Shown piece by piece: positions 1-64,000 of a stretch of 64,000 nt of DNA. The position numbers and the translations under genes were made by a program. Each line of letters opens with the position of its first letter. Position 1 is the stretch's first letter. This stretch comes from Taenia hydatigena (taxonomy: Eukaryota > Platyhelminthes > Cestoda > Cyclophyllidea > Taeniidae). The notes under the pieces were generated by a model that worked only from the letters and a program-made list of their open reading frames with translations, ran no database searches and was not told the origin of the DNA. The stretch covers positions 1 to 64,000 of the forward strand of contig JADWOT020001202.1 in NCBI GenBank assembly GCA_036345935.2, written 5' to 3'.

Positions 1-2700
1 CCCTGTCGAATATGCTGTTTACTTCATCGAAAGTTTCGCCGCTAAACCGAATTTTGTGTTCGAATTGTAGAAAAATGGTGCATTTACCAGAATAGCCATC
101 AGTGAAAGATGTCAGCCATAGCTGAGTGAGCCGTCGTGCTACGGACAACGCCATGGCAGGATCTTCGTTGCATTCGCCACTAAATCGCCACTGCCATCAC
201 TGAGATTTTTGGTGAGTGATTTTCGCATTCTGAATCTTAGACTCTACAAGCATGCTAAACATTGTGTTCATGCATAAGCGAACACAGTTCTGGGAGGTCA
301 GCTGTGTTGGAGCTCCATTTATCTTCCATTGGCATGGTGTCTAATTCTTTGTTAGTCTTTACCATTGCGCACTTGTCTAGTTTTTTGTCTACGAAAGGTA
401 GAATGCTCTAGCCCTTTCATCTCTTTATTTTCTGCTAACTAGTTCGGGTAATTAAGGAGCAAATCATTTGTGAATAAGATAACGGTTGTAAACATAAATA
501 TAGAGGTCTGTTATTTGGCGAACAGTGCCAAGTTATTAGTTCGTGCGGTGTAAGAAGGCTGGCCAGAAGCATCAACTCGTGCAGAGACAAAATGGCACAT
601 ACGAGAGTGATCAAACCGCACTGACAGATACATGTCCGGAACCACAAGCACTGTTGTGCTTTTTTAGATTAGCTGTCGTTATAACCCTAAACAGTTGATC
701 TACCAACCAGCCACTCTTACTGTGCCTGCAAATCCGTGATATTTTAGAGCCTCTGGGAAGAAGAATGCTCTCTGGTTTTTCCCTTTGGGTATAAAAGACG
801 TGTATCTTTGGTTGCATATCTGCCACTTTAGCAGAATAGGTATTTCTTTAACCCCCAATCATTTGGCCTTAATTTTTAGCACATTTTGCACACGACGTTG
901 CTTTAAGATTCGTCTAAGGCTGTTGGAACGTCGCAGGTCTAAGTTTGTGAAGCTAGAGCGCTACACTGGCACAAATTTCATCTGAGTGAAGGCATAACTT
1001 CAAATCAGGCATTCGAACTAACTTCAAGTGCGCCCACATGCAAGTTAGCTAGCTCAGAACGGTAGATGGATGGAATGAAGCCACTTTCTTTAATGCCTAG
1101 CCCTCGTCACTTCGTTGCGAAGAGTGACTTATTGTGGGAGTCCAAATACCAATGCGCTAGTTCCAAGGAAGTCGCGAGCACTTATTTCCTTCAAATAGAG
1201 AGCAGCATTGCTAAGTCAATTTCCTACCAACCGCTTTTTTATTTGATGGCTAGCAGTTATTTGTCAACCACTCGAGATGGCTGATTGGCATAATTATAAT
1301 CTTAAATGAATCTAAATGAATAAAAATTAGCACCGACTGCCTCACGATGAAACTCACTGATAAACAGCCATGAAGTTAGTAAGTGGTCCTTAGAGCAAAT
1401 TTTGGTAGTAGTGTACACAGTTGGCAAATGCTAAAGCGTTCGACACTCTCGATTCAGATTTAAGCGTATAAAACGCTATCGCATCGACTCTTCAAAATGC
1501 ATACAAGAATCTAAGCTCCTGCATCGTAACACACGTGCATGGGTCGTGGTCTTCGTACAGTGCTGTCTGATGGGCCCTGTATTTCTCTCCTCGTAGTTTA
1601 TGCTGCCCAGATTCAATTCGGCCTGTTAACCCGAAAAACTCGAGCTACGTTCAGCTAAATTTGCACAGAGCGCTTACTGCAGAAGAAACAATATCTTCCT
1701 GACCCAATCAGGAATGCTTTTATAATGCCATTTCACTGCAATGAGGATGTCTCACTTCCGAGTTGTTGCCGTATCCCAAAAGCGGCCAATCGGGACACTT
1801 ATCGACCTGATGATATGTCTACCTATTTGGAGGCTTAACATTAACCGAGGAGAGGGAGTCACAAGAACATCTTGTGGCCACCATCAGCAGACATTACCAC
1901 GAATTTGCAGACAATGTGTCTCAATGGTCAACAAACTGACAGCCATGTTTGGGGCTGACAAGTTTCCTTCACGCCTTTCTTAACAACCCTTTCATGTTAA
2001 ATGTTAAATCCACGAATTGAAGCAAAGCCACTTCGTGATTATAGGGAAACCAAAATTATAACTTTTAAAGCACTTCATAGATGTACCACAAAAAGCATAG
2101 AATTGGTATATTTGTATGCTCTGCATTTTCAGCCTAGAAATGCTCGATTAAGCAAACTGAGCGGAACAATGGCCTTCGGCAAATTCCATGGTTCTGCAAT
2201 CAGTGATAAATTTTGAAATCTTATGGGGGCATATTTTGATGCAATATTATTAGGGTTTTCTAAGGTGCTTTTTAGGACGTGTGCATTGTTTCTTTTTATT
2301 CTAGGTCAAATTTATTGATTAGTTCCAACTCCATTTTCACAATCATCGTCGCCTCTCAAAGCGTTCTCTTTGGACTTTGCTGCACAAACCCTGACATGTG
2401 TGATGTAGCGGCACAGCTTGAAGTAACTCAAGCTGAGACAGCAGCAACGACAACATTTTTCCACCTCAGTACTTCAGAATCACCTATTTTAACCAGACGA
2501 GGATATACAGCCTCTAATACCAGAAGTATCTCTTATAGCCCAGGCAAGAAGCCCATTCCTATCCCTTGCTGTAGTTTTGCCTTTTTGGTCATCCGCCTTC
2601 ATGCTTTGCTTTTAGTCACCCGACCATGCATGCTTAGCTACCCTCAGTTTAAAACAAGTGATTTTGTACTTGTTTCCCCATTCTTTTGCCTCCTTTAAAA
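1..2700. other. No supported gene
   Basis: No open frame in this stretch shows a recognisable domain or a convincing chain of splice sites. The longest frame, at about 2279-2698 on the plus strand, is hydrophobic and serine/threonine-rich and resembles no family I know. It could be intron of the CELF-like gene whose last exons follow, but nothing here shows RRM1 or RRM2. Confidence 0.4.
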
Positions 2701-2739
2701 TAAGCTTCTAGAACACTTGGCTCCCTGTGTCCTCACCAG

Positions 2740-3168
2740 CAGTGAGTGTTCGTGGCGTTGCTCAAGTACTTACCCATCATCCCCAACAATCCTCTCCTTG
2801 TGGGTCAATGATAGAGGACTCTGAAGGCTCCAAATTGTTCATCAATATCTCCCAAGGGCATAGTGAAATGCGCCTATTTACTCTTTTCGAGCCGTTTGGG
2901 CGAGTGTTGAGTGTAAAGATATTTGTGATCAGAGAAACAAACCAGAGCAGTGGCTTCGGTGCGCACACACATTAGATTGATTGTTTGCTAATTTCCACTT
3001 TCTCAATTAATTGCAGTGTGTTCACCCACAGGCTTGGTTAAGTGTACAAGTCCTTTGAGTGTGCAGAACGCGATACTTACGATGGGCGGAGAAGTTGTGA
3101 GAAGGAAAGGATTAAAAGTTCAGCTGAAGTACTCCATCAGCATACCTAATTTAAGCTCCAGGCCTTAA
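2740..3168 (+). CDS. CELF/Bruno-like third RRM, last two exons
   Basis: These are the last two exons of a gene ending in an RNA-recognition motif like RRM3 of the CELF/Bruno family, which binds GU-rich RNA and controls splicing and translation. Exon 1 (about 2740-2958) holds EGSKLFINIS, matching RNP2, then FEPFGRVLSVKIFV and RETNQS, close to the family's FxPFGxVxSAKVF and TNQSK. A 58-base intron (2959-3016, GT..TTGCAG) joins in phase to exon 2 (3017-3168), which restores GFV and ends with GLKVQLK, the family's RLKVQLK, before TAA at 3166. Helix 2 reads SVQNAILTMGG against the usual SAQAAIQAMNG. The RNP1 octamer is damaged: the aromatic positions of KCFGFVSF are largely lost. It may be a diverged paralogue or a decaying copy. 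RRM1 and RRM2 were not found upstream. Confidence 0.62.
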
Positions 3169-3438
3169 GCACTGCCATAAGTCCTGTCGGTGTGCTTTTA
3201 AGTATTTTCCTTTTTCTCATGAAGGCCAATTTGAATTATGTATTTTAAGTGTTGACGGTGCGTAGTGGACTGCCGATTAATTCTACAGCTCACTCTCCTC
3301 AGTCCCTATCAGTTTTGTTGAATGATTCATAGCCTTAAGGGTAATTAATCCACCGTATTAGTAGCATTCAAATAAATTTCAAATATCTATTTTGAAAACA
3401 TTTATACAGGCTTTTATTGACCCACTATGATGTTGTAG

Positions 3439-3543
3439 GATTCACCTCTCAGTGTTTGCACGAGTGTAATCAGTGTCCTCACCGATGGTGTTGCCCTCAA
3501 CTCCTACACTTTTGTTGTGTTGCGCGACTACCAGTCTGAATGA
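3439..3543 (+). CDS. Possible second CELF-like terminal exon
   Basis: After the acceptor TGTTGTAG at 3431-3438, an open frame starts with DSPLSV and runs 34 codons to TGA at 3541. Its beginning resembles both the family's DNPVSAQAAI and the SPLSVQNAI of the preceding exon, so it looks like a duplicated last RRM3 exon. The CELF-like frame is phase 0, whereas the upstream donor at 2958 is phase 1, so it cannot be used as a simple alternative to exon 2 in that frame. The phase-1 reading is cysteine-rich and unlike an RRM. A decayed exon duplication is the likeliest explanation. Confidence 0.3.
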   Translation, partial: DSPLSVCTSVISVLTDGVALNSYTFVVLRDYQSE

Positions 3544-6500
3544 ATTTGTGGTGAATGTACTTCACTTAGCTCTACCAAACTGGTGTAAGCAACTTAGCTC
3601 TCCACATTGCGAGTCATGCCCTACACGGGTTTCAAATGCTCCTCTTCGCTTGCTTTGGATTGTGCGAAGTTTCGCGCCTTTAATCGTATCGTCACAAGTA
3701 TTCTCTCTCAGGACTCGAATGATCTACTTTTGATGAGCCCTTCGCTCCTTGCAGCACAATTGTTTTATATTTATAGGGAAGTAGGGCTCCACTGTAACAA
3801 CCATTATGCACATGTAAAATTTCAACATCTTTGATAAATACATATTTTACCACTCTACTGTCGTTTGATTTAAAGGAAGTACTTTGTCAATTTTCCGGGA
3901 TACTAATGGTCACCTGTGTTTGAGGAAATCAATCCCAAGTGCCTTTTAAATAAGACTCTTGGAGGATGCATTCATACTTTTCCTTAACATAGATTTGCAA
4001 AATAAGTATGTGTGTGATCTGTTTGACGAAGAGCATGCATGCTAGGGGAGAAAGTTGCGGTCTCTGAAACTTACTCTCATTTAGCAAACGATGTGAGCAT
4101 CACATGCTTGGTATCTTCTGCAGCTCTCATGCATGATATTTATAAAACATCCAATGGCTATATACGGCAGTGTGTTCTCTTTGAAGGCCATAGTAGAATA
4201 TACTGTCACATATTTGCAAGTCAGTTCAGCAGTTCTCGAAATATTCGGCTGCGCAGAATAACAGAGAAAGTCTAACATTTGACGAGGGTCACCGAACATT
4301 GTGCGATTTTTTAAGTGTAACAAAGCCGCAATTAGTAAGGTTCCTCATTTCTGCCTTGTTTTTTACCATTGCATACAATTCGTACCATACTGGTTATCAC
4401 TAGCGTTTGTCAGGAAATGGCGTCAAATTCTTGGTTGATGCCAATTTATTTGCCACATGTATAGCACTCCAATCCTTCCAAAAATTCACAGTGGACCATG
4501 GTCGGACGATGAATGATATGTGACCGATGTTTGGAAGCAGCAGAGCTATACGTCACTAGTCTGTCATCTGACATTTTCTCCCCAAAGATATTTATTGAAT
4601 GATGACAGCAACCACCCGATAGCGACAACTAAAATTGTTGAATCCCATGCTCACCATCCACTCATCAGTAGCCACTTTCATTGCATCACCCCCTGTGGCG
4701 AGTCACTTTGTTCCATGCGGTGGAGGCAGCTATTCAGTGCTCAGAGCACAGTCTCGCTTAGGAGAAAGATGGACATATAAGGAGAAGACTGTTTGACTGC
4801 TTCTTAGTGTGTCTGAGAGTATATGAATGCGGATCCGCCATTCGCTTGTCTGTCATCGAGGCCAGTGATACCTACAGTGAATGCTTGTGGGTTATAATGA
4901 CCCAAATTTACTTGTTTTGTTTTCGCAAAATTCTAGTTTTGCTGATTTAAAATTTTTACCGAAACCGACTGCATTTCGTTCCACAGAGAAGTTGTTTGCG
5001 CAAGTCGAATGAGGAAGATGTTTGATGGAAGGGACGTCCTGGAAATGTTTTTAAGATTTTTTAAACCTAGTGCTAGTGACCTCGCGAGCAGCGCTTTTAT
5101 TGAAACCCATCCAAATTTAACCCTTCTCACCAGACTCAGCGTCCAGTAAAAGAGGTATCTGTGCCTCTCTGCAAAGCAGGGGGTTGCAATAAGCTTATAG
5201 AGATGATGATCCTTCACAGATAAACTGCTAACTAATCATCCGTGCACTTAAACCCAGCATCGCCATCGCCTTTTGACAGACCTCATTTTGCCGGTCGGCT
5301 CTAAGCTTTGGCGTTTACTAATTGGAAGCTAGTGCAGTTCGATTGTATGGTAAAGAAACTTATTTATTTTCACTGCTATGTTATTAAACGCATCAGAACT
5401 TAACTGCATTCTATTGTTTTGACTGCACTTTTACACTCATTTTCCAATACACTGGTCCAAATTATGCCAAATTTAATTATGTAGGACAAGGCGTGAGTTT
5501 GTTCGAACTGTTTAAACTACAAGCAAGTGACTTCACTTCAAGTAGACGAATTATTATTAAAGAAGGGAAGGAGTGAGAGTAATATTAATTAAATCTAAGT
5601 TTGAGACATGCTAAAGACAATGATACCTGCCATCGGTTCTTTAGTGATGTTACGGCAAGTTGTCAGGTACCAAATCGAATTCCGTCTCCACTCCTGGGCA
5701 TTGACAAGATAGTGGGTAGCGGAGCAAAATCGAGATGTGAGGGAATGTTTGCTCGCAGAGGCGAGGGGACGAAAGTCTCCTTCTTTGGAGCACAGCATTT
5801 CGCTGGTGACGGCGGGGACTCGATGGTAGGGGGCGATCGCATGGCCTTTGTGCACAACAGCAAAGAAGAGCGTTTGTGTCATATTAAGCGCGTCAAATTT
5901 AATTGGACTGAGGCTATTCTCTAATGGGAATAGGATTACCAATCTAGAACGCGACTGTTAATTCCCTTGCAAAATGCATGAGGGTGCTTTTCTTAAACCT
6001 GATTAAATTCCATGGCTTCAAAGGTCTCTTTTATAAACTTAGCACTAAGGCTCCACTAGAAAGGAAATCGGATGTATGCAACGTCGGTATGATGGCATAA
6101 ATATTGCATGGAAGAACGACATGATTAATATGAAGGTCCACAGCGAATCAAAAATAAAATTACAAAAAATTCAATCGTTACTTAAGATTTGCAGGAGAAA
6201 GGAAGGCAGGGACAGCCTTAACTATGACTAAGATGGCAGTAATAATTAATAAAATAATGATAATTGATAAGGATAAAATGCCTTCATTGTGCTCTTACCG
6301 CATAGATCACCAGGCAACTTCTGTTCTCAGACCACATACAATCTATATCTATTTTGTAGTTTTCAGTATTGCAAATCATTAAGAGCTGTACCGCTCATTG
6401 GAAGCGGTTTCCGTAAAAGCCTTGGAAACTAGGTTTGCATTTTTGCGACGTCAAGTTGGGAAAGGCTTACAGTAATTTACAATCCTTTGCGTCGTTTACA

Positions 6501-9500
6501 GATTCGGCTATCAAAAGTTGAATACTTCACCCTACAACTTGGCATTTAACACTTTTCTAAAGACGGGCGATTATCTTAGAAGGAAATCTACCTGCTAGAT
6601 GGCGAGCAATTGTCAATGACCTCAAAAAGAACCACTTACAATCCCAGTCTGAAATTTTGTTCTTTGCTAAGAAATTCACTAATTCTGCTGACATCCTCTC
6701 TATCTCGAATTCACAGAGCAAAGTATGGGTTTTGCCGCATTCCTACCGACAAGTGCAGAAATCCAATGAATCTTGTCAGTACAGAGGGAAATCCTACGCG
6801 TACAGCGTCGAACTCTTACACAGAAATGGGATCCTGCCGTAATGGCGTTTCCCTAATATTCTCTTTATTTACTGATGCCTACTGCATGGACTCAAGCTTG
6901 CTTCAACTCCGAGGTTAGAGCGTGTAATAGACATGATATAAAGGGTGCAATGATAAAATTGATGGCATGAAGATAAGGCAGGTCTGTCCACATCAGGGGA
7001 GTCCCCAAAGAGGTTCACAGGAATGAACCTGATGCCATACAAATGCCAGCAGAAGCTCAGGGAATTCAAATTGCAAAAGATTATTCCAGTGAGCTAGGAC
7101 AAAACCACAACGGTAAGCATGTGTAACCAACTTTAACAGCCGCTTTCATTTTGTGGGCTTGGTTGAGGCCATCGTCCAGGACAAATACGTTTACTTTTTG
7201 CCTATCTTATTGATGCTTACACAGAGAACATTATGGAAGGGCAGGAAGAAGGTGATTGAGCTTTCATGTTTCTTCTGTAAAATAAAAGATGGGAAAGCAG
7301 GCAGCAGCTATGGAGCCAACCCTTTGACTGCCTGATTATGGTTTGGCATTGCGGTTTATTCGCTAAATGGGATAATGGCTACAGGATGAGTGTCCTCACT
7401 TAGTAAAAGGAGGCACTTCCATTAAATATTAATTACGCATATACGCACACTAGAACGCGTCTGCATTGACAAGCTAGGGTCTCTCTCAAGTCGCAATCGA
7501 GTCAAGTCAATGCAGGAAGCCAATTTTAGGCTGCGTTAGTGACATTATAAGCTTAAACTTCAATGTGGCACTTGGATTGGTAGTAAATATTTAATCATGA
7601 AAACAGTCCAGATGGTCAGCAGCTGTACTACATCAAGTAGGCGAAGGGTCGCGTAGTCGCAAGCGGCTTAAAGCAGAGATGGGAAGGAAAGGATGTAGAA
7701 ATATGAACGAATAGTTCGGCAACACTTTTCTTTTGATATATCATCCCCAGCTCTGTTGAAGGAAGAGCTTTGGCCCCCAATTCTTCCCTACCATTTATCC
7801 ACGGACAATACTTTCGTCTTGCAAGCACGGAGGATTTCAATTAAAACCCAATTCGCTGCCTTTGCGATCCATTCCTGATAGCAAAATGTTAAAATTGAAC
7901 TACCTCAGGCGACGAAGATGCCTAAAAAAGGAAAAAAAGAGGTATTGCTTAGATTAACATTAATGCTCACGTCCATCATCACTTGGGCTACGCTAAATTT
8001 GATACGTGTAGCATGAACTGCAGTTTGACAGAAGGTCTTCCTATTTAAAAGAGGTTGAGCATGCTGCCTGCCATTGAACGCTAGAATGTTCCAACAGAGT
8101 AGGCTTTTGCTTTTAAGCTCCTTGAATAAATGAAAATAATAAAGACATTTAAGTGCTGCTTTAACAAGTATAAGAGTACAAAGTCGAAGGAAGTGACAGT
8201 CGAAGTTAAAGGAAGTAATAAGAGGACTTGGTAAACGGGGGGAAGGCAAACGAAAAGGTTCTACGGAATGGAAGTAGAAGAGAAGACAGGAAGGACAAGG
8301 CTTAGAATAGGATGCATTTGAGTAATCTGCAGATGCTAAGATACCACTTTTAATCTGTCTGCATCACGGCACTTAAGTCACACGGTTGGATGAATTTCCA
8401 TTGAAAAATTTTGTGAGGGCAACTCAAGTTGCAAGAATCTAACTAATGAAACTACTTGAAGGAGATATAGCAGTTGCGACGATCAAACCATGGTGACAAT
8501 CATCACCGGAGTTGATGTCCAAATGGTCATTGTGAGCGTTATATTTCGTCTTGATGGAAATTAACCCTTTGGAGGCCTGGCATATCGACACGGGTCAGTT
8601 GAGGCGGGTTTAATAAAAAAAAATGGGCTCTGTCTCGCATTTTGTTAGCAAAGTTTGCGTGAAAACGTTGTCAGCCTTATGGCCATTGGGCTTATGGATT
8701 TCCTCAACCTCGCTCCATAGTTTTGGCAAAGGAGCAGGTTTCGTCGTCTTAAAGGACCTTGAAACACTTTTTTTCTAGCCATGGAACAATCAAAACTGGC
8801 CCTATCGCTCCTTGGTCACTAGGACTTGTATGCCTTGGTCTTTTTAGCGTTTAAAGTTTTTCGAGAGTGATGAGACATGAGACATGAGACATGTTATTCG
8901 CGTTCACACAATTTTTTTCTTGTGCCCAGTAAAAATGCGATGGATGATGTGGACGACATGACAACCCTGATTTGTGATTATTCACTTATGTCCAAGCACA
9001 TGACTTTGAGGCAGGCGCCATGGTTACCAGAGCATGGGTGTGTGATGCATGACAATTCCAGTTTTAGTTGTGATATAGAGCCTTGCCAAAGAATAGACCA
9101 ATCTTAATCTGGTACTGCAATCAAAACCTGACGAGGATAGTCAATGGGCGCGAAAACTTGCTTGAGAAAGGATCGGGACCACCAGTGGTGCTAAATCAGT
9201 GAGTCCTTACACTTATGGTGTAAACAGCTCTCTATTTGCCTCAAAAACTTTAATGTCATTAATGTTTAGTTAATGTTGCCGCTCGGACCTCTACAATAAC
9301 AGCTCATAAGTGTCTATCTGACTTGATGCCTACTTGAACGTGTACAGCTACGCGCTTGCTGACTGAGAACATATTCGCATCTTGTCTTCCCTACTTTTGC
9401 TGTGTCCAAAGTTCAAGGAAGAGCCATTTTTACCCTCTAAATTGTCTTCTCTAACGATGATTAATTTTGTTGATTTCATTTGGTACCTCAAGTAGGAGTA

Positions 9501-10600
9501 GATGGTTAAATGAATGCATGGATAACTGGCGTCAACGCACCAGTTGCCTACCGTTGCCCTGGAAACTAGTGTAGGAGGTGCTGCCATCACCAAGGACGGG
9601 ACTGATATCAAGATTACACTATCTGACAATGATAGAGAATGCATAAATCTACCTAAAATGCGCAGTGTAGCCTGCTAAATAGAACTCTGCATGTCATGAG
9701 CCATTGGGCTGTTAACCCAACTGTGAAATCCTCTATCACAAAGTATCAACGAAACAAGACAAATGTAAAACTCGTTTCAAGTGGGTTCCCTCTTGCATAC
9801 TTGTGGTGTTACCTCTCGAGAGAAGTGCTGGGGCCGTAATGGAGCACAAGGATCATAAATTGCTTGCGAACTTAGGTTCGGAAGCTCAAACACCTAAAGG
9901 TTTATCACATTAAGCGAAACATTATGTAGTTTGTAATGGATTCGACCAAAATTCAACTTTGTTGTGACGCAGACTCCGTGCGTTATCCAATGTGTCTAAA
10001 AGTGGTTGCATGACATGGTTACTAGGCGGAGAAGTCAAATGATGTTCAGTAAGCGAACAAATCTTATACGTCATCCTTAGTAGCTGACAAGAAGTCGCAA
10101 ACCTAGAAACAACCAACTCAGCGATACAAAAATAACAGAAACGAGAAGATTATAAATGAGTTTAGTTTTTGTTTATTAATTTAATCTCCACATAATTTGT
10201 GCGCACCTCTTGTGTTAGATAACCATCAAATCTATGATGACCCACGAAAGCTAGCATCTGAAGCAACCACAAAGCTGCCGCCTAATCATATTTGTTCTCC
10301 TCTTCATTGCAGTCGATTAAGGCTAACAATTTGAGGCTCTAAGGCGGCTGCATTATAACAACATTAAAAGGATTGAATTCAGTGAGGAGAACAAGGCGTT
10401 GCGTGCACACACATTAAACAAACCGCTCCCACCAAAACAATCAAAATTTGGCCAGCGCATTAGGCTTATGAATTGCTCCTGTCACGCAGAATCCAATTTT
10501 GTCGACGCCTAAATTAATTACTTTTGCGCATTAAATAGGGGCGTTAACACTAACCGCTTACCTATAAATTGAACCTGTTTCACCCTTCTCCCACTTTCCT
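3544..10600. other. Long stretch without a supported gene
   Basis: I see no recognisable domain or multi-exon chain here. A less AT-rich patch at 5600-5940 is open in several frames on both strands; the longest minus-strand frame has 115 codons, but none resembles a known family. A minus-strand frame at 7905-8249 is lysine- and leucine-rich without a domain. The stretch may hold upstream regulatory sequence of the receptor gene that starts at 10624. Confidence 0.35.
8871..8893. repeat. Short tandem repeat, unit TGAGACA
   Basis: Three perfect head-to-tail copies of the heptamer TGAGACA, followed by TG. No function is apparent. Confidence 0.8.
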
Positions 10601-10623
10601 AGAGATATCGCCATCATATAGTG

Positions 10624-13165
10624 ATGATCCTAGTCATTCTCCTGATCATCGTAACCACCTTTCGTGTGTACAGTGCGAAAACTGATGCCGCTTCAAGTGA
10701 ACGAAACCTTCTCACGATCTACACCCTCAACCTTGATCCCATCTGCTTGCCCGACGCGGTGCACTTCAACTTCACTCACAGCGTTGCCTCAGCAGTGCGC
10801 TACGTGCGCTCACTGATGCCGACCAACAATGAGACGTTTTTCTTTGCTGTTCTGGGTCATTTATGGGCACCCGGCTGCTCGCTGCAGGAGGCCTCAAGAG
10901 CAAGCACGCTATACGAAATTCTGCAAGATTTACAGGTTGGTTTTGACAGACTTGGACAAATTCACGCGAGTAGCCCGTTATGCACGCGTGTCCTGCAAAT
11001 GTATCCAATTTAAAGGCGAGTAATATACCATCTTATTTACTGTGGCGGCGCAGTGAAGTGGCATCCATTCGTGGGACGGTATCAACTGTGAGCGATGAAA
11101 GTGGCCAGGTTTGAACCACACTTCTCGTGTTAGACCGATTATTTAAAATAGAAGCTAGAATATATTGTGAAGATAGAGAATTGGCTTTTACGATTAAATC
11201 TGCCGTCCCAGTGGCAAATTAGTGGATGTCTGTCCATGGTTTTATATCCGCTCAACAGAGCATTTGCATTTTTCGACACGACATTGTAAATTAACATTTG
11301 ACATTGGCGTACGATCTATCCGACTCGATCAATTTATTTTAACTGGGTATGAAAAGGCATTTAGTGGAACTAATGCTCTTCCCATGCTGCCGCGTTAAAG
11401 CAACGGAAGTGCACATTACTGCAATTAGTAATAAAATAAAAAAATAGGGTGGATTTACGCACTTCAGGAGCAATTGTTCTCTCTGCATTTTCTGTTCAAG
11501 AAAAGCGCGTCGAATTCCACAGGATTCAGCGTGTTACTGGGACCTCCCTTAGCTAGCGACTGCAATTTGGTGAACGAGTGGATCAATCTCGGCAACCCAA
11601 AGGAGCCGCCACGAGATCAACTCTACCAGATCTCCTGCCATTGTCAAGTGTTGAGTTCCGCTTCTGTCTTTGTCAACCACCTCACCGACAGTAGTCGTGG
11701 TTCACTCACTCCATCCACCGCTGCGGTCTCTGTGGCAGTTCATCGCAAGACCATTCTACAAGGCATTCTTGTCCATCTCATCAAAAACGGTTGGAAACGC
11801 ATTGCACTGTTCTACGATATGCATGCTACCATTCTTGACATTCCCGAGATGTTAGATTCAACCCTGTCAGCGCTCCGCCTTTCTCGAAACAGGCGCAATG
11901 TCCTTGAACTAGTGACTAGTGTCGGTGTTACACCAACGACAAACTTTACGAGTTCATTAGAGCCATTGGAAGACGATCTGGATGGTGAGTTTTACTTTGT
12001 TTCTTGAAGGGAGGGTCCAACTCATTCAGTTCCTTCAACTTTTTCTTCAGTGGCACTGATAATGGCAAGGGCAGGAATGGTATTAAACTTCGTGTTGGAC
12101 GTTCAGAACTTGACAAGAATTAGGCAAGGACGGATCGCACTCATGCACGTGGATCCCACGGATATGCTTACTTACGATGTCCTGCGTGCTTGGGGAGCCC
12201 ATTTGTCTTAAGCGGGACCCACATTGGCTGCCGGTCGATCGCTCATCATTGTCACAGCACTGCCCAAGGGTATAAGGATGCAATGCATGCTACCTCATTC
12301 CCTCTCACAATCTGCCTACATGGAAGACGCCAATCATGTAGCCATTGCAGGCTTGTGCATTTATTTGAGATCATAATTCCAGATTGCCGTAAACGACTAC
12401 GCCACTAATGGGCTTCAGTCATAAAATTATGCTTTAAATTAGATGGTTCATAGATCTGTTTTCTGATCGATATGTCGGCCTTTTAGACCGATGTTTTTCT
12501 ATAAGGGATGATAAACCTTAGTTGAGAGGCACCTCGGTGGGAAGCGCGTCCTTGTAACTTCCTGGCTAGGTAAGAAGGAATGAAGCTGGTGTTCAACCAG
12601 ACGATTTCGGCCATGATGTTTGAGGATGGCATACGGTAACATTCTACGGTAGTTTATGTGAGCTACATGACCAATGCCACCTTTAGTAATTTGATCTATA
12701 TATGCATTAATCGTGCGTGTGTGTTTGCACTGATTAGTTAGTTTCCCTGTCGGCGGCGAATCAATCTCTCAGTGGCTAGTGGGGCAGCATTAGCAATGCG
12801 ACTGGTCCAAATTCACTTGCAAGAAGGCGGTGGCAATATCACCTCCTCTGCAACTCTCTTCCAACCACTGCGCACCCTCTCACATATCCAAGTGCCCACA
12901 CTGCCCTCCATTACCTTTCATTACCGTATTGGTGATGGTGATGTCTCACAAGGCATTTTCGATCTTCTTCTCTTCTCCCTCAAATCCAACGTCACTGACC
13001 TGGCTGAGGTTGGAGCCCGAGTGGAGAGGTATACAGACATCTTCAATCTCATTGATGTTATTCATCATCCACTAATACTGCCCCAGTCAAGGAGTGCGAT
13101 GATTTGGCCAGGGGATGGAGAGGGACCTCAACGCACATGCCACTTATTCGCACCTTTTGGATTTG
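10624..13165 (+). CDS. Receptor cyclase signal peptide and ANF-type ectodomain exons
   Basis: The chosen start is ATG at 10624, opening a hydrophobic signal peptide of about 18 residues. Exon 1 ends at the donor ACAG|GTTGGT (10935). Exon 2 (11468-11984) contains VLLGPPLASDCN and IKNGWKRIALFYD, the layout of a periplasmic-binding-protein-like ANF receptor lobe, and ends at GATG|GTGAGT. Exon 3 starts at 12051 with VALIMARAGMV, resembling the family's inter-lobe strand, and continues through RSLIIVTALPKG after an in-frame TAA at 12209-12211. Exon 4 (about 12773-13165) carries SGAALAMRLVQIHLQ and ends before the membrane exon. Several NxT/S sites fit an extracellular domain. The donor of exon 3 is uncertain: 12270 or 12355 would give different joins. 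Confidence 0.75.
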
Positions 13166-13231
13166 GTACGTAAAAGTAAATCCATAGCGCTGCCAAAGGC
13201 GTTCCCTCATCCTTTTGTAAACCTCTTTTAG

Positions 13232-13316
13232 AATCAGTACAGGTTATTCTACTGATAAACCTACTCGGATTGTTCAATGCTGGCCTCATGTACTTGGCGA
13301 TTGTGCTTGTCTACAG
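13232..13316 (+). CDS. Receptor cyclase transmembrane exon
   Basis: An 85-base exon between AG at 13230 and GTAAGC at 13317. It encodes a single hydrophobic helix from about VILLINLLGLFNAG to LAIVLVYR, the membrane span between ectodomain and cytoplasm. It is in phase with the preceding exon, whose last codon completes across the junction, and the terminal arginine fits a stop-transfer end. Confidence 0.8.
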
Positions 13317-13540
13317 GTAAGCCATGTCGCGTATCCTCACCGATTGTGGTCAACTTAGACGGATTGTGTGCAAATCGAAACGCTTCAATTCACTCAAACT
13401 CGTATTTGTGGAAGGTGATTTTACTTTCGATGATGGTGATGGAAACCCATCGGCGAAGCTACCCATGACATGAGGATGTCTTAGAAGAAATAAATAAAGG
13501 AGGAATGCGTTTTAGCTTTAAAGCGTCATTGCACTTTTAG

Positions 13541-13700
13541 TCCTACCGAAACTCAGAGTCGCGAATGGATCCGGTGCCGGGTCCGGATGTCCTCGCATCT
13601 TTCCATGCACTCGCGCATTCTCCTCGAGTCTCTGTTGCAGCACCAAGTATATGTGAAAAGCTTCTACACCGTGCACAAGAGAGGAGGATTGTTCGACTAA
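13541..13700 (+). CDS. Juxtamembrane/N-lobe exon running into a stop
   Basis: This exon follows GCACTTTTAG at 13531-13540 and joins the membrane exon in phase 2. It encodes a basic juxtamembrane stretch, then LLQHQVYVKSFYTVHKRGG, which fits the start of the kinase homology domain just before the ATP-binding strand. The next exon (14445) resumes with VQAYLKK. The expected junction is near KRG at about 13683, but the bases there are GAGGAT and not GT, and the frame continues to TAA at 13698-13700. Either an unusual donor is used or the product ends here as a short receptor without kinase and cyclase domains. Confidence 0.55.
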
Positions 13701-14444
13701 ATGTACGTCTTGTCCGTGTCAACAATGCAAGCTGTACGTACTGTAGAGTAGACAATGCAGTATGCCACTGAGAAGAAATGCTTGGTTCTTAAAAGCCACC
13801 ATGCAGTGCTATAAGCGGGATAGGATTAAGTGATTGCATTCAAGCACTGAAAAAAGCGCGTTTAACAATGACGACGGGCATAAAGCGGTGTACATCTTCC
13901 TGCTTTCTTCCGATGTAACCGAAATTAAAGGCCAGTTTTTGTAAGCAGGATGTGATCTGGCGTCCTGCATTTCCAACGACAGCGGGAAATATACTTTGGC
14001 ACCACTGGTTGTCTCGGTTTGGCTGTACTTCTTGACTTCTGCTTCTCAATTCGTGCGGCTATTAGCAGTAACGTGCTGTCTCGCTAGCTCTCGTGTGTAA
14101 ACATAATTTTCAGTTGCCATTCTAGCCGCTCTAGTTTCGAGTCAGTCAATGCACACATTTCGTCATTCTTCAATGTGGTATTGGCCTCGACGTCAAAGTG
14201 GTAAACTAACCTCTGCGTTCGAAGGTAGTTAATCCAATCCTTTTAGCCTATGCATCTTGCATGGAAGGACACGAACGCTGGTATCGAGTGTGGAATGAGC
14301 ATTGCTACGCATCGATGCAATCGGGGTTTGCCTCGATTCGTTATGATTGGGCTTAAATAATATTGCATTTACTTAGATGCTCTGATCTCAGAAGACTTTT
14401 TGAAACAGCCGCTTATGCGCTTTTTACTTGGCTTGTGGTTTTAG

Positions 14445-16139
14445 GGAGTTCAAGCCTACCTTAAGAAATTGGGCCTACCGCGCATTCTACTGCGCTCACG
14501 GTTGATTGAACACCTTGAAGGACTGCGGGAAATGCGACACGAAAATATTAACACTTTGGTGGGGTGCTGTGTGACACCAGATTCCTTCAGTCTTGTCTTT
14601 CACTACTGTCATCGTGGAAGCCTTCAGGTGATAAATGAGGACCGCTTTAATTTTGTTTTCCATGAACAACCCACCTATATCGCCACTTTCGTATACAACA
14701 TCAATAGCTGCATTTACAGTGGTACGCATGCAGTGCGTACAAAGTCATCCTAGAAGAGGCAAGATATTAGGCACGGTAAGGAAAAAGCAAATATTAATCG
14801 GTACAGAAACTTATTTTGAAGAGTGCAACATCCTAAAAATAGCTCTTAAGCAGCGGGCATGCTCGCTTTGTGAATCGTCCTTTGCAGTGCATTAGTGCAA
14901 TTACCACGCTTTCCATTCTGCTATAATTGCTTCATTGTGGCCGTCTGAAGCTGCTAACTTTTAACCCCTGAAGTATCGTCACTAAAAAATAAGCATGATA
15001 GTTATGCAGGCGGTTACTTCGCCTAGTCTCACACTCCTTGAAATTGTTGTACCACAAAAGTGGCAAGAACTACACGTCTGTAGCTCTAACACAGAATCCG
15101 TTTATGTGCGACGGGCATTTTATGCCATGATACACGGCACACCTTCATTTCTACTTCATGCTTCGTGTAGCAGTTGCTTTTTCGTTGACTTATTTTTCAC
15201 CGCAATTTCGTTTACAGGATGTCATCAACAGCGAAAGTATCACATTTGACTGGGATTTCAAGCTCTCTCTCATGACTGACTTCGTTCAGGTGAGTGGATG
15301 CTGTCTCATGGCTGTTAAACAAAACTCTGCTCCCCTCGTCTCTAATCTGTGTAATTAATTTCGGTGGGCATTATAAAGGAATGGAGTACCTCCATAGCAC
15401 AAGTTCCAAAGCTCACGGAAGACTAAAGTCGACCAATTGCTTTGTCAGCTGCCGATACGTCTTGAAAATTACCGACTTTGGCATCTCCAAGGTCTACAAC
15501 CTAACAGGCAGTTGTCCTTCGATCAAACCTGAAGGTTAGTCGCATTGACCACCCGCCATTGTATTACATCCATAGAAAAATTGTGGACGGCGCCTGAGCT
15601 ACTGCGCGATGAGACAGCGGCTTTGCTTGGAACTAAGCCAGGCGATGTCTATGCATTCGGCATAATAATGCACGAAGTTTTCTATCAGACGAAACCATAT
15701 GGGCCAGATAATATGCAAGTGGAGGAGATTCTAGAACGCGTGATGGGCGAAGAAGAGCCTCCTTTTCGTTCACAGGTGGGTAGTTCTCTTCATCGCAGTA
15801 TGCCGCCATGTTGACTTGGTGATAGCGCATCAGCGGGACAGAATAAGTTAACCAAGGCCTTTTCACGAAACAGCCGGAGGTGTTTAGGGACATGGCGCTG
15901 TTTGTGTCAAGATTTTGTTAAAATTGCACTAAAGGACTCATGTAACATTGCGGTGCATCACACTCTCTTTTGATGGCAAAGCACAAGCCTGCCCTACTCG
16001 CCTTCTTACTTCAGCTCCTTGAAACGGGTGTCTCACCGATTTACATAGACATTATTCAGCGAGCGTGGTCAGAAAATCCTCGACTGAGACCAACATTCAA
16101 GGAGTTGAATGAAGAGATTCAACAGCTGACCAGAGGAAA
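14445..16139 (+). CDS. Kinase homology domain exons
   Basis: Five exons encode the pseudokinase that regulates the cyclase. Exon 14445-14627 has [16 protein letters not shown] and HYCHRGSLQ. Exon 15218-15289 has [15 protein letters not shown]. Exon 15379-15534 has [10 protein letters not shown] and [10 protein letters not shown], matching HGNLKSSNC and LKITDYG. Exon 15576-15775 has [10 protein letters not shown] and [14 protein letters not shown]. Exon 16015-16139 has [13 protein letters not shown]. The catalytic HRD aspartate is replaced (GRLKSTN), as usual in this family, while DFG is kept. Expected GMEYLH continuity fails by one base at the 15289/15379 junction. The stretch 15201-16124 also exists, inverted, at 18488-19411. 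Confidence 0.88.
15201..16124 (+). repeat. Inverted repeat arm A, 924 bp
   Basis: This arm covers 17 bases of intron and then four kinase-homology exons and their introns of the plus-strand receptor gene. It matches the reverse complement of 18488-19411 at 922 of 924 positions with no gaps. The two differences are transitions in introns (15214 A versus G, 15943 T versus C on the plus reading). It ends inside an exon, so the tract does not respect exon borders. Confidence 0.95.
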
Positions 16140-16183
16140 GTGAGTTTGCTATCGTTTATGATCGTCATGCTTGTTTTGCTAAG

Positions 16184-16324
16184 AAAAATGAACATTGTGG
16201 AGCACATGTTCAAAATAATGGAAGATTACTCGAGTCGGTTGGAAGAAGAGGTGAAGGCTCGAACGGACGAACTGGAGAATGAAAAGAGAAAGAAGGAACT
16301 TCTCATCTGTCGTTTGCTGCCTCC
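16184..16324 (+). CDS. Signalling-helix (dimerisation) exon
   Basis: A 141-base exon between an AAG acceptor at 16181-16183 and CTCC|GTGAGT. It encodes MEDYSSRLEEEVKARTDEL followed by NEKRKKELLICRLLPP, the coiled-coil linker that couples the kinase homology domain to the cyclase in all membrane guanylyl cyclases. The family's LYQILP ending is seen as CRLLPP. Both junctions are in phase. Confidence 0.88.
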
Positions 16325-16467
16325 GTGAGTTTCCATCCTCATCAATTCTAGTTAGCAGCATTGGATGTTATGATTTTATTCTGTAGCTTTGCATTTGTGT
16401 ACGGCCGCACAAGACTAGACCCTGAACAATGGGCGAGTAGATAAATAAAATCAAGCTGGAATTGTAG

Positions 16468-17978
16468 GGTTGTGGCAGAAGCGTTGAAGGCGGGGGTCGC
16501 AGTGGCTCCTGAGACCTACGATGAGGTGTCAATCTATATTAGCGACATCGTCGGCTTCATAACCATTTCTGCAATGTCCACACCACTGCAGGTTGCTGAT
16601 CTTCTTAACGACTTGTACACATTGTTTGACATGATGATTGCACACTACGACGTCTACAAGGTGAGTTTAATTGAAGATGCTTTAGGCTGCCCACTGGCAC
16701 AGATTAGACTCCTAACTCACTACACTCCTACATGCTTAAATAAAAGTTGCTGCAGATTAAGCTTTATTAACTAAACGAACTATGAACTAACTGATGTCCA
16801 CTTTTGCTTAATCTCACTAAAGTCGAAAAATACAACTTGTAAACCATTCGTTCAACTTGTCTAAGAGGATGACAATCTGGCGTGTAATGCAAATACTCGG
16901 TTGGATTTGCGGGATCTCATGCTACGTTCCTTTACTCACAGCTCTCACCGAACCACAAACACAGATGGAACAGAAGTGCTCTCTATGCCCACCATTAAAC
17001 GCTAGATTCACCCTTTCTAGGTGGAAACGATAGGAGACGCCTACATGGTGGCTTCGGGATTGCCAGTCCGTAATGGACGACGCCACGCAGCTGAGGTCGA
17101 AACTATGGCCCTCGATCTGCTTAGTGCTTGTGGCGCTTTTACCATTAAGCACCTGCCACAAGTCCCCTTGAGGCTGCGCATCGATCTGCATAGTGGTTAG
17201 TTTAATGGATATCTGACCTCGTTTCTTTCCTAGTCTGTGTGTGCAAGATGCATATCAAGGTGGCCAAACAAATGTCAAAGGCATTTGCGCAATGACTGCG
17301 GCAAAAGACCAGTCTGGGCCTAAAATTCAACTTAGCTATAAGCCGACTTCATGCTGTGATTCATGCCTTGTCACCATTGTCACACAGGTGTTGCATCACC
17401 TCACACACTCTTTTGCAAGTATAACTTTCCATTTGGGACGATATTGTGTCCGCTGAGTTGTCATTAAACAGGTGAAATGTGCTGATGGCTTCAAACAAGT
17501 ATGAAGCACTGACCAATTAGCATGCAGCAAGCGTTCAGGAGCTGACTTTTAAATAACGTATTTAAACTTCGCCTCTCATTGGGACTGCAAACTATGAAAT
17601 CAGTTGCATAACATTGAAGAAACGATGCTCTGTTTACTTGCAGGACCTTGCGTTGCTGGTGTCGTAGGGCTTACAATGCCTCTTTGGTGATACCGTTAAT
17701 CGAGCACTGAAGATGGAGTCATCTGAAGCCGGTTTGTGGCCATCCTTTTTGCCTACTTCCTTTTCACCATTACTCAAACGTAAAATCCTTTCCTTCCAGC
17801 ATTCAGAATACACATCAGCAAAGCGATAAAGGAAATATTGGATGAAATCGGAGGCTACCATGCTGAGCATTGTGGCTCAGTTGAATTCGAAGGCGGTGTG
17901 GAGACCAAAAGTTACTGGCTCACTGGAAGCGACAATTTTCACAAGCCTTTACCTCAACCGCCTTCATTAACAGTGTAA
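16468..17978 (+). CDS. Guanylyl cyclase catalytic domain exons, with a deletion
   Basis: Four exons (16468-16660, 17021-17195, 17644-17731, 17800-17978) encode a class III cyclase domain. SDIVGF at 16541 and GDAYM at about 17033 supply the two metal-binding aspartates; VETIGDAYM keeps the guanine-selecting glutamate. After GVVGLTMP the family's [10 protein letters not shown] should follow, but about 11 bases are missing at 17679: the frame hits TGA at 17688 and LFGDTVN continues one frame over. The lost RYC holds the cysteine that helps select guanine. In the shifted frame the usual TASRMES reads RALKMES, so the catalytic arginine is lysine. RIDLHSG replaces RIGIHTG. The last exon ends [10 protein letters not shown] and proline-rich residues, then TAA at 17976. 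Confidence 0.85.
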
Positions 17979-18414
17979 GCAATGTCGCCTGCTATATGAT
18001 TACCTCCTGAAAACTAGTTTTACATGGCTTTGTCGATCGCATCACAGCATTTTGCTACGCTTCCTTTGATACTTTGCGGAATGAGCGTGGCCAGAGGTCT
18101 AATTGACTGCCTGTAAATCATGAAGCAGTTCAGCAACTAGATTTGTAGGCAACAGGTAAAAATGAGCCCCTTTGAATAATAGGTGGTAGACAGTGTTAGA
18201 ATGGGATAGTTTTATGCAGCCTTTGCCCGTAACGATGCAGACTAATATAACACAGGAATTATCGGAAAGCCTAGTATTAATCGGGTAATAAGGGGTACAA
18301 ACTAAGCTAAGCTACATTAAACGCATCGATAATCCACAAGGTTTAGTTAGCGCTGCGTCCTTCACTCTAGGCGCACTACGGCTGTTTTGTGGGCATGACT
18401 GTGATAATTGCCCA
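17979..18414. other. Spacer between convergent receptor genes
   Basis: About 435 bases separate the stop of the plus-strand cyclase from the minus-strand receptor stop. No open frame or repeat is apparent. Both 3' ends should lie here; no clear polyadenylation pair was identified. Confidence 0.4.
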
Positions 18415-19771
18415 CTACGGCACAACAGACTTTATTAGTGCATTATCAAAATAGACTTCGCAACATCTTGCGCCAATTGCTTTATGATGTTGAATCTCTT
18501 CATTCAACTCCTTGAATGTTGGTCTCAGTCGAGGATTTTCTGACCACGCTCGCTGAATAATGTCTATGTAAATCGGTGAGACACCCGTTTCAAGGAGCTG
18601 AAGTAAGAAGGCGAGTAGGGCAGGCTTGTGCTTTGCCATCAAAAGAGAGTGTGATGCACCGCAATGTTGCATGAGTCCTTTAGTGCAATTTTAACAAAAT
18701 CTTGACACAAACAGCGCCATGTCCCTAAACACCTCCGGCTGTTTCGTGAAAAGGCCTTGGTTAACTTATTCTGTCCCGCTGATGCGCTATCACCAAGTCA
18801 ACATGGCGGCATACTGCGATGAAGAGAACTACCCACCTGTGAACGAAAAGGAGGCTCTTCTTCGCCCATCACGCGTTCTAGAATCTCCTCCACTTGCATA
18901 TTATCTGGCCCATATGGTTTCGTCTGATAGAAAACTTCGTGCATTATTATGCCGAATGCATAGACATCGCCTGGCTTAGTTCCAAGCAAAGCCGCTGTCT
19001 CATCGCGCAGTAGCTCAGGCGCCGTCCACAATTTTTCTATGGATGTAATACAATGGCGGGTGGTCAATGCGACTAACCTTCAGGTTTGATCGAAGGACAA
19101 CTGCCTGTTAGGTTGTAGACCTTGGAGATGCCAAAGTCGGTAATTTTCAAGACGTATCGGCAGCTGACAAAGCAATTGGTCGACTTTAGTCTTCCGTGAG
19201 CTTTGGAACTTGTGCTATGGAGGTACTCCATTCCTTTATAATGCCCACCGAAATTAATTACACAGATTAGAGACGAGGGGAGCAGAGTTTTGTTTAACAG
19301 CCATGAGACAGCATCCACTCACCTGAACGAAGTCAGTCATGAGAGAGAGCTTGAAATCCCAGTCAAATGTGATACTTTCGCTGTTGATGACATCCTGCAA
19401 ACGAAATTGCGCCTAACCTTGATCATTATGATCCACACAGAGTCAAGCTGCAGAACTCATTAGAAAAGGAGGGGATTCAATCTAAAGTGCAATCATTTTA
19501 AAGTCACCCACCCATAAAATTGTTGTAGATGCAAGGGACTGAATCCCGCGATAGAAAGGAGCCATGCCTCATTGAAGCAGAGGAGTAAAAACCAAAACAC
19601 AATGCAATTAAAATTAAAAATATGATTATGCACCACTGATATTCAGCGGAATTCTCCCCCAAGCCTCTATTGCACTCCTCATTCGCACTGACAAACGTGC
19701 TCTTTGCCTGCCACAACGGCATTGAAAAGGTGGAACTCATCCCATGGCACCGCGTCACACTTTGCAGGCTT
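18415..19771 (-). CDS. Cyclase-less receptor with kinase homology domain (paralogue)
   Basis: A second receptor-like gene points towards the first. Its own membrane exon (about 19771-19512) has an extracellular [14 protein letters not shown], then helix [19 protein letters not shown] and a short basic tail. It is followed by kinase-homology exons at 19394-19323, 19233-19078, 19036-18837 and 18597-18415, all within or starting in the inverted repeat and identical in exon sequence to the plus-strand gene. After the repeat ends, the frame reads on for about 20 codons and stops at 18415. No coiled coil or cyclase follows, and no N-lobe exon matching 13541 or 14445 lies between membrane exon and repeat. 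The same one-base phase loss at the 19323/19233 junction is present. If expressed it would be a receptor without cyclase; it may instead be a chimaeric pseudogene. Confidence 0.5.
18488..19411 (-). repeat. Inverted repeat arm B, 924 bp
   Basis: This is the reverse-complement partner of 15201-16124, separated from it by a 2363-bp spacer that holds the cyclase exons of the plus-strand gene. Outside both ends the sequences diverge at once. On the minus strand the arm keeps the same four exons: 19323-19394, 19078-19233, 18837-19036 and 18597 downwards. Confidence 0.95.
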
Positions 19772-19984
19772 CTAATGGCTTCAACACAAATTCATCAGCC
19801 ATCTTCGACCACGAAAATGTACTTCGGCATAATTACTGCGTTGGAGGCTTGGCACACACCCTTCGTAGACTAGGAGAGTTAAAGGGTTGGCACACGACCT
19901 CAAGTGCCTATTCGTTGCCTCCACTTTACGCAGTACAATTCACAATTCTCATCCCTTTTGCTCACCCATTCAACCACCTCTCAC

Positions 19985-20026
19985 CTTACGGGTAAACGAA
20001 CTCGACCCACAGAAAGATCCACGTAC
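19985..20026 (-). CDS. Possible 42-base ectodomain exon of the minus-strand receptor
   Basis: Between CTTCCGCAG and GTAAG|GTGAGA on the minus strand lies a 42-base segment. One frame reads YVDLSVGRVRLPVR, which could be a strand near the end of an ANF-type ectodomain. The splice signals are strong, but the segment is too short for firm recognition. Confidence 0.3.
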
Positions 20027-20099
20027 CTGCGGAAGCGGAATGGATTCAAACGCAACGGTCCTAATCACGTAGTGCGATGCAACAATCAAACTTCTGGTT

Positions 20100-22890
20100 G
20101 GCGTAGGGACACTTAATCAAACAGCAGCATAAATCGAGTCGAATTTCTACCAATGTGTAATGGATTAGCAATTTGAATTTCACATTTCTGCAAAAATATA
20201 AGTGTTGTACATACCAAGTAATGATTAGTGTAGTGTTCACGAATAAAAATCCATCCCACCACCTGCTATCACCTGGAAGCACTGGAAATCACTTAAAGTT
20301 TCGGCTGAAAAATCCAGTCCTTTTAGGGTTAGGCTTCACTACTTTAACTTGTTGGGATCAAAAGAAACTCTTTCCTTGCCCCGAGTGGAAACCAGATTCA
20401 AAAACCAAGCAGAAGGGACAGGAAGAGAAATAGTGGGTACAATAAGACAATGGTCTGCCATAGAGAGAAATTAGTCGCTTAAATCTAGTGGCACCTCTGC
20501 AATATTACCACTTCTATCTCTCTCTGAAATAATATGTTATTTTTAAAATATTGTGTAGATGAATGATGAGGACACCGATTTCACCCCTTGATTTTGAAAA
20601 CGGATTTTTTAAATGGCTCTTGCAACTCTTTTATGAGTAGCACTTTAGCTGCAGTCTCTAAACAAATTCCACAGTCGTGCTTTAAATTGCTCTTTACGTA
20701 ATTTGTTTTAAATTATATTTCAGAGGCTAGCTTAAAACACCGTCTTAGAAATGATAAAGCTTGTTGAATCTGTTTTTGCTGATTTATTAAATGGCAGTTT
20801 ATGAGGATCAGAGGGACATCAAACAAGTGTTTAATTTTAATTTAATTGGAATGATACCACCGTTTACACAAAAAGGAAGATGTCAAGTGCGCAATCTTTC
20901 GAAACCTAATTAAAGCATGGAATCGTTTATAATGCATAGACTAAATGGACATATGCCTCTTCAGAAGAAATATGTGTGTTCAATGCCTGGGGATTAGCCA
21001 AAACACAAGAATTTGCCTCATTACAAAACGCTACGGCTATACATTAATCCATATACCCACTTGATGCTTCTGCTTCATCTGGATGCGTACCCAGCAGCCT
21101 TTTTAAAATAAAGGAATGCTGATATTCTACTGTACTTAAAAAGCAGTTATTTTTATATGCTTAGTAAATAAGGTAATGAAGGAGGTGATTGGGACTGCAT
21201 CAGTAATTGAACTCGATACCACTGCCCGCGCTGCCGAAGAGATGACAAGTTATTTTTTATGTAGGATAACATATATGTGTACTGTGTAAAAATGGAGATG
21301 ATTTACTTACAACAACAATTCATGATGCATAGGTATCCATGAAGTACAGATAAGAAGAGGTTTACACCACTTGGTCGCGGTCCGAAGTGTAGAAATTTGC
21401 ATACTACAGAAATTAGCAAAGAGTTACGCATTGGGAGCAATGTTGCACTGAATGGAGCTTGCAAGGATTGATAATTGGATGTTATGTAGGAGCGATTGGT
21501 GGGCACAACATGTAGGTGGCAGTGTAAAATAAATCAAGTCGCCAGGTACATCAAGCGTTGGGCTAACCTGACTGAAGCTAGTAAATTTATCCGGCGCGTA
21601 GGCGGGTTTGTATTTATAAAAGCTGCGGGACTTCTGTATGAATAAATCAAAGTAGATGGAATGAAAGTTGGATGCGCTGACATACGGTGTAGCATAGGAG
21701 AAGGAAGATGAAGGTAATGTTGGTATTGAAGGGGAGGTGTAGCTCAGAATGTTGAACGATTGTGCGGAGAATGCAAATGATAAGACGGTAGTGTGTAAGA
21801 CGCACTTACGTGGGCCTTGAATGGAGGGCATTATGCCAAAGCCATTTCGACTTGTGATTTACATGTCCGCATCTGATTCTATCCACCCCCCATCTTGGTC
21901 CAAAATGTGTAAAATAAAGAGAATTTTGAGATAACCAGCAGTAAAAGAGGTTTATGTATGGGTTAAAATCTACCTGACGTCTCTCTTGGGAGGTTCATGT
22001 TAACGCAAGCGATGCGTTATCATCCCCGGTCACAAGATTTACAGAATAACTAGCATGAAAACAACTCATTGAGCATAGACGAAACGACTCGATTAAAATT
22101 CACAACGCCTAACCACGCAATCGTGAATTTTATTCAGCTGCTGCAGGTCATTCGATCGCTATATGTTCACACAGCTTTTGTGATTTCTGGTCACCGCTGC
22201 AAGGACCTGATGGCATCACGGCGTGGATCAAACTCGATTACTCTAAATTCATTGTAGCCATTAGACTGAGCATTGCTACTTCTCCGTAGTCCATTCGAGA
22301 ATGCAGGCCTTGTATTCACAGCGTATTGGTTGCTGTATATCTCCTTACCCCCTTCGAAAATGATGTTGAGCCTTAGTTTTAGTTGAATCATGTAAATAAT
22401 TAGTCTGCACTGCCAAACCAGCTTTGGCCTTCTCATCATTAGAACCGAATGGTTCCTCAAGCACTAAACATCGGTATGCATTTTGTTAGTTTTTCTATCA
22501 ATCACATGGTTTCATTTTTTCCTGGTTTCTACTAAAGGTCGCTTAGAAAAAACGATATTTGAGCAGCTGTTTTACACCCCCGCTAACTTGAAATTCTGCC
22601 CAATGCAGCCTATTTTTTCGATTATTATGCTCCCTTTGGGTATCAAAAATGCTTCCTATAAGACAAATGACGAACAAAATAGTCGCTAATCAAATTGATC
22701 CGTTTTCTTTCTGGGTGAAACTTTTCAAGCCACTTTGATTCACGCAGCGTTTTCCATGATTTATGCAGTGATGCAGTGATGTTTCTGAGTTCTCCATTCT
22801 CTGATCTGCAGCATGGTATAATAAATCATATTTTCAGGATTTTGTGCAGGATGCCAAAAGCCGTAGCATATAATCAGAGCATCTTGAACG
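20100..22890. other. Stretch with little recognisable content
   Basis: Apart from the possible ectodomain exon at 21.57-21.83 kb, no domain or exon chain was found. It is probably intron or upstream sequence of the minus-strand receptor and the 3' flank of the zinc-finger gene that follows. Confidence 0.3.
21570..21831 (-). CDS. Possible ectodomain exon of the minus-strand receptor
   Basis: An open minus-strand frame contains LSFAFSAQSFNILSYTSPSI and later a serine-, phenylalanine- and tyrosine-rich stretch. SFNILSYTSPS resembles the WNIPVLSYTSTSP segment of ANF-receptor ectodomains. The exon probably ends at GTCAG|GTTAGC near 21573. Position and strand fit an upstream exon of the receptor at 18.4-19.8 kb. 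Similarity is short, so the call is tentative. Confidence 0.3.
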
Positions 22891-23560
22891 CTAATGGTGT
22901 CTGACAGACGCAAACTCACAAATATGTGTTCCAATGAAGTGATTGCGATATGAGTCAAAGTTTTCGAATGGCACAAAGCACACACAGCACGTGTTGTGCG
23001 CATGGACTGTTATTATGGTTTAAAAAAGTTCTTTCAAAAATTTTGGCATATATAAGGACATAAGACAAGAATAATAAAGCGTTTTTGCATAAGTCCTCAC
23101 CTCTTTGATGCCGTAGCACCATCCCCATAGTTCTACACATCTCACGGCAAACAGAACAATACGGACTTAGTTGTACTAAAATGTTAAGCATATGCAAAGT
23201 GATATGCTGAGGTTGCGAAGGTGGCTGTAAAGATGGCACATCAGTAGCTATAAGACCAAGATTCGCCTATAATTGGCCGTGTATCGCACGAGTCAATGTC
23301 ATTCAGACAAAAAATGGGAGTCGATGCACCTAATACGTTTCCTTTTTAAAAGATATGACTGAAAATCTCTACAAATTATCATGCTTGCCTATCCAATAGC
23401 ATACATAACTATATTCATATGCAAAGCTACCTATTTACTAAGTATAGTTTAAATTAAAAATTGAAGTAAGCCTACTTTGATGCGCCCGAAACAGGTGGAC
23501 TCGGTATAAGGTAATGTTTCCAAACGATGCAGGACACATCATGCATCTGTAGGATTCCAT
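22891..23560 (-). CDS. Small three-finger C2H2 zinc-finger protein
   Basis: Three minus-strand exons join in phase into a protein of about 115 residues. Exon A (23560-23476, 85 bases) starts at ATG and encodes finger 1, YRCMMCPASF to HLFRAH (C-x2-C-x12-H-x4-H). Exon B (23247-23101) follows a 228-base intron and encodes most of finger 2, YCSVCREM to LRHQR. A 94-base intron with GTGAGG and AATAACAG leads to exon C (23006-22891), which completes HQRVH (C-x2-C-x12-H-x3-H) and encodes finger 3, CCVCFVPFENF to HFIGTH, before TAG. The start is supported because a paralogue at 48.76 kb has ATG at the same place and an exon A of the same length. Fingers of this form usually bind DNA or RNA; the target is unknown. 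Confidence 0.65.
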
Positions 23561-23699
23561 GTTAAAAGAAATTAGAGAAGATGCGCGAAGTTGCACAGCT
23601 GAGCTTACAGTGTGGGTAATGCAAACGTAAGCGGACCGACTGGACCTGTCCTCAGCCTTGCATGTGATCAAAACTCAGAGGAGCGAACGTCAAGTATTT

Positions 23700-26600
23700 G
23701 CTTAAAATCATCAAGCAACATAGAAAACTAGCAGCATTTTCAACACGATATTTAATTGGTGAGCTAAGTTCTTATCAATTTTGCACCTTTTGACTGAAGT
23801 TTGTAGATAATTCATCAAAGGACACATTTTTATGCATTAGCTTACCGGAAGACACTAGTCTGGTGCACTTGGCCTAATTTCCCATCCCCTATTTCCGTTG
23901 ACTCTAAAGAGTTATAATAATTTACGAATCTTTAGCATGAAACAAAGGGACATTGAATCGCTACAAATTACCAAACATTTACACTTGGTCAAAGATGTGC
24001 GCGAAATCTACTGATTAATTTCTACTCATCGTTCATACCAGAGACCACATTGCGTCGAGAATGGGCACAATGACGGGAAGCAGATTTCCGGTTCCTAAAT
24101 GCTCTCGACTGCCCATCCCTAATGCCATTCGGACAGGCTTATTACAACGCTAGGGCGATGAACCTATTAGCCTCTGGTATCGCTGATCTTTCGGATGGAA
24201 TATGCCGTGCTATTGTTAAGGCTTGCCCACCATTGTCACCCCGCTGTTGGCTATAAGCAAGGATAAAATTGAAATCACAGGTCATGATTTATTAATTGAT
24301 TGTGCTTTACTGCTTGTGAGCCAGTTCCAGCAAAAATAATGCACTCGTTTTGAATGGAACCCACCCTTCTTGGACGATATATTCCGCATATCGGTAAGAA
24401 GCTTACAGCTTAATTACTCAACCGACGAAATTTGGAGCATAGGGAATTGGAGTTTACCTAGCGCCGTACATCTGATGCACAAAAGTTATATTGGAACAAT
24501 GATCTAAATGTCTTCACGTAACTCTAAATAATCTCTTTTACTGAGCAAAAATGCAATCAGCCGTAGTGTATGATGACAATCGTCCTAAAGCGATCGTGTG
24601 ATGTAAGCTAGCTATGTCTTAGCTTTGCCCACAGAAGTGTGGATTTCCCCGAACTATAATTTGAAGTGTTCTTTGCACACTCGCGTGGCTAAGCCAGGAG
24701 AACCAGGAAAGTAATGTGCAATAAATTGTGGTTCTCTTGCAAATATTACTCATAACACGTTACTTTTAATTATTTTATTGCAGACCTAGAAAAGGGCTCC
24801 TGTTCTCCATTGCTTAAGTCAAGATGTAGTAGAGAACTAATTAGTGGCATTGTCTATTTTATTGAAAGGTGCACTGAAACCACTCCAGTTTGATCCATTT
24901 TACTAATTTCGGGAATCTACTCTATGCCTAGCTACGTCCTAGATCGAAGTCAAAAATATCGCTTCATGGGTCCGGATGCCTACGGTCTCCCTTACGTGGC
25001 TTTACGAACGGACGCCTGTGTTTAATAGGAGATAAAATCGAGCACTGCATTAAACCCCTATCCACTGGGCAAATCGCATAGTGTATAAGGCAAAAAGGAA
25101 TGCTACGAGATTGACATTATAAGCCCGGATACCTTTACAAAGCTTTTGCGTTGTAATCAATGTACAGTTTGTTACCGGAATTACCAGACCGCCGTTTTGT
25201 TCGCAGTGCGCAGACTATCATTAGTCGTTGTCAAATATATAACAGGCTTGAATGGCGAAATTCCACAATATTTACCACGTTATTACTTAAACCTTTGCTG
25301 TTGGCAAGTCACGGGAAGCTTAGTAATGCATGATATGGCATGGAAAGTTTGAACGGTCAAGAGTAGCGATGTTTCTGGGCACGCAGCGATTTGCCTTCCC
25401 AAGATAACACTCATCTACGCCACATCTCACCTACTCAACTGTCAAAATCGACAGCTCTGAACTAGTGCAGCAACACTAAAGGCTCTGCAAATGGCTTCCT
25501 TTAAATCTTTTCCCTCTGAATAGTCGCCGTATAAATAAAGGATTGGCAGAGAAGTCTTTGAGCCCCTGCTCAATACCTGTCTTACAGACAAAAAGTTGGA
25601 GCCTCAATTGACTTCATAGCACCTTAATTCCTCTCGAATAATCCCTACTGACCTCAGTAGTCAGTGGTTCACTTTTTACCTGTTGGGAGCATTTTCTTCT
25701 CAATATCTCCAGCTTGTCCAATCGATAAGTGGGTGGTACTGTTTGTGCGGTTATATGCTAGAAAAGGAAAAGGATTGAGCAGAAACGCCTGCACTATGTT
25801 AACCTGTGCATCCCAGCACTTTCATATACCGCCTGATCTTTAGCCTTTACCAAACATTGTAGCAAATAGTAGTAGGCATGACGAAGAGGTGTCTAGTGCT
25901 GTTTTGATTGTCAACAAATCGCATTTCATGATAATTAACTTTGGCCTTAAGTTCGTTCAGGAGTTAATCTCTACTCGCACAGTCGTCACTTGATCTGAAT
26001 TCAAATTTTCACAACACAATCAAATCCATCTTCTCGCATAATAGACGCGGGGTCGAAATCCATTAAAGCATAACACGATTCATCTTCTCACCCCATTTGC
26101 ATAATGGTCACATGTTCGAGACTTATTGATCCACAGCAATCGATCTGCTTTTTATCCTGTTACCTTCTACCCTTCAAATTCATTGGGTTAAAACGCTTAC
26201 AATGGCACTTTTAGCCCTTTTAAATGATTCATACACGACACCAGTATAATTCTATAGCTCCTGTGGTGATTTGTATGCCTTATTAGTCGAGTCTCTTTGC
26301 TCTCTGAGCTTTACAGCCTACGATACATTGCCACAGCATTATAAATGACCTATCTATCCAATTACAAAAAAAAACAAATTTAAAGCATGGCAAACCTTAG
26401 CATCATTAGGCAGGGCTTGGTCTCCCCAATCATCATAAAATGGCCACATCCTAGCCACATTTGCAACACCCAGCTCGAATTACGCAGGGCCCGCATGTCC
26501 CAATTTCTAGTTACGACTGAAAGTTCAATCATAAGCGTGTAATAGAACGTTGAGGCATGCGTTTGATTTGTATGCTCTTAACATTGCCCATACGACCCAA

Positions 26601-27900
26601 GGATCTTGCCCTTATGCGCGAAGAAACAGTGACGAAAGAAAATAAAGCCACGTACTTCGTATCACATTGCACACTTAAAGATCTCCTCCCGCACAGTAGA
26701 CACTTCAATTAGTGCTGCTCTTTACTAAAGCAAAATAACGATAAGTGCCAAAAAGCAAAAACTTTTGAGGAGGTAACCCTCATAAAATAATTTACCAAGT
26801 TGTTTGATGATGAACTTTTCGTTTCTTAATGTGCATCGAAAGCTAACCACACGAGATTAAAATTATAACTGTGGCGAAATGCAGACCCTGCACTCATCAT
26901 TTTTATAGATATGATTTTTCGTCCGTCTAGACAGACAACACAAGAGCCGCTGTGCCATGAATTTCAGATATTTATAAGCCCTTTCCGAATGCAGCCGTAA
27001 ACCGTGCCAATTCAAGGAAAGTTGATCATTGCACAATAATCGCTAGGGTTGGAACTACTTTAGTAAATGCGTGATATTTAAAAAGCAAATGTATGAATTC
27101 GCTTCCAGTTTTGTCGTTTATTGAAATGTACTTTAATATCTACTTAAAATTAGGTAGTAGAGAGCAAGGCAGCGGTTGCCTCATTTTAGTCATTTGACCG
27201 TATATACTGGCAAAATGGCTTTTCGAGACATCTTTTCCAAAAGAAAAGATGCGTCAGTAGCTAAATTAAGTTTGCATAGCAAGCGTAATTGAAGGGTAAA
27301 TAGAAGCTTTGGGGATTCAATTATTTCAATATCTTAATAAGAAACTGTCAGTCAATTTGCAATAAGGAAAGAAGTTTTCAACGGTAGGGCACCTGGCCCT
27401 GCGAAAAACAACGAGGCCAACTTCCGCTATGGAACAAAATAGGATAAGATTGTAATGTGTAGACCTCTGCAGGCGCATTAATGTTCTGACGACAGTGGAC
27501 CACAAGGGAAATGGAAAGAAGATAACTTGCAACCATGCAATATAGCTGCAAATGGGAGGAAGGAGGCAAAAAATCATTCATTCCATTCCACCGAAATTTC
27601 CGTGGCTAAGGTGATTGGAGTTGCTAGAGAAATGTGCCAAGATAAGCCATTCTTTGGAATGCTCCATGCAGCGTCGATGGTTGGCCAGTCTGTCTTACAC
27701 ATCCAACTACAAAATTGCTGGATTCACACTGATAGAAGCAAGGTCAGTATTCAATACCTATCACACTGCGTTCGATCAGCCATCCAAAGGGTCAACATGC
27801 AAGGCAGATCTTACCAAGGTGTGTGAGGAAGAAGTGAAGTGGAGGGGCTTTAACATAAGGTTACCATAAGTTTTGCCCTACAGCCACCTCAAATGAGCTA
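23700..27900. other. About 4 kb without a supported gene
   Basis: Frames are short and AT-rich and no splice chain or domain was seen. Nothing distinguishes it from intergenic sequence or a long intron. Confidence 0.4.
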
Positions 27901-30900
27901 CCACCACATTTTGGTTGCTTCAATGAATAGACCAAAGCGCCATCGTGCCTAGCATTATAGTTTCGCTGACGTAGACTTACTTTCCATCGGTTGTGGAAGA
28001 TAAACATGCATGCATCAGTTGTTATACTATGTGAGCAAAGCAGGTCAGTCAGTTTAGAATGAAAACATTTTCCACCCTAGGGTGCCTAACTCTGCACTAA
28101 CTACCGTGCTAACTTCTACCATGGAACAATACATAATGGAATTTTTAAGCAGACCACCCTGCAAGGGCCAATAGGCGTAGAAATGTCTGTCGGTGAGATG
28201 AGTCTGATTTAGCCAAAATGCAATGGAGGAAAATCACGCAGATGTTGTAGGTAGATGAAATCACACCTAGCGCAGCATTCTACGCCTTGAAAAGTAAACC
28301 TATCAAAAACACTAGCGCAGCATCTGCGGCTTGAACTCTAAGCAGACTCTTGCTACTGCATACCAAATCACCACAGAATAACACAATGCACGAACGCTCC
28401 AGCAAGAACAATATCCAAAAACGATGAGACATCATCGACGAGATGACTCAGTTGAGTCCTTGTTCCGCAAATAATGCACGATAATAAATGTGGAAAATAG
28501 AGGGCTTTCATTCCGCTACTTCAGATGAATCTAATGAGATGTATCAGAGCATGGAGATTTGAATCTTGTGCACATGCGCGAATGAAAGCAACAGGAAATT
28601 GAAAAGCAGTAAATCAACCATTAAATGACCCTGTTTAATAGCAATGAGTTGGCTGCTATGCTTGATTAACTGAATGGAAGGTCAACATGAGCCACTCATA
28701 TTGGCTGCAAAGTGGCAGTCACGTTGCGTGTCCATCATCACACTCGCGGGCAGTGAGGGAAGCGACTGGTGAGTCTTTCCATTTCTATTCACAGAGATAT
28801 GATCAGTCATTACCTGTGAATAATATTTTGTGCTATGATGTATGTGGGCAAATGAGAACAGCAGTGAGTACTTCCTTCTGAATAGTGGGCCCGAAAACAT
28901 TTGCACTCGAGCGTCAGAAAGCTCGGCGCAGAATAAGATTCATCCGTTGAACCATCTGCTACCACAGATCATTTACTATGCCGAAGTAATGAAGAAGGTA
29001 CGAAACATCTGTTGCTCCTTGCTCAATCATCTAATCGCAGTTTGAGTCCCTTGGGGACGAGCTTCCACATGCGCGATAATAACAAGATGTGCAAATGATC
29101 ATTTTGTAGCAATGGGCATTGCGGAATCCTGCAAAAATGACGGCAGCACTGCTAAAAATCCAGTAAAGAAAAAAATCCTAAGTAACCTGAATATTCCGTC
29201 AGACTTCTTTGAACTTTAAAAAATGTGCCTTATCAGTTATTGACCAGTGATGAAGCATTGCAGCCTAGTGCAAGCATATTACCTCAATCGAAGAAGGCCG
29301 CAGGAGCATATTTAAGATATTTTTTCATACGCTAAAGTGCGTCAAGTGCGATCTTTTGATTTGCAAGTAGAATTGAGCTGCTGCGCATCAAACGTTTGGT
29401 CTAAAATCAACTCCTCAATGCCAGCGAGGTGATAAAATGCTGCTTACATTTTAACACATCCGAAGTTAGCCATATTTTAAAGGAGTATCTTTGCAGGCAA
29501 TAGTATTATCACATGATAGCTGACTAGAATCGTTAGCGTTATTGTTTCATTTGCAGGTACTGAGAAACAATTACTGCGTTGGTTTTGCCATTAGCTAAAC
29601 CAGTTTATACCCCTTATTAAATGTCACCTTTTCAAATGAAGCACATCTCAACGATTATGCACTACAATGCGTGTCTTTGCGCATTGTTTTTTTATCAAGG
29701 AACCCAAATTCATTCTGCTGTCATTTGCAGTACCGTAGAATGTGATGATAGCTGACGAACACCTTCACTTGACTAAAGTAGCAACACAGCGAGATTTGAG
29801 TCGCCAAGTTAAACTTAGTTAATGTCACTATCTTACAATCATTGTGCATAACTATTGGATGTACAAGAAGGGCTGGCTTGAGCCTGGAAGCTAATTCGAA
29901 TTGCGGAAAGCAGAAAGGTGTCAATTTCATCCAACCTAGACACGGGTCAACCTTGCTTGTCCTGTCATAATAAAAAGCATTCTGTTGGCTTGTAATATTA
30001 TCCACAGTCGCTGATCCGCAAGCGTAATGTATGTCTTACTCTAAATTTCACAACTTCTACCGTAGCTTAGTTTTAAAGCAGCGGTGTCCATAATGGGTCG
30101 CATGTGACACTAGTCCAGTTAAATTTAATGAGGCAGGTTAATAAGCCGGGTTGATTGACTGTAATCACCCCTGTAATCATGCATATTTGCTTGATCTTCA
30201 CCAATGTGAGAGGTGATGTCACCAGTACAGACAACACGTAGCATGTAAGAAGTGCGAGCATCGTTGAATTAAGCGGCGAGGCAAAACTTCTCTAGATGGT
30301 TCACGAATGGTGTCTCTTTCCGCGTTGCCAGCATTCTTACCGAAGGGAGATGCCATTCTCAATCCTCCTGTTATTAGACGACAGCACTACTTTCATCCAA
30401 GGCCCATGCAATCCCTTCGCAACATCAAAGCTGGCCATTGGCGACATAATTCAGGACATCAATACTCTAAACTTGCATCTGTTTTTGCTGCCACAAATGC
30501 AGCGTAACGAGACTTCCTTGAAGACTACAAAGTCATAATATTTGAGAGAAAAGTTCATGCTGAGCAAAAAGAGTGGAATTGGGGATGCTGGAATGGCCCA
30601 GTGCTCAATCCGTCCTGCAAAGTCAATCGATCCACGCAAACGACCGTAATCGACAGCTAAACAAACAAAGTTCTAGAATGAAGCACCGCGAAATCGACAT
30701 ATTTTTTCTCGTGCAAAAGTGCCATCACGAGTGCTATGTGACACAGCATAGGGTGTGAATAGTTGAACTGAAGCTGCCCTGCGGGAGGGAATTATACGCT
30801 GGTGCATGCAGCTGGAACGCATTCTATCCAGCAAATTAAAGGCTGGCTATTTCCGTCCAGAAATGAGCGGTTCTATTTAGAGTGCCTAAACATGTCCTCA

Positions 30901-33900
30901 AATGTAAATTTGCTTTACATAGGCTTTGAAGAAGGGTGTGGATGAGTATTCGAAATAAAAACCCCACGTCTACTTAAGGTTAATAAGTAGAGAGCGAGGA
31001 GGCGCTACTATATTTGAGCCATGTTACTGAGTAAACTAAAGCGCTGCCATGCCTAGCACTAGGTTTCCGTCAGTGTTGTTGTACTTGCTATCGTTTGCAC
31101 AGGAAACGCATGCATACCTCAGTCGTTATATAAGGAGAATAGATCAAGCACAAATGAGGAGTAAATTAAATAGTTGAAGGTTTGGCTAGCTTAGTTTTCC
31201 AATTAGAGTATCAGTCAGTTGAGAATGAAGAGAGACATTTTCGACCTAAAGACACATAACTCAGTGGCAGATGGCGGTGCCAACTTTTACCATAAACCAA
31301 AATCGGGTGTATTTGTTAAGCAAACCAATCGACATGGGCTAATCGGCGTGAAGATCATGCAGACTGTGTCAAGAGACGAAGTTCCACCTAATACGGCCAA
31401 TCTCACCTCCAAAAATGGGATCTGATAAGACATTTACGCAACATCTTTGCCATTGAGTCTAATCAGTTCCTTGCTATCGAATGCCGATTCAGCACGTGGT
31501 AACGCAATACACGAGCACTACTAGGAGAGCAATAAGCAAGTACAGAGAAACGCATTCGATGAGCTGACCTGAGTTGGAACCTCCATCCTGCTACTATTAA
31601 ATAAAAATAAAATTAGCAATGAAGATGATTTTTTGATCCGTTACACCACCATGCCTGGATAACTTCGTGCAGGATCACATTACCAATGCATGATTTGAAG
31701 GAGGTCAATTTGAACCACTCACACTAGCTCCAACGTGGCAGACACGTTGTACGGTCATCGTGGCATTCACGGGTGGAGAAAAAGGCATTGGATGAGTCGT
31801 TAAACTTTCACTCGCAGAGACTTACTCAGTGATAAGTTAAGAATACCTTCCAGGCTAAGGTATGCATGGGTGTATGAAACACAGCGGCACGGATATCCGC
31901 TTTGAATAGTAAGCCCAAATAATAAGATTTGCTCGAGAATCTAGCTGCTAACACTAGCAATTTACCAAACTAAGGTACAAAACATCAGTTGCTTCTTTTT
32001 CAATCATCATAATCACGTTTTCATTCCTCGGAATGAACTGCATCCAGGTGAACTATGCTGCCAAGTAGTGCGGATGACTCTTCAGTGGCATCTAGTTTGT
32101 GGATACCTTAAACTATCAGAAAACCTGTCATAATATTGCCATTAGAGTCGATGAGCTGCTTCGCTAAAATTTCGCTGTAATATTCTGCAGTAAATCAAAC
32201 AATTCGGCAAACTTTCTGGCACATTGACAACCAAAGCTAGTGGTTATGGACCAGTGATGAAATTTGACAGCTTAGTGCCAATAGGTTAATCATTGAGAAT
32301 GGGGTCACAGAGGCATATGTCGAAGTTTAAAAAAAAAATACAACGCCGGTCACGCCCAAAATATTCCTATTGTTGTTATGCGTCAGTGAGTGTCAAGTAT
32401 CATCCTTTGATTTACAGGGAGAAGTGAACAGCTATGCATCAAACAATGGGTCTTAATCAATTCTGAACCAACCGTGTGATAAGGAAATGTTGCCTGCATT
32501 CGATCACATACGAAGTTTAGATGACAAAACTTTGAAGTAAAATCTTTGCATTTAATAGCATCAATTAACTATGTCCTGCTGAAATCGCTGGCATTGTCGT
32601 TTCAGTTATTGGTTCGTAAAGTGCACTTTTTGAATTGGTTTTGCCATTTGCGCTACCAATCTGCGCCCGTTGAATTCCGCCTAATTCAATGATACGCGTC
32701 TCGACGATTACACACCTAAAGACGCGCTTAAGTGGATTGCATTGCACATAATGCTGCCACATGCAATACGTCGAATGGCAAGGTTATGTACGAATACCTT
32801 CCCTTGACTGAAGTAGAAAGGCGACGTGATTCAGTTGCCAAGTTGACATATGTTGATACCACTATCTTAAATACAATGCGCATACCTAATGGAGGCAAAA
32901 CAAGAGGCAACTTGAGTCTGCGGACTGATCAAGATTGTGGAGAGCGGAAGGGTAATTACGTGCAGTGGCATGGAGGAGCTCGTACAATTTAGACTAACAC
33001 AAGAATGTGTCAACCTTACTTGCCAATTCGAAATGAATAGTGTCCTGTCGGCTGGCGGTGTTATTCACAGTTACTGATCTCGCAAATTGAATGCATGCAA
33101 CTCTTAGTTTTAAGGTGGCATGCTCCTGGTGAATTACCTACAACGCCAGACCAATATTAAGGATGCTTTAAGTATGTGGTCGGAAAAGCGGGAAATCCCG
33201 ACACTTGAGTAAGCAGAAGTCATGATATAAAACGCAGCGACGCCTAATGCTTGTTAATCCTTAAAATCAAATTCAATTATGTAGGTCAATACGCTAGATT
33301 TGCTCACCGCAATCACGCCCAACTTTATGTATACCTGTTTGCACTTTACGCCCGTAAGAAGTAAAGTCGTCTGCACAGTCAATAAGCAACAAGTAAGGAA
33401 TCGGACACAGTTGAATTAAGTAGCGATTTGGCACCATCCAAAGGGAATCTGCTGATAGAAGCAATTCAAAAAGCACGTTGCATTGCCGGATAAGCATGTG
33501 TCTTTTACATTCCTTCATTAATGACAGGCACGTTTGATGTTACAAGAGTTAGCATCACTAAATTGCAGCTGGACTGCGTCAAATTTGGGGAGTGAGAACG
33601 GTCACCCAAACATGAAAAGCACTTATTTGCGCATAATTTCAGCTATGCACTTACCCATTTTATGCATAATGATTATGCCCTGTGTCTTTGCAGGCCCAAT
33701 TATTTGTGGCTTGCTGGAATTTTTGTGTTCTGCAAATATTGCCATGCCTCTGCTGAACCACAACGTGATGCACCTGCACTTAGAGTTCCATTAAGTGCTT
33801 GCGTTAAGTAAATGATGTTGAACCACAACAAATGTATCAGCCTCTAGTTTTACCACCAAAGTATTAAGCAGACCAAGTCTGACGCATTTTAGTGAACCAC

Positions 33901-36200
33901 ACCTCAGCCAATCCCAGCCGCACCGCACAGCGAAACAGACCTTGCTGCCACATGCAATACCATCCTGTTGTACAACAATGCACGAGATTTTAACAAGATG
34001 ACTGGATTCGGTCGGTAAGACACGCTAAAGTAAGTCATCTGTCTCGCCATTAATATGCTAAATGCTATGACGAGAAATATTGGTAGTCCAAGTCTGAGGG
34101 TTGATCGAAAGTTTCCATTCTGCTATTCAAGGTGGATCCAACCAGTCTCGTGCCAGTGCATGCTAATTCCAATTGTGCATACACTTGCCATTTTGAAGAC
34201 CTGAGAAATTGTAAAGCCGTCCTTCAGTCAGTGGAGACTTATTAGTATCAGTTAGTTGGCTCACATGCTTGAATAACTTTGCGAGGCGTCACAGTATAGT
34301 CACATGCCAGAAAGCCGGTCAGTAAGAGTCACTCACGTTGGCTGCGACGTGGCAGACACGTTGTGGGTTCACCGATATTATCACAGCCAGGAGACAACAA
34401 ACACATTTCTGGTGTAAAACGCCCAACTACGAGACTTAAAACAGTCTTTTACAGCTTTCATAATCAGCGGCTCTGCTCACGATCTTGAGCTTGAATGGAT
34501 TCCAAAGGAGAGGTCGTTAAGTAGGAGGCATCTCTTGGTTGATGAGCCAGAAACAGGGGAGGCTGCCACGCTGATGCGACTCAGTGAGCAATACTGATGC
34601 GGTACATTCTCGATCTCATCTGCATTATTAATGAAACGTGATGGGTAAAAGAAGCGTGAACCTTGGGCGCACTCATTAGTGTGCCCAGATGAGAGAACAT
34701 AACACGGACAGTTTTGCATTGGATTCAGTTTTCTTCGATTTGCAAGCCTAATCATTACAATTAATGCATCTCAACATTGTAGCCGCTTTTGCTCATGGCC
34801 CGTTAGCGGACCGCTTATGTGCTTTTGCTGATTTTTTTCATTTATCTATTCTCCCTGCTTCAACCCTTCCGACCGGTGCATCAAAGCTGGTTCAGGTTGT
34901 CAAAGTATCAGCAGCGTGTTTGCCTCCCTAACTACTGATAGGAAGAACTAGAATAATCTACTCGGAAATGGATCACAGTTTAAACAGTAAACCGTATGGT
35001 TGAAAGCGGACAAACGATTGCAATTAGAGCTATCAGTTTTCAAACTGATATCGACTGAATGCTAGTTTGAAGCTTACACTCACTGCGCGATCGGCATTCG
35101 ATAAGACCAACCAATATCGGCCGGAACCATACCCTTGTCTAGATAGCAACATAATGTTTCAAGTGTGCGTAAAGTGAAATGCGAATCGCTACACAACACA
35201 TATTTGTTGTGGGTTCTCATCGCTGAAAATGAAAGGCCTTTAAAACAACCACTGACAGTAAGCGGCTCTTCAGTAGCCCAATGATTTTGACACTGAGTGG
35301 CACTAATTTTTAAAAAAAGTAACTGGGAATTGCAGATTTGTTATTGTTGTGTGGAATGCAAATTGCATGCAGTTGAAAACGATGTTCAGTCTTGCCATAA
35401 TTAATAATGCGGATGTAAAAGTTGAACCAAAATTTATTTAAGGCCAATTTTGAATACGATGATCAGGACCAAGTAAGCATCACACAATTTGCTATATGCA
35501 TGATACGAAGCCGAGGAAAATGAAATTTGAGTAGCAAAACGCTGGCGAGTTATATCCTGTGTGGAATCGCCTGGCCGTTCTTACAATGCAGCTCATGCTG
35601 CCCATGCTAAGGTGGGTGAGGCAGATTACCTAGCCATCACGAAATTCTTTCGCTTAATAGGCTATGGCAAAGCTATAAGCTAAGAACCTGCGAACACTAC
35701 TTTGCCGCACCGACTCAAAGAATGATAACAGATTTGTCACCAAAGCTAGTTGGCACGTCAATAAATAAGGGCATTAAAAATCTCCTGATGTCATGTGTAG
35801 GTTTCGTAAGAGGACTTAAACGTACCGCTTTAAGGGGTTTCAAACCGGCAAATCTAGATAGTGATGAACAAAAGCTTTCAGCTGTACAGTAGAACAGCAG
35901 AAAGAGTCCTTGTTGTTTCGGTTCCGTGGACCAAGAGGTGTATTCCAGCTCAACGCCTTATTCTTTAAGCTCATTCATGCTCATATATGAGAGCATCGGC
36001 GCCGATTGTGAATGTTACGATCCATTGATTAAAGCCTTGCAGTAAGGCAATTAATAACAGTACGCATTTAACATTAAACATCGCTCAAGCTGTGGTGGTA
36101 ATGATGAACTTAAAACGCTTCTGCCACGTTGCAGCCAGTGTTAGTGACTCAAATTGACCTCCTTTCGGGCATGTGATTCACTGCCATCTTATGCAAAATT
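27900..36200. repeat. Decayed tandem repeat family, unit about 3 kb
   Basis: Two long copies lie head to tail, roughly 27.9-29.9 kb and 31.0-33.0 kb, with conserved islands at a constant spacing near 3.0-3.1 kb. Examples are TGGCAGTCACGTTG (28713) against TGGCAGACACGTTG (31736), and ACCTTCACTTGACTAAAGTA (about 29760) against ACCTTCCCTTGACTGAAGTA (about 32797). A third partial copy contains GACGTGGCAGACACGTTG at about 34346. A fourth is inverted, reading CTGCCACGTTGCAGCCAGTG at 36121. Copies have many substitutions and indels and no long open frame, so they are old. No coding domain, terminal repeat or target duplication was recognised; it could be a dead transposon or a local satellite-like duplication. 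Confidence 0.6.
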
Positions 36201-36299
36201 ATTCATCCATAGCAGTCAACTTTCTGCTACTGAGGAGAATACTTTGTTGATTAAACGTCTACCCCATTTTACTTTCCCACAGCACTCATTGAGCTCATC

Positions 36300-39200
36300 T
36301 TGGTGACCCAATTTTGCCAGCCTATTATTTAACCCAGACTACTATCTCAGTGCATTGAGTTAACAGACTGTGGTATTGTATGTGAAAGCAAAAGTCTGTC
36401 CAGTTTCTCATGTGAAATATATTGCATGACTGTGCTTTGTGAGGCTTAGTGCTCGACACATGGAGCTGCCATGGTCTGCGCAGATTAGCTACTACCTGTT
36501 TTGGACTTGCAGCAGAACATGTCAAAAGGAATTACTCCCAATGGCCAGAGCTATGCGTTTATGCAAACACATTGTGCTTCTCGGCCCGATCAGGCTCCAC
36601 TCCACGGCAAAAACAACTGGCCTACCTGCTTTGCACTCTCTCGACTCAAATGTGGCAACACTGCCTTTCATAGATCCGCACATCCAATAGCTGGGTTGAT
36701 ATTACCGCTGTGAAAAACAACCTAGGCAGGGTTGCAGCGCATCCCACCCTCAATTTTAAGGCAGAGTCATGTTCATTGATACCAACCAATACTGTCGCTG
36801 CGTTCGACAGCGATGCCCATGTAGAATGCAACTTGGCCCTCGCTGACAATTAGCGATTCACATATTATTCACTGCTTTGAATTTCCTTTAATGACACGTC
36901 AATAATGTCTCAGTGCGTCAATGTACACATCATTTTCATCCCGTTTAGCTACCGAGAGGGTAGAACTAGTACAGCCTACTTGAGCATTGCAAATGCCCAA
37001 GGTATTCTAAATAGTAGGTTGAACGGTAAATTGGGGGACTGAAAGCAGACGACTGATTTTGAATAGATCCATCACTTTTTACTCTAGAACAAGCCGAACG
37101 CTAATTTGAATGGAACTAAAAACTGTGGTGGCTGCTGACGACAAAGTGTATGGCAAGACGTAGTGATAAAGCTATGAATGCAGTAGCAATTATTTTGCGG
37201 ACACTTCTGAGGTGATGTCAATATCGATGAGCAGTGCGCACGGGATATTATTATTATGGCACACCTAGATCACGTCCTTGTGCACCTTTATTGATAAGAA
37301 GCGTAATAGATGGATGCGTGAGTGCCCACGCATCTCATCACGCCATGCGCGAAATCGTTGCAGGCGAAATGGAGTTGTTGATCATGGTTAAGGTAGCTCA
37401 TAGGTTGGATTGAATGTGGAGCACTCTTATAAATACACCTTGATTTGTGTCTGAATACAGCTTCAATATTGAAGATGATGGCCCTATTCTGTCGCCTACT
37501 GTGGCAACCTCGGTTCTCACTGCAGGGTTGGGAGGAGCTGATGGTATGTTGCCATCTAACATATCCTTTTGCTAGCACATGTGCAGTAGCGTTTGACGCA
37601 GACTGGTATGGTGCCAACGACACTTTATTTTGAATTTGCAAGTACATGAATTAAGTTTTGCACGAATTGAGGAGAGTGTAAAAGGATACGCACTTACAAC
37701 CGCCGGTTTAAACTAACTGCCATCTACTGCTATGACTACGTTTTCCTTCTTTGACCTTCTAGTGCATTTTGAGATGACGACCACCAGATAATCATCCTTT
37801 CTAACCCTAGTACCTGGCAGTTCATACATCCACACTCACGTAAACAAGGTTACTGAATATGACCATATAATCCAGTTGCATAAGCTTAATGGCATGCCTG
37901 CATAGCGTTATTTTGATTAAAACATCGGTTTACGTGTTAATGGACATTACTTTTTAGTGATTCGTGCAAAGAAAATTAGGCTTGTTAAGCACAAATTTGA
38001 AGAGATGGGCGAAAATTGTGCAAGTGTAGAAACTTGATGCCACCCCAATCTAAGCTAAGAGCATCTTCTTGGAATCTATTTAAACTAAATTAAGCTCTTT
38101 CTTTTTTGTATGAAAAGACTTCTTAGCTATGGACTTAGCAAATTCGAGAGTCTCCTCATTTAGGAAAATGCATCTTAGCTTTGCAGATGATTGCTTAGAA
38201 TGAAAATGCCATGCTATTTCTTTCATGAATGCATAGACAATTCGAGTTTAAACAACCAAACAAACCGCCATGGGAAGTTGTGATCAACAGTAGAAGTAAC
38301 TTAATCTTCGCTACACCGCGTCATAGCTGTAATTGTGCCATTGCCAAAACTCAGATAATTGGATTAAAGCATCCGAAACGAAGGTCGACATCTGTGCTTT
38401 GCCAAAATCTTGCATTATGTTAGTGACCACATCCATGCAGAGCATAGTTTGCGATTGCGGACCATACAAATGCTACTCACTATAGCTGGATTGCATCAAC
38501 AGAGAAGTCAAAAAAGTCTTTAACAACTTGTACCTGATCATCATTTAATGAAATCAGCCTCTCTTTGTAACTCGATGGTAAAATCTGTGGCACATTAATG
38601 CGTGATCACCTCCGTAGCACATCACGCTATATTGCTCATTGTAAGAATTTAGTAGATACCTAAATTTTTCCCATAGGTTGATGTGATGATTTTACGCCTA
38701 TGCTTACTTCCGTGGATGATATTACGAAGCATGCTTGGTGCTCTGCTTCGACAGTTTAATAAATGCAAAGTAACTCCAAACGCTACAACCAAACTATTCT
38801 AACGCCCCTTGAATGAAGTATCTTAAGTAGTACTTATGATTCGGTGTCTCTATAAATTCTGCAAAGTCGCATTCCTCACTCCAACAAAGTATTTTCATGG
38901 TGAGTGCGATTTGGCAAGATCACGGCTGCCCTGCCGCTACCCTCCTGCATCCATAGTGAAGGTTAGAGTAAGAACAATACGCGTAAACAAGATACATGCC
39001 AGCAGGCCGAAACGCAAATGGCCAGTTGTTGACCACTAAGACTTCGAAATAATGTTGATGAAGCATGAAGACTTCTACGCTACTTTGTCAAAAGCACATC
39101 GTTATCTGCCATAGACATCAAAATAATGGTGTTGCTCGAGGACTCTAATCCGTTCAAATAACTCCTCTTGAAATGTTACTAACCTCGTATCAACTAAGCA

Positions 39201-39300
39201 TAGCAGCAAGGATATGTGTATTAATAAGCTTAGCTTGAGTAATTCTTGAGTCGGATAGCATTAAGGACTTGGATTCATTTTTGTAGGAGATGTCGGACCC
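36300..39300. other. Stretch without a supported gene
   Basis: No recognisable domain was found. A possible short minus-strand exon near 38.95-38.86 kb follows GATGCAG and runs 22 codons to TGA; it could be a terminal exon of the minus-strand gene upstream, but it is too short to judge. Confidence 0.3.
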
Positions 39301-39334
39301 TCGCAGTAAATAAGACCAGATCAGTTTTACTCAC

Positions 39335-39417
39335 ATTGTAATTGAGGCGAAAATAGAGGTAATAAAGCAAATAATAAACAGGACAATACTGAGTCCAGGA
39401 GGCCACTTCGTAGCAAC
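39335..39417 (-). CDS. Exon of unrecognised minus-strand gene
   Basis: An 83-base exon lies between CTTCCATTGCAG and CAAT|GTGAGT. In phase with the exon at 39701-39994 it reads CYEVASWTQYCPVYYLL and further aromatic residues; another frame is an even more hydrophobic helix-like stretch. It is probably membrane-associated. Function unknown. Confidence 0.4.
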
Positions 39418-39700
39418 CTGCAATGGAAGGTGATTTGTTAGGCAATAATGAAGGCATGATGTTGCATATTGATGACTGACCTAAGCGATGAATTAAGCAT
39501 GGACTATGGACATGTAAGCAAAATTATTAATGGAATCGCGGAACCTACCCGATATCCACCGCTAGCAGCATTTCCTCCATCCGACTCTACTAAAAAGTCA
39601 TGCTTGTGAGGATAAGGTGTGATAAATGTGCACTTAGTAACTCAGGATTTTGATGCATGCATAAAGGAAATGCAATGAATACAATCCGATATGAACTTAC

Positions 39701-39994
39701 CATTCGGCTCTGTTCTAAGTAAAGTGTCGCAAGTAAGAACAGCGCTGCCATTTCCCACGGCTACTGTCTCCATTGAGTATAGTGCTTTGGGGTGCAGTTG
39801 ATCAATAATGAGTTTCTCCTTGTCCACTTTTGTCAACTTGATCATCAATTTATCCAGAACTTCAACTTGAGTGTAAATTACCTCGATATACTTTACACTG
39901 CGGTCAATCAAATTCTGTGCCTTCCAAATCAACAGAAAGGCATTACAATTCACTTGGGCCCAATGAAACACTTGCTTAACGGAATTTGTGCCTT
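39701..39994 (-). CDS. Coiled-coil-like exon of unrecognised minus-strand gene
   Basis: A 294-base exon starts after GACGTAGCAG and ends at CGAATG|GTAAGTTC, a near-perfect donor. It encodes about 98 residues with a charged helical middle (YTQVEVLDKLMIKLTKVDKE), then GNGSAVLTCDTLLRTEPN. It is phase 1 at both ends and joins in phase to the exon at 39335-39417. It lies downstream, on the same strand, of the symporter-like gene and could be its C-terminal tail or a separate gene. No family is recognised. Confidence 0.5.
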
Positions 39995-41643
39995 CTGCTA
40001 CGTCTTCTAAAGTGCAATATCATACGGTGAGCATGTTTAAGGAACCCGTTTTATTTAGCTCGGGTTTGTAAAGCACTAGCGCCTCACGGCAGGGCATTTG
40101 TGCTTGTGTTTGCCATGACGTTGGTGTATCTGCCTTCAAAATGGGTGAGTGTGGATGTATGAACTGCCAAGTACTATGGTTAGAGAGGATTATCATCTAG
40201 TGGTGGTCATCTTATTATGCACTAGAAGGTCGAACAGGGAAAACATAGGTGAGACTACCGCGTCTATGACAAAAATGGAGTGATCATGCGTGCAGGTGCA
40301 AAAAAAAGATTCGTGTGCAAATTAATAATTTGTGATTCCTGCTAAGCATTCAGCGTTGAGATTTTGACTAGGAATATGGCTAAACTTGATGCTTTACCGC
40401 TGCAACCCTGTTTTTCTAGTGCGAGAGAGAAAGAGTGAATGAATTGGTTAGTATTCCAAACTCAAGTAGGAATGGTAGATGCGATCGGCAAACATATCCT
40501 CCTCATCCAACCCCAATTTCCACACTAACGATTATAATTAGCATTTGCAACTTTTACTCATTACCACATTTTATGAAAATTATTTACGCGGCTGCCACAC
40601 GCGCAATCATCATAGCCCAAAGTCAACCTAATCCAAAGTAGCATTTGCAAAAGGAAATTTTACAATTTTATAAAATATAATGGCATCATGCCTATCCTTA
40701 TCCACGTTCTACGTCCCTCAAAGTGCCAAGGTTTCAAGATTTAACAGCTGCGACAGGTGAGGTGGTTGTACTTCCCATTACTTTATCGCATTCGTTGGTT
40801 CGCTGCAGCATCAGACACCGGAAAGTCAACCTTATTTAACATATCTTGTGGGCTGGAATGAATTCTGTTTCATTTTCAGAGTAAGCGTTCGTTTCCATTT
40901 GTCAAATTCTACAGCATGCATGGATTACATGTCTGGCCAAAAGCGCATCTGTTCAATTGACCCCTATTTGATTTGCACGGGTCCTCCATTGAAGTGAGGG
41001 GTAAATTGGCACTTTAGTAGCACATTCAGCATTATACACGTTATGAGTACTAGCGTTGCACATTTTGTTGCACTGTCTTACCCTAGACCACGTGAATACT
41101 TGTCGATTCAGCCCAATAGGAGTTAGTGTGTTCAGTTCCAAGTTGCTTAGTAAAATTTATGTGCAAACGACATGTTAGGAAGCAATATGTTTGTTAGCGA
41201 CCCATTAATCAACCTTGATACTGTTAAACTCGCTTATTTCTTAGCTTATCTTATTCCAAGGTGGATGCTGGCTGCCACGAGATAAGCCCTCGTAGATGCA
41301 TTTGAATGAGCTTTTTTCCCGACACGCATTACATGCTTTCTAGTCTATCTTTCCATTATATCCAAACCTGCATTACCTGAAAAGGTAATGCAAAGAAGTC
41401 AGCTGCAAATTAAAGTCTTTTATGAGACAAAGTGGAGATCAACGGCCGCTGATATGGTTGTATCAAACAAAAGGGGCTGCAGGTACCAAAAAATATTCAG
41501 CGTGGATTTATTGGTTTACCTGCTTGTTTGCCAAATTAAAGAATGCTTTGGGTATAATCAGTTGTAATCGCTGGTGCGCAGAGCTGCTGGTGCTGCTTAG
41601 ATTAATTGCTCTGACATTCTGGTAGCAGTGACAAGTTCATTAC

Positions 41644-41706
41644 CTCTAATGTAGCGACGTCTGCGATTTATGCGTCCATTCAAGGCGAAGATCAGAAATC
41701 CAATGC
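41644..41706 (-). CDS. 63-base exon with basic stop-transfer sequence
   Basis: Strong signals, GCTGTTTTCCAG and TTAGAG|GTAATG, frame 63 bases encoding IGFLIFALNGRINRRRRYIR. A hydrophobic end followed by five arginines in nine residues marks a cytoplasmic boundary. It fits the end of the last symporter helices but could belong to another membrane protein. Confidence 0.5.
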
Positions 41707-44700
41707 CTGGAAAACAGCAAACCTCGCATCACTCCCATCTGCGGCACAATTAGTAGATTTCAGAACAAAGGTGTGATTTTCCTACAATATTAGCGAAATC
41801 GCGATCATGGCACTAAAAGAATCATGTGAAGTGAATTCAAAGAAAGCGGGGTGCAAGTAAGTCAATGTTGACAATTGCATGCACAAAATAGTGCCTGAGG
41901 AATACTAAACACTTCGGCCTATTTGCCATTGCAAGCTAAGCCAAATGAAGCCATTATGCAGCTGCAGCACGGCACTACCTCATCACCATCCGGAACTTGC
42001 GCAGTTAGCACCTCAAGTGTGCTCCTTGATGAGAGACCAGAGGCATCAGAGGAAAGATGAGGCAGAAGGTAGTGGATAGGTATGTCCAGATCTCAATAGA
42101 TCTCACCTTTTAAAATAAATCATGTATTTAGTATAAAGACGATTAAGACAGCCAAAAGTAACTAAAATTTTTAAATTGAAATGACGACGTCATTCTCATC
42201 TCCACGTCCGCTGCATACCTTATGAATAAAATCATGTAAAGTTTAGAGAGTACATGCCTTCACTAATATCATGTTTCCACTTGAGTGTAAACAGACTGAA
42301 TAATAATGCACCTCTACGGCACTTGCAGGTCTAAATTTATTGGCACGATACAATTATTAGACACTGGGTTAATAAGCACTCATTATTTAAAGGCGGTTCT
42401 TTGAATCACAAAGCGACACATACGAAGAAGCAGAAGCAGTCAAAGTCGAGTATTTGCATGGCATGCCCAAGTATCTGCCAGAAACCGAGAAATGCAACAA
42501 AATTGAAAATGGCGATGCCCCGGACCAAATTGCGCAGCGGCGCTAGAGCTCTGCGTACCTCCAACAGGGCGGGCTTCTTCTCACTTAGACGCGTGGAAAA
42601 ACGCAGATCTGTTTGCCTACCCGTCGGCCAATGTTGACATTTTGATGTGGACAAAAGCATTACGTTGGAAGGTATATCATTATAGAAATGCTTATAAATA
42701 TAGTTGCAAGTTTTCGCTCGTGCAGGCGTCACTAAGTGTTAAAAGGCGCGACTGCAAAATCGATGGCTCTGTCAACCCACCGAGTAAAGACCTCAGGCCA
42801 AGAGACGAGGGGATTGTCGATTGCCTGTACACAGCCCTCACGCCAGGTGCTACCTCAGGCTTATTGGTTTCGGTGTGGAGGAGAGTGATCAATGCAGGCA
42901 GCAGAAAGCCGCCCAAAAATGCCACTCCCAATCCTATCAGCTTAGTTTGCCTAGCATCTGGTTGGGGTTAAAACGAAAATGGAAGGAGTTAGAAACAAGA
43001 ATTTTCACCTGGATAGTAAAACCCATATAAGCTGCTATTCAAATCCTTATTCCCTAATTACTTGGGCAGTGGGACATTCAGTCCGTGCGCTCAAAATGAT
43101 GGCATTAAAAGCGCCTTCCAATTACCTAGACCATGAGCGTTTGCTTGCATAGAGCCATTTGGCAATAAATCCTATGCGCAATTAACTCTGCTTTCCAGCC
43201 AAGTCGTCAATTAACTAAAACGTATTAAAATAATTGTGCAGAAAAATTCCCTTCATCAAAGTTTGCATATAAAGCGCAAAGTGCTAGCAATGCACCTAAA
43301 GACGAAGCGTATTTAAGCACAAACCCGATGGTGAGTGAGCTTGCTGCATTAACGAAGTAGCCAATTAGAAGTGCGGCTTTGGAGAGACGTGCCCAGAGAA
43401 TGCTGAGACAAAAGCACCCCACAAAGGGTGTACATAGACCAAAACATAGGATATCCGTCATCTAAAACGCAAACATAAGTGCCGAGTTGCCTTGCTGCCC
43501 CAAAACGCAGGCAACATTACAAAGTTTCTTTACAGATAATTTTAGAGCTTGCAGCATCCTCCATTTTAGTAAAATATTATTTCTCTAGAGGCAAAATAAT
43601 GCATAGTATCGAATTCTGGACGCAGCTTTGTAGTAAGCGTTATGCTGCACTACTCTAACCTAGTAGAATTGGATCTTTATGCAATGAATTTACCAGCCTA
43701 AACTGTGTGGGACAGAAGCAACCGGACTTATTCACAATCTTTTAACGAAACACATTTCATATCATAAGTCAGTTTGACATTTACTTGGATAGTGAGCCAG
43801 TCATTCAATCAGCAAGCAGTTCAAAGCATTTGGCGTTTGTTGCACAAAAATTAAGAGTATTGGGAGCAATTTATTAACATTTTAAAAACACCATGTGTTA
43901 CGTCCACTTTTTGGTAAAACGGCTGAAACGGACACAATTTTGAACTGTTCTCAGTATGCTAATCTCCACCTAGTGCAGCTTAATGTCATTATGCAGCATT
44001 TCAAGAATTGTGTTTTTGTTGAAAGAGAAAGGCAGGCAGTGCTACTTGAAGACATGGCGCATCAGTTAAGTGCAATCAGCCTTTTGTTCACAACAAGCTA
44101 ATTCCGAAACAGACATTCGTCCTATTTTCGTTTAAGCGAGTAGATTTGCTTGCATCACAAGTTAAAATAAATGTATCAGATCCAAAAGTCTTAAATGGAG
44201 TGCGGTTTCATTGGAGAGGATGTACCATATTGGCGTAGAAAAATTGCGGCGCCCTAGCATTAACCTAGTTTGAACTATTACCGAATTAGGTATGGCTCTA
44301 AATGCCGTCTCTTAAATGTGCTCTCAACGCATCCCTCCAAGGACATTTGAGAGATTCTATTTTGTTATATCTGTCCGCCTGCCCATTCTACGTTGCTAAT
44401 TTCAGGCACTACATTGCAAGTCTCATTTTCATTCCATGGAACCATTTGTTCTACTTCGATTTCAGTTATCATCGTTTAGGGCAGAGAGTAGGCAGTAAAT
44501 GCTTGTATGTTTTGTCGTTCATTACGGTTCAGCTGCATTGCGCTGCATTAGTTGGGTAGCGGTGATCTAATGCCATAGTTACAATATCTTAGACAAATGG
44601 AGACGAAAGCATACCACTACATCAGGAACGACAATAAAGACTGGTATCATTCCCGCCATCACGGTAAAGGCGATGTGCAGCACGCTTTTCTCCATCCTGT

Positions 44701-47700
44701 CCGTGTAGGCGCGGAATGCACCGTGTGTTTGGCAGCCGTACACTAGCGTCGCGGCTGGTCTGTTCCTATATTCCTCTTTGATCCTGCCAAAACAATGGAA
44801 CGAGAAAAGAGATTATCCCCAGTCATGAAAAAAACCACTTGTTGAATGGGTTAGTTCCGTGTTTTGAGGTGAAGTTTATTGGTATGGAAAGTACACAAGA
44901 AGTACTGGTTTTCGTATGTGCACACCTTGTACGAAGTGAGCGCATCTTGCATGGAACAGCATTACTTTCGCTGCAAGCCTTAAGACTGTTTTCTTTGTTT
45001 AGGTCATTAACTTAATTCACTGTCAGTTAGGGCTTATAATTCAAAGCACAAAAAGGCAACACGCAGGCCTACCTACTTAAGGTTACAAGAAAAGTTATTT
45101 TTATAGTTCATAAGCAGAATTTTTGTTGCCTTGCAGAAAAGCGATTGTTTGACACAATAAATGACTTGGTTATAATGCTTCTAAACAAGCAGGACTCGCC
45201 TTCTGTCTTCCAAACGTGGGAATTGTGATTATTCAAGAAGTATGTACATGCATGCAGCGAGATATTTGAATGCGGTGTTATTCGGCTCACCCAATGCAGA
45301 TCAACAGAGCCGAGTCAGTATATCGAGCCTATGACATTGACGTATCAGGTGTCAGTGTGACATGCAGCACATTCGAGCATGCTGCGACAGCGGTAGATGT
45401 TGCGTCGACTTGCGAGATTACCGCGGCGCTTGCCACAGAGGAGGCACGTTGCTCCATCAACCTGCTTCTTGAAGGGCCAAAGGGAGAACAGCATCACTGC
45501 AGCCATTGATAAATCACTATCACACTCCATTACGAACTTCAACCTTTAACTTAAGCTGCGGCCCGTTTATGAGAACGGCGTAACCCATATTTTTGTTCAT
45601 CACAAATCATAAACCACAAATTACGCGTGGCATTGAAAGTAACACCTTCCGAATGCACATGTTATAAGGATAACACGATCAAACATAGGGGCGTTGTGAT
45701 TGACAAACAGATAAACCGCGATTAGTGAAATGTGACCAAGCCATGAAGTTCTATAGAGGAGGATACCAAAGTCGACGAGTACCACATTACTGCGATGTGG
45801 TAAGGGACGACTTCTGCCATAGCGTGCGGCTGTCTCGTAGTCGGCGGCTTTTGTCACTCAAAGCAGTCAGCATTTCGGTCATGTCATTACCTGTGTGTCA
45901 TTCTGGCGCAAATACTGGCTACGATTGTCAGAATGCATTCTGCAGCTACACATGTTCTCAGTCACCGTGCAATGGCTTTGAAAACTCCGTCCTTACTCGG
46001 AAGAGAGTCCAAGAGGCGTAGGGTGGCGAAGCCCTTAATGCTATGATGGAAACTGCGATTAATGTGGTGGATGAAAGGGTTGGATGAGCAAGGACTTTTG
46101 TGACTATACACAATGTGAAGACAGCGAATGCTTTAGTGGATCGTTCCGGGGTTATGGATGCATCACTGGTGACGAATGCTGAAAACGCTAAGGCCAATAT
46201 GCAACTAAGACGACCGGCACTCTTGTCAACACAGCACAAGTCAAGCTCGCACTTCTTCTTTTACGCGCTTCCTTACCGCCAATGCGTGCATTCCTACTTC
46301 ATTCGACAAAATTTCCAAATTTCCTTTGTCCAGCATCACCAATAACCCAATTTTAGGCCTCTACATTAATCCTCTGCTTTCCTCTCTATGCAGGTGATGC
46401 CGAAATGGACACGAGGGCATCCCCTCTACTTGTAGCCCACACGCTGCCCCGCGTCTGTCCGCATTCAAGTCGTTCGGATTGCAAACGGGTACAATTGCAC
46501 AATGTAGGGCACCACCCGAACCTATAAGCATGGAGGCCAGATATTCTTCTGTTATCATATCGTTGGCAATTCGAACCAATATTCTCGCTGTCACTGACAA
46601 TCTGGTGCAAACATTGTGCTGTTTGATTTGACAAGTCGGTTGCAATTATTCTATACAGCTAAACGAGGGCTAATTTAGTGTGATCCGCTGCGAAACCTAA
46701 ACGAATGTGACCATAGTCGGTCCTTCACGAAAGTTCTTAAAGGAAAAGCCTTTCATCTTTGACTTTACATTTTGTAGTCCTAAAACAAATCATATCCCTC
46801 ACCTTTCACCACAGGCTGACCACTCTCAATGAGATTTTATGCCAAGCCAAAGGTTATGCAGTCTGACCATCGGAAAAATGACTACTGTTGTGCAAAGGAG
46901 CAACCTACATATCTAAATCCTTCATATTCGGTTATTAAAAGCGTAGCTAATTAAGTCTGTCCAGTTTCAGGCAAAGGAAACCAGGAAAGCGGATCCTAGT
47001 TAACCGTTTTATATATCCACGAGAAATATGGCAAATGCACAGTCAATTATTTCAAAGATCAAGTTATCATCCATTTTACCAAAAAACTCGGTACCAAACC
47101 CACTTGGTGAGTCTTATTTATGGCCAAGATGTTTGTTTAATGAGATGCACATTTATACGAACTCGCCTCGTTGCATACGCAATGGATCAGTGATCGATTA
47201 ACACTTTTCTGTTGCTGAAGCTGCCTTAGATTTCGACAAATATAGAAAACCGTTTCGTCGCATTATAATGTTTTTGACACTACCATTATAGATATATTTT
47301 AAAATTTGATTGAAGGAGATATTAATAAAAATTTTCAGCTTTCATCGCGGATTGCCGGCCATTACACTTCTTGGTTATGTCCCATTGATGGGGTCAATGA
47401 AGCCACAGCCAGAGATTGTTGACAAGTAAAAGTCATTTTCCATTTAACTGGTAAGATTGGGTAGCAGTGAGTAGAAGAGGGACAGTTATGACAAAAATAA
47501 GACAAAGGTGTGAATAGACCGTCCAGAGTCCAACAACAACCCGCAAAGTGGCGATTGCGCCAGTAAATTTGCACACCTTGAACGCAGTTAAAATCGACAT
47601 TCGTGGATAGAGTAAAAACCAGGTAATCCCTAGATAAAACGCTATAATTTGGAGCAACGTAAATTCACGTATTCTTTCTAACGTCACGATTGCTCCATGA

Positions 47701-50700
47701 AGTGGAAAGAAGAAGCATTCTTCTCACCCTTGGCTCTTAATTTTTAGACATAATTTAAAGGTTATCATCAACTGTGACGCAAGCAGGCAACTAGATGGCT
47801 TATGCTTACCAGCTTCGCTGTCCTGCTGTTCGAGAGGAATGGAAGGAGGAGGCTGTGTAGTTGAGGCTAAGAGGATAGGTGGGGAAAATAGATATGTGCG
47901 CATTCAGCTTGGTAGTTGATTTACCTATACTTCCCATCATGGTTGCGATTAGGGACATAACTTGGCCAAATTTAACTTTGATGCAGCATCATGCAAGGTG
48001 AATTAATGCCTTAGTAATTTGTGTTGTGAAGAAATCTTTGATTAGGCGGGTGAGTTTGGCACTCTCCAGCATCGCAACACAAACCTGGTCTCAGGTGAAC
48101 AAGTCGCAGTCTTTACGCGGAACTTGCTCCCGTGGTGTGGAAGTCTTTCATACAAACAACTTATGTATTTTCACTGCAAAAGATCACATTCTAAACTAAG
48201 CTCTTGCCAACAGAAGAACAGTATTTGCCCAATAAAACTCATATTCTTATCGATCAGATTGTGAGATGTAAGTCTATACATAAAAAGTTGCAAGTAGTCA
48301 AGGGTCCAAAGTCGGCATGCTCCATAACACGCGCGTTTGTGGCACAACATAATGCTGAACAATAAATTCGGACCGCTTTGAAGGGTAGCTTATTATATTT
48401 GGTTTGTCCTTCCGCTTCGCGGACTAGATAAAAAAGTATTTACACTTTACTAATAAAAAGTAAAAGAATATCGGCTCGAGCACACTAAAATGGAATCTTT
48501 CGAAGTCCCATAGGTGTTAAAGTATCTACATCCCATCATCTACAGAAAGGAACGTTTTTGATAGTTCGTCAATCAGAGCTCATTTGGAAGTACCGAGCAA
48601 TTCAAATGAGGTGAATTTTGATAGCATGCCTGCGTCGCTCAGAATTTCGACCAATGCATGTCGACTGCAGCTCTACGGTTCAGGAGGTTCCTTGCTCACT
48701 CATTAAATTGGTCGTAAGCTCTTCCGCAAGATTTCGCCCAACTTGCCATCTCTACCGTTTAAATGCATGGTTATAGATACACAATACGTTTTGTGCCACT
48801 CGGAAGAGCCACTTTTGGTTACGCACACCTGGTTGTCGAGCATGAAGGTAGGTGACGTTCATTTTTAGATGCGCTTTTTATGCGTATGCAGTTCAGTCCA
48901 TACGGATAAATAAATATGTAAAGGCTTTATCTGAGCTTTAGTATTTATAGTATTTTCAGTGAGTAGAACAGCTCTTGTTTAAGTCAAATAATAATGGGAT
49001 CCGCAGTGAGCAAGCGAATCAGAGATATGGATATTTCACGCATGCTTGGCGCCTTTCAGCGATTTTGGGCCCGCATTGTCCGCTTTGCCAAACGTCCCAA
49101 AGATCCTACGGAATGCTCTTGTGGCATCAAAAAGGTAAAGAAAATTGCAAAGCCTTTTCACTATTCTTGCCTCGCACCCCCTTCCGCGCAAATCCATCTT
49201 CTTTCGAACCTCAAAATAGTCTACAATCACAATGTGTGCTGTCTGTGCCGCGATGTGTTCGCAAACTTTGCCTCTCTTCTCAGTCATTTCATCGGAACAC
49301 ACATTTGTAAGCATGCATCTGTTATCTTTCGATGAAAATCCTCTGTGTGCACTGTTCCTTCATCGTAGCATTGGCTTCTCGCGCAACCTTCCTCAAAGTT
49401 ATGTCTCGTTTTAAAATGCTCCAGCAAAAAGAATGGCGAATTTGGAAATATGCTTTTACTGCACAGAATGCTTCGTAGGACACCTGACATTCGAGGCTGT
49501 TTGAGCATATGCGTTCATATCACTTCTGTAGATGTCTCTTAACCAGTTAGACTTACTTTGCAATGAAGGCTTGTTGTAACGCTTTAGTGCCTTCTGCCTT
49601 TTAGTCGTTTGGCGCGAAGTGTTTGGTAGAATGAGAACACGCGCTATTTTGTGAGCATTATTTGTAAATTCTTCGTGATGCTTACGCTAGGTTTCTACAT
49701 ATTTAACTTCAAACTTATGTCCTTGAAAGGCAAGAGTGCTCAATGCGCGGACCTTGCATGTGTGTTTATTGAGAATTTTATATGTGACGGTCTCACTATG
49801 AAGTTAAATATGTATTACTAGATGGATATGATAAGGCAAATGTCGCATCTCATTGTATTACGTCATGCATCACCCGTACTTTGGGTAGTTCAAGCGACTC
49901 CGCAGTACCGCAATAACAGTGTTTATAAGGCGCTAAGCATTCTGCATTACGAACTCATATGCAATTGCGATGACCAAATTTGTTTGTTTGCGTTTTAGAG
50001 TTCTTGAACGATCCGCCTGCGCTTTGCAAGCAGACATTAGTTTAATAAGATAATTGTGCTGCATTCACTACTGTCGATGTTTTCATTCTTGTTTTTGCTG
50101 CAGGTATGGGTGGATTTTCATTGAAAAGTTGGGGATTTGAGGTAAAATAACACTGTTGTGCAGCATCGAGAACAGGGATCAGGTTGTTGAAAGCAAAATA
50201 ATGTTGCTATTTTCGAGGCTGTACGATGCAGCATAGCACAAGAATGTCACTGGTGCGTAATAGAATTTGACATTGAAATTCACTTAAAAGGTTACTTATT
50301 TTCTCTCCTTGCATTGGAACTATATTTAATAATAAGTGCTACAACATAAACGGGCACTGTTTCGTGTGCATGTAATCTAGTCCTTCGTCAGTCGTTAAGA
50401 TACCTACAGCACCCGCGTGTAATAATGATTATTACAAATGTAGAAGAGACCGAAGACGCTATCGAGGTGGCGACAAGTTGGCGATATTAGGCATTATTGC
50501 TGCATGCGCTTTAATTAGTTATCGAAAGGTTGTAGGTTCGCAGTGATGTGCCGGCCGAATGAAAAGGGAAGAAAAAGAAAGGTCAAGTCAAGATAATAAA
50601 GCCACAGGTTTTACCAAAAAATGTAGGACAAACTTTACTTTCATCCGCTTTGAGCACTTAACCGGATAAAACCTACTGTGATTTTGACATGAACATCATT

Positions 50701-52898
50701 ATGGCCGAATTTTTGTGAAGGGAGTCTAGTTCAATGATTACATGGGTCAAGTATGGACAATTTGCATAATAGATGCGAGAGCAAATTCGTAATAGCTACT
50801 GAGCATCAGATAAGCAAATAACATTGGTTTTAGAATCATCAGCACCGCATGCAATCCCATTCTCCCTTTTTGGTATAGGCCGCTTTTAAAATGGCAATCA
50901 AGAGTCGCATTAAATTGTATTTGAATTAGGTGAAACCTACTATCCATTACTGTGAAATAATTATGCCTCGTCACCTACACAAACGGTGCTTTTTACAGTT
51001 AGATTAAGTCTTGCTAAGCATGAATCGATCGCTCCCAACAAAACAATTTTTCCATTAAGTTACAAATAAAGGCTGTTCTTAGCGTCTTGGTAAATAATAT
51101 GATCGCACACAAACGTATTGTCCCACATATAAGGAAATGCTAGGGTTATTTGCAGACTTGCTGACACCGCAATGCTGCCTTGTGCCTTTATCATCTCACG
51201 CAACCTATGTTGACAGAAGAATCGCAAGTCGTTATTAAACAAATCGATCAACTCAGTGTACGAATTCAGTCATCGAATTCCTTCTAAAGGAGTGGTCAGT
51301 CTCGGGTTCTCTACATTAGATTGCAACCCTGCAAGGAACCTCTGTGCCTAACTACTAGTCTACAGGATGCGGTTAATGGTGGTCCTTCGAACGTTGCGCA
51401 TTTGTTACACTCTCAGGATAAGCACCTTAACAACCCGTCATCATTGGTTATCGGCTGTCACCCTCCACACCCTCCAAACGGCTGTAAGTGCTTTTTAAAG
51501 TAAAAGAATAATTTCATTCATTTTGATTCTGTTCACTTGATCATGGTATTTCTTCCTCACTAAGTTTGTAGACAAGTGCACATAATGCTTGTCATCAGTA
51601 GATCTAATGGTGCTAAACTACTTAAATATCTCCATACACTCTTTACATAAAAGCAGGAAGTATTCTAATAAAACCATAATTTAACCGATGTCAAGTAAGG
51701 TTTAAAACACAAATAAAGTGGCAACAGCCTGTGTACTTCACTGCAGCTTATTTTCTTGAATGAAATGTGGGGTAAACAATACTATAAAATAACAAGTAGG
51801 CAATGTTTTGCACAAATAGGCATTGCCGTTATGCGCATGCATGTTCAAAGATTACCTGGAATCCCTTGAGAGCGGAAGGAGGCAACGATGGGCTAAAATG
51901 CATTTTATGCACACTTTAGGGCTTGAGACTGCTTATTGTAGAGGGAGAACTTCAATGAGTCAACCGCTCTAGTCGACGGATAACTATGCAACCTTTATCT
52001 AGCTTTTACAAAAATTGACTTTCATGCATGACGGATTGGACGCGCAATGAGGCGCCGGTAAGAGCAGGGTTAGACAAGCCGCAGGGCTTGATCATTTTTG
52101 AACTCATTTGTAAAGTAATTTAAATAAAACTACTATTATTGTGCTGGTAGAATGCATTTAAATTTTGCTATACTGAGTGAAACGTCAAAATGAATAACTG
52201 GTGGTTAATCCACTACATTTTTTCAATCAGTGAGCGGGTAGTGCCGAATGGGAGGATTCGCAAAGGCAGAATTACCATTCAAATATGAAAAGGTATTGGT
52301 GCTACCATCCATCAGATTAGAAGGCAAAGAAAAGTTTAAGAGGAATGAGCGAAATAAGCACAGGTCTTTTTGGAGCAAATGTCTTATTTCGCAGAAGCAT
52401 CGCGAGAAGGAACGAAGAATGAAAATAGCTCACGTTATGAAGGCGAAAAATCTCGTTACGCGAACGTGGATGCAGAGACGTCTAACCCTGTGATAAATAT
52501 GAAAGTGCACTTGACTTTAACACACCGACAGTAGTTCTCAGTTGAACCTGACATACATGAATCTTTGAAATAATCTAGCACAATCAAATTTGCAAGCTGG
52601 CATGCAGGATTAATTAACCTGGTTAAAATATGAGCAAGGACATATTGCCTACTTTAACTCTTTTCTAATGCCAGCAGGATACACAAGCACACATTATTTA
52701 TTTTATCTTTGAATGTGTTCACACACACATGTGCGAATGCAACAAAAGCCATGCTGTTTAATACTGGAATTGTTATGAACGACAAATCAGATGAGTAGGC
52801 GATTGGCATCGCTAGCGAATTCTCGCTCTGTTTGGCATGTGTCAATACGAGTAAGAGCCATGCTCTTTGGGACACCAAAAAAGGGACCAGGCAAAATT
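41644..52898 (-). CDS. Sodium:solute symporter-like gene (DUR3/urea-transporter-like)
   Basis: Minus-strand membrane exons run in the order of the SSF/SLC5 urea transporter DUR3, which uses an ion gradient to import small solutes. In order: 52.90-52.70 kb (VSQRAWLLLVL to PVLNSMA, spacing as VSQWTWAA to GVMA), 47.6-47.4 (VVVGLWTVYSHLCLIFV), 46.6-46.4 (EEYLASMLIGSGGAL), 46.2-46.0 (ERSTKAFAVF), 45.5-45.3 (AAVISQVDATSTAVAACSN), 44783-44615 (RMEKSVLHIAFTVMAG), 43461-43296 (CLSILWARLSKAALLIG), 42957-42854 (KLIGLGVAFLGGFLLPALI), 42.65-42.4 (LVRGIAIFNFVAFLGFW) and 41706-41644 (FLIFALNGRINRRRRYIR). The exons at 44.7, 43.4 and 42.9 kb join in phase. Similarity is weak and from memory; first exons and several junctions are missing, so it may be a diverged relative or partly decayed. 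Confidence 0.5.
42854..42957 (-). CDS. Symporter-like exon, following helix and loop
   Basis: After CCCCAACCAG the frame reads ARQTKLIGLGVAFLGGFL, a helix followed by LHTETNKPE. In DUR3-type proteins the same place holds LAGNLVAILTGG and SLVRPQNYD. A donor at CTGAG|GTAGCA (42854) is likely, although the frame stays open to about 42.7 kb. The next exon, near 42.65-42.4 kb, overlaps this open frame in another phase, so the exact join is unresolved. Confidence 0.5.
43296..43461 (-). CDS. Symporter-like exon with LWARLSKAA motif
   Basis: A 166-base exon follows CGTTTTAG and ends at TTTAG|GTGCAT in phase 1. It encodes two helices around CLSILWARLSKAALLIG, matching the W-x-[KR]-x-x-x-x-[AG]-A pattern of a conserved symporter helix, and ends KYASSL. 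The next exon (42957) completes the codon and continues DARQTKLIGLG. The donor GTGCAT is weak, but the phase agreement supports it. Confidence 0.58.
44615..44783 (-). CDS. Symporter-like exon, membrane helix before the WARLSK exon
   Basis: This exon lies between TTGTTTTGGCAG and GTAGTG|GTATGC. It encodes IKEEYRNRPAATLVYG, a polar loop, then RMEKSVLHIAFTVMAG and MIPVFIVVPDVV. In DUR3-type transporters the matching loop carries ISRCAVLGF and a helix of the same length before the LWSKA motif. It ends in phase 0 and joins the exon starting at 43461. Among the exons of this gene it has the cleanest boundaries. Confidence 0.6.
48763..49335 (+). pseudogene. C2H2 zinc-finger paralogue, first finger decayed
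   Basis: This is a second copy of the gene at 22.9-23.6 kb, on the opposite strand. Exon A (48763-48847) has the same start position, the same 85-base length and the same GTAGG donor context, but both finger-1 cysteines are replaced (YRYTIR where the paralogue has YRCMMC). Exon B ends at 49134 with HCPLCQTSQ to LLWHQK. An 85-base intron (49135-49219) leads to exon C (49220-49335), with CCLCRDVFANFASL to HFIGTH and a stop at 49333. No AG acceptor in the needed phase was found for exon B. Fingers 2 and 3 are intact, apart from VYNH replacing HQRVH spacing. It is probably a decaying gene, or one using a different first exon. Confidence 0.55.
49500..52600. other. Stretch without a supported gene
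   Basis: Probably intron of the minus-strand symporter-like gene, since exons assigned to it lie on both sides. A basic plus-strand frame at 52248-52493 has no recognisable domain. Confidence 0.3.
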
Positions 52899-54679
52899 CT
52901 GCAATCGCAACCATGCCTTGGCTAGCATAAGGCCTCAATGATGTTAACTGCGTATTCGAAGCACTTTAGAGAAAGGCAAATAAATTTGTCGATGCAGCTG
53001 ACCGTTACTTATGCCTTCATTCAACATTAATTTGTGCCAGGTGAGTCTGCATGTTTAAACTTGGGGAGGGGACGAAAACTCCTCGGAATGGGAACAAAAT
53101 CCAAAGCACAGGCTTCGCTCGAAAATTCATATGAGGTATTTTCCTCACACATTGGTGAGTTTTGCTGAGATGGCAGTGGCCTCTTAGTCTGAGAATTTGA
53201 ATTTGCCTTTAATTCATCTAAGTAGAGCACTACTTCCCAAAACCTCCTGGCAGGAAATTTTCACCATATCAGGACTTTGGTCCATTTTGCGCCAAATAAG
53301 GGCAAAAAGATGAAGAAAGTGGCCGGATAAGCAATTCCAACTTGAAATTGCACCTTTTTAATCCTGTTAATATAATGCTGCAGTAATGTTAGAAGGACAA
53401 CGAAAAACCCATAACCGCCATATATTCCAACACCTCAAATCAAGTGTCGCCATGCAGTTGTGTGAGTAGAAATCTATGCCATTGTGTCAAGAGGAGAAAT
53501 CGGATCATAACCACGTATATAAGAGGCCTTTTCTTATTCTGCAGTAGATAAATACACCTTTTGTGATAAAATTCCGAATAAGCAAAATAATACCATAGGC
53601 CAACAAAAAGAAGTATTGATACCTCATAGCAAGAAAAAGAAAGAGGAAGAGACTTTGCGACTTGCTAAGTAATTATGCAAATATGTCCTCATGACATTCA
53701 TGCTTCTGGTAAAGACATATAAGGACGCAAAGCCAATCTGAAACTAATGCTAAATCGGCTGCTAGACGCAGGACTGAGTTTAAAAGCAAAAAGGGCCATT
53801 ACTTGTGATCTACTAAGCTTTCCCGCTGCGATCATTCCTTCATTGGGCTAAAAAATTCTTCAGAAACTTAATCGCCATCAAATTAGGCACCCAAGTAGAC
53901 TTTTATATTGTTTTATAGAAGCCGCTACAGAAACAGAAGTCCATGACACGCATGACAGGTTAATCAAGCAACAAAGTGAAGTAAAAGTTCTTCGCAAATA
54001 AAAATAGGTGGAGTTAAGTAATGTGAAAACAGCATCTCATACAGTATGGAATTTTCAGCTCACATTTTGTAAAGATCGCGGTGATTTTATGTAATCTCGC
54101 ACACAACATGTGGCTTTACCTAGTTTCGAACCATAATTTTCGTCATTGCTTTGGGGTCCCGCGGTCACATGAGTTGCCATTATTGGCGTGTGATTAGTGA
54201 GAACTAGAAGTGCGCAAACTAAAAGCGCCCTCACAGTGTAGGCCTAAGGACAACCGAGTAAGGCATTTTTTCTATCACTTCAGCTTTGATTCGAATCGCA
54301 ATCTGCCTTAGTATCGAAACACATGCTCGTAATATATTAACTGGGTAGCAGGAGTGTTATTACAATAAGCACATACTGGCAAAAGGCAATTCGCCCCCCT
54401 CGTATTTTAATTGATTGTCTTGAGCCCTGATGCTGTGGAAACTGTCATACTTTGAGAATTATGAGTCAACTCTTTAGCAATTCTTACACAGCCATTTTGA
54501 GGCGATTTTTTAGGCTGCCAAATCGCTTGCATCGAATTGCATCTTGAAGGGCATGCACATATGATTGGGCTGATAGAAGTGTATTAGCCAAAATTCAGCA
54601 TTTCTAATCTGTTAATCATCAAGAGACCTACTACTTTAACTATGTCCTTATAAAAACGCATCACCGCTTTCTCCTGTTT

Positions 54680-54850
54680 TGCGTCGCACTCATACCCTGA
54701 CCATCACAAGCCCCTTCTCTCGATTCAATTATGACCTTGGCGAGGACTTCTGTCTGCAACTCAACATGTCATTTGATTGCGTCAGCCTACTCACTAATGC
54801 TTCGAATCGCCGCTTAGGACAGAATTTAGCTATTGAGTTATTAGCACTGG
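54680..54850 (+). CDS. Exon of unrecognised plus-strand gene
   Basis: An open frame ends at the strong donor CACTGG|GTGAGTC at 54851. It encodes FNYDLGEDFCLQLNMSFDC and SLLTNASNRRLGQNLAIELL. A pyrimidine-rich stretch (TTTCTCCTGTTTTGCG) precedes it, so the acceptor is near 54685 or at CATCACAAG (54710). Composition is coding-like and the segment is GC-richer than its flanks. I do not recognise the family, and no partner exon was joined. Confidence 0.4.
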
Positions 54851-54899
54851 GTGAGTCAAATCACAAACTAAAGAGATCTAATAGCTGAGCATGCTAAAG

Positions 54900-57430
54900 C
54901 GAGATGTTATAACAGCGCCACAAGAGTACGGTTGCATTATGGAGCTATAGTGAGGAATACAACCACATGTACTTAATCCAATGAGCTTGAAAGCAATAAA
55001 AGCCGTGCCGAAATTTTCCTTAGCCACTAGGAGTTCTGCTGAATAAAAAGAGCAAAGATACATAATTTAACCGGTGGGAAAGTTGGATATCTAATAGATT
55101 TGTTGCCTTAAATGGGGTTTCTGATATACAGTGTTCAAAAACGTACGACAAAAGTAAAAACAATCATTTGTGATTATACATATCCACGAAATTTAGTTTT
55201 TAATGTGTTGCAGCAACACAAGCCTAAGTGCACAATGATGGCTGAACACAGGTCCCCAACCTAAGAAATCGGGTAGGAGGCCATGACTTACCAACACGTC
55301 GTGTGCTATGTTGAGCTGCGCTGTGCTGTACTGCGGTTTCAAATATAACCAAGTCGCGATAAGGTGGAAAGCTTTCGGTCTTAAAAAACAACCGATATTA
55401 CCATGAAGGAAGGTAAAAATCAACATTAGCGAGGAGAATGCCTTTTGATCAATCGGACCTTGATTGCTGGCGGCCAAATAAGCGTTGCTTATCAGTCAAA
55501 GGAATAGTTGTTTAACCAGGAGTAGAAAAATGCATAAAAGAATGAGCGGCTTTAAGATAACAAAGAATAGCTAATAAGTACTTCTAGGCATGCACACTGC
55601 CGATGGTCGAAACACGAGCATCCATAACTTGAGTGGAACCCGTCCCACAGGCTGACCTCAATGAGACACAAACTTCATGCATCATTCACAGGATTTTCTA
55701 TGGAAATGTAAAGGACCATAATCCTGCAAACATGACCAATAAGTGAAGCAAGCCTCCCAAACTCGTTGCATATCAACTAACCTACTAAAAGGTGTATGCT
55801 AGCAGGCATGACCACACCGAAAATGATAACCCGCAAGGCAAACCAACCCACATCATTCCAATCAACATCGGGTTAAGAACTAGGCTTCGTAATTTTACGA
55901 TGCCTAGACGTTCATGATAACTGCGTTTGAGGCATTTAGTTGACACTATTGTTACCCAAAATTTTATAGTAATACACTGCTAACCCTAAAGTATTCGTTG
56001 TTTTAATAAGCAAATTGAAATTCGCAGTTAAGTTTCTTTCTTCATGACTCTCATACTGTGCATCAAAATATTATAAAAAAACAAATGTTTACTTTACTAT
56101 ATACCATCCTCTCTAAAGTCTTACTGTCTAATATCTGTGAATAAGAGTTGGAGATGCATGCCCAACACTTGATCAAGACGCTTATGCAGCCACAATCGCT
56201 GTTGGGGTGTGTTATCATGCCTGAATGGCGTTAAAATCTGAGGCCAAGAATAAGAAGAGTCCCTGTTCTTAGCAATTCAGAGGGGTGTCCTACCATTTGA
56301 ACGAAGGTATAGCACGAAGAAGGTGACGCAGCTGATGAGCCACATCTGATCCATACTAATATAAAGGAAATCAAAAATGTCAGTATTAAACATTACAAGA
56401 TTTAAAATCACTAGGAGTGAAAGTTCTCAAATACTTTGCCAACATCTTATTTAAGCTATATAAAACACGAACATAAGCAAAGCGAATAAAAAATTAATTG
56501 CCCTTTAACCGACGCATAGAATAGGCCATACAAAGAAAGAGAACAAATAATTTTATCGGCCTTTATATTTGCATAGTTCCTCTGCAACACTGATCGAGTG
56601 GCTAAAAACATATTTTGCGACAAGATAATAGATGCTCTTCGTTCTCATCCGTAACGTGTAGTCCGCTTTAATATCTGGCAATCTTTGCTACTGCGCTGAA
56701 GTAGAATGTCAAAACTACTGATTTGATACACACTACGAGTTTTTTGGGGCCTAAGTTCTCACGATGCTGTTGTTAGCCCTTGTTTTGCGTGCTTCCCACT
56801 TACAAACCGGGTCTTATTATCTACCGCCTTTAGATACTGCTAATAGTAGTCCCTTCTTTCCCAAAAGTTGCATGCAGTATTGTCTCAGCATGCTATTGAG
56901 TTCCTCATAAATACACATAAACTGCCAATTACCAGACATAGCCACCTTTGCAGAACCCTGGAAGATTTTCGCTGAGGTACATCAAAGGTTTCAAATATGC
57001 AAGGGCAGACACAGAATGCAATGCATCTTACATATATCTGCTGCGATTGACAATGAGCACAAATAATAAGCAAAATAAGTAAGATGAATAGTTAAAGAAA
57101 GGAATGGACCAAGCCGCATTGTCCCGTTGACTGTTGGGATGATGACAACCCGGTTTCGCTTCCTCGTTCCTTTTCACTAGGTCCCCGAATACAGAAAGCT
57201 ATTTGAAGGTGGCGTCTGACGGGAAAATGGACAAGGAGTTGGGTAAGAAGAATATGTGAATGCCGGTAACCCTGATAGCAAGGCAAAGAAGCCACCTGCG
57301 AGTGATCGTGCAAATGGAGACGACTCCTGACTGCCATTGTCACCGGACTAGTAGGCCATCTATCCTGACATCATCGCCGTGACTCTCATTTCATCAAATA
57401 CTGCTTAGCTTGTCACCGGTCAGCGAGAGC
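54900..57430. other. Stretch without a supported gene
   Basis: AT-rich sequence with short frames only. A minus-strand frame at 55193-55477 is hydrophobic, but no splice signals or domain support it. Confidence 0.35.
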
Positions 57431-57439
57431 AGTACCTGG

Positions 57440-57665
57440 CTAGGCACTGCTTTTAGCGCTAAGGAGAACGTGGCGAGGGGAAGAAGGCGTGAGGGACATG
57501 AGAGGTGAATATAAGGGAGTGAGTGTGAATGTAAGGGAGTGGGAAGCAGTTCGTAGTGAGGGAGTAGAGGACTGGTGGCGGTGGTGGTGGTGGTGATGGT
57601 GGTGGTGGCGGCGTCGAGGATTCAAGCCTCTCACCAGACATGATAACTACCCACCTCCCACTCTT
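57440..57665 (-). repeat. tRNA-like (SINE-like) segment with GGT repeat
   Basis: On the minus strand, GTGGGTAGTTATCATG resembles an A box and GGCTTGAATCC (about 57618-57628) matches the B-box consensus GGTTCGANTCC at nine of eleven positions, at tRNA-like spacing. A trinucleotide GGT/ACC tract (57574-57610) and a pyrimidine-rich tail follow; the tail contains an imperfect direct repeat with TAAGGGAGTG on the plus strand (about 57514 and 57532). This order fits a tRNA-derived SINE. Confidence is limited because no second full copy could be aligned. Confidence 0.4.
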
Positions 57666-58403
57666 AGTCGATTTATTGCCCCCTTCCACCTAGTAACAAA
57701 TTAATTTGCACGTGCATCCTTCTTGATGCAGTTCGTTGTTAGACATACATGGTGCCACTTTAAGCAGAAGAGGAGATGGAAAATATCTAAGGCTTTGGCG
57801 GTATTCTAGTCCAGAATCCTTTAATCCGTAGTCACACGCCTTACCCATCGGACCGCAGATTCAACGAGCAAATTTTTTCTCTTTTTTCTGTTCTCCTTTT
57901 TCATCATCATCTGCTGCAATTAAGCAGCACACTTCCTCCTCATATCGAGCCACTCTTTGCAACGGTAATGCAATTGTTCCACTGTTCCCGTTAGTCGGAC
58001 TACTTCTACTTTCAATGACGCATGTAGCAGTGCTAGTGTCTATGTTTGCTGTTGGTGCCTTCTGAAGCAGACATGCCAGCTGGCGACAACAGGCGGTGAG
58101 GAGGGGTGGTGATCATCACACCTGCCATGGTAGTAACAGCGGTGACGATACCATTATGTGAAGGTCAGCTTCCGAGATTTTTAGACTTGAGCCTCGCGGT
58201 TAACACTCGAGGAGACGTCAAAATTTGGTCGTTTAGACCGCACATATGGTAGTAAATTGTGTAAACGATGCCAGTTGTTCAACTGCTCCTTTCGACACCT
58301 CGGTAAGGTCGCTTGTACTGCCATTGAAGCTTAGGGTTACACAAAACAGTCTCTGCGAACCCGGAATAGGGCACGTTGAATTGTGTTATGAATAACTAAA
58401 TTT

Positions 58404-58636
58404 TTCACTTTCTTCTTCCGGCACGATGCGTAAGCGTGGCACTAAGCGAGTGATCAACCGAATATGCGTATGCGTGGTTGGATGTGTAAGCGCAGTAAGG
58501 TAGGAGGGAAGACGGTGCAAGGGGCATCGCAATGGGGTCTGAACATGGAATCTTAGAGCCAAAACGTGATGTCCTAACCACTACTCCTTTGCAGTGGCAT
58601 TGTATGCGGCATATCATCATCATCATCATCATCATC
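58404..58636 (-). repeat. tRNA-like (SINE-like) segment with ATC repeat
   Basis: Minus-strand sequence from 58598 downwards reads TAGTGGTTAGGA, a good A box, then a tRNA-like arm and TGTTCAGACCCC, a weakened B box, within 65 bases. It is preceded on that strand by an ATC/GAT tract (58612-58636) and followed by about 130 bases of pyrimidine-rich body. It resembles the segment at 57.4-57.7 kb in design. Either an old tRNA pseudogene or a SINE is possible. Confidence 0.42.
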
Positions 58637-58639
58637 GTG

Positions 58640-60548
58640 CTCTTCAACGCAATTCAATTTCTCCCATTAGCCTTGCAATCTCGCTTTCTTTTTCATGTTC
58701 CCCGGCATGCACATTCGCTTGCCATAATGTGAGGGGAGAGAACGGAAAATACAGATCTGATCAGCTTGGCTTAGCTTAGCCCGTCTCTGATCTTCATCTT
58801 GACACACCTATAGATTGCAAGGTGCACCCTTCCCTTTTACAGCATTATATTCTGTAGGCGCATTTGGTATATGCAGATCACTGGCTGATTGCTCATTGAT
58901 CAGGTCGGAATATTTTCACTCACCGTCGAGTAAAACTGGAACGATTCTGCTCCTCATGCAACGTGGCTGCCGGCTGACTCCAGCCAAAGGCGCAGTAAAT
59001 TTGACCATATTCGAATCACACATCCTTATAGCAGTCCATGCGATCAACCATGGCTACAAATGCGGCTTAAATATCACCAGCCTCCTCTAGCAGGAAATTG
59101 AGACGTGACAACCTTTTCTCACTCGCTTTGAAGACCCAAGCAGCGGGTACGTTACCTATGTGCCAAGTCAGCTGCTGTGTAAGTGGTACGCATTTACAGG
59201 ACAGCAACCGCATAATCCTTCTCTTGTAACTCATTTAATGCCAAGGGATGCAGCCTACATTTTAGTACTCGACATAGTTCAGGTTTATTACCTCTGATAG
59301 TCCACCAATCTACACATTACCTTGCGCATTCAAAATAAATTAGAATAAAGAAAGCGTTAAATCTACCCGCATTGAAATAATATAAAGCACAGATAAAGCC
59401 AAAACCCACGTACAAAGAAAATTGGCTTTGTGTTTTAACGGTCTGGAGCATTTTGAGTGAGCTGTAGGCGCAAGTACAATCGTTGATACATCTCAATGTC
59501 AAATTAACTATGCAGTCACCTTCTCATGAGACGTGGATCTCCAGCACAATTCAACCAGTAAGATATTAAACATTTTTTACTTCTTTAAGTGCCAGTTGCA
59601 AGTTGACGCGATTTCTGGTGGAGCGACTTAGAAACTAGTAAGGGCGTAGGTATGGATGTTGAGCACTGGTGTCTGTAGTTATGTGTTATAAATGGATTCA
59701 ACGCTTGTGACTACTACAGTCACAGCCACCAGTAACGCTTCAAAATATAGTAAAAAAGTTTACCCAATGACCTCCTCTATTGGGTATGTAATCTTTTGGC
59801 ACAAAAATACTCGGGTGTCATGCACAGCGTTGCCCATAACCTTGGTGCACCAATATAGTGACCCCGACTGTAAGGATCGATATTAACTAATTAATATTAA
59901 TTAAATGATCAATTAATATTGGTTAATTAATTAATTATTTGCTGCAGCCATTATTGACGGATGGAGAAATAGGTCAAGGGAGATGGTGTTCGTGATTCAA
60001 AATGGGAATATCAAGCACTCAGGTTGCGGGTCTTACCATTAGACAGATTGGGCCTACAAATGCGTTATTTTTCTGAGTCTACACTCCTAATCAACATCTC
60101 CGAGTAGCTGCTAACATGCATCTAGTTCGTATCCGATCCACTCTAATCCGTTCTGCTCAACTGCTTTGCAATGAGCATCTACCTATAGACGGCTGACGAA
60201 CCAACGGAACACAAAGAACCAATTGATTGATGAAACAATAGGCGATTGCCAATCTAGGCATTTTATGGTCTTTTGTTAACACTGGTGAATCTTAGTCATC
60301 CCATTCGAGGTCAAATTTTTGTAGACAATACTCCCACATACGGTCAGACTCATAATTCTGCCATTTTGCATGTCTTTATAGGCGACGTGCATTCAAACAC
60401 GCATGCAGTAGAATCTGAGTCCGCTCACGGAATGAGAAGGTTTGGAGAGTAAGAGGTGTTGAATTCGACACATTGCATCACTTATTGCTGGATTCTCACC
60501 AACGTCACCAAAAGGTAAACGATTAGGTTAGTGAAGTCGACAGCAAAG
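58640..60548. other. Stretch without a supported gene
   Basis: No recognisable domain. An AT-only low-complexity run with repeated TTAATTAA-type words lies at about 59879-59939. A plus-strand frame at 58815-59090 shows no motif. Confidence 0.35.
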
Positions 60549-60621
60549 CATCGGTGACAGGACTCGAACCCGTAATCTTCTACTTAGGAGGCAGACGCCC
60601 TATCCATTAGGCCACACCGGT
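60549..60621 (-). tRNA. tRNA-Arg, anticodon CCT
   Basis: The minus strand folds as a 73-base tRNA. The D arm starts GGCCTAATGGATA, the A box. The anticodon stem TCTGC pairs with GTAGA around the loop CTCCTAA, giving anticodon CCT for arginine AGG codons. The T arm ACGGG-TTCGAGT-CCTGT holds a perfect B box GGTTCGAGTCC. The acceptor stem ACCGGTG/CACCGAT has one mismatch, C2 with A71. No intron. Box quality suggests it can be transcribed by RNA polymerase III; the mismatch leaves open a pseudogene. Confidence 0.85.
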
Positions 60622-60639
60622 TCGACTTCTCGTTCTTTC

Positions 60640-62450
60640 CGTTGGCAACTTCCATCCATTGCGTTTCGATCTAGTTCCTCTGTCTCGAATTCGCTATGCA
60701 CTATCGCGTCAGCAGACTCCCCCTAATACCGATTTCGCCACTCTTCCACATCTCCACTCGGTCTTTCCAACTATCTTATACATCACTCCAACCGTAAATC
60801 CTATTGATTGACCATTACAACTTAAATTCTAACCCATATTCTGTGAATGTGTCTTGTCACTCGCATTATTAAATTATTTGTTTCGTTCATTTTGCTTTTC
60901 ACCCTTTCGAGATATCGCTGCGTTTGTTTCTATGCATCAGTGTAACCAATGTTCTGCAGCCTATGCTAATTGCAACTGCTAACGAAAGCCTCTTCACTTT
61001 GGATCGTTATGCACTGTCTTCGAATCCACTGCCGTGGCATTTTTGATCTTATTCAGGCTGCGTTGATACCCGGAGAGTCCCTCTTGCGACACCTGTCCAG
61101 ATATTGATGCTCGATCGTAGAATCTTGCATCTGCTACTGAACCCAAGTAGCAGATGCGCATTTTTGACAGCAGTGTTTTCTAAACAAAAGCGCAAAAAAC
61201 GCTGCTTCTCGTATTCAACAAAGCCTAATTCAAGCATCTAACAACACTAGGTGTCCGATGTGCCGGCGTAGGGTGTAAATAATAGTTTGAATTCTAGGAA
61301 GTTGATAACAGGCGAAGGTTCTTAGGCTTACTAGTTGCACACATGATCAGCTGGATGAGATCGTTGATTTTATTGCGCATTTTCTTTGGGATGATGGCTG
61401 GTTGGGCTCTTACCCTGAACTGAAAGGCTGCTCACCTGTTGACGCTGAAGGGTGGTGAGCCTAGAAATGCATGTTTTGATAGGTAATGAAGTTACTTAGT
61501 GCACTTCAACATCCTCACCACTCTTCCACTTTAGCAAAAATGGTCACTGATAAGAGACCGCTTTTTGTTGTCGATGGCAAACTGAACAACATCGGCCGAT
61601 ATCAGAGTCATAGAAGACATTGTCGTCTATGTTACCAAGAGTAATCCCTGAAGAAGTGCACAAGGGATTAACAGGACACTTATAGAGGACAACATTCAGC
61701 GGTTTTGATTCAGTCTTTTAAGCTCGTACCATCCTTGTGAGTGGAAGGTCCGCCGACGCTTCCGAAAATGTGGGGTCTCTTCCTTCTCAACCTCTTTCTT
61801 GCTACTAGTCCTGGCATGAGGTGGCCAGATGTTCTTAGAAATCTTCATTGCAATAGCTGCAACAATCTTTAGATAACACATTAATAGAGGATGGAAGATT
61901 GCACTGCTTGCTTTGTGGGAATCGACCCATTCCTCCAGAACGTCTTGATTTTTGTTCTCCTGCCCCTCGTCTACATAATTGCTAAGCACGCCTCTTTAGT
62001 ACCGCTGCACACATTATTTTGGTTATTCATCAAGTTGACCAACATTTGACCCTTCCGCTTCTATCACACATTTAAAAAGACTACTACGATTTAACACCAT
62101 GTTCATTTTTGCCTCTTTTAATCGTCTGCTTATCTGTCTCCACAACTATTAACCTGATTTTTAACTTTCACATCCGTGCATCTTGTTGTCAGACTTAGAC
62201 AATTTTTGCGCCTGAATCAAGAAAAACCCAAAATCTCAGTTCAGCTAGCTTTCAAAAACGTTGTGTGCATTGTGACGTTTGGTCTTAATATAGAAAATCA
62301 AGAGAAGAAGCGCAGAAGCCACGACCTGCATTGTTTCGGTTACTGGGTGCATACGAATCGATGTTGCCAACACACACACACACACAGCACTTTCCTCTAC
62401 CTCTTATTCTCTCATTCTTACCAAATCACGCCATTAGCGCTTCACCCATT
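60640..62450. other. Stretch without a supported gene
   Basis: No recognisable gene. A minus-strand frame at 61696-61989 (97 codons) is charged, with KKEVEKEE and FRKRRRTF near its end; it could be a fragment of a nuclear or mobile-element protein, but no motif confirms it. Confidence 0.3.
62369..62388. repeat. CA dinucleotide microsatellite
   Basis: A perfect run of about nine CA units, followed by GCAC. Likely polymorphic. Confidence 0.9.
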
Positions 62451-62781
62451 TCCATTCTGCGAACGCCAGTGCTAAGCGTAATGACAATACACTTATTCGT
62501 GCATTTGGCACTGCAATGCTGGCATCAGCATCCCGCCAAACGCCAATATCAAAGGAAACGTGATTTGCCTAAATCTCTTCCGAGGTCCAACGTCCAAGCT
62601 TATTCCGTTCCCACCGAAGTAATGGTTAAACGTAAATATCTTTCAAAATCATAAGTTTCTTTACAATTTGCAGAAATCGGAGCACTGTGCAGAGGTAGCA
62701 TATTTAAAAGGGAGTGACTTCTTCCTTTTTCGGATGAACGAAGTCGTTTATCTAACGAGATAAGTGTTTTGGGTATTCCAG

Positions 62782-63080
62782 TTGATCCACCGTGTGATAT
62801 CTACGGAAAGTTGGAGCTGAAGTCACCCAAGACTGCTCGCCTCATCGTCATATTCCGTTTGCCAGCTTCACAACCTCGTTTAATCCTTCGCTTCACTTTC
62901 GTTTTTAGTCATATTAATGAGACAATTGTTTTCGAGGTCGTCGACGATAAAGTAAGTTTTTCGTCCTTCTTCCTACCTTTCCTTCCAAATTTCGACCTTT
63001 TCAGAATACTAATGTTTGCTAGCAACTTTACGATACCTTACATTCTACAGCTGCGGGTAGGACTTGATTCGATGGAGTAG
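62782..63080 (+). CDS. 3' end of an unrecognised plus-strand gene
   Basis: Exon 62782-62951 follows GGGTATTCCAG and ends at GATAAA|GTAAGT in phase 0. It encodes DPPCDIYGKLELKSPKTAR, then alternating hydrophobic strands (LILRFTFVFSH, TIVFEVVDDK), suggesting a beta-rich domain. The last exon, 63051-63080, follows TTACATTCTACAG and reads LRVGLDSME before TAG. An upstream exon may end at GTTAAAC|GTAAAT (about 62632), reading SVPTEVMVK, which joins in phase 1. Upstream of that, coding-like sequence appears in two frames (AFGTAMLASASRQTPISKE, then DLPKSLPRSNVQAY), as if a base were gained or lost near 62565. Family unknown. Confidence 0.5.
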
Positions 63081-64000
63081 TGCTAACCAGTAAGGGCTGA
63101 ATTGTTAACTTCGATGTGTGTGCAAATGTTGATCGTTCAACACCTTATTGTAGACCCACTATGCTTTGTGAAGTAGACAAGGCGGACTGATTACTAAAAG
63201 AAGCAAAGTTATCCAAAATAAAGCCATCCTTAAAACACATTAGGCAAACTAGGTGCTTGAAATTTGAGTAGATTATGGCTATGAAGGTCATTGTACGCAT
63301 CACCAGCAAGCAATTTAAATTACAAAAATTTTCTGGTGATGCACACGTCCCTCAGAAAGTGCTTTTTTACAGATGGTTAAGCATGCACAGAATTGGTTTT
63401 GCAACATGGTGCACACACAAATCACATGGCCCATATGTATGTCCCCTAATGTCAGCTGATACCGCATGAGTCCACTTTGGCTTGCTTACAGATTTACATA
63501 ACGTTACCCATATTTCCACACCAACCCTTATAACTACCTAACACTAAACGGCTTACTCTCTCTTTTAACGTGGACTAAATGGAGAAATACTTGCTAGCCT
63601 GGACTCGAAAAGCGAAATTGGATAATTACTTCGCATACTTACTTGCACGAGATTTAATTCGTGATTTTTATCTTTGCGCTCAATAAACAAGCAGATTCTA
63701 ACGTCTTTTCCATATAAGCTCATGAGAAATCTGCCACGTTCATGTTCCGCAAAACATTTGAAAGGAGTTGGAGTAGTTTTAATGTTCTCCAAAAATAGCT
63801 ACCCGACATATTATGCAGTTAAAGTTCGAGGCAGACATCGAGGCATGTGTATAACTCCTGAAATATTTGTATATGTATCTTTGTGCTTATATCGCACTTA
63901 TACCCGACCTGGTCTATTGAATTGGTAAATTTGTCTGACTTTAAGGCATAATTTTGTCTATGCAAGCAAATTAAAATCGGATTGTTTCATTATTAGGAAA
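63081..64000. other. 3' flank without a supported gene
   Basis: Downstream of the stop at 63078 no domain or splice chain was found. AATAAA at about 63219, inside CCAAAATAAAGCC, could be a polyadenylation signal of the preceding gene. Confidence 0.3.

Follow-up and report, generated by a model that had tools for sequence, protein, structure and literature searches.

A backward fragment of a receptor guanylyl cyclase gene in Taenia hydatigena points to a probable recent complex rearrangement

Results

A cut-off receptor guanylyl cyclase gene

The stretch of DNA analysed here, which we call the window, consists of bases 1-64000 of contig C718 of the Taenia hydatigena genome, and the genome searched comprises 306 Mb in 1354 contigs. 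The left part of the window holds one copy of a multi-copy gene family (family A), 90% identical to a copy on contig C398 over 1425-8882 and 94% identical over 8892-18486, with the following features.

1425..18486, plus strand: family A copy, in which a receptor guanylyl cyclase gene keeps its introns and flanks; colinear with C398 up to 18486, where it is cut off
12751..13168, plus strand: last extracellular exon, ends read by eye
13237..13317, plus strand: transmembrane exon, its hydrophobic stretch and both ends judged by eye
14446..14627, plus strand: kinase-homology exon upstream of the arm, from exon reading and Pfam
17676..17700, plus strand: 11-bp deletion with frame shift in a cyclase exon, from comparison with fetched copies

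The joined exon translations match Pfam PF07714 (kinase) and PF00211 (class III cyclase), and this pairing of a kinase-homology with a class III cyclase domain places the gene among the receptor guanylyl cyclases. The best solved structure for the exon translation is atrial natriuretic peptide receptor 1 (E 2.8e-139), and the best protein match is from Taenia crassiceps (82% over 93%). Pfam gave no match for the ORF enclosing the last extracellular exon, nor for 10 window ORFs. Like receptor guanylyl cyclases of the natriuretic peptide receptor or retinal GC type, the window copy has a transmembrane exon, a kinase-homology domain, a coiled coil and a cyclase domain, but unlike them it is frame-shifted in one cyclase exon, has one splice acceptor displaced and lacks the 3′ exons. 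The 11-bp deletion is absent from all of the 18 copies, among 20 fetched, that span the site. The changed acceptor, at 15377, occurs in both arms of the inverted repeat described below and in none of the 20 other copies. With the deletion, the shifted acceptor and the loss of sequence beyond 18486, the window copy is not an intact open gene, and because both arms carry the acceptor change and the window copy has the deletion, the source was probably already decaying when it was copied.

A 924-bp inverted repeat within the kinase-homology exons

The 3′ half of the gene copy and the DNA just beyond its end are arranged as follows.

15201..16124, plus strand: left arm, source of the inverted copy, from arm alignment, exon reading and Pfam
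15218-15289, 15379-15534, 15576-15776 and 16015-16124 (of 16015-16141), plus strand: kinase-homology exons in the left arm
16125..18486, plus strand: spacer, holding the remainder of that last kinase-homology exon together with the coiled coil, introns and cyclase exons; the would-be hairpin loop
18488..19411, minus strand: right arm, inverted copy of 15201-16124, from alignment and shared private states

Direct alignment of 15201-16124 with the reverse complement of 18488-19411 gave 924 bp without gaps and with 2 mismatches, so that the inverted repeat reported in a preliminary description of this DNA, 922/924 identical, was reproduced to the base in the assembly. At 15214 the left arm has A and the right arm G, and at 15943 T in the left arm stands against C in the right. 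By our own exon reading these two transitions fall in introns, in agreement with that description. Its other observations on the arms were all seen again: the left arm starts in an intron (the next exon runs from 15218), its other end falls within exon 16015-16141, and similarity is lost immediately outside the 924 bp on the flanks of both arms. The arms are separated by a spacer of 2,362 bp and by the single base 18487, which is part of neither the family A side nor the inverted copy. A repeat of this length at such identity is far beyond chance. With a seed of 20 and a minimum of 60 bp, it is the longer of two inverted repeats in the window, the other being a 104-bp pair of 87% identity.

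The preliminary description had offered a very recent inverted duplication as one explanation, and comparison with other copies of the gene bears this out. The arms differ at 2/924 sites, against 32/924 for the nearest of 20 other copies (on C78), and 16 alignment columns hold a state common to both arms and absent from all 20 (the copy on C1 covers only 577 columns of this alignment). When five further stretches of 924 bp from the window copy were set against 17-19 copies, they showed 11-20 private states, so the arm does not stand out in this count. From the closeness of the arms and the 16 shared private states, we conclude that the right arm derives from this very gene copy, an origin that is established in the assembly; as judged by the alignment, it is a copy of the window's own left arm. 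At 15214 the left arm alone deviates, with G in 19/19 other copies that have a base there, and this change, private to the left arm, therefore seems to have arisen after the copying. At 15943 the C of the right arm is also found in 2/19 other copies.

Copies of the gene elsewhere in the genome

The gene with its introns and long flanks occurs in about 40 places, mostly on small contigs. The 924-bp tract matches at least 38 other places (44 rows, of which 2 are the window's own, with some places split), a lower bound since 40 of 191 candidates were scored, and the spacer is likewise multi-copy. Further family A places outside the 38 were seen on C176, C1036, C345 and C208. We fetched and compared 20 of the 38 places; the remaining 18 have at most 95% identity to the 924-bp tract. 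For nineteen of the 20, the match to the window begins right at the edge of the fetched piece (10.2-10.4 kb), and the copy on C1 matches only from 14745. The window's match to family A stops at 18486 at the latest, bar chance extensions of a few bases. Beyond that point 16/20 copies run on with sequence that they share with one another, and the other four (C967, C1278, C8 and C546) end earlier, each at a different place. Since most copies run on where the window stops matching, the window copy is, on this comparison, one that has lost its 3′ end at 18486. The copy on C546 (C546:13500-23400, piece 1810-2268) breaks off at window position 17785 and is followed by a stretch resembling window 7127-7584 at 79%, so another cut-off copy also has a mosaic junction.

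On four contigs, C398, C285, C1200 and C745, two near-complete copies lie within 25 kb, always tail to tail and 7-17 kb apart. The C1200 partners differ at 5/921 sites, are mutually closest and share 9 pair-private states; in the other three pairs the partners differ at 23/924, 31/924 and 86/886 sites and are not mutually closest.

Three junctions join the gene copy to an unrelated repeat family

Beyond the right arm the window continues into a repeat family unrelated to family A, which we call family B. The order and orientation of the pieces are established in the assembly: after 18486 come base 18487, family A backwards from 16124 to 15201, family B backwards and then family B forwards.

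18486..18488, no strand: junction J1, family A to 18486, one base (18487), then the reverse complement of family A from 16124
19410..19411, no strand: junction J2, 2-bp overlap (CG) of A-derived and B-derived sequence
19410..20136, minus strand: family B piece of about 725 bp, in the opposite orientation to that of the B copies compared with it
20134..20136, no strand: junction J3, 3-bp overlap (TCG) of inverted and forward B
20137..22485, plus strand: family B, forward, colinear with C545 as far as compared

In other B copies, the sequences corresponding to 19412-20136 and to 20137 onwards stand in the opposite relative orientation, and in two fetched B copies they are separated by DNA that has no match in the window (370 bp on C297 and 381 bp on C545). 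The short junction features are likewise observed in the assembly. J1 has a 1-nt insertion and no clear microhomology, and the overlaps at J2 and J3 were seen in fetched copies, and in further copies the ends of the matches likewise overlap. As whole junctions, all three were found in the window only, among 40 of 128 candidates scored for J1, 40 of 152 for J2 and 33 of 33 for J3.

The preliminary description had placed a second receptor gene at the right arm, and here the comparisons gave a different answer. The DNA right of 19411 has no match over 80 bp at E 1e-20 in the 20 fetched receptor loci and none over 60 bp at E 1e-8 in C398:76700-105600. A tblastn search of 18487-64000 with the exon peptides returned the arm exons and otherwise only 3 weak matches (E 0.19, 0.68 and 0.87); for the membrane exon and one cyclase exon, the absence right of 19411 is read from the DNA comparison only. 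A tail-to-tail gene pair in the window was therefore ruled out, as these comparisons show no receptor sequence beyond 19411. A transposon with long terminal inverted repeats had been suspected because the 924-bp query aligned over its full length to many places, and it was also ruled out: the family runs from 1425 or before to 18486 and beyond, and among the scored candidates J1 and J2 occur only in the window. Small inverted repeats are not a general habit of these loci, for a further 24 fetched loci totalling 229 kb, mostly family A copies and a non-random sample, contain none of at least 60 bp.

Other features of the window

A second repeat family occupies 36800-41200, with a block at about 37736-40557 that is inverted relative to many other copies. 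The 104-bp inverted pair (37736-37839 and 40145-40248) lies inside this block and recurs in many copies. Contig C171 has a 98-99% identical version of the second family in a seemingly palindromic layout. At C1200:87499-88483, an inverted duplication of about 150 bp lies at a second-family junction (query 1-816 on the minus strand next to 667-834 on the plus strand) and is possibly a further fold-back scar. A tRNA gene lies at 60549-60621 on the minus strand (Rfam, 58.6 bits).

Discussion

We think it reasonably probable that this decaying gene copy, one of about 40 in a receptor guanylyl cyclase family, recently underwent a complex rearrangement. Assuming that the contig is correctly assembled here, we infer a fold-back or template-switch (MMBIR-like) mechanism acting in a single event. 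A broken or stalled DNA end at family A position 18486 would have folded back and paired with its own strand, or with that of the sister, some 2.4 kb upstream, and 924 bp would have been copied backwards, from 16124 to 15201. A switch to a family B template would then have allowed about 725 bp to be copied on the minus strand, and a further switch to the plus strand of B would leave the product in the order cut-off A, inverted A shard, inverted B shard and B. One fold-back or template-switch event is the simplest account, and the same three junctions could also come from two or more separate events, such as an insertion and a later inversion of 18487-20136. Among simulated random junctions, overlaps of at least 2 bp arise in 16% and of at least 3 bp in 5.5%, so the overlaps at J2 and J3 do not prove the mechanism, and overlaps of 2-3 bp are weak evidence for it.

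The rearrangement is most likely an event of a known kind. In human fold-back inverted duplications, the single-copy spacer measures 766-70,466 bp (median 3,428), and of 21 sequenced junctions 13 show 2-8 bp of inverted microhomology, 5 carry insertions and 3 fall within homologous repeats, as given in the accessible part of the source (PMC3907307). The window likewise has an inverted copy next to its source and, between them, a spacer that is single-copy in this arrangement and that at 2,362 bp falls inside the range of those 21 sequenced cases. The human events, as that same part presents them, resemble the window in the inverted copy by its source, the spacer of a few kilobases, the short insertions or microhomology and the joining to other sequence (PMC3907307). 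They differ in that 924 bp rather than megabases was copied here, in that a second inverted shard follows, in the involvement of a tapeworm repeat family and in that J1 is without clear microhomology. Templated insertions offer a second likeness, namely short shards chained in both orientations at one junction with short overlaps at the breakpoints. MMBIR and FoSTeS are names for such microhomology-mediated template switching. Unlike in MMBIR, however, the microhomology in the window is not above chance, and a role for replication would be by analogy only. Our literature search found no paper on inverted segmental duplication in Taenia genomes.

An artefact, in which A and B, with inverted shards between them, were linked by a chimeric long read or by a misjoin among abundant repeats, is an unlikely explanation that nevertheless deserves weight. 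Families A and B are both multi-copy, each junction was found once only among the scored candidates, and C718 is exactly 223,000 bases long, one of 11 contigs, among 17 looked at, whose lengths are whole thousands, which looks like automated cutting. (The eleven are C718, C398, C285, C745, C65, C1284, C370, C1278, C546, C723 and C348, as if cut during scaffolding.) The arms, however, are not identical, and the difference at 15214 resembles a mutation after copying, which a sequencing error or allelic difference could look like; three base-precise junctions with short shards would also be unexpected from a simple repeat-graph misjoin. Moreover, version 1.2 of the T. hydatigena genome used PacBio, Canu and Pilon, and the methods, in the part of the source at hand, mention no whole-genome amplification (PMC8384839). 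That version has 294 scaffolds and the genome 63% repeats, again by that part (PMC8384839); the 1354-contig genome analysed here would be a later Hi-C version. We regard it as rather improbable that the right arm is instead the remnant of an old tail-to-tail partner, of the kind seen on C398, C285, C1200 and C745, of which deletions left 924 bp. On all four contigs where two near-complete copies lie within 25 kb, the pair does stand tail to tail, and the C1200 pair is nearly identical and mutually closest; but the three other pairs have diverged, so partners are not usually homogenised to 99.8%, and this course would need two deletions and an inversion. Gene conversion between two tail-to-tail receptor paralogues, also put forward in the preliminary description, could give a tract of near-identity with sharp edges, as is seen. 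It would leave a diverged paralogue flanking the tract, yet at the right arm, an isolated fragment with no adjoining receptor sequence found, it is family B and not family A that begins at 19410-19412, and we find gene conversion scarcely credible.

The arms could in principle form double-stranded or hairpin RNA, which their geometry would permit. If transcription ran through 19411, the potential stem would be 924 bp unspliced, or about 540 exonic nt if the left arm were spliced (542 nt if the exons are taken 1-2 bases wider at two of their ends). Mu killer of maize, described in the part of the source at hand as derived from a transposase gene and as silencing that gene, is likewise a partial inverted duplication of a multi-copy gene potentially transcribed into a hairpin (PMC3440606); it is a transposase-derived silencer, whereas the window locus is a receptor gene shard known from sequence alone. 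By this analogy, read-through of the cut-off gene might yield a long hairpin and siRNAs against the receptor family, and a selected hairpin-RNA locus of this sort, like Mu killer, would fit a cut-off source gene with an inverted piece of itself downstream, about 40 potential targets and an arm with about 540 exonic nt. Flatworms have retained Dicer and genes of the siRNA pathway, and parasitic ones are without piwi, according to the accessible portion of one source (PMC8191739), and tapeworm silencing of mobile elements is an open question in the corresponding portion of another (PMC6880638). However, an ATTAAA hexamer at 18316, before the right arm, could end transcripts; the junction was found once, is young and shows no sign of conservation; and the simplest reading requires no function. 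Selection for a hairpin thus seems very unlikely to us. Fainter still is the prospect of a newborn locus, a natural tapeworm counterpart of Mu killer seen no more than 2 mutations after it arose, whose inverted shard would give dsRNA silencing the family of about 40 copies.

The fold-back or template-switch reading would make the locus a recent complex rearrangement dissected at base level in a repeat-rich tapeworm genome, in which a receptor guanylyl cyclase gene is found, introns included, in about 40 places. If its arms are silent, it would be an ordinary repair scar; if they are transcribed, it would offer a direct test of whether parasitic flatworms, which have no piRNAs, use hairpin RNA against an expanded gene family.
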